From contig CANFGH010000015.1 in assembly GCA_947446285.1 (NCBI GenBank), positions 1-44,688 on the forward strand: a DNA stretch of 44,688 bases. The letters are read 5' to 3'. Below the pieces are notes generated by a model. It did not search any database and was not told where the DNA came from. It saw nothing but the letters and a program-made list of their open reading frames with translations. Of the stretch, positions 1-44,688 are shown piece by piece. Source of the stretch: Chloroflexota bacterium. Lineage in GTDB: Bacteria; Chloroflexota; UBA11872; UBA12225. The translations under genes were made by a program, and so were the position numbers. Numbering within the stretch: position 1 is the first letter of the stretch; every line of letters begins with the position of its first letter.

Positions 1-2
1 AG

Positions 3-323
3 CGTCCTGCCGGTGGTTCGGGTGCAAGTGGCCAGGGTGCTGCCCCCGTGGATGGTTCTGGAGGTGGTCAGCGTCCTGCCGGCGGCTCTGGAGCTGCTGG
101 ACAGGGTGCCGCTCCCGCTGACGCTGCTGGTGGCCAACCTCCTGCCGGTGCAGGCGGACAGGGTGCAGCCCCTGCTGATGGTTCTGGAGGTGGTCAGCGT
201 CCTGCCGGCGGCTCTGGCGCTGGTGGACAGGGTGCCGGCCAAGGCGGTCAGCGTCCGGCTGGTGCCGGAGGCCAAGGTTCGGCGGGGGGCGCGCCGCAAG
301 TCACACCCACCAAGGCACCGTAA
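3..323 (+). CDS. C-terminal part of a Gly/Ala/Gln/Pro-rich repeat protein (5' end outside window)
   Basis: The frame is open from the window edge to the TAA at 321-323 and gives about 106 residues with no folded domain. The sequence is almost entirely Gly, Ala, Gln, Pro and Ser, built from variants of GGQRPAGGSGA and GQGAAPADG, and ends in VTPTKAP. It is a disordered tail or linker; the functional domain, if any, lies upstream of the window. Such tails occur on surface-exposed or secreted proteins, but nothing visible here proves export. The frame choice rests on the repeat register and on the stop codon; frame +1 over the same DNA is also open to 357 and is rejected because it has hydrophobic, non-repeat-like composition. 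Function not recognised. Confidence 0.55.
   Translation, partial: RPAGGSGASGQGAAPVDGSGGGQRPAGGSGAAGQGAAPADAAGGQPPAGAGGQGAAPADGSGGGQRPAGGSGAGGQGAGQGGQRPAGAGGQGSAGGAPQVTPTKAP
51..244 (+). repeat. 126-bp period coding repeat in the Gly-rich tail
   Basis: The segment starting at 51 recurs at 177 with about 41 identical bases (encoding DGSGGGQRPAGGSG) followed by a less perfect continuation. The period is 126 bp, or 42 codons, so copy-number change would keep the frame. Shorter degenerate GGQ/GAG units fill the interval. Confidence 0.6.
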
Positions 324-632
324 CCCCCCTCCCAGGATCAGTCTCGACATCCGCTAGCGCTCATACCGGGCGCTCAGCGGGTGTTGGTTATGAGACGGTC
401 GCGGGTTCGCGCCGCTGCTCCAAGATGCCGGCGCTAAATTGGCTCAGAAGTAATCCCGACCCGATGTCCGTTGACCGCGATTGTGATGAGCAGGTCTGAG
501 ATGAGGTAACGGGTTTCGCCAGGTTTGAATGGTGTCGTATCCGTGCTACCTTGGATACATCAGTGGTTTGGTTTTGATGCCTGGGGCTAGGGAGCGTCTT
601 TTCCAGCCGGTGCGGCCATGGAGGAACTACGC
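324..632. other. Intergenic region, no gene seen
   Basis: About 300 bp between the Gly-rich protein and the acidic protein. The minus-strand frame at 388-672 has no recognisable content. A poor sigma-70-like pair, TTGAAT at 525 and TACCTT at 547 with a 16-bp spacer, could serve the downstream gene but matches the consensus weakly. I see no clear terminator. Confidence 0.4.
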
Positions 633-1118
633 ATGGAGACGGTGTTCGAACCAGAAAACGGTCGAGTTCCACTGACCGAAACCCGCTTGCACGAGATTGA
701 TGAAGCCGTCGAGGCGTTCGTTGAGGAAGGTGCAGATGCGGAGCGCGCTGATGCCGATGCGACCGAAGCGGTTGCGGGGTTCGACATTCACGAGGCCCTC
801 CATCACCTCAAGGAACGGGTCGCAATCGAGTTCGCGTTGGACGATGATGAGGATGTCGAACGGGGAAAGCTCACGCGCGAAGATGCCGTTGATGCGTTCC
901 AGGAGCGCGTTCATGACGACGAATCTGGCCGGCTACGTGATCTCGGTCACGCGCTTGATGCATCCGAGCGCGATCATGCAATGACGGTCACGCACCAAGA
1001 GGTGGTCGGTGGCTCCGAAGCCCGAAAGCGTGCCAGTGCCGAGGCGCATGCCAAGGAGGTTGGCTATGCACTCGATACCGCCGACCATGCGGACCGCCTG
1101 AGCGAGGCCAACGACTGA
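633..1118 (+). CDS. Small acidic helical protein, function unknown
   Basis: 161 residues, strongly acidic (many Asp/Glu, with runs such as ALDDDEDVE) and apparently all-helical, with a Lys/Arg-containing C-terminal third ending DTADHADRLSEAND. No family recognised; no signal peptide or membrane segment. An ATG lies at 618, but the GGAGGA at 620-625 sits 7 bases ahead of the ATG at 633, so 633 is the better start. The codons look coding (mostly G or C in third positions). The opposite strand is also open at 627-914 and 933-1163, and the first of those has a plausible hydrophobic composition, so strand assignment is not certain. The gene stands alone, 200 bp before addB. Confidence 0.5.
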   Translation: METVFEPENGRVPLTETRLHEIDEAVEAFVEEGADAERADADATEAVAGFDIHEALHHLKERVAIEFALDDDEDVERGKLTREDAVDAFQERVHDDESGRLRDLGHALDASERDHAMTVTHQEVVGGSEARKRASAEAHAKEVGYALDTADHADRLSEAND

Positions 1119-1318
1119 CCACTCTGGCCTTCTGATTACCCGAGTTCGACGCGATCTACCCAAGCTTGGGAACCGGTTTGTTCAGCGTTCTGCGCCATCG
1201 CCAAAACACTTGGTCTGAACGCAGTACATTTGATCTGGGACGTGCTATAGGTGCATCTTATGCATACGCTCACACTTCGTAGTGTGTTTCGGAAAGTGGC
1301 CCGCGCACTGGTTTCTGG

Positions 1319-4300
1319 ATGGAGCCTTCGGTAATGGAAGGTCATGCCGACCCGATGCGCGCAGCAGGTCCGCGAATTGTGGTTGTGCGGCCGGGCTGGG
1401 ACACAATTGCCGCGCTTCGGGAAGCCATCACGTCGGCACAGGCTTCCGACCGGTTCGCTCCAGTGATGCTTGTCACGGCTTCCATCGACGTAGGTCGCGA
1501 ACTGCAACTCGCCATCGCCAATGGCAGCTCATACATCAATGTGTCGTACGCGCGCCTCCCGGAGCTTGCAGCCCGGATCTTAGGAGTGGAAGCGACGATA
1601 CGAGCGATGGGAACGACCGCGGAACTGAGTGCCGTCCGCGCGGCCCTTGCGCGAACCGCGATGAAGAACGGTCGTGGCGATGCATTCCACGAAACCCGAC
1701 ACCACCGGTCTCTGCACCTTGCACTTCTCGGACTCTTCAGGGAGTTTCGTAGCCGAGAGGCCGATCCTGATGATGTCCTCGCCTCGGGGGCGGCCGGTGC
1801 CACGGCCAGGGCGGCCTCACAGGTCTACTCGGAGTTCAGGGCAATCACTGGCCAGGCCACCGACGCGGTGTCGCTTGCGCGTGAAGCAGTGGCAGCACTG
1901 AAGTCGCCATCTCAGGCGACGCTCGATGCAATTGCACGATTGGGAACCGTCATCCTCGTCGGTCCGACAAGGCTTGACCGCGCGGATGCAGACCTTCTGG
2001 CATCGCTCTCACGTCACGCACCCGTGCACGTCATCTTGCCTCGCCTCGACGACCACCGTGGTCGGGCTGACACCAGAGCGAACCGCATTGCCTCGACCTT
2101 GGCTGAGGCGATAGCAGACGCGAATTCTGCCGGCGCCCTCGCCCGCAGCGAAGCATCGGTGGGTCAAGCCACGACAGGTGGGGCTGACGTCTCCGCCGAA
2201 CCGCTCGCGAGAACGCTCCTACTCCGGTCAGACCTGCACGTGATCAGGGCGCCTGATCCCGCCGAGGAAGTGAGGCAAGCCGTTCGCCGGCTCCTTGCAG
2301 TTGTCGGAACCGGAGTGCCGTTGCACCGTACTGCGATCGTCTACAGACAGCGGGATCCGTATCAGCGTCTCGTCGCCGAGGTGCTCGATCAGTCTGGAGT
2401 ACCCCACGTTGACCTCGGGGGCATGCCTCTTTCCGAGACATTGCCCGGTCGTCGGCTACGTGCCCTGCTCAGGCTTCCCTCCTCAGACTTCTCACGATCA
2501 TCGGTCCTCGCCTGGGCGGAGACGGCACCGGTCGTTGATGTCAGACTGCCGGGCGCCGAGGAACGCACCCCGGCAGAACCCGTGATCATCGACGGTGCCT
2601 CATGGGACTGGATATCGCGGGAGGCCGGAATAGTCCGCGGCGCGACCCAGTGGGGTACCCGGCTCGCGGGGTACGCCGACAAATGCGCCGCCGACGCAGA
2701 TGCTGCACGGGAATGGGCCGAAGAATCCTCACCTGATGTCGAGGTGCCTATTGGTCGCGCGAAGGACGCGCGACTGATGGCGACCATAATCGGGTTTCTG
2801 GCTGAGCGCCTGACCCGTCCGGACTTCCGTGAAAAGGTGGTTGGGTCCGGGCAATCAGGAAGCGCTTGGGCAGATGCAGCCGAATGGGCGACCGACCTTC
2901 TTTCCGCCGCCGCGACCGGTGCGACGTCCGGCGATGGATCGGGTGCTGGGACGGAACCGGCGTACCTTGACAGGATCAAGGGTGTGCTTGTCGGATTGGC
3001 CGCATCCAACCCTTTCGACCTGAACCCAAGCACCGAGACTGTCGTATCGGTCATCGAGGCGACACTTGAGAGTACGTCAGTGTCAACCCGCCGGCTTGGG
3101 GAAGGCGTTGTGGTGGGCACGATTGACCGGTTGCCTGCCGTCCCATTTGCCCACATAACTATCGTTGGAATGAACGAGGGCGCCTTTCCTCCGCCGGTCG
3201 GGGCGGACCCTTTCTTTCCCGATCCCGACAACGATCCGTTTGGCAAACGCGAGGCACATCCAGTCGCCGAACGGGCCACCTTCCTGTCAGCGGTCGCGCT
3301 TGCCGATGGCGGCACCGTCACGTTGTGCACGCCCGATTCCGTTGAGGGCCGTGAGGCGTATCCGGCCAGGTGGTTGCTCGAATTTGCCGAGGCGCGTCAC
3401 GGATCGGCGCTTGCCTACGGGAGAAGCCTCCGTGACTTGTCCGCCTCCGTCCCGGTTCCCGATTGGCTTGACCACCGTGTTTCATCCCGGGACGGCGCAA
3501 GGCAAGCCACCGGGGATCATCGTCCAAGGACCGGTGCCACGCCCGCCAATACGGTCGCCCATGCAGCGTCTGGTGCACGTATCGGGGTCGGCCGTCGCAC
3601 CGTCGCGTTGGGTGTAGAGGATCGGCGGATTGGCGCGATAGCCCGGTGGGTCGATGCCGGCCAATCGGCCTCGACACATCCGCTTGTGACTGGCGACCTG
3701 CCGGTGAGCGCGTTGTGGCGACGTGCACAGGCCAGTGCCACGGACACTGCGTCGTTCACGCCGTATGACGGCAACGTCGGGACCATGCGCACATCGTCCC
3801 GGACGCTGACGCGCGCGCTTGAAGGAAGCCTGTCGGCCACCCGTTTTGAGACGTGGGCAACCTGTCCGTACCGATCGTTCCTCAAGGATGTGCTGCGGGT
3901 CACGCCAACCCGGATCCCGGCCGACACCTGGGGGGTCGATCCGATGGTCCGCGGGACCGCAGTCCATGAGGTTCTTGAAAAGTGGTACCGGGAACTCCAG
4001 GGGCGCGAACGGCTGCACGCAAATCGCCTTCCAGATTCATCGGACTTGGCGCTGCTCGACACGATCGCTTCGACAGTCATCGCGAAACTCGAAGGGGCTG
4101 GTGCTGCTGGGTATCCGGTGGTGTGGCGGGCGTCGCGTGCAGTGTTGGTTGCCGAACTGCGCGAGTTTGCGATTGCGGACGGAGCCCAACGCGTAAAGAC
4201 CGGGCTTGTGCCGATGCATTTCGAACAGTGGTTCGGGAAGGAATCGCGTCGACGCCCCACTGTCGCCGGCGCAGCGCCGTGGTCAGGGGTCACCATTACC

Positions 4301-4948
4301 GCTGACGTCCCCGACGACCTCGATCCCGGCGTCCTCGTCAATGACGGAGCAACCGCCGCCCCAGACGATGCCAGCAGTGACGCGGACCAGGCGGACCAGG
4401 CGGACCGCGTGACCAAGGCGGTGGCGGTTACTTTCCGCGGTACCATCGACCGCGTTGATTGCTCGGATGATGGTCGCCGTGCGTGGGTGATCGACTACAA
4501 GACCGGCTCGCCGGATCGGTTCAAGAAACTTTCATTGGACCCGGTCCTGTCGGGCAAGGCGGTGCAACTCGCCCTCTATCGCTACGCCGCCAGTCAGGAG
4601 CTGGGTTCGGCTCAAGTCGGTGCGTCCTACCGGTTCGTCTCGGGTCGCGGTGCGGGAACCGAACACTCGGTTGTAGACATCGCTCGGGCCAACCAGCGTT
4701 TGCGGGAAGTCGTCACCGTGGTCGCTACCGGGATGGTGCACGGCGCCTTTCCGCAGGTGCCAGGGAAGGACGAGGAACATTGCCGCATTTGCGACTTCCG
4801 CATGGTTTGTCCCGGCAACCTTGAGGCGGTGCGTGGGCGCACCAGACAGACTGCAGGCGGTGCGGTACACGACCACCTTGCGCCGAAAGTCGAGCGTGAA
4901 ATTGACGGTACCGAGGACGAGAGTTCGGACGAAGGGGAAGAGGAGTGA
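1319..4948 (+). CDS. addB: AddB-like subunit of an AddAB-type helicase-nuclease, with Fe-S nuclease domain
   Basis: 1209 residues. The C-terminal third is a RecB-like PD-(D/E)XK nuclease: D1044 in GTIDRVD, then D1059-Y-K1061 in the IDYKTGS motif. Four cysteines match the Fe-S staple of AddB proteins: C849 in TCPYRSF before the nuclease core, and C1155, C1158, C1164 (C-x2-C-x5-C) after it. The N-terminus begins VVVRPGWDT where Bacillus AddB has a Walker A loop; no P-loop is present, so ATP hydrolysis by this subunit is doubtful and AddA probably supplies the motor. Expected role: cutting one strand during RecBCD-like processing of double-strand breaks. The stop overlaps the addA start (GTGA, 4945-4948), implying translational coupling. 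Start uncertain: ATG 1319 has no clear Shine-Dalgarno; ATG 1334 has GGAG 9 bases upstream. Confidence 0.88.
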   Translation: MEPSVMEGHADPMRAAGPRIVVVRPGWDTIAALREAITSAQASDRFAPVMLVTASIDVGRELQLAIANGSSYINVSYARLPELAARILGVEATIRAMGTTAELSAVRAALARTAMKNGRGDAFHETRHHRSLHLALLGLFREFRSREADPDDVLASGAAGATARAASQVYSEFRAITGQATDAVSLAREAVAALKSPSQATLDAIARLGTVILVGPTRLDRADADLLASLSRHAPVHVILPRLDDHRGRADTRANRIASTLAEAIADANSAGALARSEASVGQATTGGADVSAEPLARTLLLRSDLHVIRAPDPAEEVRQAVRRLLAVVGTGVPLHRTAIVYRQRDPYQRLVAEVLDQSGVPHVDLGGMPLSETLPGRRLRALLRLPSSDFSRSSVLAWAETAPVVDVRLPGAEERTPAEPVIIDGASWDWISREAGIVRGATQWGTRLAGYADKCAADADAAREWAEESSPDVEVPIGRAKDARLMATIIGFLAERLTRPDFREKVVGSGQSGSAWADAAEWATDLLSAAATGATSGDGSGAGTEPAYLDRIKGVLVGLAASNPFDLNPSTETVVSVIEATLESTSVSTRRLGEGVVVGTIDRLPAVPFAHITIVGMNEGAFPPPVGADPFFPDPDNDPFGKREAHPVAERATFLSAVALADGGTVTLCTPDSVEGREAYPARWLLEFAEARHGSALAYGRSLRDLSASVPVPDWLDHRVSSRDGARQATGDHRPRTGATPANTVAHAASGARIGVGRRTVALGVEDRRIGAIARWVDAGQSASTHPLVTGDLPVSALWRRAQASATDTASFTPYDGNVGTMRTSSRTLTRALEGSLSATRFETWATCPYRSFLKDVLRVTPTRIPADTWGVDPMVRGTAVHEVLEKWYRELQGRERLHANRLPDSSDLALLDTIASTVIAKLEGAGAAGYPVVWRASRAVLVAELREFAIADGAQRVKTGLVPMHFEQWFGKESRRRPTVAGAAPWSGVTITADVPDDLDPGVLVNDGATAAPDDASSDADQADQADRVTKAVAVTFRGTIDRVDCSDDGRRAWVIDYKTGSPDRFKKLSLDPVLSGKAVQLALYRYAASQELGSAQVGASYRFVSGRGAGTEHSVVDIARANQRLREVVTVVATGMVHGAFPQVPGKDEEHCRICDFRMVCPGNLEAVRGRTRQTAGGAVHDHLAPKVEREIDGTEDESSDEGEEE

Positions 4949-7900
4949 GCGACGGCATGCCAACGCCACTGTTCGATGCTGCGGCGAGGCATCGCCTAAT
5001 CACCGACCTTGATACGACATTCGTTGTCGATGCCGGCGCCGGGACGGGCAAGACGCATACGTTGGTCGCGCGGATCGTATCGCTCGTCGCGAATGGGCGC
5101 TTGGAGATCGGGGCGTTAGCGGCGATCACGTTCACGGAAGCGGCGGCTGCCGAACTGCGCGACCGAATCCGAGGCGGTCTGGATTGGGAGGCTACCAGCC
5201 CGGATGCATCCGACCTGTCGCGTGAACACTGCCGCATCGCGTCTGGCGCGATTGATGAAGCGTCAATCCAGACGATTCACGCCTTCTGTGGCACGTTGCT
5301 TCGGACGTTTCCCCTTGAGGCGTCACTTCCCCCCGGTTTCACCACGTGGGATACGCTGGACGAATCGCGTGCGTTTGACGAGACCTTCCGCGCCTGGCTC
5401 CGGGATGAACCCGAACCCGGGACGGTGCTGGAGGCAGATCTCGCCTACGCCCTGCGTCTCGGCCTGAACCCGGAGGACTTGCGTGCACTGGCGTCGCGCT
5501 ATGCCGAAGTCCCGGTTCCCGGACCAACGGTATCCCAGACCGTCTACGCGAATGGCGCACCCCCGGAGCTGGAAAGAGGAACGGTTCTGCTACCCAACAG
5601 GGACGCTCCGAACGGTGTGAACCCGAACGCAATCGATGCGGTCGTGAGGGAGGTCCTTGGAACGTTCGACGCGATCGATGCCCTGCTTCCCCGCGCTCGC
5701 AGGGGTGACGAGGATCGACTGGTGCGAACGGTCGACGGGTTTGCGTCCGACCGTCGGCGCCTCCAGTACGCGCTTTCGAACCCGGATGCGGACGGCGTTG
5801 GACAGACCTTGGCCCTCACAGCACTGGTGCGACGCAAGGTGTCCGGTGCCAACCGGGGATCGCAGGCCGACTGGGATGCGTTCGGTCTTGACGAGAACCC
5901 TGTGTTCATCATTCGCCAGCAACTTTCAGCAATTGATGAACTGGCGCGAATGACCGTCGCACAAGTCCGGGACAATGCGTTGCGTCGGGTTCTCTTCCAT
6001 GTGGATGTCTTTACCCGGGGTGAGGCAGACCGGCGCCGCGCCGCAGGCGTGACGACGTTTCAGGATCTGTTGTCGCGGGCGCGTGACCTCCTTCGTGACA
6101 ACCCGGAGGTGCGCCGTCGTGCCCACGCCCGATGGCAGAGGCTGTTCGTCGACGAGTTCCAAGACACCGATCCGCTTCAGGCCGAGATTGCGTGGTTTCT
6201 GTGCGCCGATCCCGAACACGCCGAGGTGACCGATTGGCGGGCGTTGCGGATTGTGCCGGGACGACTCTTCATCGTGGGTGACCCCAAGCAGTCGATCTAC
6301 CGCTTCCGTCGCGCCGACATTGCGGTGTACAACGAGGTGTACGAGCAACTCGCGCCCAAGAGCGGTGGCGTGCGCATCGAGCTCGTCCAGAACTTCCGGA
6401 GCCTGGCGCCGGTCCTTGAGTGGGTCAACGATGAGTTCGGGGTAGCCATGACGGGTGCGCCGGGTATCCAGGCCACCTATATCCCGTTGGTCGCGCATGA
6501 CAAATCGGCGCAGGGGCAGGTCGAGGCGCATTTCCCCGTTGGATCATCGGATGCGGTGGAAGTGGTTCGCGGGTCGATTGCCCCCGGCGTTACCTGGCGT
6601 CTCGGGACCATCGTCGAGAAACCGGTGTCACGGGTCCGGCGCATCGAGGCTGCCGACCTAGGCCGGGCCATCAGGCAGATCATCGATGGTGGCTGGCTCA
6701 TCCGCGACCGCGAGACGAAGCAGTTGCGCCCGGCGAGGTTCCGCGACGTCTGCATTCTGATGGCGACCCGGACCGGGCTCCAACATATCGAGGCCGGGTT
6801 GACGGCAGCTGATGTCCCGTACCGTGGCGTCGGAGGTGCACTCGTCGCGGCTACAACCGAGATACGTGACCTGATCGCGTGTCTGCGGGCGATCCATGAC
6901 CCGTCAGATCAGGTTGCGACGGTCGCGGCGCTTCGATCTTCCGCCTACGCGTGTACCGATGTCGACTTGTTGTCGTGGGTGGACGCGAGGGGGCGTTTTG
7001 ACTACCGGACCGGACCTCTGGGAAGCGATACGGCCGTTGCTTCGCCGGTTGCCGACGCGCTTGCATCGCTGCACGCGCTTCATCTCGCGAGGACTGGCCG
7101 GAGTGCGGCCATGACCGTCGAGGCGCTCGCACATGAGCGCATGCTGGCGGTCGGGACCTTCCTCCACCGGCAACCGCGGGAGGCTTGGCGCCGCGTGCGT
7201 CTGGTCGTATCCCAGGCGCGGACGCTCGCGAATGCCGGTCTGCCAACCCTGCGCGACCTGGTTGAGTGGTTCGACGAGCTTCTTGAAAAGCGTGCTGACA
7301 CCACGGCACAACCTCCCGAAGGGGACGAGGACGCCGTCCGGCTAATGACTGTGCACGGGGCAAAGGGGCTCGAGTTCCCCATCGTGTTCCTGACTGGCCT
7401 CGATGGTCGGCAGCGGTCAGCGGGGTCGCGTGTCGATGTTGCAGTCCCTGTGGACTTTGCCCTACCCCAGAAGGACGAGGGGGAACGTATCGCCCGATCC
7501 CGTAGCGACGGGCAGGCGGACATCGAGGCGCGGTGCGGGGATTTCCAGACCCTTGGATACGCCGAGTACGGTGAGCGTGAGAAACGACTTCTCGAAGCCG
7601 AACGGATCCGGCTGGAATACGTGGCTGCGACACGCGCCTGCGACCATCTGATGCTGTTGCTGCACCGTCGCGCCCCGTCAAAGTCGGAGGGAAAGTCAGC
7701 GCCGACGGCTGCCTCTCGCATCGCCGCCCGTCTTGACCGCTCCGACGCACCTTCCCCCCCGCTCGCCGTGCCCTTTGTTTGGCAAGACATCGCGCAGGCT
7801 GAGACCCCCGTGTCGTCAACTCGGGCCCTCGACGCCCTTGAACCGTGGGAGCTGGTCGGGACCTCAGACGAATGGATCACAGCCGAGCATGAGTGGTTGC

Positions 7901-8685
7901 GCCATCGGGTCGAGTGCATCAGTGACGCGTCACGTCGTGCGGTCGTGACGCCCAGCCGCCTGCGGCGTGACCACGCAAGGCCTGCGAACGGTTCCGGCCG
8001 TGGCGATACCGATCAGTCCGTTCCGACAGCCGAACCCGACGAAAGCGACCTGGTGCGGGAAACTCCTGGCGGTGATCCAACCGAAGACGCCAGTGAGAGC
8101 GCGGACTTGCGCACCCGCGCGCAAGCCAGAGGAACCATTGTCCACCAAGTCCTGGAGCGGATCGATCTCGGGACGCTTGAGAACATCGACCAGCTGGTGG
8201 CTGAATGCATCGATGACAAGAAGCGTCAACCACACGTTCGTGACCTGGTCAAGGGTGAGGCCTCGCGGATCATCACGCTTGTCCGAAATGCGGCCCGCAG
8301 CCCATTCGTCACGAAGGCGGTCACCTCAGGTCGTCTCTGGCGCGAACTTCCGCTCGGCGCATCCGTCGATGGCGTGACCATCTCCGGCGTCATCGACCTC
8401 TTACATGAGGCGCCTGATGGAACGCTCGCCATCGCGGACTTCAAGACGGACGTTGTTGGCAATGAGACGGAAGCCCGGGCGACGGCCGGTGCGTACGAGG
8501 CTCCGGGAGGCGCATACGCGCTCGCATTGGAGGCGGTGACCGGGCGCCCGGTATCGTCGGTGTCGTTCATCTTCGCGCACCTGCACGACGGCCATACCGT
8601 GACGTACCAGGGAGATGAGCTGCGCCGGATCATCCAGGTGGCCCGCGACCGGTCTCGCGAATTCCATCAACCACCGGTAATGTGA
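4945..8685 (+). CDS. addA: AddA-like UvrD/Rep-family helicase with C-terminal nuclease
   Basis: 1246 residues with a full superfamily 1A helicase motif set. Walker A is GAGTGKT at residues 31-37; motif Ia is ITFTEAAAAELRDR; motif II is DEFQDTD from D403; motif III is GDPKQSIYRFR; motif IV is LVQNFRS; motif V is MTVHGAKGLEFP; motif VI is RLEYVAATRA. A RecB-type nuclease domain follows, with ARGTIVHQVLERID and the catalytic IADFKTD (D1165, K1167). This is the domain order of AddA, which unwinds and degrades double-strand-break ends to load RecA. The GTG start overlaps the addB stop by 4 bp, with GGGGAAGAGGA upstream; an in-frame ATG at 4957 is an alternative. Together with addB it forms a two-gene operon. 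Confidence 0.92.
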   Translation: MSDGMPTPLFDAAARHRLITDLDTTFVVDAGAGTGKTHTLVARIVSLVANGRLEIGALAAITFTEAAAAELRDRIRGGLDWEATSPDASDLSREHCRIASGAIDEASIQTIHAFCGTLLRTFPLEASLPPGFTTWDTLDESRAFDETFRAWLRDEPEPGTVLEADLAYALRLGLNPEDLRALASRYAEVPVPGPTVSQTVYANGAPPELERGTVLLPNRDAPNGVNPNAIDAVVREVLGTFDAIDALLPRARRGDEDRLVRTVDGFASDRRRLQYALSNPDADGVGQTLALTALVRRKVSGANRGSQADWDAFGLDENPVFIIRQQLSAIDELARMTVAQVRDNALRRVLFHVDVFTRGEADRRRAAGVTTFQDLLSRARDLLRDNPEVRRRAHARWQRLFVDEFQDTDPLQAEIAWFLCADPEHAEVTDWRALRIVPGRLFIVGDPKQSIYRFRRADIAVYNEVYEQLAPKSGGVRIELVQNFRSLAPVLEWVNDEFGVAMTGAPGIQATYIPLVAHDKSAQGQVEAHFPVGSSDAVEVVRGSIAPGVTWRLGTIVEKPVSRVRRIEAADLGRAIRQIIDGGWLIRDRETKQLRPARFRDVCILMATRTGLQHIEAGLTAADVPYRGVGGALVAATTEIRDLIACLRAIHDPSDQVATVAALRSSAYACTDVDLLSWVDARGRFDYRTGPLGSDTAVASPVADALASLHALHLARTGRSAAMTVEALAHERMLAVGTFLHRQPREAWRRVRLVVSQARTLANAGLPTLRDLVEWFDELLEKRADTTAQPPEGDEDAVRLMTVHGAKGLEFPIVFLTGLDGRQRSAGSRVDVAVPVDFALPQKDEGERIARSRSDGQADIEARCGDFQTLGYAEYGEREKRLLEAERIRLEYVAATRACDHLMLLLHRRAPSKSEGKSAPTAASRIAARLDRSDAPSPPLAVPFVWQDIAQAETPVSSTRALDALEPWELVGTSDEWITAEHEWLRHRVECISDASRRAVVTPSRLRRDHARPANGSGRGDTDQSVPTAEPDESDLVRETPGGDPTEDASESADLRTRAQARGTIVHQVLERIDLGTLENIDQLVAECIDDKKRQPHVRDLVKGEASRIITLVRNAARSPFVTKAVTSGRLWRELPLGASVDGVTISGVIDLLHEAPDGTLAIADFKTDVVGNETEARATAGAYEAPGGAYALALEAVTGRPVSSVSFIFAHLHDGHTVTYQGDELRRIIQVARDRSREFHQPPVM

Positions 8686-8713
8686 CCGTCCGTCCGTCCG
8701 TCCGTCCGTCCGT
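8686..8713. repeat. CCGT tetranucleotide microsatellite, 7 units
   Basis: Seven uninterrupted CCGT units begin on the base after the addA stop codon (TGA 8683-8685) and end 24 bp before the convergent NHL gene. It is non-coding here; a slip of one unit would not alter AddA unless the stop were lost. Confidence 0.95.
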
Positions 8714-8737
8714 TCGGTGAGCACTGACCCTGAGTAC

Positions 8738-10606
8738 CTACACATTCCACCAGCGCCACAACGCACGGGAAATCATCTCGCCGGTGGTGAACGCGTGACC
8801 CGGACGGCGTACCTGCAGGCGTCCGTTCGCGGTGTCTGCCACGACGACCGTTCCATCAGGCGCCACCGCGATGCCATCGGGCCACAGGAATTCGCCGACT
8901 TCGTTTCCGGTGCGACCCCAGATTTCGAGAAGCTTGCCATCTGGCGTGAAACGTTGGATGCGGCTGTTGTCGGTATCAAGGACAAGCACCATTCCCGGTG
9001 GATCCACGGCGATGCCAAGGGGCCAGTCGAAATCTCCCGGGCCGTCACCCGCACGTCCCCACGTACGGATGAACTGGCCGTCCGGGCTGAAGACCTGGAC
9101 ACGATTGTTCCCGAAGTCAGCGACGTAGACCCGGCCTTCGGGGTCAGTCGCCACTCCCCGCGGGTACCGGAACTCCCCGGGCGCGTCTCCCTCATGGCCC
9201 CACACCGCGAGCACCTGACCGGACGGTGCGATTGACTTGATGCGGTGATTGACCGTGTCCGCGACGAGGATGCGTCCGTTGGGTGCGATCGCGACGCCGG
9301 AAGGGTTGGCGAAATCCCCCATCCCGGATCCGGACCCGCCCCAGACCGACATAGGCGTTCCATCGGCCTCGAACCATTGCAGCCGGCTGTTGTCGCGGTC
9401 TGACACCAGGATGCGCCCTTCGCTATCCACGGCAATCCCGTAGGGACCGTCAAATTCGCCAGGGCCGATTCCGCGTCGCCCCCAATCTGCGAGAGGCGTG
9501 CCGGTTGGCGAGAGTTTCCTGATGCGGTCGGCACCGAACTCGGCCACCAGGACGTTTCCGTCATGATCGAAGGCCACGCCAATCGGCCCGACAAACTGTC
9601 CGGCACCGGAATAGGCCCGCCCCCAAGAGGCCACGGCTGATCCGTCCCGACTGATCTGATGGACGCGCCCTGCCCCTCGGTCGGTGACGATGAGGGATCC
9701 GGTTCGGTCGATGCCGATCCCAATCGGAACCCTCAGGTCTGGCAGATTGGTACCTCGCACCCATCGCCCCGTCACCCGGCCGGTGGGATCACGCGCGGTC
9801 ACGTCGGCTGTGATCTCATCGGTCGTGTAGACCGTGCCGTCGCGCGCAATCGCCAACCCCAGTGGCGCCGGAGACATCGTGTCGTCGTCGGAAGACCTTC
9901 CCCAGTCATCAATCGGGATGCGGACCCCATGCCGGTCAGGCGGGTTGACGATGCGGACACGGGCATTCCCGGTGTCCGCAACATACGTGATGCCATTGGC
10001 ATCGACCGCGATTCCGGTTGGGCGCTCGAGTCCGAGATCGTCCGATCCTCGACGTCCAAAGGCATTCATGAATTGGCCGTCGAGATCGAAGGTCTGGATC
10101 CGATGGTTCTCGCGATCCGTGACGAGCGCGGTGTCTCGCCAAATGGCTATGCCATAGGGACCGTCAAACTCGCCAGCGCCTGAACCACTGTGGCCCCACA
10201 CAGCAATGGGCACACCTGATGTGGTGAATACCTGCACCCGGTCGTTTCCGCCGTCGACCACATAGACGCGCCGGTTCACATCCACGGCGATGCCAGTGGG
10301 GCGGTTGAACTCGCCCGGGCCGCTTCCCGTGCGTCCCCAGCGCGCCACCGTCTGCCCATCCCGGTCGACGCGGATCACTTGGGCACGGCCGCGGTCGACA
10401 ATCAAGGTGGTGCCGTCGCTGTCACAAGCTACCGCCCACGGGGTCTGCAGGCCCGGGATACGGTCATCCGCCGTGCCGAGGACACTCCATTCAGGCGATT
10501 GGTCGCCACCAGATAGCTCGAGGTCGCCGAATGTGAGCGCGACGCCGAGTATCGCGAGACCGAGCACGATGATCGTGGCGATGACGGTGGATGCGGGGCG
10601 CTTCAT
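8738..10606 (-). CDS. Membrane-anchored NHL-repeat beta-propeller protein (12 repeats)
   Basis: 622 residues from the ATG at 10606 (MKRPAST); a longer frame to 10657 has no better start. One N-terminal hydrophobic segment (VIATIIVLGLAILGVALTF) is a signal anchor or uncleaved signal. The rest is NHL repeats of the form PxGIAVDxxGxVYVADxGNxRVQ, each followed by a linker GxGPGEF. I count twelve, which would make two six-bladed propellers. The NHL family forms binding surfaces for proteins, RNA or ligands, and a few members are lyases; no catalytic signature is evident here. The protein is predicted to face outside. It converges with addA. A shorter relative lies at 38586-39758. No partner is evident from the neighbours. 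Confidence 0.85.
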   Translation of the reverse strand: MKRPASTVIATIIVLGLAILGVALTFGDLELSGGDQSPEWSVLGTADDRIPGLQTPWAVACDSDGTTLIVDRGRAQVIRVDRDGQTVARWGRTGSGPGEFNRPTGIAVDVNRRVYVVDGGNDRVQVFTTSGVPIAVWGHSGSGAGEFDGPYGIAIWRDTALVTDRENHRIQTFDLDGQFMNAFGRRGSDDLGLERPTGIAVDANGITYVADTGNARVRIVNPPDRHGVRIPIDDWGRSSDDDTMSPAPLGLAIARDGTVYTTDEITADVTARDPTGRVTGRWVRGTNLPDLRVPIGIGIDRTGSLIVTDRGAGRVHQISRDGSAVASWGRAYSGAGQFVGPIGVAFDHDGNVLVAEFGADRIRKLSPTGTPLADWGRRGIGPGEFDGPYGIAVDSEGRILVSDRDNSRLQWFEADGTPMSVWGGSGSGMGDFANPSGVAIAPNGRILVADTVNHRIKSIAPSGQVLAVWGHEGDAPGEFRYPRGVATDPEGRVYVADFGNNRVQVFSPDGQFIRTWGRAGDGPGDFDWPLGIAVDPPGMVLVLDTDNSRIQRFTPDGKLLEIWGRTGNEVGEFLWPDGIAVAPDGTVVVADTANGRLQVRRPGHAFTTGEMISRALWRWWNV

Positions 10607-10768
10607 GTGATGAACGCACATTTTGGACCATGCCCGGATGGTGCGAAGCGGACCCAAAGCATGTCACGTTGGGATTGAGCGGAAACCGCTGGTACCGGAC
10701 CGCTACTTGGTTAGAAATGTTCCGGGGAAAGTCACGCGTCGTTGGCGAGCAATTCGGGTGGCTGAACG

Positions 10769-11065
10769 CTACCCGGCGTGCCGTACCGCATCGGGAGACC
10801 GGATCAGCTTTTCCAGGCGCGCAACGTCGGTCTGGGATCCGAGCCACTCATGCCACTCGGCGATGGAATATCGCGCCGACTCGAAGGCACGCCATTCCGG
10901 CCGACCGGCCCCATCGCGCAAGTTCCGCTGTTCCTCCGGGAGCGATGCGAGGACGCGGAGCCATTCTGCCCGCTCCGGAAGCGCATCACATGCCGTCCAA
11001 TAGGCTTCTTCGGCACGCTCCATTGTCTCCCGTGCCCGCTCCAAGTCATCTTGAAGATTTTCCAT
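10769..11065 (-). CDS. Small charged helical protein, function unknown
   Basis: 98 residues, Glu/Arg/Ala/Trp-rich, probably a helical hairpin or coiled coil (ENLQDDLERARETMERAEEAYW, then LRVLASLPEEQRNLRD). No signal peptide, membrane segment or recognised domain. It lies between the NHL gene and the sulfatase on the same strand, 80 bp below the sulfatase stop, so it could be the last cistron of that unit. There is no convincing Shine-Dalgarno ahead of the ATG at 11065. The plus-strand frames over the same interval are Arg/Pro/Ser-rich and look like shadows. The call rests on protein-like composition only. Confidence 0.5.
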   Translation of the reverse strand: MENLQDDLERARETMERAEEAYWTACDALPERAEWLRVLASLPEEQRNLRDGAGRPEWRAFESARYSIAEWHEWLGSQTDVARLEKLIRSPDAVRHAG

Positions 11066-11145
11066 AGAGCAAACAATACCGCGTGTTGCATCAGCACCAC
11101 AACTCCGAAGTTTGAAGGACTGGCAATAGCCCGCCGTGTCTCGGA

Positions 11146-12597
11146 TCAGCCATCAATTGGAGTATGGGCATCGGCCCCGCGTCCGGCCGGACCGGCGAGT
11201 GCGACCTGGCCGAGGCCGGTGACTGGTTCCCGTATGCCGTCGCGGGCCGGGTCTGCGTATCGCACGAACCAGTCGTCAAGCTCACCCTTGAGTTCCCGCC
11301 GGGTTGAAACGTGTCCCGGATCCGAGGCAAGGTTGACCAACTCACCCGGATCTTCTTGCAGATCGAAGAGTTCGTGCGGACCATAGGCATATCGGTGGAC
11401 ATACTTCCAGCGATCAGTCCGGACCATCCGTACTGGACCGTATTCGTCGTGGATCGTCTCCGGGTGAGCACCCGTCGCGACAATCACCAGGTCCGGGCCG
11501 GTTCCCGTCCTTCCACTGAGCGTCGTTGCGAAACTTCGACCCGGCAGGCTGTCACGATCAGGCACCGGAAGGCCGGCGTGGTCAAGGAGGGTCGGGAAAA
11601 TGTCGAGGTGGCTGCGCAGCCGGTGGTCGACATGGCCCGAGGCAACCCGCCCAGGCTGACTGATGATCGTCGGAACTGTCACTGAGTTCTCATACATGTT
11701 CAGGGGAAACGTGCCATTCCCCTTCCCCCAGAATCCGTGTTGGCCGCACGAGAACCCGTTGTCACTAGTGAAGATGACAAGCGTTTCATCGCGCAGGCCA
11801 ACGGTTTCAAGATGGTCGAGGATCCGCCCGATGCCCGCGTCCATGGCGGTTACCGCGGCGAAGTACCCGGCGAGGGCGTCGCGGTTCCCGTGGTTCTGGG
11901 TGGTCAGCGGTCCGGCCCAAGGATGGACCGCGTCCTGCGGGCACGACGCGAACGCGCAGTCCGCATAGCGGTCGACGAATTCGGCCGGGTGGTTGTCAAT
12001 CCACGGGCTATGCGGCGCGGTGTACCCGATCTGCAGGTAGAACGGCGTTGCACTGGTCTGGCAGGCGGTCGCCGCACTGCTATCCAGGAAGTGCAGCGCG
12101 TCCTCGGTGATGGCATCCGTGAGGTAGCGGGGTTCCTTATGGAGGACCCCATCACGGATCATCGGTGCGCCGTAGTACGGGCCTCCCCCAAATTGATGTG
12201 CATACCAGTGGCCGAATCCGAGGCGTGGTCTCGGGCTGTCTCCGAGATGCCATTTGCCTGAGAGGGCGCAGTCATACCCATACGCTGCCAGGATGTCCGT
12301 GTAGGCGGTGATGCCGTCGAGGTATCCGGTCGCCGGTTGGGTTCCCCCATTTCCGTCCCGTAGCCAATCGTGGATGCCGTGCTGCGATGGGATGCGTCCG
12401 GTGATCAGCGACGCTCGCGCTGGGGAGCAGACGGGTGACGCGCAGTAGAAGTGCGTGTATCTCGTGCCGGTCGACGCAAGCCGGTCGAGGTTGGGGGTCA
12501 TGATCTCGGTGTTACCTGCGCAGCCCAGTGCCCAAGGCCCGTGATCGTCCGCAATGATGACCACGATGTTCGGCTTGGTTGCATGTATATCCGGCAC
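11146..12597 (-). CDS. Formylglycine-dependent sulfatase (type I, arylsulfatase family)
   Basis: 483 residues, normal length for type I sulfatases. The N-terminus PNIVVIIADDHG supplies the paired metal aspartates D17 and D18. The signature CSPARASLITGR starts at C57, the cysteine expected to become formylglycine through a maturation enzyme not encoded here. A later TSDNGF supplies further metal ligands. No signal peptide is visible, so a cytoplasmic enzyme acting on an imported sulfated sugar or small ester is likely; the substrate cannot be read from sequence. The start is GTG with AAGGA 7 bases upstream. The gene is divergent from 13005-14897, and the two unknown genes there may serve the same catabolic pathway. 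Confidence 0.9.
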   Translation of the reverse strand: MPDIHATKPNIVVIIADDHGPWALGCAGNTEIMTPNLDRLASTGTRYTHFYCASPVCSPARASLITGRIPSQHGIHDWLRDGNGGTQPATGYLDGITAYTDILAAYGYDCALSGKWHLGDSPRPRLGFGHWYAHQFGGGPYYGAPMIRDGVLHKEPRYLTDAITEDALHFLDSSAATACQTSATPFYLQIGYTAPHSPWIDNHPAEFVDRYADCAFASCPQDAVHPWAGPLTTQNHGNRDALAGYFAAVTAMDAGIGRILDHLETVGLRDETLVIFTSDNGFSCGQHGFWGKGNGTFPLNMYENSVTVPTIISQPGRVASGHVDHRLRSHLDIFPTLLDHAGLPVPDRDSLPGRSFATTLSGRTGTGPDLVIVATGAHPETIHDEYGPVRMVRTDRWKYVHRYAYGPHELFDLQEDPGELVNLASDPGHVSTRRELKGELDDWFVRYADPARDGIREPVTGLGQVALAGPAGRGADAHTPIDG

Positions 12598-13004
12598 TGG
12601 ATTTTCCTTCTGCCTGACGCTACTCGGTAGAGAACACGATCACGCCGCAATCGAGCCGAGTTTACGGAACCGCACGGGGCATCTCGCCATGCGTCGCGCT
12701 ACTTTCGGGAGTGTCATCCGTCTTCTATGTTGCGACCGCGTGATGAACGTAGAGCCTCATCCCGCGTCGCACGACTTGGCCGGGCGCACTATGGCAGGTG
12801 CTCCCGGCTTCTTTTTTGCCTGGGATCCAGACGAGGTGTTCACAAGACTGGTCCGAAGGGGACAACTTCTCTGGATTGGTTCCGGTGACACGCCAGTGGC
12901 CGGTGGTGCGCGGATATGCTGCGCCAATCCCTTGACGCAAAGCGCAGTCAGATCATGGGACGGTTGCGCGCTGCGGGGAAATCACGTAGAGACCGGACAC
13001 GTCA
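12598..13004. other. Divergent intergenic region between sulfatase and the DUF59-fusion gene
   Basis: About 400 bp that must hold promoters for both flanking genes. A TTGACG at 12932 could be a -35 element for the plus-strand gene, but I find no matching -10. Open frames here (for example 12725-12940 minus) have no recognisable protein character. Confidence 0.4.
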
Positions 13005-14897
13005 ATGCCTGAGACACGTTATGTCGACCGGATCGACTCGGTCGATGACAAAGTCGAGGCACTGGCACGTGCCCGCGCCAGTGGCGACCACGCAGTCGCC
13101 CTCGCGCTCGCTGATTCGATCAAGGACGGTGTGCGGGCGGAGATGGCCTTTGCATCCGCTGTTCCTTCCGACGGCGACGCGGGCGCTCATGCCGACTGGT
13201 CGCCCGTCTCGGCACTTCCTCCCCAGTGGCAAGCATGGGTAGCCGGTTGGTCACACTTTCGCACCGTCACGGTGGCGGAGCCGGTCGGGCTGTTGCGTGA
13301 TCACGAACCGGTGGACATCGAAGTTGTCCTACCCGTGCCCATGTCGAGTTCCCTCGCGCGTGAACTGCGCGTCGCCCGTATTGTCAAATCGGCATCGGGG
13401 ACGTCGCTGGCCCGGGTTGTCAGTCAGGTCTATGGCGAGACCCGGACCCGCGGGCCCAAACCGGTCCGGCGTGCACACCTCACCTGGCCGGTCAATCTGG
13501 ACGCGCGCGAACATGTCACGTTCGTGATCCTTGTTGGCAATCCGGCAGCGGAACTTCCCAGGGACGTGACCGATCTGACGGTTACTGGCGAGGGTTCCGC
13601 ACTCGAGATCGGGAATGCGCACCATGTCGCGTCACTCTCGGCGCAAATGGGTCAGCTTGAGAGGCTTCGATACCGGCGTGGGCATGGCCTGGAGTTGTTT
13701 GCCGGCGGTGAAGGCCACGGCGAACCACCGCACATAGACTGGGCACACGACTACCTTGCAGCTGATCGGTTCCAGAAATTCCGTGTGACCAACTGGGATG
13801 CATGCCCGAACATGGAGGTCATCCGCGGTCCTGTCGTCACGATTGTGCGCCGGTGGGGCTTTCCGCACAGTCCTCTTCATCCGATGTTTCCTGCGTCGCG
13901 CATGTTCGTCGAGGTGCGCTATCTCTTCTACGCGGGTGTGCCCTATTTCCTCAAGGACGGGCGCATGGAAGCGACCCGTGACTTCAGTTTGAACTACCTC
14001 CGGGATGATGAGTGGGTCTTCTCAGGCTATGCCTTTACCGATCAGGTATGGGTCGACGAGGATGGCGTGGCGCATGAGGGTGCCGTTCCTTCGGAACATG
14101 CCGACCGGATGTGGGGTGTCGGGTTCTTCCACCGGGATAGCCAGGATGCGTTTGTTTCGCTGCGGCTCGAACACCACCTCCAGCCTGCCACCACCGGCAG
14201 CGGAGGACGACAAACACGTCCCGCCATGCGTCATGCGGATGCACCCGCCTTGCACTATCCCGGTCATGGGCAACTCTGGAGCCGTTGGGCACTGCGCGAC
14301 GACCCGGAACTGATTGCAGGGGACCGCCTCGTGCAACGGAATGCCTACCTGACCGCGCCGTATCCACCTGGTGAGGGGGCGTCAAAGATTGGCGAATGGG
14401 TCAGGCGGTTCCGGAACCCGGTCGTCGTATCCGTTCACCAATCCCACGAATCCGGAACGGTTTCCGTCTCCACCCTCCCAGATGACCTGACCGGCACGCA
14501 AGCGTCAGTGCCTCCCGGTCGTCTGGCAACGGCTGGTGAGGAAACCGCGTGCGCCTTGCTGAAGCAGTCGATGTGGGATGCATTGCGTGATGTCCATGAC
14601 GACATGTTCTATACCGTTGATGCAAACCTCAACGGGATGGGCTACGTCTACGACCTGCGCATGCCTGACGGATTGGCGTCCGGTCGCGTCGAGATAGCTT
14701 TCACGATGCCCCATCGGGGCCGTCCGATGTACCGCTATCTCGCCAATCCGGCGGTGGCCCGCCTCAAGCTAGTGCCCGGGGTCCAGGATGTCACCGTCGT
14801 CCCGGTTTGGGATCCCCCCTGGACGCCGGACCGGATGGACGATGACGCCTGGCGGGCAATGGATTTCCCGGTCATGCCACCAGTCCCTCACGCCTGA
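13005..14897 (+). CDS. Unknown large protein with C-terminal DUF59/MIP18-like domain
   Basis: 630 residues. Residues about 515-630 read like the DUF59 (MIP18/PaaD) family: a helix LLKQSMWDALRDVHDDMF, a strand segment GMGYVYDLRMPDG where the family has DLGLVYD, and a family-like end VQDVTVVPVWDPPWTPDRM. The loop that normally carries the conserved Cys reads TMPHRGRP (near residue 566) and has no Cys, so Fe-S trafficking chemistry is unlikely. The first 500 residues are unrecognised: an early helical part, then beta-rich sequence with LLRDHEPVDIEVVLPV and conserved-looking Trp/His/Asp patches (PHIDWAHDYLAADRF, WGFPHSPLHPMFP). No signal peptide. The following gene and the divergent sulfatase suggest polysaccharide or glycoconjugate catabolism, which is inference. 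Confidence 0.75.
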   Translation: MPETRYVDRIDSVDDKVEALARARASGDHAVALALADSIKDGVRAEMAFASAVPSDGDAGAHADWSPVSALPPQWQAWVAGWSHFRTVTVAEPVGLLRDHEPVDIEVVLPVPMSSSLARELRVARIVKSASGTSLARVVSQVYGETRTRGPKPVRRAHLTWPVNLDAREHVTFVILVGNPAAELPRDVTDLTVTGEGSALEIGNAHHVASLSAQMGQLERLRYRRGHGLELFAGGEGHGEPPHIDWAHDYLAADRFQKFRVTNWDACPNMEVIRGPVVTIVRRWGFPHSPLHPMFPASRMFVEVRYLFYAGVPYFLKDGRMEATRDFSLNYLRDDEWVFSGYAFTDQVWVDEDGVAHEGAVPSEHADRMWGVGFFHRDSQDAFVSLRLEHHLQPATTGSGGRQTRPAMRHADAPALHYPGHGQLWSRWALRDDPELIAGDRLVQRNAYLTAPYPPGEGASKIGEWVRRFRNPVVVSVHQSHESGTVSVSTLPDDLTGTQASVPPGRLATAGEETACALLKQSMWDALRDVHDDMFYTVDANLNGMGYVYDLRMPDGLASGRVEIAFTMPHRGRPMYRYLANPAVARLKLVPGVQDVTVVPVWDPPWTPDRMDDDAWRAMDFPVMPPVPHA

Positions 14898-15141
14898 TCC
14901 GCATCCGCCTTGGGCACGTCAAAGGGAAGCGTGTCTGTCTGGCTGGTCGAAGGGGTCGCGTGGGCTGTCCTGGGTCTGTCTTCATGCCGCTTTCCCGAGG
15001 TGCCTTCGGAGCGCACGAAGCAATCATGCAGGTAGCGAGGCAGGGGGCGGGGTTCCGCGGATATGTTGTCCGCGTACCCACCGTGCGGCGTCCAGTGGAA
15101 CTGGCTTGCGTGCGGTCGGGAGTGCGGAAGGACCGACGGAA

Positions 15142-16680
15142 GTGACTGGCGAGCAAGTGAAGCATCGCGCAACCGGCGACGATGGGTCGGGGGTAGCCTC
15201 AACGGGTGGCATGCGGGCGTGGATCGACGTGATGCGTCATCTCGAACCGATCATGGCCGATTACGAACGCATTTTCGATGCGTGGGGATCCGGTGGCGTC
15301 GACGGCTTGGTGATCGGTCCCCTTGCCTTCGAGGACAAGAGTTTCACGTTCGACCCGAACCCGGCGGTGTACCGGCGATTTGGTGTCGAGCCTCCGCCGG
15401 CCAACACCCAGGATTCGTTGTGGTGGAAACTTCCGGCCACCGATGTGCGGGGCACGTGGCGCCGGCCGGACACCGACGGGCGCGATACTGCCTCGGTACC
15501 CACGGATCTTCGCGAACGCCGTGCACTCCTTACCCGCATGATCGAGGCCGCCAAGGCCCGCGGTTGGCAGGTGTGGTTGTTCTGTCCCCACTATGGTGTC
15601 GGTCCCGGATCGCGCGGGCCCATCCTTGTCGATGAGCAGACCCGAAGGGTCAATGCGGCCCGCCTCGTCGACGCCATGGAGGCGTACCCGATGGCCGACG
15701 GCGCCCTCTTCGATGGGCCTGAGTGGGGCTATGAGATTGCACCGTTCCACCAGAACGCGCGGTCGTCAATCTTCAACGACCTGCCGGAGACCGTTGCCGA
15801 CGGCGCTGCCCGGATGGGTTTCGATTACGCGCGGATGGTCGGCGCCAAGGACCGCCTGTTTGCCCGGTTGCATGCGTTGGATGATCGGACAATCGATATC
15901 TGGGGAGATCGTTCGGGAGGCTTCATGGGTGGGTTCGGGCTTCTCGGTGGTGACCCGGCCTTGGCCGAGTGGATCGCCTTCCGGACGACTGCGGTCACCG
16001 AAACGTTTTCCCAGATCAAGGAGATGGCCAACGCCAACTCCAACCGGAGCATCCCGATCGCATGTGGTCCGCGTTCGGCTGCGTGGTCGTCGATGGCCGG
16101 CTATGACTACGAGGCCCTTGGCAAGGTTCTGGACCGCATGTTCCCGAAGCACTATTTCTGGCACCGGGGCTTTGACGGGCTATACGGGTCGGTAGCGAGG
16201 TTCGTCGAGACGTTGCGAGCGTGGAACCCCGGCCTCAGTGAGGGTGGTGCCCTCAAGTTCGTCACGTCAGTCTTCGGGATCGACCTTCCAGAGGTCCATT
16301 CGTTGCGAGACTTCGATCGTGGATTTCCGCAAGCCTTCTTCGACACAGTCGTGGTTCGTGAGACCACGCGGGCGATCGCCGCAATGGGAGGGGATGCGGA
16401 ACGGGTGGTTCCGTGGGTCGACTCCGGCCGGAAACCGCACGACGGTGACCCGTTCACGGCACATGATCTGGATAGAATGCTCGAGGCTGCCCAGGGTGCG
16501 GGATTGCGCCGGTTCCTCTACCACCACCACGGCAATCTCACCCCGGGCGACTGGGCCGTGATCTCTGCGCGGTGCGGGACGCCGTGGCAGTCGACGACGA
16601 GCCCGATCTGGAGCCTGGAGGGATATATCGGCGCGTACTCCATGCCGGGCTACCACCCGCCCGATCTGGCGACGCTCTAA
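15142..16680 (+). CDS. Putative TIM-barrel hydrolase, family unknown
   Basis: 512 residues from the GTG at 15142, which has GGAAGGA 9 bases upstream. The frame is open back to 14788, but that part is Arg/Pro/Ser-rich and overlaps the upstream gene, so it is excluded. Barrel-like strand-plus-acid motifs are visible: DGLVIGPLAFED, GWQVWLFCPHYGVGPG, ADGALFDGPEWGYEI, DIWGDRSGGF, GGDAERVVPWVDSG and RRFLYHHHGNL. The DGPEWGYE segment is where a glycoside-hydrolase-like barrel would carry acid residues, but I cannot assign a family. No signal peptide. It sits 244 bp after the DUF59-fusion gene and is probably co-transcribed with it. A hydrolytic role on a sugar-containing substrate is inferred from the fold impression and the sulfatase nearby. 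Confidence 0.75.
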   Translation: MTGEQVKHRATGDDGSGVASTGGMRAWIDVMRHLEPIMADYERIFDAWGSGGVDGLVIGPLAFEDKSFTFDPNPAVYRRFGVEPPPANTQDSLWWKLPATDVRGTWRRPDTDGRDTASVPTDLRERRALLTRMIEAAKARGWQVWLFCPHYGVGPGSRGPILVDEQTRRVNAARLVDAMEAYPMADGALFDGPEWGYEIAPFHQNARSSIFNDLPETVADGAARMGFDYARMVGAKDRLFARLHALDDRTIDIWGDRSGGFMGGFGLLGGDPALAEWIAFRTTAVTETFSQIKEMANANSNRSIPIACGPRSAAWSSMAGYDYEALGKVLDRMFPKHYFWHRGFDGLYGSVARFVETLRAWNPGLSEGGALKFVTSVFGIDLPEVHSLRDFDRGFPQAFFDTVVVRETTRAIAAMGGDAERVVPWVDSGRKPHDGDPFTAHDLDRMLEAAQGAGLRRFLYHHHGNLTPGDWAVISARCGTPWQSTTSPIWSLEGYIGAYSMPGYHPPDLATL

Positions 16681-17082
16681 GGGGGGATGGGAGCCGTCGG
16701 TGCGTCGCGAGTGCGCCTCGTGACGCATTGAGGTAGGCGCTTTTCTTTTCATATGAGGGCGACCGTGTAACCAGATCGGTTCGTGAGGCGACGCTTCGGG
16801 CGTCGTTGCACGTTGACCGGCTCTGGTGACGTCTCAATGCCCGATGCCCGATGCACCGGACGTCGGTCAGTAACGCCCTGGGGGGTGGGGTCCTGTTGCG
16901 ATGAAGCAATTTCCGGCGGCCTCAAGTACCCGGTAGCGATGCCTTGCATTGCCGCTCCATTGCCGAACTCTCCAGTAACGCTTCAAGTGTTCGTATGCCT
17001 TTGCCTCCGCCATTCCTGGCCCGTTGCCGACGCGCTGCCCTCCCAATGAGGGCATGATCGTGTAACGAAATACATAGACGCC
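16681..17082. other. Intergenic region with imperfect direct repeat, ahead of a decayed regulator
   Basis: Besides the hairpin at its start, this 400-bp region contains two related sequences, ATGAGGGC-GACCGTGTAAC at 16753-16771 and ATGAGGGC-ATGATCGTGTAAC at 17046-17066, 293 bp apart and in the same orientation. The second lies just ahead of the cyclase remnant. No gene recognised between them. Confidence 0.4.
16701..16749 (+). terminator. Candidate intrinsic terminator
   Basis: Arms at 16701-16711 (TGCGTCGCGAG) and 16717-16727 (CTCGTGACGCA) pair over 11 positions with one G-T wobble around a 5-base loop, starting 20 bp after the stop of the preceding gene. The T-rich tract TTTTCTTTT at 16741-16749 lies 13 bp beyond the stem, farther than in a textbook terminator. 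Confidence 0.4.
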
Positions 17083-18793
17083 GTCAGCATCATCCCGGTC
17101 GGGACGGTCACGTTCCTGTTCACAGACCTCGAGGGAAGCACCAGGTCATGGGAGCAGCAGGGACGGGCGATGTCGGCTGCCCTCGCCCGTCACATTGGCA
17201 GCGGCAATCGACCTCCAGTTGGGACTGCAATCCGAGGACTGGCAGTCGATGGGGATGGCAACCCCGCTGTCACGCCGATTGGCACTCTATACCGGACCCG
17301 TGGAGACCCGGGACGGGGACTACTTCGGCCCCGTCCGCTCCCAAACCCATGACTGTCCGATAAATGGGTGCAAGTCCAGGCATGGATTGCCAATCTCTTT
17401 CACGCGGCCGAGCATGCGTGGTCACAGCGCGCGGGAGTCGGGGCGGTCCTTGACCGGTTACATGCGGAACTGGGGAACCTCCGGCACGCGCTCGAGTGGG
17501 CATCACAAGAGCCTGTGGACGGCGCGCGGGTGACCCTGGGGCTACGCCTGTGCGCGGCAAGTGCGTCCTATTGGCGCTTGCGTCATGACTACTACGAGGG
17601 TGCATTGGTGATCGACCGTCTGCTGGGGATGGTGGACCCGTGGGTGACCCGGGGGGCCGGGACGCCAGCGTCTCAGGCGATGATCCCTGCGGATGTCTTG
17701 GCATCGGCTCGGACCCAGGCGATGCGTGTGCGCGCGGTTTCCGGCATGGGCAAGCCACCAGTGTGGATGCGCCCGATCCTGGAGGAAGCGATTGCGTTCT
17801 ACCGGACCACTCGCGACCGGAAAGGTGAGGGTCGCGCGCTGCTTCAACTGGGGAACTATCTCGACATGCGAGGTGATGGTGGTGACGAAATGATTGTGAC
17901 GTTCCGTGCGGCAGCCCAGGCAGCGACCGAAGCGGATGATGGGGTGACCCGCGCATTTGCGCTCTGCAATATTGCTTACGCTGATCTTGAACCTGCCCGA
18001 GATCGAAGCGGGAGATCGATTTGACTTGGCCACGAGGTTGGCGCAGGAATCGGGAGACACTTTGATAACCACACACACGTGTGTTTAATACGGGGTGATC
18101 GACTTCAACCGGCGCCAGTGGGACGAGGCCGACGCAAGCTTCGCTCGTGCCGACCTTGGCTGGGGTAGGTATACCGCGTCTTCGCGCTACCGGCGCGCTG
18201 AGGTCGCCATGGCGACTGGGGACTATGCGACCGCCTATCGGCACTTGGCAAACCTTTCCGAAGGCATTGCCTCGGGATCGATACCAGGGACCTTTGCCGC
18301 TTTCATTCCATTCGGTGAGGGTCAGCTGGCAAGGCTTGAAGGACTCAACCAGATAGCATCAGGATACTTGCAAGATGCACTCGCCAGTGACTTCGCATCG
18401 AAAATGGATGAGTTGCGAGTGCAAGCACTGGCTGGACTCGCGACGATGGAGGGAGTATCTGGTTCGGCAAAGCGTGCCAGAGAACTGCTCGGCCAGTGCC
18501 TGAATGATGACCTCCTGCAATTCTTCATGCCTCTGACCATGGTCATCGCCACCTTGGCGGAGCTTCTCGTGAACGCCGATGCCGAGACTGCGATCGAGCT
18601 CGGCGCACTAGCTGCAAGCTATCGCAACCGGAGCTGGTTCAAGGCAATGTACGGACCAGACGAGGCAAGGATCACCACCATTCTCGACCGGGCGCGCGAG
18701 GAGCATGGCATCCCACTCCCAGATGTCCCGGCCGACCTGACCGCAGCGCACGCCATCGCGGAGTGCCGGGAGGCTCTGGCATTGATTTCCTGA
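17083..18793 (+). pseudogene. Decayed adenylate-cyclase/ATPase/TPR transcriptional regulator
   Basis: Pieces of one large regulator (class III cyclase domain, AAA/NB-ARC ATPase, TPR tail) follow each other in different frames. Cyclase start: VSIIPVGTVTFLFTDLEGSTRSWE from 17083, with no ATG, GTG or TTG in frame above it. After SAALARH (about 17192) some 45 residues are missing and the frame changes to LAAAIDLQLGLQSEDW...YTGPVETRDGDYFGP, ending near 17330. A 51-bp insertion-sequence end follows (17328-17378). The reading resumes as WIANLFHAAEHAWSQ, the late ATPase/TPR part, so the ATPase core is lost. There is then a frameshift near 17990 (LPEIEAGDRFDLATRL continues in another frame) and an in-frame TAA at 18086-18088 before the last TPR section (VIDFNRRQWDEADASF to 18793). 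At least five lesions make function very unlikely, although 18095-18793 alone could still be translated. Confidence 0.8.
17328..17378 (+). mobile_element. IS3-family right-end remnant (51 bp) inside the decayed regulator
   Basis: These 51 bp are the exact reverse complement of 24818-24868. They encode the last residues of a transposase (SAPKPMTVR, stop TAA at 17361-17363) and finish with the 14-bp end TGGGTGCAAGTCCA at 17365-17378. The junction with the cyclase shares GGCCCC with the target gene, suggesting a microhomology deletion. The rest of the element is gone. The outer end faces right. Confidence 0.75.
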
Positions 18794-18960
18794 AGTCGCC
18801 GGTCAGGAAGCATATGTGCGGCGATGAATTGTCCAGAATCTTACTGTTCAACTGCGCCCGCGTGGCCCATCCGGACGCCAACCGCCATCCTTGGCGAGGG
18901 ATCTGCCCGTCACTCCCGAGAGGGCGGCGGGCAGGTCTCAGATCCAGGCTGAAGAGGCGC

Positions 18961-20397
18961 TCAACTTCCCTGTTCGGTTTTGAGAATGGCCTCGGCCTCT
19001 GGCTTCGCCACGCTGATCATTCCGCCGATGGATTGCTCACCGTTGAGCACCTTGGTCCACTCGCGGTTGATCACCACCATGGCCTTGTCCCATCCCTTGG
19101 GTCGGTGCTCCAGTCGGGCGTAGCCGTCCATGGCCTCGAAGACGACCTTGCCGTTCTTTGCCGGGGCCCGGGTCTCAGGCCACTTCTCGGTTGCCTTCTT
19201 GTTCGCCATGAAATTGCCGGCCTGCATCTGTACGGTCGATCCGTCATCGCCGACGAAGTACTTCACAAGCTCCCACGCAAGGTCGGGGTTCTTGTTCTTG
19301 CCTGTCGTGATCACGCCGTACGCATTGCCGGCCATCCGGGTTGCACGCTTCTTCCCCGGCACTTGCGGGAGCAACTGCAGGTCCCAGTCGAACTGCACGG
19401 TATTGGTGCCCACGGGCGCAGTGTTCTGGTTGGAGGCGTAGCTGCGGAAGCGTCCGGTCCCGAACATCCCCTGCTGGCTGCCGGTCAGGCCACTCGCAGT
19501 CAGTTCGGCCGGTGACGGGGTGATGTGGTGCTTCGATACGAGGTCCACCAGAAACTGGAAGGCATCACGCGCGGGCTGCTGGTCGATGATGCACGACTTG
19601 CCATCGGGGCTGAAGAACTCGGCACCGAACTCCCAGAAGATCGGGAGGCCCATCGATGCGCCGCTGAGCGCAGTGACATTGTGGGCGGCCCACTTAGCCT
19701 CTTGCGGGTTGTCCTTCCAGTCGGAGAGTTTCACCGCCCAGTCCACGAATTCGGTATGGGTCCAGTCCTTAGACGGTTCCTTCAACCCCGCCGCAGAGAC
19801 AGCGTTCTTGGCGTAATAGAGCACAGTCGCGTGTACTTCGCGCGGGATTCCTATCTGGCGGGTGCCAGTTCCAACTTGCACGTCAAACGCCTTGAAGATC
19901 GTGGGGAAGAAGTCGTCCGCCTTGATCTTGGTGTCCTTGGCCAGATAGGGCTTGAGGTCCGAGAAGTGGGGCCATTGCTGCATGAACCCGGTGTGGGTCA
20001 CCGAGGCGTCGGGCATCGTGCCCGCCGCGAGCAGGATCGCGAACTTCTCCTGGTTGTCGTTCGGCTCGACAACCCCTTCGTATTCGACCTTTGCGCCGGG
20101 GAATGCCTTCTCGAACTCGGCAACCCGGCCCTCCAGCGCCTTTCGAACTGGGAGTTGCAGCGGATGGTCGAGAATCCAGATCGGCCCCGCGGATGCTGCC
20201 TTGATCGGTGCAACCGTCGGCGCGACCGGTGGCTGGACTGCCGGTGCAGCAGTTGGTGCAGCGGCTGCCGGTGCCTTGGTAGCTGCTGTAGTCGGCGCTG
20301 CTGCCGGTGCTGCTGCCGGTGCCTCACTCCCCCCGCATGCGACAGCGGCTATCCCCACCAGTCCCGCCCCCATGAACCCGCGGCGTGTGTGTCTCAT
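18961..20397 (-). CDS. ABC-type extracellular solute-binding lipoprotein (family 1-like)
   Basis: 478 residues from the ATG at 20397, which has AAGGA 7 bases upstream; the frame extends to 20439 without a better start. The N-terminus has a twin-arginine motif (RHTRRGFMG) and a lipobox ending at C21 (GIAAVAC), so a Tat-exported lipoprotein is predicted. An Ala/Pro/Thr linker follows to about residue 68, then a periplasmic-binding fold: EFEKAFPGAKVEYEGV, IPREVHATVLYYAKNAV, MAGNAYGVITTGKNKNPDLAWELVKYFVG. Family members deliver sugars or oligosaccharides to ABC permeases, but no permease or ATPase gene lies within the window, so the transporter must be elsewhere or this is an orphan receptor. Divergent from the amidohydrolase at 20493. 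Confidence 0.88.
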   Translation of the reverse strand: MRHTRRGFMGAGLVGIAAVACGGSEAPAAAPAAAPTTAATKAPAAAAPTAAPAVQPPVAPTVAPIKAASAGPIWILDHPLQLPVRKALEGRVAEFEKAFPGAKVEYEGVVEPNDNQEKFAILLAAGTMPDASVTHTGFMQQWPHFSDLKPYLAKDTKIKADDFFPTIFKAFDVQVGTGTRQIGIPREVHATVLYYAKNAVSAAGLKEPSKDWTHTEFVDWAVKLSDWKDNPQEAKWAAHNVTALSGASMGLPIFWEFGAEFFSPDGKSCIIDQQPARDAFQFLVDLVSKHHITPSPAELTASGLTGSQQGMFGTGRFRSYASNQNTAPVGTNTVQFDWDLQLLPQVPGKKRATRMAGNAYGVITTGKNKNPDLAWELVKYFVGDDGSTVQMQAGNFMANKKATEKWPETRAPAKNGKVVFEAMDGYARLEHRPKGWDKAMVVINREWTKVLNGEQSIGGMISVAKPEAEAILKTEQGS

Positions 20398-20421
20398 AGG
20401 TTCTTCCTTCTTCCCGTGCCA

Positions 20422-20448
20422 CGGTTCAGGGCACCCCACCCCGAACCG
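20422..20448. promoter_or_regulatory. Inverted repeat in a divergent promoter region, possible operator
   Basis: Arms CGGTTCAGGG (20422-20431) and CCCCGAACCG (20439-20448) pair at 9 of 10 positions around a 7-base loop. The repeat lies in the 95-bp gap between the divergent solute-binding protein and amidohydrolase genes, where a shared regulator could bind. No regulator is identified. Confidence 0.3.
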
Positions 20449-20492
20449 GTTGCGCCAATATACTCGCGTTCATTCCCAAGCACAATGCGCCG

Positions 20493-21854
20493 ATGTCAAG
20501 GATGATCACAGTGGAAAAAACTGCGAATACATATTCTCGAACAGTAAATGATCTTGTTGCGACATTTGGTGGGGTACCCACCATCAACGGACACACCCAC
20601 GTCATCAGTGAAGCGGACCGTCTGGGACGAGACCTCGACGCGCTGTCGTATTTCGCACATCCCTACCCTGCCGCCGACCTGCGGTCTGCCGGGATGTCCG
20701 ACCGTGACCTCCTATTTGTCAGTGGCGACCAAGGGAACCTGGCCATTCCCGAGCAACATTCCCCGCCGGCGCCCCTTGAAGAGCGGTGGGCGAGATTCCT
20801 GCCGTGGTGGGACCGCATCCGCTTTACCGGGTTCAGCCAGTGCCTGCTTGAGGGTTGGCGCGCGGCCTATGGGTTCGACCGGCTTGATGCCACGACAATC
20901 GGCCCGATTTCCGATGCAATCCGCGCCGGACGGCGCCCGGGACACTACGCCGAGATCCTGCGGGACCGCGCCAATATCGCGATCAGTCTCGTGCAGATGA
21001 CGGGAACGTACGGGGAGGAGGTCGCCGAGATCGACCGGGACCTGTTCCTGCCGGTTCCACGCCTCAACCGCTTCACGATGCTCCGAAGCCGGGACGACCT
21101 CGCCTCGCTTGAGGCCGACTATTCGACAGACTTTCGTTCGGTCGATGACCTGATTGCCACCATGCACGCGAGGTGTGCGGCATGGAAGGCCGCTGGTGCG
21201 CCCGAGATCAAGTTGTCGCAGAGTTATCACCGCGCGATGGATTTCGGTACGCCGGACCCCTCACGTGCGGCGGAGGTCTTCCGTCAACTGCGCGACGGGC
21301 ACTACCCGGGACTTGACACGCCGGACGGACGCGTTCTCGAGGATGTCCTCGTCCACGGCGCGGTTTCGGCGGCGACGGCATCCGGATTACCGGTGCAGTT
21401 CCATGTCGGGCCGCGCGCTGGCAGCTACGGCAGTTTGGAGGGGACCTCACTCGCCCCGATGGCTGGGCTCATCCGTGCGCACCGTGATGCGCGGTTCGAC
21501 ATTTCCCACAGTGGGTTTCCCTACCTCACGGAGGCAGCAGTTCTTGCCAAGACGTGCGGGAACGTGTTCCTGAACCTATCCTGGATGCACATCTACTCGC
21601 CGGAAGGGTGCGTGCGTGCCCTCCGCGAATGGATCCGCATGGTGCCAGTCAACAAGATCATCGGCTTCGGCGACGACTTGTACTGGGTCGATTCAATCCT
21701 CGGCCATCTCGTCATGGCTCGGCAGAACGTCGCGCACGCCCTGGCCGGGATGATGGGGGAGGGCCTGTTGACGGAGAGGGATGCAGTGGAAATCGGCCGG
21801 GCACTCTTCAACGGCAATCCGGCTGCCCTCTACGGCATTCCGCCCGCACGTTGA
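20493..21854 (+). CDS. Amidohydrolase-superfamily TIM-barrel metal-dependent hydrolase
   Basis: 453 residues. The strand-1 metal motif is INGHTHV (H34, H36). Later motifs fit an amidohydrolase barrel: LPVQFHVGPRAG, FDISHSGFPYL, and the terminal acid in IIGFGDDLYWVDS. The C-terminal helix LFNGNPAALYGI is typical of amidohydrolase 2 and uronate-isomerase-like proteins. Cytoplasmic, no signal peptide. The substrate is unknown; a sugar-acid or aromatic-acid decarboxylase, lactonase or isomerase role are all possible. ATG 20493 has no ribosome site, whereas GTG 20511 (six codons in) has AAGGA 8 bases upstream and may be the real start. Divergent from a solute-binding lipoprotein, suggesting uptake and use of one substrate. 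Confidence 0.82.
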   Translation: MSRMITVEKTANTYSRTVNDLVATFGGVPTINGHTHVISEADRLGRDLDALSYFAHPYPAADLRSAGMSDRDLLFVSGDQGNLAIPEQHSPPAPLEERWARFLPWWDRIRFTGFSQCLLEGWRAAYGFDRLDATTIGPISDAIRAGRRPGHYAEILRDRANIAISLVQMTGTYGEEVAEIDRDLFLPVPRLNRFTMLRSRDDLASLEADYSTDFRSVDDLIATMHARCAAWKAAGAPEIKLSQSYHRAMDFGTPDPSRAAEVFRQLRDGHYPGLDTPDGRVLEDVLVHGAVSAATASGLPVQFHVGPRAGSYGSLEGTSLAPMAGLIRAHRDARFDISHSGFPYLTEAAVLAKTCGNVFLNLSWMHIYSPEGCVRALREWIRMVPVNKIIGFGDDLYWVDSILGHLVMARQNVAHALAGMMGEGLLTERDAVEIGRALFNGNPAALYGIPPAR

Positions 21855-22429
21855 CGAGTTTCGGTGGTGCCGGAATAAGGTCGGGGGCCGACGCGATTGC
21901 CTCCCCATGGCCAACCGGCCAGGTTAGGGTCTCTTCCATGCCCATTGCGAATGAAAAGGGGAGCGGGTGACGCCTCTACGGTCCGTGGTGACGGGTCCTT
22001 CCTGGTCCGCGGGCATCCTTGCTCGCATCTTCCTGGTCAGTGCCTCGTCGCACACCCGATGCGGAAGCATTCCCCTGGATAGGTAGGATTGGGAGAAGAC
22101 TGACGGAGGATGTCTCGGTTGGGACTATGGCTTGAACCAATGGGGTACTGGCGGGCACGGATACCCGCGGACCAAGGTGCCTCTCGGCCACCGCCTCCCC
22201 ACCCTGATCCGAGCAGTTTCTGGTCGCCATAGAATTCGCGGGCGGGAGTGGGGAGCCTGTTCAACCCTGCTGATGGCTGCGGTTGCGATGGGGGAGGGTA
22301 GAGATCGCCGTCCTCCGTGGAGGAGTCCCCGGCGGTGATTACCGGTGCGACCTGACGGATCCAGACGGGGCAAGATCGACGCCAAAGCCGTACAGACTTT
22401 CAAGTCGCTCGGGCTTAAAGGAACGACGG
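21855..22429. other. Intergenic region with possible gene debris
   Basis: 575 bp with no complete gene. On the plus strand, about 22366-22450 reads GKIDAKAVQTFKSLGLKGTTVIPAG, which looks protein-like but has no start and is preceded by stops, so it may be the end of a decayed gene. GGTGCGACC at 22344 and its complement GGTCGCACC at 22441 may be chance. Confidence 0.35.
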
Positions 22430-23212
22430 TCATTCCCGCCGGTCGCACCAAAATACGTCGGCCCGGTGTGGAAACTCGATCACCTCGCGGTCGCGTGTAG
22501 CAGGGTGTGTGGCAAGCAACGCATTTGCCCTTGACAGTATTTCAGCGCGTGTCTCTTCCGCAAGTGCTCCGACGAAACTGGTCGACGCAACCCGCGCAAT
22601 CGCAGCGGTACGTGGCATGACCTGTGCAAACGAAAATGTCGCCTCCCCAAGCGGCTCGAACCATGTGGATGCCTCAGGGGAGTTGAAAGCAGAGCGCCAC
22701 GCTGACGATGCGTAACGCGGTGGGTCGCCGTGCATGTATGTCGCCACCATGGCGACCAGTTCCGCCACCCACGGCACCGTCTCATCGCGCACGTTCCACG
22801 CAAGTCCGAGAGCCCCTCCCGGCCGGAGGACACGTCTCGCCTCGCGTAACGCGGCGAGGCCATCGAACCAGTGGAATGCGGTTCCGACGACGATGGCGTC
22901 GACCGACGCGTCGGGCACGGGGAGGGCCTCAGCGGTGCCATCGAGGATGGGCGTGCTGGGAAGCGCGCGCATGAAGGCATCGCGCATGTCGGGGACCGGT
23001 TCGATGCCGGTCACTCGCGCGCCAGTCGGCAGCAGCAATCGCGCCATCTTTCCAGTTCCCGCTCCGACGTCCAGGACGTGCGTCCCCGGGCCGAGGCGAA
23101 GGCGATTGACGAGGCATTTGATCGCATCAGGTGGATATTCTGGCCGGCCGGTCTCATACGCTTTGCCGGCCGTGGCAAAGCCCTGCGCGGCAATGTCGTG
23201 AACTGTTCCCAT
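22430..23212 (-). CDS. Class I SAM-dependent methyltransferase (Methyltransf_11/UbiE-like)
   Basis: 260 residues from the ATG at 23212 (MGTVHDIAAQGF), with AAGGGA 9 bases upstream. The frame runs to 23494, but the extra part is Arg/Cys-rich and not protein-like. Motif I is HVLDVGAGTGKMARLL (residues 45-60), the acidic end of strand 2 is GIEPVP (E71), and DGTAEALPVPDASVDAI with AFHWFD forms motifs II and III. This is the usual architecture of small-molecule methyltransferases; the acceptor cannot be deduced. Cytoplasmic. It stands 68 bp downstream of the hydratase-like gene on the same strand and may be co-transcribed with it. Confidence 0.87.
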   Translation of the reverse strand: MGTVHDIAAQGFATAGKAYETGRPEYPPDAIKCLVNRLRLGPGTHVLDVGAGTGKMARLLLPTGARVTGIEPVPDMRDAFMRALPSTPILDGTAEALPVPDASVDAIVVGTAFHWFDGLAALREARRVLRPGGALGLAWNVRDETVPWVAELVAMVATYMHGDPPRYASSAWRSAFNSPEASTWFEPLGEATFSFAQVMPRTAAIARVASTSFVGALAEETRAEILSRANALLATHPATRDREVIEFPHRADVFWCDRRE

Positions 23213-23280
23213 ACGGAGTGTTCCCTTCACCGCCGCTTGACACGTCCAAGAGCCAAGTTCGGAGGTGCGATGATTTCTTG

Positions 23281-24153
23281 TTACTCGAAGGTCGCGTCTA
23301 CTTTCCCGAGGGGGCCGAAGTCGGCAATGAGGCGGTCGCCCGGTGCGACGAAGAAGTGTCCGGTGCATGATCCGGTGCTGACGAATTCGCCGGCCTGCAG
23401 GCCCATGCCACGCTCTCGCAACCAGTTCGCCACCCACGTCAGCGCGGTCAGCGGGTGGCCCATCGCTGCCGCACCGACACCAGATTTCTGCCACGTGCCA
23501 TTCAATGACAGGTCGACCCGCGCCGACGCGAGGTCGAGGTGCCTCCAGTCGGTGACCGGATCGCCGGGGACAAAAGAGGCTGCTCCATTATTATCGAGGG
23601 CAGCCCCGAAATAGCCACTTGCACCGTACCAGTCCTCGAAGACGGTGTCGCCAATCTCCAATGCGGGATGGAGTGACCCAACCGCTTCCGCGAGTTCATC
23701 CTCACTGAATGGCGTGCTGCGTGCGGGCAAAGCGTGCGCCATCCGGAACGCGAACTCCGACTCCGCGCACCGGTAATTGATGAACAGGTGGGCCGGGACG
23801 TGCGCTGGACTGGGGTGGACGCCGCTGCGGGCGAGTTGGCCGGGACTGGCACCCGGCATCCCTTCGGCACGCTGGACTTCCAAGCTCGCCGCACCAATCT
23901 TCCACCCGGCTGACGGCCACCCGAGCCTGGCGTTGATGGACAGCATCGCCATCATGGCCGATTCCCAGTGGCGGGTACGGAGGTGCTCCGGAAGGAATGC
24001 GGTCCGCCTGCCGGCACGCGCCGTGGCAATCGTGGTCACCACTTCGTTCATCTCGGCGTCAGTCAGCGCAGACACGCGTGCGCACCGGATGCCCGTTCCC
24101 GGGAGGGTTGGCCCGTGTATCCGTCGGCCCCACGCGGCAATCTCATCGCTCAT
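23281..24153 (-). CDS. 2-keto-4-pentenoate hydratase / fumarylacetoacetate-hydrolase-like enzyme
   Basis: 290 residues from the ATG at 24153 (MSDEIAAWG), with AGGAG 6 bases upstream; the open frame upstream to 24396 is excluded. Fits the MhpD-type hydratase family: GWKIGAASLEVQ, the metal-ligand region CAESEFAFRMAH, LHPALEIGDTVFEDW, GHPLTALTWVANWL, and GEFVSTGSCTGHFFVAPGD. Family members hydrate 2-oxopent-4-enoate from meta-cleavage of aromatics, or act as oxaloacetate or acylpyruvate hydrolases. No ring-cleavage dioxygenase or aldolase is in the window, so the pathway is uncertain. Cytoplasmic. Divergent from the truncated cyclase at 24390. Confidence 0.82.
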   Translation of the reverse strand: MSDEIAAWGRRIHGPTLPGTGIRCARVSALTDAEMNEVVTTIATARAGRRTAFLPEHLRTRHWESAMMAMLSINARLGWPSAGWKIGAASLEVQRAEGMPGASPGQLARSGVHPSPAHVPAHLFINYRCAESEFAFRMAHALPARSTPFSEDELAEAVGSLHPALEIGDTVFEDWYGASGYFGAALDNNGAASFVPGDPVTDWRHLDLASARVDLSLNGTWQKSGVGAAAMGHPLTALTWVANWLRERGMGLQAGEFVSTGSCTGHFFVAPGDRLIADFGPLGKVDATFE

Positions 24154-24389
24154 GCATGTCTCCTGTGATCTGCCAGCATACATTCGTTCGGTCAATCCCC
24201 CGCAATCCTTCGCGATTTTCATTGCCGACGCGTGGTTTCGCGCGGTCGTCACCGACAACCGCGTCACGGACCGCCACCCCGGGCACGCGGGTACCATGCG
24301 ATGAGTTGGTTGGCTTGCGTACCTCCTTGTCCCGTAAAAACCGGATCTGACCACTCTCGCCCCAAAGCGGACCCCAAGGAGCGAACGGC

Positions 24390-24908
24390 GTGACATCAGT
24401 TATGTCAATCCCAAGCGGGACGGTGACATTCCTGTTCACGGACATCGAGGGGAGCGCGCGGGCGTGCGAGGAGAACCAGTCCGGGCGTGGGCAGTCGGGG
24501 CTGGCGCGGCGGCTGGCGCGGCACAACGCGATCCTTGACGAGGCAACGGCGCAGAACTCCGGCTCTGTCTTCAAGACGATCGGGGACGCGTACTGCCTTG
24601 CGTTCGGAACCGCGGATGATGCATTGGCGACCGCGATCGATGCGCAGTTCGCGCTGGCGGAGGAGGACTGGGGCTGTGGGGTGGTGCGGCCGGTGCGGGT
24701 GCGGATGGGGCTGCATACCGGGCCGGCACAGGCTCAAGAGGGCGACTACTACGGGCCGGCGCTGAACCGAACGGCACGGATCCTGGCGACGGGGCATGGG
24801 GGGCAGGTCCTGTGTTCTGGACTTGCACCCATTTATCGGACAGTCATGGGTTTGGGAGCGGACGGGGCAGACGGTTGGGACGCTTCGAAGGCGACGGGGC
24901 TGAGGTAG
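24390..24908 (+). pseudogene. Adenylate/guanylate-cyclase regulator truncated by an IS end
   Basis: The GTG at 24390 has AAGGAGCG 6 bases upstream. The class III cyclase domain is nearly complete: SGTVTFLFTDIEGSARACEE with metal Asp in FTDIEGS, KTIGDAYCLAFGTADDA, VRMGLHTGPAQAQEGDYYGPALNRTARI, then GQVLCS. At 24818 the gene is cut by an IS3-family end, and the last 30 residues (GLAPIYRTVMGLGADG...) come from the element read backwards, stopping at 24908. Relatives carry an ATPase and TPR tail, which is absent here. The cyclase core might still fold. It is a paralogue of the decayed gene at 17083, which was hit by the same element. Confidence 0.8.
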
Positions 24909-24962
24909 CCAAGGCTTGCGTAGCGACGGTGCGGGTTGTACCACTCTTTGGGTGCAAGTCCA
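24818..24962 (-). mobile_element. IS3-family remnant with 14-bp inverted ends
   Basis: 145 bp bounded by TGGACTTGCACCCA (24818-24831) and its perfect complement TGGGTGCAAGTCCA (24949-24962). On the minus strand 24948-24833 encodes the typical C-terminus of IS3-family transposases, EWYNPHRRYASLGYLSPVAFE...MTVR, with stop at 24835-24833. The catalytic domain is missing. The first 51 bp repeat, inverted, at 17328-17378. The right-hand inverted copy abuts IS481-type coding sequence, so either two inverted IS3 ends collapsed together or the right copy is a coincidence within the neighbour's gene. No target duplication is visible. Confidence 0.72.
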
Positions 24963-25182
24963 CCGGACCCGGCCGGAATGGCCCCAGACGAACAGGAAGG
25001 TCGAGCGCTGGTTCCAGACCGTCCTGCGCGAATGCCTGCACCTCCACCCGCTGGCGAGCGAGGACGAGCGTCAACGGGCAGTGGACGCCTTCGTGCGGTA
25101 CCACAACCACGACCGACCGCACGTCGGAATCAAGGGCATCACCCCCCTCTCCCGCCTCGCTTCCCTGTCAACAACCTTGTGA
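24963..25182 (+). pseudogene. IS481-like transposase C-terminal fragment
   Basis: Reads RTRPEWPQTNRKVERWF, then DAFVRYHNHDRPHVGIKGITPLSRLASL and a stop at 25180-25182. This is the end of an rve/DDE integrase core as in IS481-family elements, with the catalytic Glu of the KVER segment kept and both catalytic Asp residues lost with the upstream part. The frame runs without a stop from 24916 through the IS3 remnant, so the boundary is a fusion. The sequence TGTCAACAACCTTGTGAGAG just at the stop may be part of the element's right end. Confidence 0.75.
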
Positions 25183-25218
25183 GAGAAACAAGTAGACCGC
25201 CTGCTGGGCAGTTTGACG

Positions 25219-26382
25219 TCACATTGACACCCTTCGTGTCACCAATGGGTCGTCGGTGATCCGTCCGGAAAGTGAAATGCCCAATCCCGGACCAGCGGGC
25301 AGCGCCAATCGTGCCTCGGAGCGCCCATCGGCCCCCGGCACCCGCACGAGTGCCGGCAGTTCGTCCACGATCTGCGGGAAGAGGTGGCGGGTGTTGTGAC
25401 GGATCATCTCAAGCAGGTAGAGCGAAGGCACATTTGCCGCGACGTGCATCGCCGCCACGTGGTGGACCGGCCCGCCTTCGTTGTGAGGCTTGACCGGAAT
25501 GCGGAATGCCTCGGCCATCGTCGCAATCCGCTTCAGTTCACCCAGTCCGCCAGTCCAGGTGAGATCCGGGTTCACGATCGTCGCACCACCGGCCTCTAGC
25601 AATCCTCGGAACGCAAACCGGGTGACGAGACGCTCTCCCGAGACGACGGGAGCATGGCACGCCTTCGCGAAGGCAACCTGTGCGCCGAGGCTTTCGGGTG
25701 ACAATGCCTCTTCGATCCATTGGACCCGGTACGGCCTGAGTGCATCGGCGATCCGAAGGGCGCAGGGGAGGTTCCAGAACCCGTGCAGCTCGATTGCGAT
25801 GCCAATGGAATCGCCGACCCGGTCCCTGATTGCGCGCACGGGTGCAAGACCGGCATCGAGATCGCGATCCGACAGCATCTGCCCGTGCGATGGACCTGCA
25901 AACGCATCGAACGGCCAGATCTTCATGCATCCGAAGCCCTCGTCGACGAGTTCGGCGGCGAGGGATCCGGCATCCTCGAGGAACCGCCGGTTGTCTGGGA
26001 TCGGGTCGGAGCCGATGCACGTGTTGTAGACGGGAATCGTGTCCCGGCTCGCTCCGCCTAGCAGTTCGTAAATGGGAACGCCGAGCCGTTTGCCCGCGAG
26101 GTCCCAGAGCGCCACGTCGATGGCGCCAAGTGCCCGCATCTCCGACCCACCCATGGTGAAAATCGCCAGATGATCGTGGATCTTCGTCCAGAGATGGTCG
26201 ATCCGGGTCGCATCCTCACCAATCAGGAACCGTGGAGCCAGGTCGTGGATGACCGCCTCGGCAGCCGTCGAAAAGTGTCCAACCTCGCCGAGGCCGGTAT
26301 GACCATCGGTGGTATGCACGTGCAGCCATGTGAAGCGCGGGAACGCGGGATGCCGGATCGTCTCAACCTTGGTGATTCGCAT
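25219..26382 (-). CDS. Enolase-superfamily sugar-acid dehydratase (mandelate racemase/muconate lactonizing type)
   Basis: 387 residues from ATG 26382 (MRITKVETIRH), with GGAG upstream; the frame to 26451 has no better start. The N-terminal capping domain is followed by the barrel. Candidate metal ligands are E198 (IAIELHGF), E224 (WIEEALSPE) and E250 (SGERL); D273 (NPDLTWTGG) with H300 (KPHNEGG) would be the general base pair. H200 two residues after the first ligand and K154 in MKIWPF recall galactonate and mannonate dehydratase subgroups rather than muconate cycloisomerase, which has a KxK motif. Probable role: dehydration of an aldonic or uronic acid to a 2-keto-3-deoxy acid. Cytoplasmic. 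It lies 100 bp downstream of a solute-binding lipoprotein on the same strand, so substrate import and use may be linked. Confidence 0.85.
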   Translation of the reverse strand: MRITKVETIRHPAFPRFTWLHVHTTDGHTGLGEVGHFSTAAEAVIHDLAPRFLIGEDATRIDHLWTKIHDHLAIFTMGGSEMRALGAIDVALWDLAGKRLGVPIYELLGGASRDTIPVYNTCIGSDPIPDNRRFLEDAGSLAAELVDEGFGCMKIWPFDAFAGPSHGQMLSDRDLDAGLAPVRAIRDRVGDSIGIAIELHGFWNLPCALRIADALRPYRVQWIEEALSPESLGAQVAFAKACHAPVVSGERLVTRFAFRGLLEAGGATIVNPDLTWTGGLGELKRIATMAEAFRIPVKPHNEGGPVHHVAAMHVAANVPSLYLLEMIRHNTRHLFPQIVDELPALVRVPGADGRSEARLALPAGPGLGISLSGRITDDPLVTRRVSM

Positions 26383-26483
26383 CGTGATCGGTTCTCCGGT
26401 TCCGGAAACACGTTGGATCTGGTCATGAACGAGAGGCGCCCCACCATGCAACTGGTGGGGCGCTGGGCTTGGGGCGCGATTGG

Positions 26484-27938
26484 TTACGGACGCGGCTTGT
26501 CGAGGATGACCTGGATGCGGGCATTCAGGTCCTTGAGGAAGCCGATCTCCGCCTTGGCATCGCCCGTGGTGATCTTGGTGATTTCAGGATCCCGTGTGGT
26601 CTCCACGTCAGGTGCGCGGAAGTTGTATGGCAATGACGCGGGCTCATTGATTTCGGTGACGGACGCCAACTGTGCTTTCTGGGTCTGCTTGGGTAGGCGC
26701 GGATGGTTCAGGATCCGTTCGTCGCCGTACACGTCCGGACGGCCTCCCGGTGTGGTTGAACCCTTCGATTGCAGGGCAAGTCCTACACCAAACTCCTTGT
26801 CGGTCATGAACTTGAGCAGTTCCCAGGCCGCGTCCGGAGCCTTGCTGTTGCGGGTAATCGAATTCCCATCGCCCGCAAACATGCCTCCCCGCTTTCCGGT
26901 CTTGGCATTCTTCGGCATCATCGCGCCATCCCACTTGAACTTGTCGCCGACCTTGGCGAGGATCGGGTCGGTCTTGAAATTGAAGTAGGCTCGTCCGACC
27001 ATCGCGATTTTGCCATCGACAAACATTGCCGGTGTATCGGCCAACGGTGCCATCACCCGTTCTCGTTGGAACAGGTTCTCGTACCACTGGAATGCCTCGA
27101 GGGCGGCCGGCGAATCGAGGGTGGACTTCTTCCCTCCATCGGAATAAGGGTCAGCGCCAAAAGCGCGAAGGTGTGCGGTGAGGTTCTCGCCACCCCACGT
27201 CTGGATGGAATAACCGAACTGCGACGTGTCATTTCCCTGACGTACGGTCAGCCGTTGCGCGGCCTTCAAGAGGTCGTCGGTGGTCCAGGCGTCGGTCGGG
27301 ACCGCGACGCCACCCTTCTCGAAGAGGTCGATGTTGTAGTAGAACCCGGCACCAAGCACTTGGCCCTTGTAGGGCAGCCCATGCAACTTTCCGTCGATGC
27401 GCATCAGTTCCACCAGGGCAGGGAACCACTGCTTGAGGTCAATCTTGTCCCGGGCGATGTAACTCTCGATATCGATGAATGCCTTGCCGAGAGCGAAGTT
27501 GTGGTAACTCTGGTTACCAAGGTACGAGTGACCGTTGTCAGGCAAGGTGTCGCTGGCTGCCATGGTCTGCAGCTTGGTGATCAGTTCGGCCGATGGAACC
27601 AGTTCGACATCGACCGTGATTGACGGGTTCGCCTTCATGAAGATGGGGATGCGCAGCCCCATGATCTCTTCTTCAGACGGAGTGCGCTCGATCACCCGCA
27701 ATTTCACGGGTGCCTTCGATGCCGTCGGCGCGGGTGCGGCGGTGGTTGGCGCGGCTGCCGCCGGTGCGGATGTCGGTGCCGCTGCCGCTGGTGCTGCGGG
27801 CTTTGCTGCCGTGGGTGCTGCCGCTGGAGCGGCGTCGCCTCCGCACGCTGCGACGATCAGTCCCCCAAACGCTGAGGCGGCAATCGCGGCGCGACGGGTC
27901 AGGCGAGATGCAGCCAAGTTGATGATGGTTCGGTCCAT
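26484..27938 (-). CDS. ABC-type extracellular solute-binding lipoprotein (family 1-like), second copy
   Basis: 484 residues from ATG 27938 (MDRTIINLAASRL), with GGGGGA just upstream; the frame runs to 28217 but the extension is not protein-like. The N-terminus has a twin-arginine pair in LTRRAAIAAS (R15-R16) and a lipobox at C32 (LIVAAC), then an Ala/Pro/Thr linker to about residue 75. The binding domain shows KANPSITVDVELVPSAELITKLQTM, LHGLPYKGQVLGAGFYYNIDLFEKGG, FVDGKIAMVGRAYFNF and APDAAWELLKFMTDKEFG, all usual for sugar-binding lipoproteins. No transporter permease is present nearby. It is distinct in sequence from the copy at 18961-20397. Likely supplies substrate for the dehydratase encoded next on the same strand. 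Confidence 0.9.
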   Translation of the reverse strand: MDRTIINLAASRLTRRAAIAASAFGGLIVAACGGDAAPAAAPTAAKPAAPAAAAPTSAPAAAAPTTAAPAPTASKAPVKLRVIERTPSEEEIMGLRIPIFMKANPSITVDVELVPSAELITKLQTMAASDTLPDNGHSYLGNQSYHNFALGKAFIDIESYIARDKIDLKQWFPALVELMRIDGKLHGLPYKGQVLGAGFYYNIDLFEKGGVAVPTDAWTTDDLLKAAQRLTVRQGNDTSQFGYSIQTWGGENLTAHLRAFGADPYSDGGKKSTLDSPAALEAFQWYENLFQRERVMAPLADTPAMFVDGKIAMVGRAYFNFKTDPILAKVGDKFKWDGAMMPKNAKTGKRGGMFAGDGNSITRNSKAPDAAWELLKFMTDKEFGVGLALQSKGSTTPGGRPDVYGDERILNHPRLPKQTQKAQLASVTEINEPASLPYNFRAPDVETTRDPEITKITTGDAKAEIGFLKDLNARIQVILDKPRP

Positions 27939-28195
27939 TTGTTCCCCCGGGGCCACGTGCGTCCTGCTATGGGACGGCGGCCTCACTTGACCATACTTGG
28001 GAAATGACCGCAGTGCAATTACGGTTGTGTCACCCTGACGTGCGTGCCAGGGCTTCCGGACGGCCAATGCAGGTCTGGACCAACGGTTGGTCTGGGTCGG
28101 ACATTGGTCCGTCCCTGAGTGTGGGACGATGTGGTTTGCGATGGTTAGAGACCGATCAGATGTCAGGTCTGGCTGATCGCATGGAGGGCAGTGCA

Positions 28196-28372
28196 GTGGA
28201 ACCGAAGCGCATTGCAATCACTGGCAGCAGGGTCGGGATGTGGGTCAGGGTCTGTGCAGTCTGGTTACTGGCGTCTTTCCTCGTGCCAACGTGCGGGGCA
28301 CCTTCACCTCCATCGCGACCGTCTGGGTCAGCCCCGCCCGTGGCGACTGCAGCACCTACGAAGGTTCCGTAA
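28196..28372 (+). CDS. Very short predicted lipoprotein, possibly a truncated binding protein
   Basis: 58 residues from the GTG at 28196, with GGAGGG 7 bases upstream. It has a positively charged start, a hydrophobic run (VGMWVRVCAVWLLASFLVPTC) and a lipobox ending at C35, then a Pro/Ser/Ala/Thr tail (PSPPSRPSGSAPPVATAAPTKVP) and a stop. That is exactly the signal peptide plus linker of the larger lipoproteins in this window but with no binding domain. It may be a genuine tiny lipoprotein or the 5' stump of a broken gene. It is transcribed away from the solute-binding gene at 26484 and converges with 28407. Confidence 0.5.
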   Translation: MEPKRIAITGSRVGMWVRVCAVWLLASFLVPTCGAPSPPSRPSGSAPPVATAAPTKVP

Positions 28373-28406
28373 CGCCATTTCTACTAAATGGGTGGTCGGC
28401 CTAGTC

Positions 28407-29543
28407 TCACTGGGGAGGCGACCACCTTGCGGAACTTGGACGCGACGGAACAACGCTAATTGGCAGTCGAAGACCATCGCGCGCCGCCTGGATGAGGTCA
28501 GGAAGCCAGACATCTTGCACGCGCGCAATACCGCTGGCATTCGTCGCGCCTGACGGGTCGCTTCCTGGCAGCGTGTCACCCCGCAGGGCAAGTCGGACTT
28601 CGAGGTCGGCAACCGGGTGCGCAGCATTGTCGCGCACACCAATCATCACCGCGGCGTACCCAGCTCGCCGATCACCGTCCGGCCTGATCGTTGGCGCCAG
28701 GTGCAGCACACTCCCGTCTGGCATGGACACCGTACAAGGTGAACAGGCAAGGACGTGGGCCAGCACGCTCGTGGACAGGCTGGCATTTTGACCGCTGGGA
28801 CCGGGTCCGGCTCCTTGTGACCAGTTGCCGTTTGGATTGATCGTTGATCCGGCCCATCCCAGCATTGCCAGCGGGAGCTCCGGTCGTCCCCGAGCGATTG
28901 AGAGGACCGCGAGCAGGTTTCCAAGGTCCGGGTCGGCTGTGCTATCCGCGTTGACCGGCCTGGGCGCAGTAGGAACTGCCGGGACTGACCTGCCGGCACC
29001 GAGGTTGTGTTGGGTTTGGACGCGCTGGGCCGGAGAACCAGCGTCACTTGTCGAACTAGCCATTGCGGCGCGCGCGACCGACCAAAGGTGATCGGTGGTT
29101 GTCCGCATCGACCAGGCCAGGCGCTCAACCAGGGCCGGTGTCATTTCGTCGGTGTGCAACGCACCGTTTTCCAGAAGGCTGAGGGCAACCGGGTCGATGC
29201 CAGCGTCGGAAGCGACACTCATCAACGTCCGATCGGAACCGCGTCGTATCCCGGCGACATATTCGCCGAGCCGACGCACCCCATTGGATGATGCCCGCGT
29301 CGTCCGGTGAGCAAGCAGTATCGACAGGCGACGCACATGCAGGCGTGGGTCGTTGCTGGCACCGTCCCAGTCATAGGCAAGGGGCCAGAAACTTGTCGCT
29401 TCGGCGAGTGCGACCAAGTCCGTCCCGGCGTCCTGACCCCACAACGGATCTGCGAGCAGGTCATCGTTCCAACCCTGCAATGCCCCGCCGGGCGGATCAT
29501 CCTGGACCCACCGATAACCGTGACGATCACCACCGCGCATCAC
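28407..29543 (-). CDS. XRE-type helix-turn-helix protein with beta-rich C-terminal domain, last gene of the CHAT cluster
   Basis: 378 residues. The GTG start at 29543 overlaps the upstream sigma-like gene's stop in a GTGA quartet; an ATG follows as the second codon. Residues 90-155 resemble an XRE helix-turn-helix: LGEYVAGIRRGSDRTLMSVA, then AGIDPVALSLLENG where the family has the recognition helix and Glu-x-Gly turn, then PALVERLAWSMRTTTDHLW. A Ser/Ala/Pro-rich linker (160-210) leads to a second part whose end (VMIGVRDNAAHPVADLEVRLAL...NASGIARVQDVWLP, about 285-350) has the rhythm of an Ig- or transthyretin-like repeat. No membrane segment. Tight overlap with the sigma-like gene implies a shared role in transcription control; a direct partner or antagonist of the sigma-like protein is an inference. 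Confidence 0.7.
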   Translation of the reverse strand: MMRGGDRHGYRWVQDDPPGGALQGWNDDLLADPLWGQDAGTDLVALAEATSFWPLAYDWDGASNDPRLHVRRLSILLAHRTTRASSNGVRRLGEYVAGIRRGSDRTLMSVASDAGIDPVALSLLENGALHTDEMTPALVERLAWSMRTTTDHLWSVARAAMASSTSDAGSPAQRVQTQHNLGAGRSVPAVPTAPRPVNADSTADPDLGNLLAVLSIARGRPELPLAMLGWAGSTINPNGNWSQGAGPGPSGQNASLSTSVLAHVLACSPCTVSMPDGSVLHLAPTIRPDGDRRAGYAAVMIGVRDNAAHPVADLEVRLALRGDTLPGSDPSGATNASGIARVQDVWLPDLIQAARDGLRLPISVVPSRPSSARWSPPQ

Positions 29544-30631
29544 TTCGGAACTCCGCGGGAGGGGCGCAATTCCCCCGTGTGCGCAAAGAATGGCTCACCC
29601 CAAATCGCTTGATGCCGGTCGTAGAGTTGGCGAAGCCCGGTTGCAACCGCGCTGACAAGGGCCGGGCGATTGGGCCACGCCCGTCCGCTTGGGTCAACAG
29701 TTGCGCGGAGGGTCTGAAACATGGCGTCGACGACGACCGCTCGTGGACGGGTTCCGACCATCGCAAGGTACGCCAGAAGCGCCGAACGAAGGTGATACCC
29801 GGTCTCCTGGGTAGTCATTTGCCGCAAGGTCCCGAGTAGCACCTCGCGATGTTGGCCGACGATGGCGTCTTCAAGGCGAATGCGCGCGTCAGTCAACCGG
29901 CGCCGGGCGGCGTCACGCGTGATAGTGCGCGGTCCCTTTCGTGACAGGTGTGCGGCGAGGGCTTCATCGACACGGTTTCCATGGACGAGTGGTGTGTACT
30001 GCAGGAGGGCGAAGTCGAGCGTCTCAACATCCGATGGACGCAACCCACGCAATGTCGCGCCAACGACCTGGCGTGCATGCTGCTCAGATTCCGCCTGCTC
30101 AACCTCGTCGGAAGGGGTCCCCCGATCCGTGTCCGGGAACTCCGGTGCGGTCGTCGCCGACGTTTCCCCGTCGCCGGCGGCGTCAGCCGACACGATCAGG
30201 AAGTACGGGGGGTAGCGACGCCAGCCTTCCGGTCCGACGCTCGGCCCGTTCGGGCGGCGGAACCGGGGGTGTCTCCGCCTTGTCCGAGCCCGTCGAATGT
30301 CGGTCAACTTGTTGGCGGCGATCGCGCGGACGCCCGAGATGAAGCCCGTGTCGTGCCAGAGATCGGCGCTTGCGACCCCACGCGCCAGTGCCGATCTGTG
30401 CACTGAAGATCCGGGAACCTTTTCGCGAAGGTGGATCACCATGGTGTGGACGTCATCAAGCGCGTCGGCTGAAAAGCCGGCAACCGAGAGTGCAACCCTC
30501 TCCGAGGCGAACCAGTCCCACTCCATGGATGGAAGGGTGCTGCCTGCGGACGCCGTTGCTTGCGCTGACTGGTCACCCGCCTGGGCTGAGTGCGCCCCTG
30601 AGACGGCATAAAGGCTTCGAATGGTTGCCAC
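29540..30631 (-). CDS. ECF-sigma-70-like protein with C-terminal extension
   Basis: 363 residues from the GTG at 30631, which has AGGAAG 5 bases upstream. The frame is open to 31018, but the extra 129 codons are Arg/Gly/Ser-rich and probably not translated. Residues 57-120 (LDDVHTMVIHLREKVP ... FISGVRAIAANKLTDIRRARTRRR) resemble sigma region 2, with the typical NxLxDxxRxxRRR end. Residues 130-180 are a Pro/Asp/Thr spacer. Residues 185-256 (QVVGATLRGLRPSDVETL ... RTITRDAARRRLTDARIRLEDAI) resemble region 4 with its recognition helix. About 107 further residues have no known counterpart. The match is by eye and diverged. It lies downstream of the CHAT protease and overlaps the XRE-type gene by 4 bp. 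An RNA polymerase specificity factor or a derived DNA-binding adaptor is the likely role. Confidence 0.6.
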   Translation of the reverse strand: MATIRSLYAVSGAHSAQAGDQSAQATASAGSTLPSMEWDWFASERVALSVAGFSADALDDVHTMVIHLREKVPGSSVHRSALARGVASADLWHDTGFISGVRAIAANKLTDIRRARTRRRHPRFRRPNGPSVGPEGWRRYPPYFLIVSADAAGDGETSATTAPEFPDTDRGTPSDEVEQAESEQHARQVVGATLRGLRPSDVETLDFALLQYTPLVHGNRVDEALAAHLSRKGPRTITRDAARRRLTDARIRLEDAIVGQHREVLLGTLRQMTTQETGYHLRSALLAYLAMVGTRPRAVVVDAMFQTLRATVDPSGRAWPNRPALVSAVATGLRQLYDRHQAIWGEPFFAHTGELRPSRGVPK

Positions 30632-31142
30632 TGGCTCTTCCTGATGCCGACACGAATGAACTCGATCAAGCCCCGACAGCGTAGCACGGGGATTTGCGGT
30701 GCTTGGCACGCCCGAGGTGATTCGCCAGCCTGGGATGGAGCCGGGAACTCCGGTGGTCGATGAGGCCCCTTGGACCGGCCCGGTATTCACGGAACCGACG
30801 CCCGCTCCATGAGGTACTGCATGGTTCCAATCGGTGCCCATCCCGAGGTGACCAGGTCCACCGCGTGATGAGCGCGGCGCGGACGCAGTGACGTCGACAC
30901 CGCGAGCCGCGCATCGTGGGGTCCGCTCATCACGGTTGGACGCACACGCCTCCCCACCTCGGCGAAGACGCTCGTACTGCGTTGTCAACAATCGGACGTG
31001 ATCGGTTCTGACGCTCATCCAATTACATGAACGTCACATGGATGCATGGTGTGAGGCGCAGTGCATTCACCAGTCTTTCCGGTCGGCGGACATTCTGCGC
31101 CCAAAGCCACAGTCTCGATTTCTGGGGCTAGCTTGTTGACGT
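30632..31142. other. Intergenic region between CHAT and sigma-like genes
   Basis: 510 bp. The minus-strand frame is open through 31018 and would give the sigma-like protein an Arg/Gly/Ser-rich leader, which I consider unlikely. A TTGACA on the minus strand near 30981 could be a -35 element of an internal promoter, but no good -10 follows it. No hairpin that would clearly end the CHAT transcript was seen. Confidence 0.35.
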
Positions 31143-34100
31143 TCAGATACGGCCTGCACTGCCAACGAATGGCGCACCGTGGATCACGTAGGGAGCCCAA
31201 TGCGCGAGTTCCGCAAACGGCCTGGTCGTGTCACCTACATCCAATGAGACAAAGCGGGATGCAAGCGCCTGGATCGCTTCGTGGGCCGGATCGGTGAAGG
31301 GAAGGACGTCCGCAAGTGCCGTTGCCAAGTGAACAAGCACCTGGGCGACCGCCGCGGGGGTCGCCGTCCGCAACCATCGGGTAGCGTGGCGAAGTGCATC
31401 CGCCTTGTTCGTCTCACCACCGATCACGGCATTTCCCATGTGCCATCCCACTAGGACGGCTGCCACTTCGTCAACCGGCCAGAGGGTGCCGCCAACGCTT
31501 CGTGTCCCTCGGATGAGCAGGGCCGTAAGCAGCCCCGAAAGGTGGTCGCCCGGCGCCGGATCATCCGCGTGCGTGCTGCATGCCAGCAATTGCAGGTGAT
31601 CCACCCCGCTTAGGTCCAACCGGGCGAGCAGTTCGGCGGAAGTCACCCATGTGCCTTCCGCGTCGTCGCCCCGATATGTTTCATGCTGGACATCGGCAGT
31701 CAGTACATCTTGGAGTGGGGTCATTGGCCGGTCTGGCATCGATCTCCCCGAATGGACCAGCAAGCCTGAGTCGATCAGTCCACCAGCGCGCCCGTGGGTC
31801 GCGACAAAACCGAACCGCTTGCCGGCAAGGCATGCCTGGCCAAGGATTGCGTCGCGCGAGGCGCGTTCCCGCAAGCGCAGGGTCACCTTCCCGGAGGGAC
31901 CGCCGTCGGCCATCGTCGCCGTCGTTTCGCCGGGGTTCAACCTCTCACCCGCGGCTCGCGCGAGGGCTGCTGCCAGCGCCACGGTTGCGTGGGGTGCCTC
32001 GTCGCCTGCGCGCAAGCCAAGACCAGGTGCCAATGAGGCGATCCCGTCAGGCGCGACTGGTCGATACGCGACGAGTGGAAGGACGTCGGCCATGTTGGCG
32101 TAGGTGACGGCATACCGGTCAGTCAGCCTGGTATCGCGGTCCCACCGGGCGATCCCCCGTGGCGCCCATGGCAAGGCGTGCAGTGGCAGGCGATGCATCG
32201 CTCCGGTGGGCACAAGCACCAGATGAGGGGACGTGGCTGCACGGTCTGAGGCCAGCATTTCCTGCCGTTCGGTCGCTGCTTCCAGGAGCGGGGCGAGGAC
32301 CGGAATAACGCGATCAGCTATGCCCCGCAATGCCCGTTCGAGGTCGCGGTTGAGTTGTGCGAGACCGGTGGCATCCGTCCCGCCAATGTCGACAGCGCTG
32401 GTGAGGGCCTGGTCGGTGATCGACGCCCATTGGGCATCCGAGATGTCGACGGAGGCGATCGAAAGGTTGGGTTCGTCGTCACGGATGGCGGCAAAAGGCA
32501 TTGAGTTGGATGCCGGAATTCCGCTCGTCCCGGACGCGTACACCCTGGGAACCCCTGCGTTGCCACCGGTTTCGAGTTCCGCGGATATGCGGTTCCGCGT
32601 GGAGAGCACCATGACGACGGTGCGGGTCTCAAGGGGTGCGAACATGACGAGCGACCCGTTTGCGGGCAACGCAACCGCGACTTCGGAAATCGGTCGGGGG
32701 GCGGCGTACCCACGCGCCGTTGCGTAGTTTGGGTCCGATCGTTCGATTTGGTGAAGCAACTCCGCAAATTCGGCCCTGAGTGACCGGTGCCGGGCCACAA
32801 GCCGGGCAACGTCTGCTTCGGCCAAGTTTCCGTGCCCCGCGGTACCCGTTCCCCGCGGCCCGGTGAAACGAGTTCCTTCCGGAGAGGCCCGCTTGCGCTC
32901 TTGCAGCCATCCGAGGAAGGCAACTGGCGTGGTCGTTGGAACGTCAGGTTCCCCATCCCGGGGGCTGATCTGCGTCCCGAGCAACGGCGAGGCGGCACCG
33001 CCACTGAACAGGATCGTTTCGAGGCGGTCCAGTTCGGGTTTGAGGCGTTCGAGGGCATCGACGAGCGGCTGCGTCTCGGCTGTCGGTTGCAGGTTCCCCG
33101 TCTGGAGTCGCGAGGCGAGCCTCCGTCCCTTGCTGCGCTCGATTGCCGTGAATGTCGCGCGGAGGAGATCATTGGCTGGCAATCCCGCATTGATCGTCGC
33201 TTGGGCGAGGTTCGCCGTCTCCTCGATGAGCCATCCGTACAGGTGACCGAATGTTCCAACCGCGAAGAGTGCATCAGCTTCGGCATCGAGGGGCAGACGG
33301 GCAAGGTAGGCGTCTAGCGCATCCAACGTGACCGACAGCACCGTGAGGCGTTCGTTGCCAAGCCGATCCGCATCCCCTTGGGCCGTGGGGCTGACTGCTT
33401 GCTCCGAACCCAAGGTGAGACTGGGCGCATCGAGGTTGTAGTCCCGACTCCTGAGGGCGGATGCGAGCGCGTTTCCGATCCCGACGACCGCAAATCCGGC
33501 AAAGCCCGCCGTTCCAGTCACGAGTGCCCAGGCGTCGCGGTGGAGGGCGATCGACCGGATCTGGTCTGCCGGCGTTCCCCGGACCTCCAGCAAGCTTGCG
33601 AGGCCGGCCAGGCGGGACGCGCGGTTGGGGTGTCCATCGGCGGTTCCGGCGACCGCTTCCTCGGCCACGCGAAGCGCCGCTTGCAGATCGGCAGGAACCG
33701 ATCCTTGGTCATGCCTCCACCGCAGGAAACCCGACAACGCGGCAAGGCGCGTGGCCCGCTCAGGATTCCCGGTCTCCATGAGCGCGAGAGACGTCTCGGT
33801 CAGGGAGATCGCACGGTCAAGGTCTGACCGGTCAGCCAAGGCGCCATCCCGTCGCCATCGTTGACTGAGTGCAATGGCGAGATTGCCGACGCGCGCCGAC
33901 CGTTCCAGTCCGGCCTCCGGGGTGGCGGCGAACGCTTCTTGCGCGTAGGCGATGGTCTCGTCGAGGTCTTCAGGTCGGCCGCGCCCGGAGAAGCGCGCCC
34001 CGAGGCGCTGCGCGAGGTTTGCCACCCTAGCTGGTCGTTCTGGACTATCTGGCAACGTACCGGAAACCGATGCCCTGGCGAGGTCGATTGCTTGGTCGAG

Positions 34101-35522
34101 GTCTCTCGGGTTGCCCTGGCGGTCGTAGCGGATAGCCAGATGGGTCCCGTGGTTGTGCTGCCTCATCGCGAGGAAGGGGCTTCCGTCCGGGGACTCGGAT
34201 ACCGCTTGGGCCGATAGGTCTATCGACCGGTCAAGGTCCGCCGGATCGCCGCGATGTTCGTACCGGGTGCTGATGACGAGACTGAGATTGTTCAGACGCG
34301 ATGGTCGGTCGGCGTTCCCCAAGGGAGAAAGGGCCAGAGCCTCTTCGGCAAGCAAGATCGATCGGTCCAGGTCGGCCGGATCTCCCCGGTTCGCATAGCG
34401 GGTGCTCAAGCTGATCCCGAGGTTGTTCAGGAGCCAGAGCGGTTGCGTGGCACCCGGCGGGGCCAGGGTCATCGCCTCCTCTTCGAACTCGATCGACACA
34501 TCGAGGTCCGCTGGGTCCGCCCCTTGGTTGTGGCGGGTCCGGAGACGGATCGCGAGGTTGCCAAGCAGACGGCGACGCTCGTGAGGCGACACCCCTCCAA
34601 TGGATAGACCTGTCCGCGCGAGAACGATCGACCGGTCAAGATCGGCAGCGTGTCCAGAAAGATTGAACCGTGTCGCCAGTCGCAGTCCAAGGTTTCCCAA
34701 GCGCACCGGGTAGTGCGGGTCCGCTGGGTCAGTGCCCGAAACGGATGCTTCAGCATGCGTGATCGCCAGATCGAGGTCGGCGTGGTCGCCCCGGTTGTCG
34801 TGCCTGAGACGGAGCAGGAGTGCCAAACGGTTGTCTGCCGTCGCCGTCGCTTGGCGATCGCCGGACGCCAGATTGTGCGCGAGGGTAGCGACTTCGATTG
34901 CACGGTCGAGATCCACGTGGTCACTTCGCTCTTCAAAGCGCTCGCCCAGCAGGTCAGCCAGTGCCTCGGTAGCCCGGAAGGATGCGAACCAATCGTGAGA
35001 CCCGCGTGCCGGTTTGCTTTCACCGCGTTCTGGTGGAGTGAGGAACTCCTGTGCGGCGGTGCCCATTGCGACGGCGCGGTCGAGTGCTGCCTTGTCACTC
35101 GAATCAATCGCGTGCCTTGCACGGAGATCGAGCGCGAGGTCCACCTGGCGGTCGGCGAATTCACTGGTTAGGGGAACCGTCGCATCGAGTGTGGCCTGCC
35201 GGTACACAATTTTGAGGGTAATGTCCCCAAGGTCACTGGATGCTGAGAATCGGGTCTGGCAGGCGATTGCTTCGGCCTGGAGCGCGGTCAAGAGTGCCTC
35301 ACGGCATAGCTCAACTCGGGTCAGATCTGTCGTACCTGTGTCCCCCGCACGAAGGAGTTCTCCGATTGCCGAAGCCAGATCGGTCACGAGGCGTTGGAGT
35401 GCTTCCGGAAATATGTCTCCGTCCGGCAACCGCAGTGAGGACGGATTGGGCCACGCTCGAGCCCACCGGATGAACTCCACCGTGCCCGCGGTTTCGCCTG
35501 TGTTTCCCATGGTCACGCACAT
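31143..35522 (-). CDS. TPR-CHAT protease (caspase-like)
   Basis: 1459 residues. Residues about 160-640 contain some ten helical repeats of 45 residues with core RG(D/N)xADLDRSIxLAxEAL; the DLDRSI element recurs at 205, 250, 294, 339, 384, 429, 474, 519, 567 and 612. These are TPR-like units longer than the standard 34. A helical middle follows, then a CHAT domain from about 1115: PHLVLVPTGAMHRLPLHALPW, the catalytic His in FVATHGRAG (H1243), the catalytic Cys in LQLLACSTH (C1315), and a typical end HWAPYVIHG. CHAT proteins are caspase/separase-clan cysteine proteases that cleave a dedicated partner when the repeats sense a signal. No signal peptide, so cytoplasmic. Alternative start ATG 35510; neither start has a strong ribosome site. 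It lies 48 bp after the YbjN-like gene and upstream of the sigma-like and XRE-type genes. Confidence 0.9.
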   Translation of the reverse strand: MCVTMGNTGETAGTVEFIRWARAWPNPSSLRLPDGDIFPEALQRLVTDLASAIGELLRAGDTGTTDLTRVELCREALLTALQAEAIACQTRFSASSDLGDITLKIVYRQATLDATVPLTSEFADRQVDLALDLRARHAIDSSDKAALDRAVAMGTAAQEFLTPPERGESKPARGSHDWFASFRATEALADLLGERFEERSDHVDLDRAIEVATLAHNLASGDRQATATADNRLALLLRLRHDNRGDHADLDLAITHAEASVSGTDPADPHYPVRLGNLGLRLATRFNLSGHAADLDRSIVLARTGLSIGGVSPHERRRLLGNLAIRLRTRHNQGADPADLDVSIEFEEEAMTLAPPGATQPLWLLNNLGISLSTRYANRGDPADLDRSILLAEEALALSPLGNADRPSRLNNLSLVISTRYEHRGDPADLDRSIDLSAQAVSESPDGSPFLAMRQHNHGTHLAIRYDRQGNPRDLDQAIDLARASVSGTLPDSPERPARVANLAQRLGARFSGRGRPEDLDETIAYAQEAFAATPEAGLERSARVGNLAIALSQRWRRDGALADRSDLDRAISLTETSLALMETGNPERATRLAALSGFLRWRHDQGSVPADLQAALRVAEEAVAGTADGHPNRASRLAGLASLLEVRGTPADQIRSIALHRDAWALVTGTAGFAGFAVVGIGNALASALRSRDYNLDAPSLTLGSEQAVSPTAQGDADRLGNERLTVLSVTLDALDAYLARLPLDAEADALFAVGTFGHLYGWLIEETANLAQATINAGLPANDLLRATFTAIERSKGRRLASRLQTGNLQPTAETQPLVDALERLKPELDRLETILFSGGAASPLLGTQISPRDGEPDVPTTTPVAFLGWLQERKRASPEGTRFTGPRGTGTAGHGNLAEADVARLVARHRSLRAEFAELLHQIERSDPNYATARGYAAPRPISEVAVALPANGSLVMFAPLETRTVVMVLSTRNRISAELETGGNAGVPRVYASGTSGIPASNSMPFAAIRDDEPNLSIASVDISDAQWASITDQALTSAVDIGGTDATGLAQLNRDLERALRGIADRVIPVLAPLLEAATERQEMLASDRAATSPHLVLVPTGAMHRLPLHALPWAPRGIARWDRDTRLTDRYAVTYANMADVLPLVAYRPVAPDGIASLAPGLGLRAGDEAPHATVALAAALARAAGERLNPGETTATMADGGPSGKVTLRLRERASRDAILGQACLAGKRFGFVATHGRAGGLIDSGLLVHSGRSMPDRPMTPLQDVLTADVQHETYRGDDAEGTWVTSAELLARLDLSGVDHLQLLACSTHADDPAPGDHLSGLLTALLIRGTRSVGGTLWPVDEVAAVLVGWHMGNAVIGGETNKADALRHATRWLRTATPAAVAQVLVHLATALADVLPFTDPAHEAIQALASRFVSLDVGDTTRPFAELAHWAPYVIHGAPFVGSAGRI

Positions 35523-35570
35523 GATTGCATGACCAGGACCAGTGGCTACCCGGTCATCGAGTTGTGCACG

Positions 35571-36167
35571 TCACGCGTCATCGAGGATGGCAGGGAAGGA
35601 CGCATTCGGTGCCCGACGGCGCAATGCGGTTTCCGCCGAGAACCCTTCCACGACGACCCCCTCGATCACCGGCAGGAACCCATTGACGACCGACTGGGCA
35701 ATTTCAATCAGGCAATCGACGATTGCCAGATCTCCCGACGGTGCCACCGGGACGGTCCAGTCAAATCGGATCACGTTCCCGAGAGACGAGAGTGAAAGGG
35801 CACCAGTCCGCAGCCTCGTGGCGTTGATCATGTTCAACAGCACCTTGACCTCGCGCTGGCGGGCGGTTGGCCACGGCGTCGGACCGGAGAACCCTATTGG
35901 TGGATCAGCTGGCCCGCGAGGCGCTTCCCCGTCACGACGCACCTGACTCAAACTCGCGGGTCGATCGTCCCCTGCGGCACGAGGTGTCGTTGCAGATATG
36001 GTCAGAAGCGGTTGCCCGGCAATCGCGCTCGAATCGCTGATCCGGATCGAAATGCACAACGGCACGTTGGTCGCGAGGTCATTGAACGCCACCCCACCCC
36101 CGACTTCGTAAATATCGGTGCCCCTCGCGCGCAGTCTGGTGACGATCGATTCCCGCAACTGCTGCAT
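35571..36167 (-). CDS. YbjN / type III secretion chaperone-fold-like protein
   Basis: 198 residues from ATG 36167 (MQQLRESIVTRL), with AGGAG 8 bases upstream. An N-terminal helix and strand (RLRARGTDIYEVGGGVAFNDL...PLCISIRIS) are followed by a Pro/Arg-rich loop, then LLNMINATRLRTGALSLSSLGNVIRFDWTVPVAP and an amphipathic helix LAIVDCLIEIAQSVVNGFLPVIEGVV. The last two segments match the layout of YbjN-like proteins, which share the type III secretion chaperone fold and bind other proteins; this is a pattern match by eye. A Pro/Ala-rich insert of about 40 residues lies at 80-120. The gene precedes the TPR-CHAT protease by 48 bp and is likely co-transcribed, so it may be a substrate, sensor or chaperone of the protease. 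Confidence 0.65.
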   Translation of the reverse strand: MQQLRESIVTRLRARGTDIYEVGGGVAFNDLATNVPLCISIRISDSSAIAGQPLLTISATTPRAAGDDRPASLSQVRRDGEAPRGPADPPIGFSGPTPWPTARQREVKVLLNMINATRLRTGALSLSSLGNVIRFDWTVPVAPSGDLAIVDCLIEIAQSVVNGFLPVIEGVVVEGFSAETALRRRAPNASFPAILDDA

Positions 36168-36223
36168 GTATCCCACTCCTAGGCCCGTAGTGCGACGATG
36201 GTTTGGCAACGTGAGCCCGAAAC

Positions 36224-36248
36224 GCGGGTCGTGATGCGAGGAACCCGC
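36224..36248. promoter_or_regulatory. Short inverted repeat upstream of the YbjN-CHAT genes
   Basis: GCGGGT (36224-36229) and ACCCGC (36243-36248) are separated by 13 bases in the 136-bp gap between the ADP-ribosylglycohydrolase fusion and the YbjN-like gene. It could be an operator half-site pair or a chance match. Confidence 0.2.
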
Positions 36249-36303
36249 ACTGCGTAGGACGCCGCATGCGTGCCCGGTGTGAGGGTTGGGCGTGGCGGCG
36301 TGG

Positions 36304-38304
36304 CTAGACCGACAGCAACCGTTCGGCGACTGCGAACGCGTCGGCAGGCCAGAACGCCGCTGGCCGTGGCTTCCTGATGCGTTGGGTGGGTCCAGGGGAT
36401 TCCGGCAACATCGCAGGTCTGCAACTCAGGACCATTCGACGCCATTGGGCCGGCACGGCGTCACGCCCGTGGGCCGCACCGAGCAGGGCACCGGCAATCG
36501 CCGCGGTGGTGTCGGTATCGCCTCCGGCCCGCACGGTTCCGATGACCCCTTCCCCCAAGGTAGGGGAGTAGAGCAGGCGATGGAAGGCATTGCGGATTGC
36601 AATAAGTACCCACCCCATGTTCGTCTGGAAGTCCTCGGGCGGTCCGACGTCAGCTGCGTCGATGGCATCGGCAACTGCCGTACAGTGCTCGACGTATCGG
36701 GCGTGGTTCCTGGCGACATCCCACAAGTCACGCGGGCTGGTGTGTACCCGGACTGCGTGGGCAATGGCCACCGCGAACGTTGCCGACGCCGCGATGCACA
36801 CGCGGTTCGGGTGGGTCAGCGATGCATCGGCCCGGGCTGCTTCGGCAACGTCCCCGACCGCCCGGTATGCGCCCCAGATCCCCAGGGGGGCAACGCGCAT
36901 CAATGCACCGTTCGCTTGCGTCGTCTTCAATGCCGTACGGGCAAGCGTATCCACCACCACACCGGCTTCCATGTCGCGTCGCGTGACCGGACCCAATGCC
37001 ACCAAGGTCGTGTTTCCGATGTCGAACGGTGTTGCCCGATGCGGATAGGCGTCCTGCCGAAGGCCGTCTTCAAAAAGCCATCCATGGCACCACCGCGCGT
37101 ACGCGGCCCCAACGGCCTCCGGATCCCAGGCGCCACGGTCGATGAGTGTCCGTGCGAGCATGAGGGCCATCTCGGAGTCGTCTGTCGGTTGACCGGCAAT
37201 CGTGTCGAAGTGCCCCCCATCAATCAAGTGGAACGGTCCACCATCGGGATACCTCTGGGAAATCTCGTGGGCAGATTTGAACTCGACCAATGAGCCTAGG
37301 GCGTCGCCGGCGAATTGACCAAGGAGGCACCCTTGGGCACGAGAGAGGGCGCCCCGATCGGCAACGCGGTGCGCCGCGGATGTCTTCAAGGGCAGGAACT
37401 GCGTGAGCGGGGCATCGTCCGCAGTCCGAGGCGCTGAAATCGCCTGCCAAGCGCGCTTGGCCAGCGTGTGTACAACCTCTGCGGACCCCGCAAAGGCACC
37501 GTGCACTGGCCGGGAACTGGTGCCGTCGGCAGAGTACGAGATTTCGGTCCCGTCCTGATCGACAAGCGTTCCGCCGGCACCGCTCAGGAGTGCGTGTCCG
37601 GCGCAGTACTCCCAGGATGCGTGGGCACTGCCGGCCTCAACTGGCTCTCCAGATCGCGGATTGGTCGGATAGGAAACCGAAGCATCAGCGTCACCAACTG
37701 CGGCGAGGGCAAGTCGATACGCCAGATTGTCTACTGCGAGAAAGCGACCGGGTGCGACGCACTTGAGCGTTGCGTGCGCGTTGACTTCACTGGAAGTTGG
37801 CACAGCCACGACTGTCGATGCATCGATCGTGTCGGGCCACGCAGCTCGTGGTGCCGGTGCACCATTCCGGGTCACCTCGCCGCAACCTTCCGCCCACGCG
37901 AAACAATCGGCTTCACCGTGTGGTGTGAAGACTGCGTGGACGACACCCAGCACCGGCGCCCCATTGCGTAACAGGGCGATGGAGATGGAATGTTCGGTCA
38001 CCCGGTCGGACCCGCCCACCCCGCCGTGAACGGGTTCGATGATCCAAACGTGTTGCTCATGCGCTTCAAGTGGAGAGACCAATTCGGCCCCGGACGCCTC
38101 GGTCGACCCGAGAATGGCCCACGCCGGAAAGGCACCGGAAAGGCATTTCCGGATCGCAGCATCAGACCCGGTGTCAAGTGCCGGGATCCCACCGTCGCCG
38201 GTTGTGCCTCGAGCGGCGAACCCAGGTGACAGCGTTTTGGAGATGATCTGCGCTGCCGCCTTCGATGCAGCGTGCATGGCAACGTCTAGCGCTCGCCGGT
38301 ACAT
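36304..38304 (-). CDS. Fusion of a degenerate inositol-monophosphatase-like domain and an ADP-ribosylglycohydrolase
   Basis: 666 residues. Residues 1-290 follow the inositol monophosphatase fold: AWAILGSTEASG (E69), WIIEPVHGGVGG where the family has DPLDGT (here E90 and H93), and HASWEYCAGHALLSGAGG where the family has WD (here E232). The metal-binding Asp residues are thus changed, so phosphatase activity is doubtful. Residues 320-660 form an ADP-ribosylglycohydrolase (DraG/ARH-like): GCLLGQFAGDALGSLVEF (325-342), QPTDDSEMALMLARTL (372 on) and GGDTDTTAAIAGALLGAAHG (594-613), with both acidic pairs expected to bind two metal ions intact. Role: removal of ADP-ribose from protein, nucleic acid or a small molecule. 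Cytoplasmic. First of five same-strand genes leading into the CHAT protease, but 136 bp separate it from the next, so operon membership is not proven. Confidence 0.85.
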   Translation of the reverse strand: MYRRALDVAMHAASKAAAQIISKTLSPGFAARGTTGDGGIPALDTGSDAAIRKCLSGAFPAWAILGSTEASGAELVSPLEAHEQHVWIIEPVHGGVGGSDRVTEHSISIALLRNGAPVLGVVHAVFTPHGEADCFAWAEGCGEVTRNGAPAPRAAWPDTIDASTVVAVPTSSEVNAHATLKCVAPGRFLAVDNLAYRLALAAVGDADASVSYPTNPRSGEPVEAGSAHASWEYCAGHALLSGAGGTLVDQDGTEISYSADGTSSRPVHGAFAGSAEVVHTLAKRAWQAISAPRTADDAPLTQFLPLKTSAAHRVADRGALSRAQGCLLGQFAGDALGSLVEFKSAHEISQRYPDGGPFHLIDGGHFDTIAGQPTDDSEMALMLARTLIDRGAWDPEAVGAAYARWCHGWLFEDGLRQDAYPHRATPFDIGNTTLVALGPVTRRDMEAGVVVDTLARTALKTTQANGALMRVAPLGIWGAYRAVGDVAEAARADASLTHPNRVCIAASATFAVAIAHAVRVHTSPRDLWDVARNHARYVEHCTAVADAIDAADVGPPEDFQTNMGWVLIAIRNAFHRLLYSPTLGEGVIGTVRAGGDTDTTAAIAGALLGAAHGRDAVPAQWRRMVLSCRPAMLPESPGPTQRIRKPRPAAFWPADAFAVAERLLSV

Positions 38305-38585
38305 CGTTTGTCTGACTCCGTGCGGGGGTGTGCCTGCATCGTTGGGCGCGAACCATTTCCAAAAGCATCATATCTATTGAAGGTACGGAGAATGGCGCGT
38401 TGTGACACCGGATTTTCTACGGATTTTCAACGACGAAATAGACGACGTTCCCCGCAGTCCGGGCGGATACGTGTCAGTCCGGTAGCAACCCACGCCGATG
38501 CCGTCCGCAATTCTTTAACAAGACGTTTACACGGAATGAACCCGATTTCGGCGTCTGTGGCGCACGATTAAGGGAAGCGTTCGAG

Positions 38586-39758
38586 ATGGGCTGGGGTCCA
38601 TCGGTGCAATGGGTGGACACGTTGAGAACACTACTTGCAGGCCGGCGGGGACTGGTGGGTTTCGCTGCGGGGTTGGCGATGACCGGTCTCGCGATGCCGG
38701 CAGTCATTGTCGCCGGAGGCATCACCGATAGTGAACCCACCGGCGCTTCGCGCGCAGATGCGGTGTCCGGTTCAGCGGATCCGGCTCCTGCGGGACAGGC
38801 TGTTTCGTCTGTTTCCGACTGGAGCGTGCCTGTACGCCGCACATCGTCGTCGTCCGGCGGGTTCATGACCCCAACCGGGATTGCGGTCGACCTTCGTGGC
38901 GTGACCCTCATGACACTCGCCGATGACGACCGGATCTGGGTTCTCCGGAATGACGGGTCCCCTGCGTCTCCTTGGGATACATCTACGGCGGGTACGTCGT
39001 TCCGTCGCCCCAGCAGTGTGTCGTTTTCACCCACGGGGACGGTCCTGGTAGCGGACACCGGGAACCACCGCATTGTCCACCTCTCAGGGGTCGAAGCTCC
39101 CAGGGTCATCGCAGTCTTGGGTGGGCGCACGTCTGGAACTGGCGCAGGGATGTTCGCGCGTCCAAGCGAGGCAGCCGCCGACGAGGCCGGACAGGTGATC
39201 GTTGCTGACACTGGCAACCATCGTATCCAGATGGTTGACCGGGATGGCCGTTCGATTGCGGTCTGGGGACGGACCATCCGGGGTGAACCGAAACGTGGAA
39301 CTAGTGTGGGTGAGTTTGCATCACCCCGTGGGGTTGCGGTGGGTAGAGACGGCAGGATTGTCGTTGCCGACACAGGAAACAACCGGGTCCAGTCGCATGC
39401 CCCGCTCGCTCGTCCGTTGAACAGGTCGACGGGGTGGGATGTCTGGCCCGTGCCAGTCCTCGATGATCCGCTGCGGATTGGGAACTACCGGATGCCTGCG
39501 GGTATCGCGGTAGATCCCATGGGACGGACGCTGATCGCTGACAGTGGGAACCACCGTATCGTCATCCGGAATGCGAATGCGAATGCGAATGCGAATGCGA
39601 GGACGTGGGAGTCGTGGGGAGGCCGGGCCGGTACGGCACCTGGTGAGTTTGTCATGCCGATGGCCATCTCGGTCGGACCCGGTGGTCGAGTGGAGGTCGC
39701 GGACACCGGAAATGACCGGATCCAGATTGCCACGCTGCGACCGTCAACGTCCGCGTAA
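38586..39758 (+). CDS. Membrane-anchored NHL-repeat propeller protein (6 repeats)
   Basis: 390 residues; ATG 38586 has AGGGAAG 8 bases upstream. One N-terminal hydrophobic segment (LVGFAAGLAMTGLAMPAVIVAGG, about residues 23-45) suggests a signal anchor. A Ser/Ala/Pro spacer leads to six NHL repeats such as PSSVSFSPTGTVLVADTGNHRIVHL and PRGVAVGRDGRIVVADTGNNRVQ, enough for one six-bladed propeller. The fifth repeat carries a five-fold Asn-Ala run (residues about 329-338) encoded by a hexanucleotide microsatellite. Related in design to the 12-repeat protein at 8738-10606. A ligand- or protein-binding surface outside the membrane is the best guess; no enzymatic signature. Divergent from the ADP-ribosylglycohydrolase fusion, with a 281-bp gap holding their promoters. 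Confidence 0.83.
   Translation: MGWGPSVQWVDTLRTLLAGRRGLVGFAAGLAMTGLAMPAVIVAGGITDSEPTGASRADAVSGSADPAPAGQAVSSVSDWSVPVRRTSSSSGGFMTPTGIAVDLRGVTLMTLADDDRIWVLRNDGSPASPWDTSTAGTSFRRPSSVSFSPTGTVLVADTGNHRIVHLSGVEAPRVIAVLGGRTSGTGAGMFARPSEAAADEAGQVIVADTGNHRIQMVDRDGRSIAVWGRTIRGEPKRGTSVGEFASPRGVAVGRDGRIVVADTGNNRVQSHAPLARPLNRSTGWDVWPVPVLDDPLRIGNYRMPAGIAVDPMGRTLIADSGNHRIVIRNANANANANARTWESWGGRAGTAPGEFVMPMAISVGPGGRVEVADTGNDRIQIATLRPSTSA
39570..39599 (+). repeat. AATGCG hexanucleotide microsatellite, 5 units, inside NHL gene
   Basis: Five perfect AATGCG units encode five Asn-Ala pairs in the NHL-repeat protein. Because the unit is two codons long, slippage would change the length of a propeller loop without breaking the frame. 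Confidence 0.95.
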
Positions 39759-39897
39759 ACAGCATTGGTTCAGAGCTTGCATCTTGCAAGGATGAGACCG
39801 CCTGCGATTTGGCCCTTTCTCATCACTGTGACGAACCCGAGGTCGTGAAGTCATCCCGGGGGCCAATTGGTCCGTTCCCACATTTGGGAGGCGCAGG

Positions 39898-40578
39898 ATG
39901 CCTGAACGTGCCGGCCCGCTGGTCAAGGTGACGTACTACGTTGAAGTACTGTCATCATGGTGCAACCTTGCCGAACCGGCGTGGGATGAGGCGAAAAGCC
40001 TGTTTCCGGACGACGTTGCTTTCGATTGGGCGATAGCGCTCATGAACCCCGATGATGTCACGGTTTCCCGCGTCCAAGCCGATTGGTTCTATCGGCGCAG
40101 TGCGCACATTGCGCAGTCTGGCGACGTCATGAACTCGGGGTGGTTTGAGGCGTCACGGGCAGGCGCCTACCTTGCGCCGAATCTGGTTGCTGAAGCGGCG
40201 CGCACGCTCGGTGCGACCGGGGACAGCGTGCGCCGAGCCCTGACGTCGAGGGCACTACGTGAGGGACACCGGATTGGCGATTTGGATATCTCGGTTGCCA
40301 TTGCATCTTTTGCAAGTGGCATTGATCCGGAACGACTTCGTGAACGGGCAACCGATCCGGATACCGAGGCACGTGTCCGTGCCTCGACCGGGGCATTCCA
40401 CGCAACCGGCGCGACCCAGCGCCCAACGTTCGTGGTCACAAGCCAAATAGGTGACCTGGCCGTGTTGTCCGGCTTCTACCGGTCAGGGGCACTCACTGGC
40501 GCCATCAACGCAATGCTTGCCGACGCCCGTGCGTACCGGGCGTATGCTGCGGTCCACGGAGACCCTCCTCACGCATGA
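39898..40578 (+). CDS. DsbA/FrnE-like thioredoxin-fold oxidoreductase with Ser-x-x-Cys site
   Basis: 226 residues; ATG 39898 has GGGAGG 6 bases upstream. The N-terminal strand VKVTYYVEVLSSWCNLAEPAW fits the DsbA family (FrnE and 2-hydroxychromene-2-carboxylate isomerase subgroup). The active-site motif usually CPWC reads S19-S20-W21-C22, so the first Cys is replaced by Ser and classic disulfide exchange is unlikely; isomerase or glutathione-dependent roles are possible. The central helical insert (about 60-150) and the later ATQRPTFVVTSQIGDLAVLSG, with the cis-Pro segment RPTFVV, complete the fold. No signal peptide, so cytoplasmic. Converges with the reductase gene at 40650 and has no clear operon partner. 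Confidence 0.82.
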   Translation: MPERAGPLVKVTYYVEVLSSWCNLAEPAWDEAKSLFPDDVAFDWAIALMNPDDVTVSRVQADWFYRRSAHIAQSGDVMNSGWFEASRAGAYLAPNLVAEAARTLGATGDSVRRALTSRALREGHRIGDLDISVAIASFASGIDPERLRERATDPDTEARVRASTGAFHATGATQRPTFVVTSQIGDLAVLSGFYRSGALTGAINAMLADARAYRAYAAVHGDPPHA

Positions 40579-40649
40579 CCAATGTGCGACCACCCGCTTC
40601 CCACCCGCGAAGGACGGTCTGAGTTCGTTGGCCCCGGGGTCGTACGCGG

Positions 40650-41879
40650 TCATGCCCCGTCTTGGTAGGTAAACGTGAACCCGTTGGTTTCAAGACGTTC
40701 GCGAAGGTTGCGCCCGAAAGCCGTTGCCGGAGTGATGGCCCCTCCGTGCGTGGGTGTTCCCGTGCCGTTCTCCTCAGACAGCAAGAGGAGCGCCTCGCCG
40801 AACATCCGCGAGGTCGCCGAGTACCCGGGGTCTCCTTCTCCGGTGACCATGACCCTGCCTCGGCGCCCGGATCCAACTGCCTCCCCATGGATCGTCAGTG
40901 AGAACCGCCCCCGCTTCTGGAGGTCCGGAGACGGACCCTCTCCGGACCTCGGAAGGAGTTTCGCCATCACGTGCGCCAAGGGTGGGACGGCGAGTGCTGC
41001 GCCCATTCCGGCAATTCCCGCCAGAAGTCCGAAACCCAACAGGCGTCCCGCGGGTCCGTCCGGCATGCCCATCGCCTCGGAATACCGCAGCGATTTTCCG
41101 TAGGTCCACTTTTGAAGACTGTTGCTGCGACGCACCACCCGCGTATTAATGGGTGCCATCACGAACGGCGCGATCATCCGTCTTGTGAAGGGGTCGAAGC
41201 CCGGGGCGAAAAAGTCAGCCTGGTTGCCGAGGGCAGGTTCGGCGGACCGTTCCGGACTGAGGGCGTATGGGTCGGACAGGAGTGCCCGTGCTTCGGGGTC
41301 GCGGCGAGCGCGGTCAACGATTGCCATCATTGACGCGGCGGTGCCTCCGCTGAAACCACCGATGATCTCGCCAGTGACCAGACTGGCACGGGCAAGGGGT
41401 TCGCCGATGGATTGGGCCAGGAACTGTGTACCGAGATCGGACGGAACCGAATCAAACCCGCATGCGTGAACGATGCGTGTGCCATTTGCAATTGCCCGCA
41501 CATGGGCAAGGTCGATGCTTCGTCGGATGAACGTTGTCTCTCCGGTGATATCGGCGTAGTCGGTCGCCTCCGCAACGCAGGCATGCACGAGCGGAATCCC
41601 GATGACATCGAAGGGACCGGCGGTGGAACCGATGGCGCGTGTTCGGGAGGCCATCTGGCGCAATCGGTCATTGTCGCTGCTATCGACTTCGATCAATTCC
41701 CAAGTCGAGGCCCGGGCGCCGAGTTGATCCCGTACCTCCCGCAGTCGTGAGATGCTGCGCCCTGCAATCCCGATCCGGTGCGTTCCGGGGGCATGGCGGG
41801 CGAGATGGGTCGCAACCAGACGGCCAGTGAACCCTGTTGCACCCATGAGGACCAGGTCAAGTTCGCGCCTCTTGCTCAT
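40650..41879 (-). CDS. Saccharopine-dehydrogenase-like / trans-acting enoyl reductase family protein
   Basis: 409 residues. The N-terminal Rossmann motif is LDLVLMGATGFTGRLVATHLA (GATGFTG, residues 13-19), followed by RIGIAGRSISRLREVRDQLG. A conserved middle reads GPFDVIGIPLVHACVAEATDYADITGE and IVHACGFDSVPSDLG, typical of the saccharopine dehydrogenase NADP-binding family that includes mycobacterial trans-acting enoyl reductases. A hydrophobic helix pair near residues 280-310 (LLGFGLLAGIAGMGAALAVPPL) suggests membrane association, and the C-terminal part ends AFGRNLRERLETNGFTFTYQD. Likely an NAD(P)-dependent reductase of lipid or polyketide intermediates; the substrate is unknown. No polyketide synthase is present here. 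The ATG has no strong ribosome site. Confidence 0.85.
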   Translation of the reverse strand: MSKRRELDLVLMGATGFTGRLVATHLARHAPGTHRIGIAGRSISRLREVRDQLGARASTWELIEVDSSDNDRLRQMASRTRAIGSTAGPFDVIGIPLVHACVAEATDYADITGETTFIRRSIDLAHVRAIANGTRIVHACGFDSVPSDLGTQFLAQSIGEPLARASLVTGEIIGGFSGGTAASMMAIVDRARRDPEARALLSDPYALSPERSAEPALGNQADFFAPGFDPFTRRMIAPFVMAPINTRVVRRSNSLQKWTYGKSLRYSEAMGMPDGPAGRLLGFGLLAGIAGMGAALAVPPLAHVMAKLLPRSGEGPSPDLQKRGRFSLTIHGEAVGSGRRGRVMVTGEGDPGYSATSRMFGEALLLLSEENGTGTPTHGGAITPATAFGRNLRERLETNGFTFTYQDGA

Positions 41880-42177
41880 TGGACTAATCTATCGTTCGGC
41901 GCTGGGAATGGTGACGCCTTCATGGCCGTGATTGCGCCCGAAACCGAGTATCGCCCCTGTCTCCGGGCATTCCCCGATGCCAAACACGGATGCGGTCTCC
42001 CACGATCTGGATAGGAGGACGGAATAGACGCGAGCCATCGGACCCGACCCGGGGACCCGCGTACGATCGAGTATGGAACTGAACCGTGCACCGTGTGCGT
42101 GACCAGACGGACTTGAGCGCGTCCTGTCTTCCTACTGGCCCACGCCGGCACGCGTGGGTCGCGTCCGGAGGGTCTCC

Positions 42178-43025
42178 ATGAAGCGATTCTCGTCCACGGG
42201 TGCGCTTGTCAGTGGTGCCGCCCGAGGCATGGGTGCGTCGCACGTCCGCGGTCTCGTCGCGGAAGGGGCAAGGGTCGTCGTTGGAGATGTCCTCGACCTT
42301 GCGGGCAAGGTGCTGGCTGCCGACCTTGGCACCGCCGTCCGTTATGTCCACCTGGACGTGACCGATGCTTCGCAGTGGGGCCAGGCGGTTCAGACCGCCG
42401 AAAGCGAATTCGGGCCAGTCACACTCCTCGTGAACAACGCGGGCAACGTCGCCTTTGGCGGGATCGATTCGATGACGCCCGAGGATTTCCGTCGGGTCAT
42501 CGACAGCATCTCACCGGGACGTGGCTTGGCATGCATGCGACGGTGGCATCCTTGAGGAAGGCCAAGGGTGGCGCGATCATCACTATCTCTTCAACCGCGG
42601 GGTTGATGGGATATGCATCGATTGGCGCCTACACCGCCTCCAAGTGGGGGGTGCGAGGCCTGACCAAGAGTGCAGCGCTCGAACTCGGGCCGTTCGGCAT
42701 CCGGGTGATGTCGATCCATCCCGGGCCAATCGCGACGCCCATGACGGCTGGCATGGGTGAACACATGACCGCGTCGCAGCCGATTGCCCGCTGGGGGACC
42801 GTCGAGGAGGTCACACGCCTCATGCTCTTCATGGCTTCAGAAGCCACGGACAGCACCGGTTCTGCGTGGGTGATTGACGGTGGCGCCGTCCTCGGACCAA
42901 TCCAGGAGTTGGGCTCTGGGCGACACTCCACCGATGACGTTGCAGTAGCGGCTTCCCGAGTTGAAGCTGCTACGGGGTATGTTGGGTCGCGTCCCCACCG
43001 TCTACCTCCGCGATGGATCCAGTGA
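42178..43025 (+). pseudogene. Short-chain dehydrogenase/reductase with an internal frameshift
   Basis: ATG 42178 has GGAGGG 5 bases upstream. The first frame gives the Rossmann start ALVSGAARGMGASHVRG (glycine motif at residues 13-19), then LLVNNAGNVAFGGI, DFRRVIDSI, and then falls out of register at about 42510 and stops at 42555. A second frame continues as LTGTWLGMHATVASLRKAKGG, IITISSTAGLMGYASIGAYTASKWG with the catalytic Ser, Tyr-x-x-x-Lys, then IHPGPIATPM and the end WVIDGGAVLGP, stopping at 43025. Joining the two frames needs one base near 42504-42512 (a net loss of one base where the family reads INLTGTW). Otherwise all SDR motifs are intact, so this is a recent mutation or a sequencing error. 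The likely product is an NAD(P)-dependent alcohol/ketone dehydrogenase. Confidence 0.82.
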
Positions 43026-43041
43026 CCTGCGCCGGCTCCGC

Positions 43042-44130
43042 CTAGAAGGTGGTTTGCATCTGGAGGGTCCGCCCTCCAGATGCCGCGATGGGACACGCCT
43101 CCATGATCTCCAAGACATGGCGGGCGTGTTCCGGCGTCAGGACGGGTGCGCGGCCCTCGCGGATGGACGCGACCAAGTCGGCTATGCCCACCGCTTGACC
43201 CGCTCGCGAGATTCGAAGCATCGGCGTCATCCAGCCTCGGACCCCGTGGGCAGCGTCGTCCTGATAGAGGTCGAACGTGGGCGACGCCCCCCGGTCGCTT
43301 CCGGGCCGACCCATTGAGACCGTGCCACGTGTGCCGAAGAGTTCCAAGGTTGGCGCGTTCGATGCCTTCACACAGAAGCTGCTGTCAACGACCGCAAAGG
43401 TCGCGTGACCGAAGTCGAGAGTGATCAGGTAGTTGTCAGGCACTTCGGTGGTGATCGTCTTGCCGTCGAACGCGCCGGAACGCACGGTCCGCACCGGTTC
43501 AGCGATCCCGGCGAGGCAGGACACCGACGTCGCAGGGCCGAGGATGCCCGTGATCGTCGTCAGGCCGTGGACCCCGAGGTCGAACAGCGCGCCCGCACCG
43601 GGTTGGTGGAACCACGACGGGTCATGGTCGCGGTACTGGAAGTACTCCGGTCCACCGTGGGATGCGGAAACCCGTGCCAGGGAAACCTTTCCAAGTGCGC
43701 CGGCAACAACCAGACGCCGGACCTCTTGGATTTCCGGCCGCAGCATGTGGATTGGCGACGCCGAGATCCTGAGCCCCCGCGCCTCGGCCTCGTCGATCAG
43801 CTGGGTGGCCTCGGCGACGGATCCCGCCAACGGCTTCTGCGAGTACACGTGGAGTCCGGCCTGCAAGGCGGCCAGGTTGACGCTGAAGTGGGCCGGAATG
43901 CTTGTCAAGTTGACCAGCGCATCCGCCGTGACGGACGCAAGCATCGTCGCGACGTCGGTGAATGCCTGTGGAATGCCGAGTTGTGCGCATTGCCGTTCGG
44001 CCCATCCACTGCGAGGGTCACACGCGGCGACCACTTCCACTCCATGCATCTCACGGATCTGGGGCAGGTACTGGTTCAGCGCAATCGCGCCCAGGCCGGC
44101 AATGACGAGACGGATCGGTTCGGTCGACAT
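43042..44130 (-). CDS. Gfo/Idh/MocA-family oxidoreductase
   Basis: 362 residues from the ATG at 44130 (MSTEPIRL), which has GAGGA 8 bases upstream; the ATG at 44172 lacks such a site. N-terminal Rossmann motif IRLVIAGLGAIALNQYLPQI with VVAACDPRSG; the family signature appears as GLHVYSQKPLAGSVAEA, with Gln where Glu is more usual before Lys-Pro. The C-terminal substrate domain contains RDHDPSWFHQPGAGALFDLGVHGL, including the conserved acid and His. Role: NAD(P)-dependent oxidation or reduction of a sugar, inositol or sugar acid. Cytoplasmic. It converges with the frameshifted dehydrogenase and is divergent from the glutathione peroxidase. Fits the sugar-acid catabolism theme of the window. 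Confidence 0.88.
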   Translation of the reverse strand: MSTEPIRLVIAGLGAIALNQYLPQIREMHGVEVVAACDPRSGWAERQCAQLGIPQAFTDVATMLASVTADALVNLTSIPAHFSVNLAALQAGLHVYSQKPLAGSVAEATQLIDEAEARGLRISASPIHMLRPEIQEVRRLVVAGALGKVSLARVSASHGGPEYFQYRDHDPSWFHQPGAGALFDLGVHGLTTITGILGPATSVSCLAGIAEPVRTVRSGAFDGKTITTEVPDNYLITLDFGHATFAVVDSSFCVKASNAPTLELFGTRGTVSMGRPGSDRGASPTFDLYQDDAAHGVRGWMTPMLRISRAGQAVGIADLVASIREGRAPVLTPEHARHVLEIMEACPIAASGGRTLQMQTTF

Positions 44131-44325
44131 GGCGGAGTTCCTCGGTGCAGGCGTGGGTGCGGTTTCGCTCATTCTTGCACGCCGCCGGGCAAGTCCCGCT
44201 GCGGCACTTCAAGTGCGTGACAGTGACCTACATTTGCTTGACCACAATGATCGGGTGAGGGATCGTTGCCGTGCGGGTCGCTTGGTAGAACGATCCGTGA
44301 CCCGACGTCCAAGGAAACCTTACAA

Positions 44326-44688
44326 ATGTCGCAGAACGACCGGACCATCTTCGCGTTGACGTACACCTCAAACAGCGGCGATGAGGTAGCCCTCGCGAAT
44401 CACGCAGGCAAGGCCCTTCTGATCGTGAATACCGCGAGCAAGTGCGGCCTGACTCCCCAGTACCATGGACTGCAGGCGATTCATTCCGAGTTCCAGGACC
44501 GTGGCCTCGTTGTGATCGGGTTTCCCTGTGACCAGTTCGCTCGTCAGGAACCTGGTGACGACGCCACCATTGGGGAGTTCTGCCGGCTGAATTACGGCGT
44601 CGATTTCGCACTGTCCACCAAGGTGGACGTGAACGGGTCGGGCACCCACACGGTATTTGCCTTCCTGAAAGAGCGGGCCGGAGGCTTG
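44326..44688 (+). CDS. Glutathione peroxidase family protein (Cys type), 3' end outside window
   Basis: Frame open from ATG 44326 to the window end (121 codons); AAGGA lies 10 bases upstream. The N-terminus FALTYTSNSGDEVALANHAG is followed by the active-site segment LLIVNTASKCGLTPQY with C40 (codon TGC, so no selenocysteine), then VVIGFPCDQFARQEPGDDATIGEFC, where the family has FPCNQFGGQEPG and which supplies the Gln of the catalytic tetrad and a possible resolving Cys. The Trp-containing C-terminal part is beyond the window. Reduces hydroperoxides, in bacteria usually with thioredoxin. No signal peptide. Divergent from the Gfo/Idh/MocA gene with about 195 bp between starts. Confidence 0.92.
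   Translation, partial: MSQNDRTIFALTYTSNSGDEVALANHAGKALLIVNTASKCGLTPQYHGLQAIHSEFQDRGLVVIGFPCDQFARQEPGDDATIGEFCRLNYGVDFALSTKVDVNGSGTHTVFAFLKERAGGL

Follow-up and report, generated by a model that had tools for sequence, protein, structure and literature searches.

Control of a sigma factor by a TPR-CHAT protease has been studied in type III-E CRISPR, where Csx29 cuts Csx30, the inhibitor of CASP-sigma (PMC10028731, PMC9729208). In the CalpL/CalpT/CalpS set of type III CRISPR, the protease CalpL likewise cuts an anti-sigma factor, CalpT (PMC12751052). Neighbourhoods of CHAT or caspase proteins with ECF sigma factors have been published as well, among them the EACC2-caspase systems with an ECF sigma factor and a DUF1822 protein, and many bacterial CHAT/caspase proteins are predicted to be conflict effectors (Kaur et al. 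2021, PMC8195603). For ECF54, with CHAT, subtilase or carboxypeptidase neighbours, regulation by a protease without an anti-sigma factor has been proposed (PMC8999054).

The window, which is the whole stretch of DNA analysed (44,688 nucleotides from a Chloroflexota bacterium), carries five genes in a row at 28407-38304, all on the minus strand, as an earlier note on this DNA had recorded. Four of them form a core: gene 1 (35571-36167), preceded at its ATG by GGAG and encoding a 198-aa alpha/beta protein without Pfam family; gene 2 (31143-35522), encoding a TPR-CHAT protease of 1459 aa; gene 3 (29540-30631), encoding a sigma-like protein of 363 aa with a GTG start; and gene 4 (28407-29543), encoding a 378-aa protein with an XRE-type HTH and an Ig-like domain (XRE-Ig), whose start overlaps the stop of gene 3.

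As in the type III-E case (Craspase), a TPR-CHAT protease is here encoded together with a candidate sigma factor of RpoE type and a protein that may inhibit it, but the row contains no Cas7-11 (Pfam, row only) and positions 22000-44688 hold no CRISPR-type direct repeats (at least 20 bp within 150 bp), in agreement with the earlier observation that no CRISPR array is visible. The curated Csx29 model scored 11.1 bits against the CHAT protein, below its cut-off of 300. The CalpL/CalpT/CalpS set would share with this locus a protease that releases a sigma factor from its inhibitor, there an anti-sigma factor, but CalpL is a Lon-SAVED protease gated by cA4 and none of these domains occurs here. ECF54 would be alike in having an ECF-type sigma factor with a CHAT protein nearby and in the proposed proteolysis, and differs in that no XRE-Ig partner is mentioned for it in the excerpt used (PMC8999054).

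The EACC2/DUF1822 systems are similar in layout: a CHAT/caspase protein, often with TPRs, has as neighbours a sigma factor of diverged sequence and one further protein. We found comparable sigma/DUF1822/CHAT cassettes on Picosynechococcus and Nostoc plasmids. Pfam detects the CHAT-linked sigma factors of these cyanobacteria barely or not at all; it misses the Nostoc one, as it does gene 3, and the Nostoc sigma gene also shares 4 bp with the third gene. Unlike here, the third protein is DUF1822, the order is sigma-DUF1822-CHAT instead of CHAT-sigma-XRE, and the phylum is a different one. No protein of the row matches DUF1822 (PF08852), and homology of DUF1822 and XRE-Ig was rejected, as no alignment with a DUF1822 protein exceeded 8 residues. 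The shared logic of a Pfam-invisible sigma factor, a 4-bp overlap with its partner and a TPR-CHAT protein exists in cyanobacteria and type III-E CRISPR and is proposed for ECF54 (PMC8999054). The combination of TPR-CHAT, diverged sigma factor and one further protein occurs independently in cyanobacteria and type III-E CRISPR. The different system expected in the earlier note finds no support as a new principle, since CHAT/caspase and ECF sigma neighbourhoods had been published (PMC8195603; for ECF54, PMC8999054), and we read the cassette as a further, new form of protease-gated sigma cassette that is restricted to one lineage.

Conservation and surroundings of the core

Nine genomes of one family of freshwater Chloroflexota bacteria were compared. 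The module-type CHAT, sigma-like and XRE proteins are all present in five of them (G000, G001, G003, G004 and G008) and all absent from the other four (G002 and G005-G007). The order gene 1-CHAT-sigma-XRE is kept in all five carriers, which span two genera, and CHAT, sigma-like and XRE genes remain together in relatives; the refuting condition named in the earlier note, CHAT alone and the sigma-like and XRE-type genes beside unrelated neighbours, was thus checked with a result that favours the module. Between the genera, CHAT, sigma and XRE proteins share about 50-60% identity and gene 1 products about 30%. A homologue of gene 1 lies before CHAT in G001, G003, G004 and G008, in every intact locus gene 1 adjoins CHAT directly, and XRE homologues directly follow the sigma-like gene in all cases. 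The overlap of the sigma-like TGA with the GTG or ATG start of XRE is kept in both genera, as ATGA at the same site in genomes of genus g2. G008 holds in addition a diverged second sigma-XRE copy, with a CHAT gene at a matching contig end. Elsewhere in the phylum and in GTDB, searches with the sigma-like protein returned no homologue, and CHAT beside sigma genes as a Chloroflexota-wide habit was rejected: among 18 non-module CHAT neighbourhoods sampled, four had an ECF gene near enough to count, and none of these looked like part of one operon with CHAT.

The fifth gene of the row (36304-38304), taken in the earlier note as an ADP-ribosylglycohydrolase gene of the same unit, does encode that domain (PF03747, E=5e-59), fused behind a degenerate N-terminal inositol-monophosphatase-like domain (PF00459, E=7e-16). 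It adjoins the core in genus g1 only; G008 has a helicase-like gene in its stead, and in G004 the contig ends there. It is therefore excluded from the core, and the suggested layer of ADP-ribose removal is not supported. Gene 1 had been called YbjN-like; it matches no Pfam family including YbjN (PF10722), and HHalign against ten YbjN proteins from these genomes and other Chloroflexota aligned two columns, so that the label lacks Pfam and profile-profile support. Its apparent order of helices and strands does resemble that of YbjN.

None of the five proteins matched a PADLOC defence model at E<=1, and a PHROG search found no phage-type protein in the row, and a phage origin was rejected on this ground. 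The chromosomal flank of the module is common to two genera, which argues for vertical inheritance and against a defence island; together these results lend no support to the defence role considered earlier, and suggest a vertically inherited locus.

Protein families and promoter of the core

The CHAT peptidase domain (PF12770, residues 1080-1449, 31176-32285; E = 1.3e-22, 81 bits with a gathering score of 24) has its catalytic residues at H1243 (31794-31796) and C1315 (31578-31580). Both are invariant in the three full-length homologues (3/3) and retained in a diverged CHAT paralogue, so that the reported intact His/Cys pair stands; the G008 and G004 homologues are 55-60% identical to the window protein. 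Residues of about 201-611 (33690-34922) form nine TPR-like repeats with the core DLDxxI at 204, 249, 294, 339, 384, 429, 474, 519 and 567, and this region is strongly conserved across genera. Repeats had been reported at a length of 45 residues; their range is 45-48.

For gene 3, the start at GTG 30631 is supported by the G003 homologue, in which substitutions by codon position are 47/42/105 inside the gene vs 46/47/46 upstream. This coding-type pattern and homologues in five genomes support the gene as drawn; because the upstream frame evolves like non-coding DNA, a start at ATG 31018 (492 aa) was rejected. No sigma family (Sigma70_r2 or r4 included) was found in Pfam at E<=10 for any of the four members tested, nor a sequence match for the protein in NCBIfam or the PDB; Pfam does match ordinary ECFs of the same genome. 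The AlphaFold model is modest overall (pLDDT 55.5, pTM 0.34). It predicts a sigma2-like helical region (30281-30514; pLDDT mostly ~70-90) with helices up to IAANKLTDIRRARTRRR, and a sigma4-like helix-turn-helix region (29852-30040; helices 164-222) followed by an extension of about 100 aa at the C-terminus, conserved across genera; this motif order is compatible with sigma2-linker-sigma4. In a Foldseek search of the PDB with this model, the first 18 matches were all sigma factors, with sigma-E best (probability 0.97, E=0.076) and AlgU and sigma-H next, all at E-values above 0.05; among viral hits, phage sigma subunits stood near the top. HHalign against ECF factors of the same genomes found a plausible sigma4 register, at a score of 18.5 vs 18.7 for the best of 60 shuffles. 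A highly diverged sigma fold is thus suggested, weakly, by a modest model: of the ECF-sigma-like label of the earlier note, a fold-level signal survives, and sequence matches in Pfam or the PDB do not back it.

In the gene 4 protein, an XRE/HTH_31 domain (residues 91-143, 29115-29273) was matched in three of six family members (best E = 0.0016), the window protein falling below the gathering score; in the reverse check the family profile recovers bona fide HTH_31/HTH_3 proteins, which bears out the XRE-type assignment. To this we add a bacterial Ig-like (Big_1) domain at the C-terminus (core residues 299-342, 28518-28649), found in 5/6 members (best E = 0.0019), with a reverse profile check and a PDB invasin match (E=0.33). 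A long variable linker separates both domains. No anti-sigma domain of a known kind is present, and the predicted structure of the protein is too poor for use (pLDDT 32).

Upstream of gene 3 lies the conserved 10-mer GTGCTACGCT (30678-30687), a predicted extended -10 promoter for genes 3 and 4; G001, G004 and G008 carry it unchanged ahead of their sigma-like genes. With three copies in the genome it is rare, and it had at first the look of a private motif for autoregulation by the sigma factor. Its other copies in seven genomes lie mostly before unrelated genes, once behind TTGACA with a 17-bp spacer, by which autoregulation was dropped and the element reads as a housekeeping-type promoter of the pair's own. 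Given this promoter and the gap between 31143 and 30631, CHAT and sigma-XRE need not form one transcript.

A candidate protease-gated switch

We assign a probability of about 0.42 to a cytoplasmic, CRISPR-independent, protease-gated transcription switch with XRE-Ig as anti-sigma-like target of CHAT. Gene 3 would be a strongly diverged ECF-type sigma factor, which XRE-Ig, probably translationally coupled to it through the overlap, would bind and hold inactive; the TPR-like repeats of CHAT would respond to a signal or to the binding of another protein, perhaps that of gene 1, and the activated His/Cys protease would cut XRE-Ig, most likely in the variable linker between HTH and Ig, so that the sigma factor is freed. 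Inhibition by gene 4, cleavage, signal and target genes we only infer. This switch reading draws on the gene set and order kept between genera at the identities given, on the joint presence or absence of CHAT, sigma and XRE with the diverged sigma-XRE copy in G008, on the overlap in both genera, on the sigma factors filling the first fold matches, and on the precedents of Csx29/Csx30/CASP-sigma, CalpL/CalpT and the cyanobacterial cassettes; the separate promoter agrees with a pair that is produced in advance and held in check. Against it count the Foldseek E-values, model confidence, HHalign score and missing Pfam match of gene 3, the poor model and missing anti-sigma domain of XRE-Ig, and the gap with its own promoter. 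The more specific version, in which a CRISPR-free TPR-CHAT cuts a cytoplasmic HTH-Ig anti-sigma factor and one cut yields two outputs, a freed sigma factor and a DNA-binding HTH, we consider rather doubtful.

CHAT might instead act on the sigma-like protein, by removal of its conserved C-terminal extension or by degradation, with XRE-Ig as a separate co-regulator guiding promoter choice. The proposal for the CHAT-neighboured ECF54, of protease regulation without anti-sigma factor, would be a parallel (PMC8999054). We hold this unlikely: the studied TPR-CHAT case cuts the inhibitor and not the sigma factor, and the overlap in both genera suggests that two binding partners are made in equal amounts, like sigma and anti-sigma factors. 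Genes of ECF sigma factors and their regulators often overlap.

It is also improbable that CHAT serves as an effector of cell suicide or stress that cuts other cell proteins or gene 1, with sigma-XRE only timing production of the module. The position of gene 1 immediately before CHAT, the promoter of the sigma-XRE pair and the predicted effector role of many CHAT/caspase proteins (PMC8195603) would fit, but neither a known toxin nor a sensor NTPase or a defence protein occurs in the row, and the flank shared by two genera is unlike a defence island.

That gene 3 is some other helical DNA-binding regulator, in a module that would still be one of protease-controlled regulation, appears quite improbable. 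Consistent with it are the lack of a sequence-level sigma match in Pfam, NCBIfam and the PDB and an HHalign score not above shuffles; the sigma factors heading the PDB fold search, the phage sigma subunits among the top viral hits and the motif order argue otherwise, and the CHAT-linked sigma factors of cyanobacteria likewise slip past Pfam, nearly or altogether. Finally, that common descent alone keeps the genes side by side, without joint function, would suit vertical inheritance in one family in which all module genomes are related, and is very improbable in view of the joint presence and absence, the gene overlap, the diverged duplicate of the set, and an order kept over about 50% protein divergence while the flanks changed.

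The conserved neighbourhood of CHAT, sigma-like and DNA-binding proteins points to a possible switch that activates genes by proteolysis. The one TPR-CHAT/sigma switch that we found to have biochemical proof lies inside a CRISPR locus; if the present cassette works like that one, CHAT-controlled sigma factors would belong to broader bacterial signalling, with protease and sigma factor kept and the inhibitor swapped. As CHAT-linked sigma factors are missed by standard profiles, here and in Nostoc, such cassettes are probably under-counted. Should CHAT indeed act by cutting an HTH-Ig anti-sigma protein, CHAT-sigma switches would have originated more than once, each time with an inhibitor unrelated to the others (Csx30, DUF1822 and XRE-Ig).

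A conserved cassette restricted to one Chloroflexota family

Five minus-strand genes occupy 28407-38304, the row that the earlier note had described, and Pfam confirmed its CHAT domain and its ADP-ribosylglycohydrolase. Four of them, gene 1 (a 198-aa alpha/beta protein at 35571..36167), the TPR-CHAT protease, the sigma-like gene and the XRE-type gene, form a real, conserved and lineage-restricted cassette. Of nine family genomes, five have the sigma-like protein, and none of 400 phylum genomes beyond those five was found to carry it; a GTDB-wide scan, which detects only relatives with a conserved peptide in common, returned four loci, all within those five genomes. Module-type CHAT and XRE proteins are distributed alike, with gene order identical in the relatives G003, G004 and G008 and also kept in G001, where it is split over two contigs with 28 identical bases at their ends. 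G005 carries one unrelated CHAT and no module, and none was found in G002, of the same genus as the window genome, in an assembly only 81% complete. G008 additionally holds a second, diverged copy, its sigma-XRE pair (about 30% identity) on contig C168 and its CHAT at the end of C435 (loci L015, L152). This CHAT retains the catalytic residues without the clear repeats of 45 residues, and up to the contig end no gene 1 can be seen.

Both the hydratase and the methyltransferase gene downstream in the window recur past the module in G004, and G008 has the hydratase there too, which argues that the locus is vertically inherited, other flanking genes having been replaced. Between functional genes at 24390-25200 are two possible remnants, one a truncated frame resembling adenylate cyclase, the other a short integrase-like one (IS481-type by eye), perhaps from an old insertion where one genus, g1, acquired binding-protein and enolase-family genes beside the module. 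Of two large overlapping genes at 1319-8685, an AddB/AddA-like pair, one encodes a PD-(D/E)XK nuclease protein and the other a UvrD helicase-nuclease. The window is a single contig, C15, of a genome assembly that measures 3.4 Mb (89% complete); its nearest named relatives in the GTDB-wide scan are Chloroflexota assemblies, e.g. UBA2235 and LaPlata-5m-a_bin-061, probably freshwater bacteria, to judge by their sample names.

The sigma-like gene and its product

Comparing the window genome with G003, substitutions show a coding pattern from GTG 30631 downward (47/42/105 by codon position), against an even spread upstream in the same frame (46/47/46). The start originally assigned to the sigma-like gene is therefore right, leaving about 510 bp between CHAT and this gene. 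Within this gap the 10-mer GTGCTACGCT precedes the sigma-like gene in the window genome, G001, G004 and G008. It also precedes unrelated genes in family genomes, one copy 17 bp behind TTGACA, and looks like a housekeeping extended -10 promoter element common to this family; the same few genes are preceded by it in several family genomes (loci L172-L206). With a promoter-like element of its own, the sigma-XRE pair could thus be produced independently of CHAT. The proposed sigma/XRE overlap stands as a stop/start overlap in both genera and is absent from the diverged G008 copy.

The protein is probably, not certainly, a sigma factor. It gave no useful sequence match in Pfam, NCBIfam or PDB, whereas this genome's ordinary sigma factors were readily detected. 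AlphaFold modelled it with modest overall confidence (pLDDT 55.5, pTM 0.34), the pLDDT lying mostly at 70-90 across residues 1-83. Sigma factors took all of the top 18 places among the Foldseek matches in PDB, with sigma-E, sigma-32, an ECF sigma-like chain from a mycobacterial complex, AlgU and sigma-H at the head, none with an E-value below 0.05. HHalign aligned residues 135-222 to ECF sigma4 in the correct order, at a score not exceeding the best of 60 column shuffles and with four usable sequences only.

Neighbouring proteins and a possible release mechanism

Pfam places a bacterial Ig-like domain at the C-terminus of the XRE-type protein. Its HTH and Ig matches are weak in the window, yet recur in relatives, and a family profile run against the 400 phylum genomes retrieves genuine HTH_31/HTH_3 and Big_1 proteins at these positions. 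The sigma-XRE overlap, the separate promoter and the ever-adjacent, predicted active protease are best explained by a sigma factor that would be made in advance, kept inhibited and then freed by proteolysis, a plausible mechanism of which we infer every step beyond the gene arrangement. As a guess, CHAT might cut XRE-Ig in the linker joining HTH and Ig, since this is its most variable part among relatives and a cut would be expected where change is tolerated. The defence role also suggested for the module found no specific support.

At 36304-38304 the ADP-ribosylglycohydrolase, with TDDSEM and GGDTDT intact, is joined to an inositol-monophosphatase-like domain in one protein (Pfam). The latter half is probably a pseudo-enzyme, because its metal motif (WIIEPVHGG in the window, WIIDPGPTT in G003) departs from the usual WxIDPxDGT.

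Relation to known protease-plus-sigma systems

Csx29 is a TPR-CHAT protease whose substrate Csx30 inhibits CASP-sigma (PMC10028731), and the anti-sigma CalpT is the substrate of CalpL (PMC12751052). Kaur et al. reported on caspase proteins that usually have DUF1822 and an ECF sigma factor among their neighbours (PMC8195603), and CHAT neighbours are on record for ECF54 factors too (PMC8999054). We located caspase/sigma/DUF1822-type cassettes on Picosynechococcus and Nostoc plasmids; in Nostoc, a gene without Pfam match in the sigma position shares 4 bp with the DUF1822 gene, and a TPR-CHAT or TPR protein comes next. These sigma-position proteins, annotated "hypothetical" (L208 5908-6600, L209 5989-6681), share 25.8-26.3% identity with annotated Picosynechococcus sigma factors; CHAT-linked sigma factors are easily overlooked. 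The window CHAT scored 11 of 300 bits against the Csx29 model, outside type III-E Csx29, and the module has no DUF1822, in contrast to the EACC2-caspase/ECF/DUF1822 system, which by these tests places it outside the Csx29, CalpL and DUF1822 systems. If our reading is right, it would work like the Csx29, CalpL, DUF1822-cassette and ECF54 systems, to which this cassette adds a new version.
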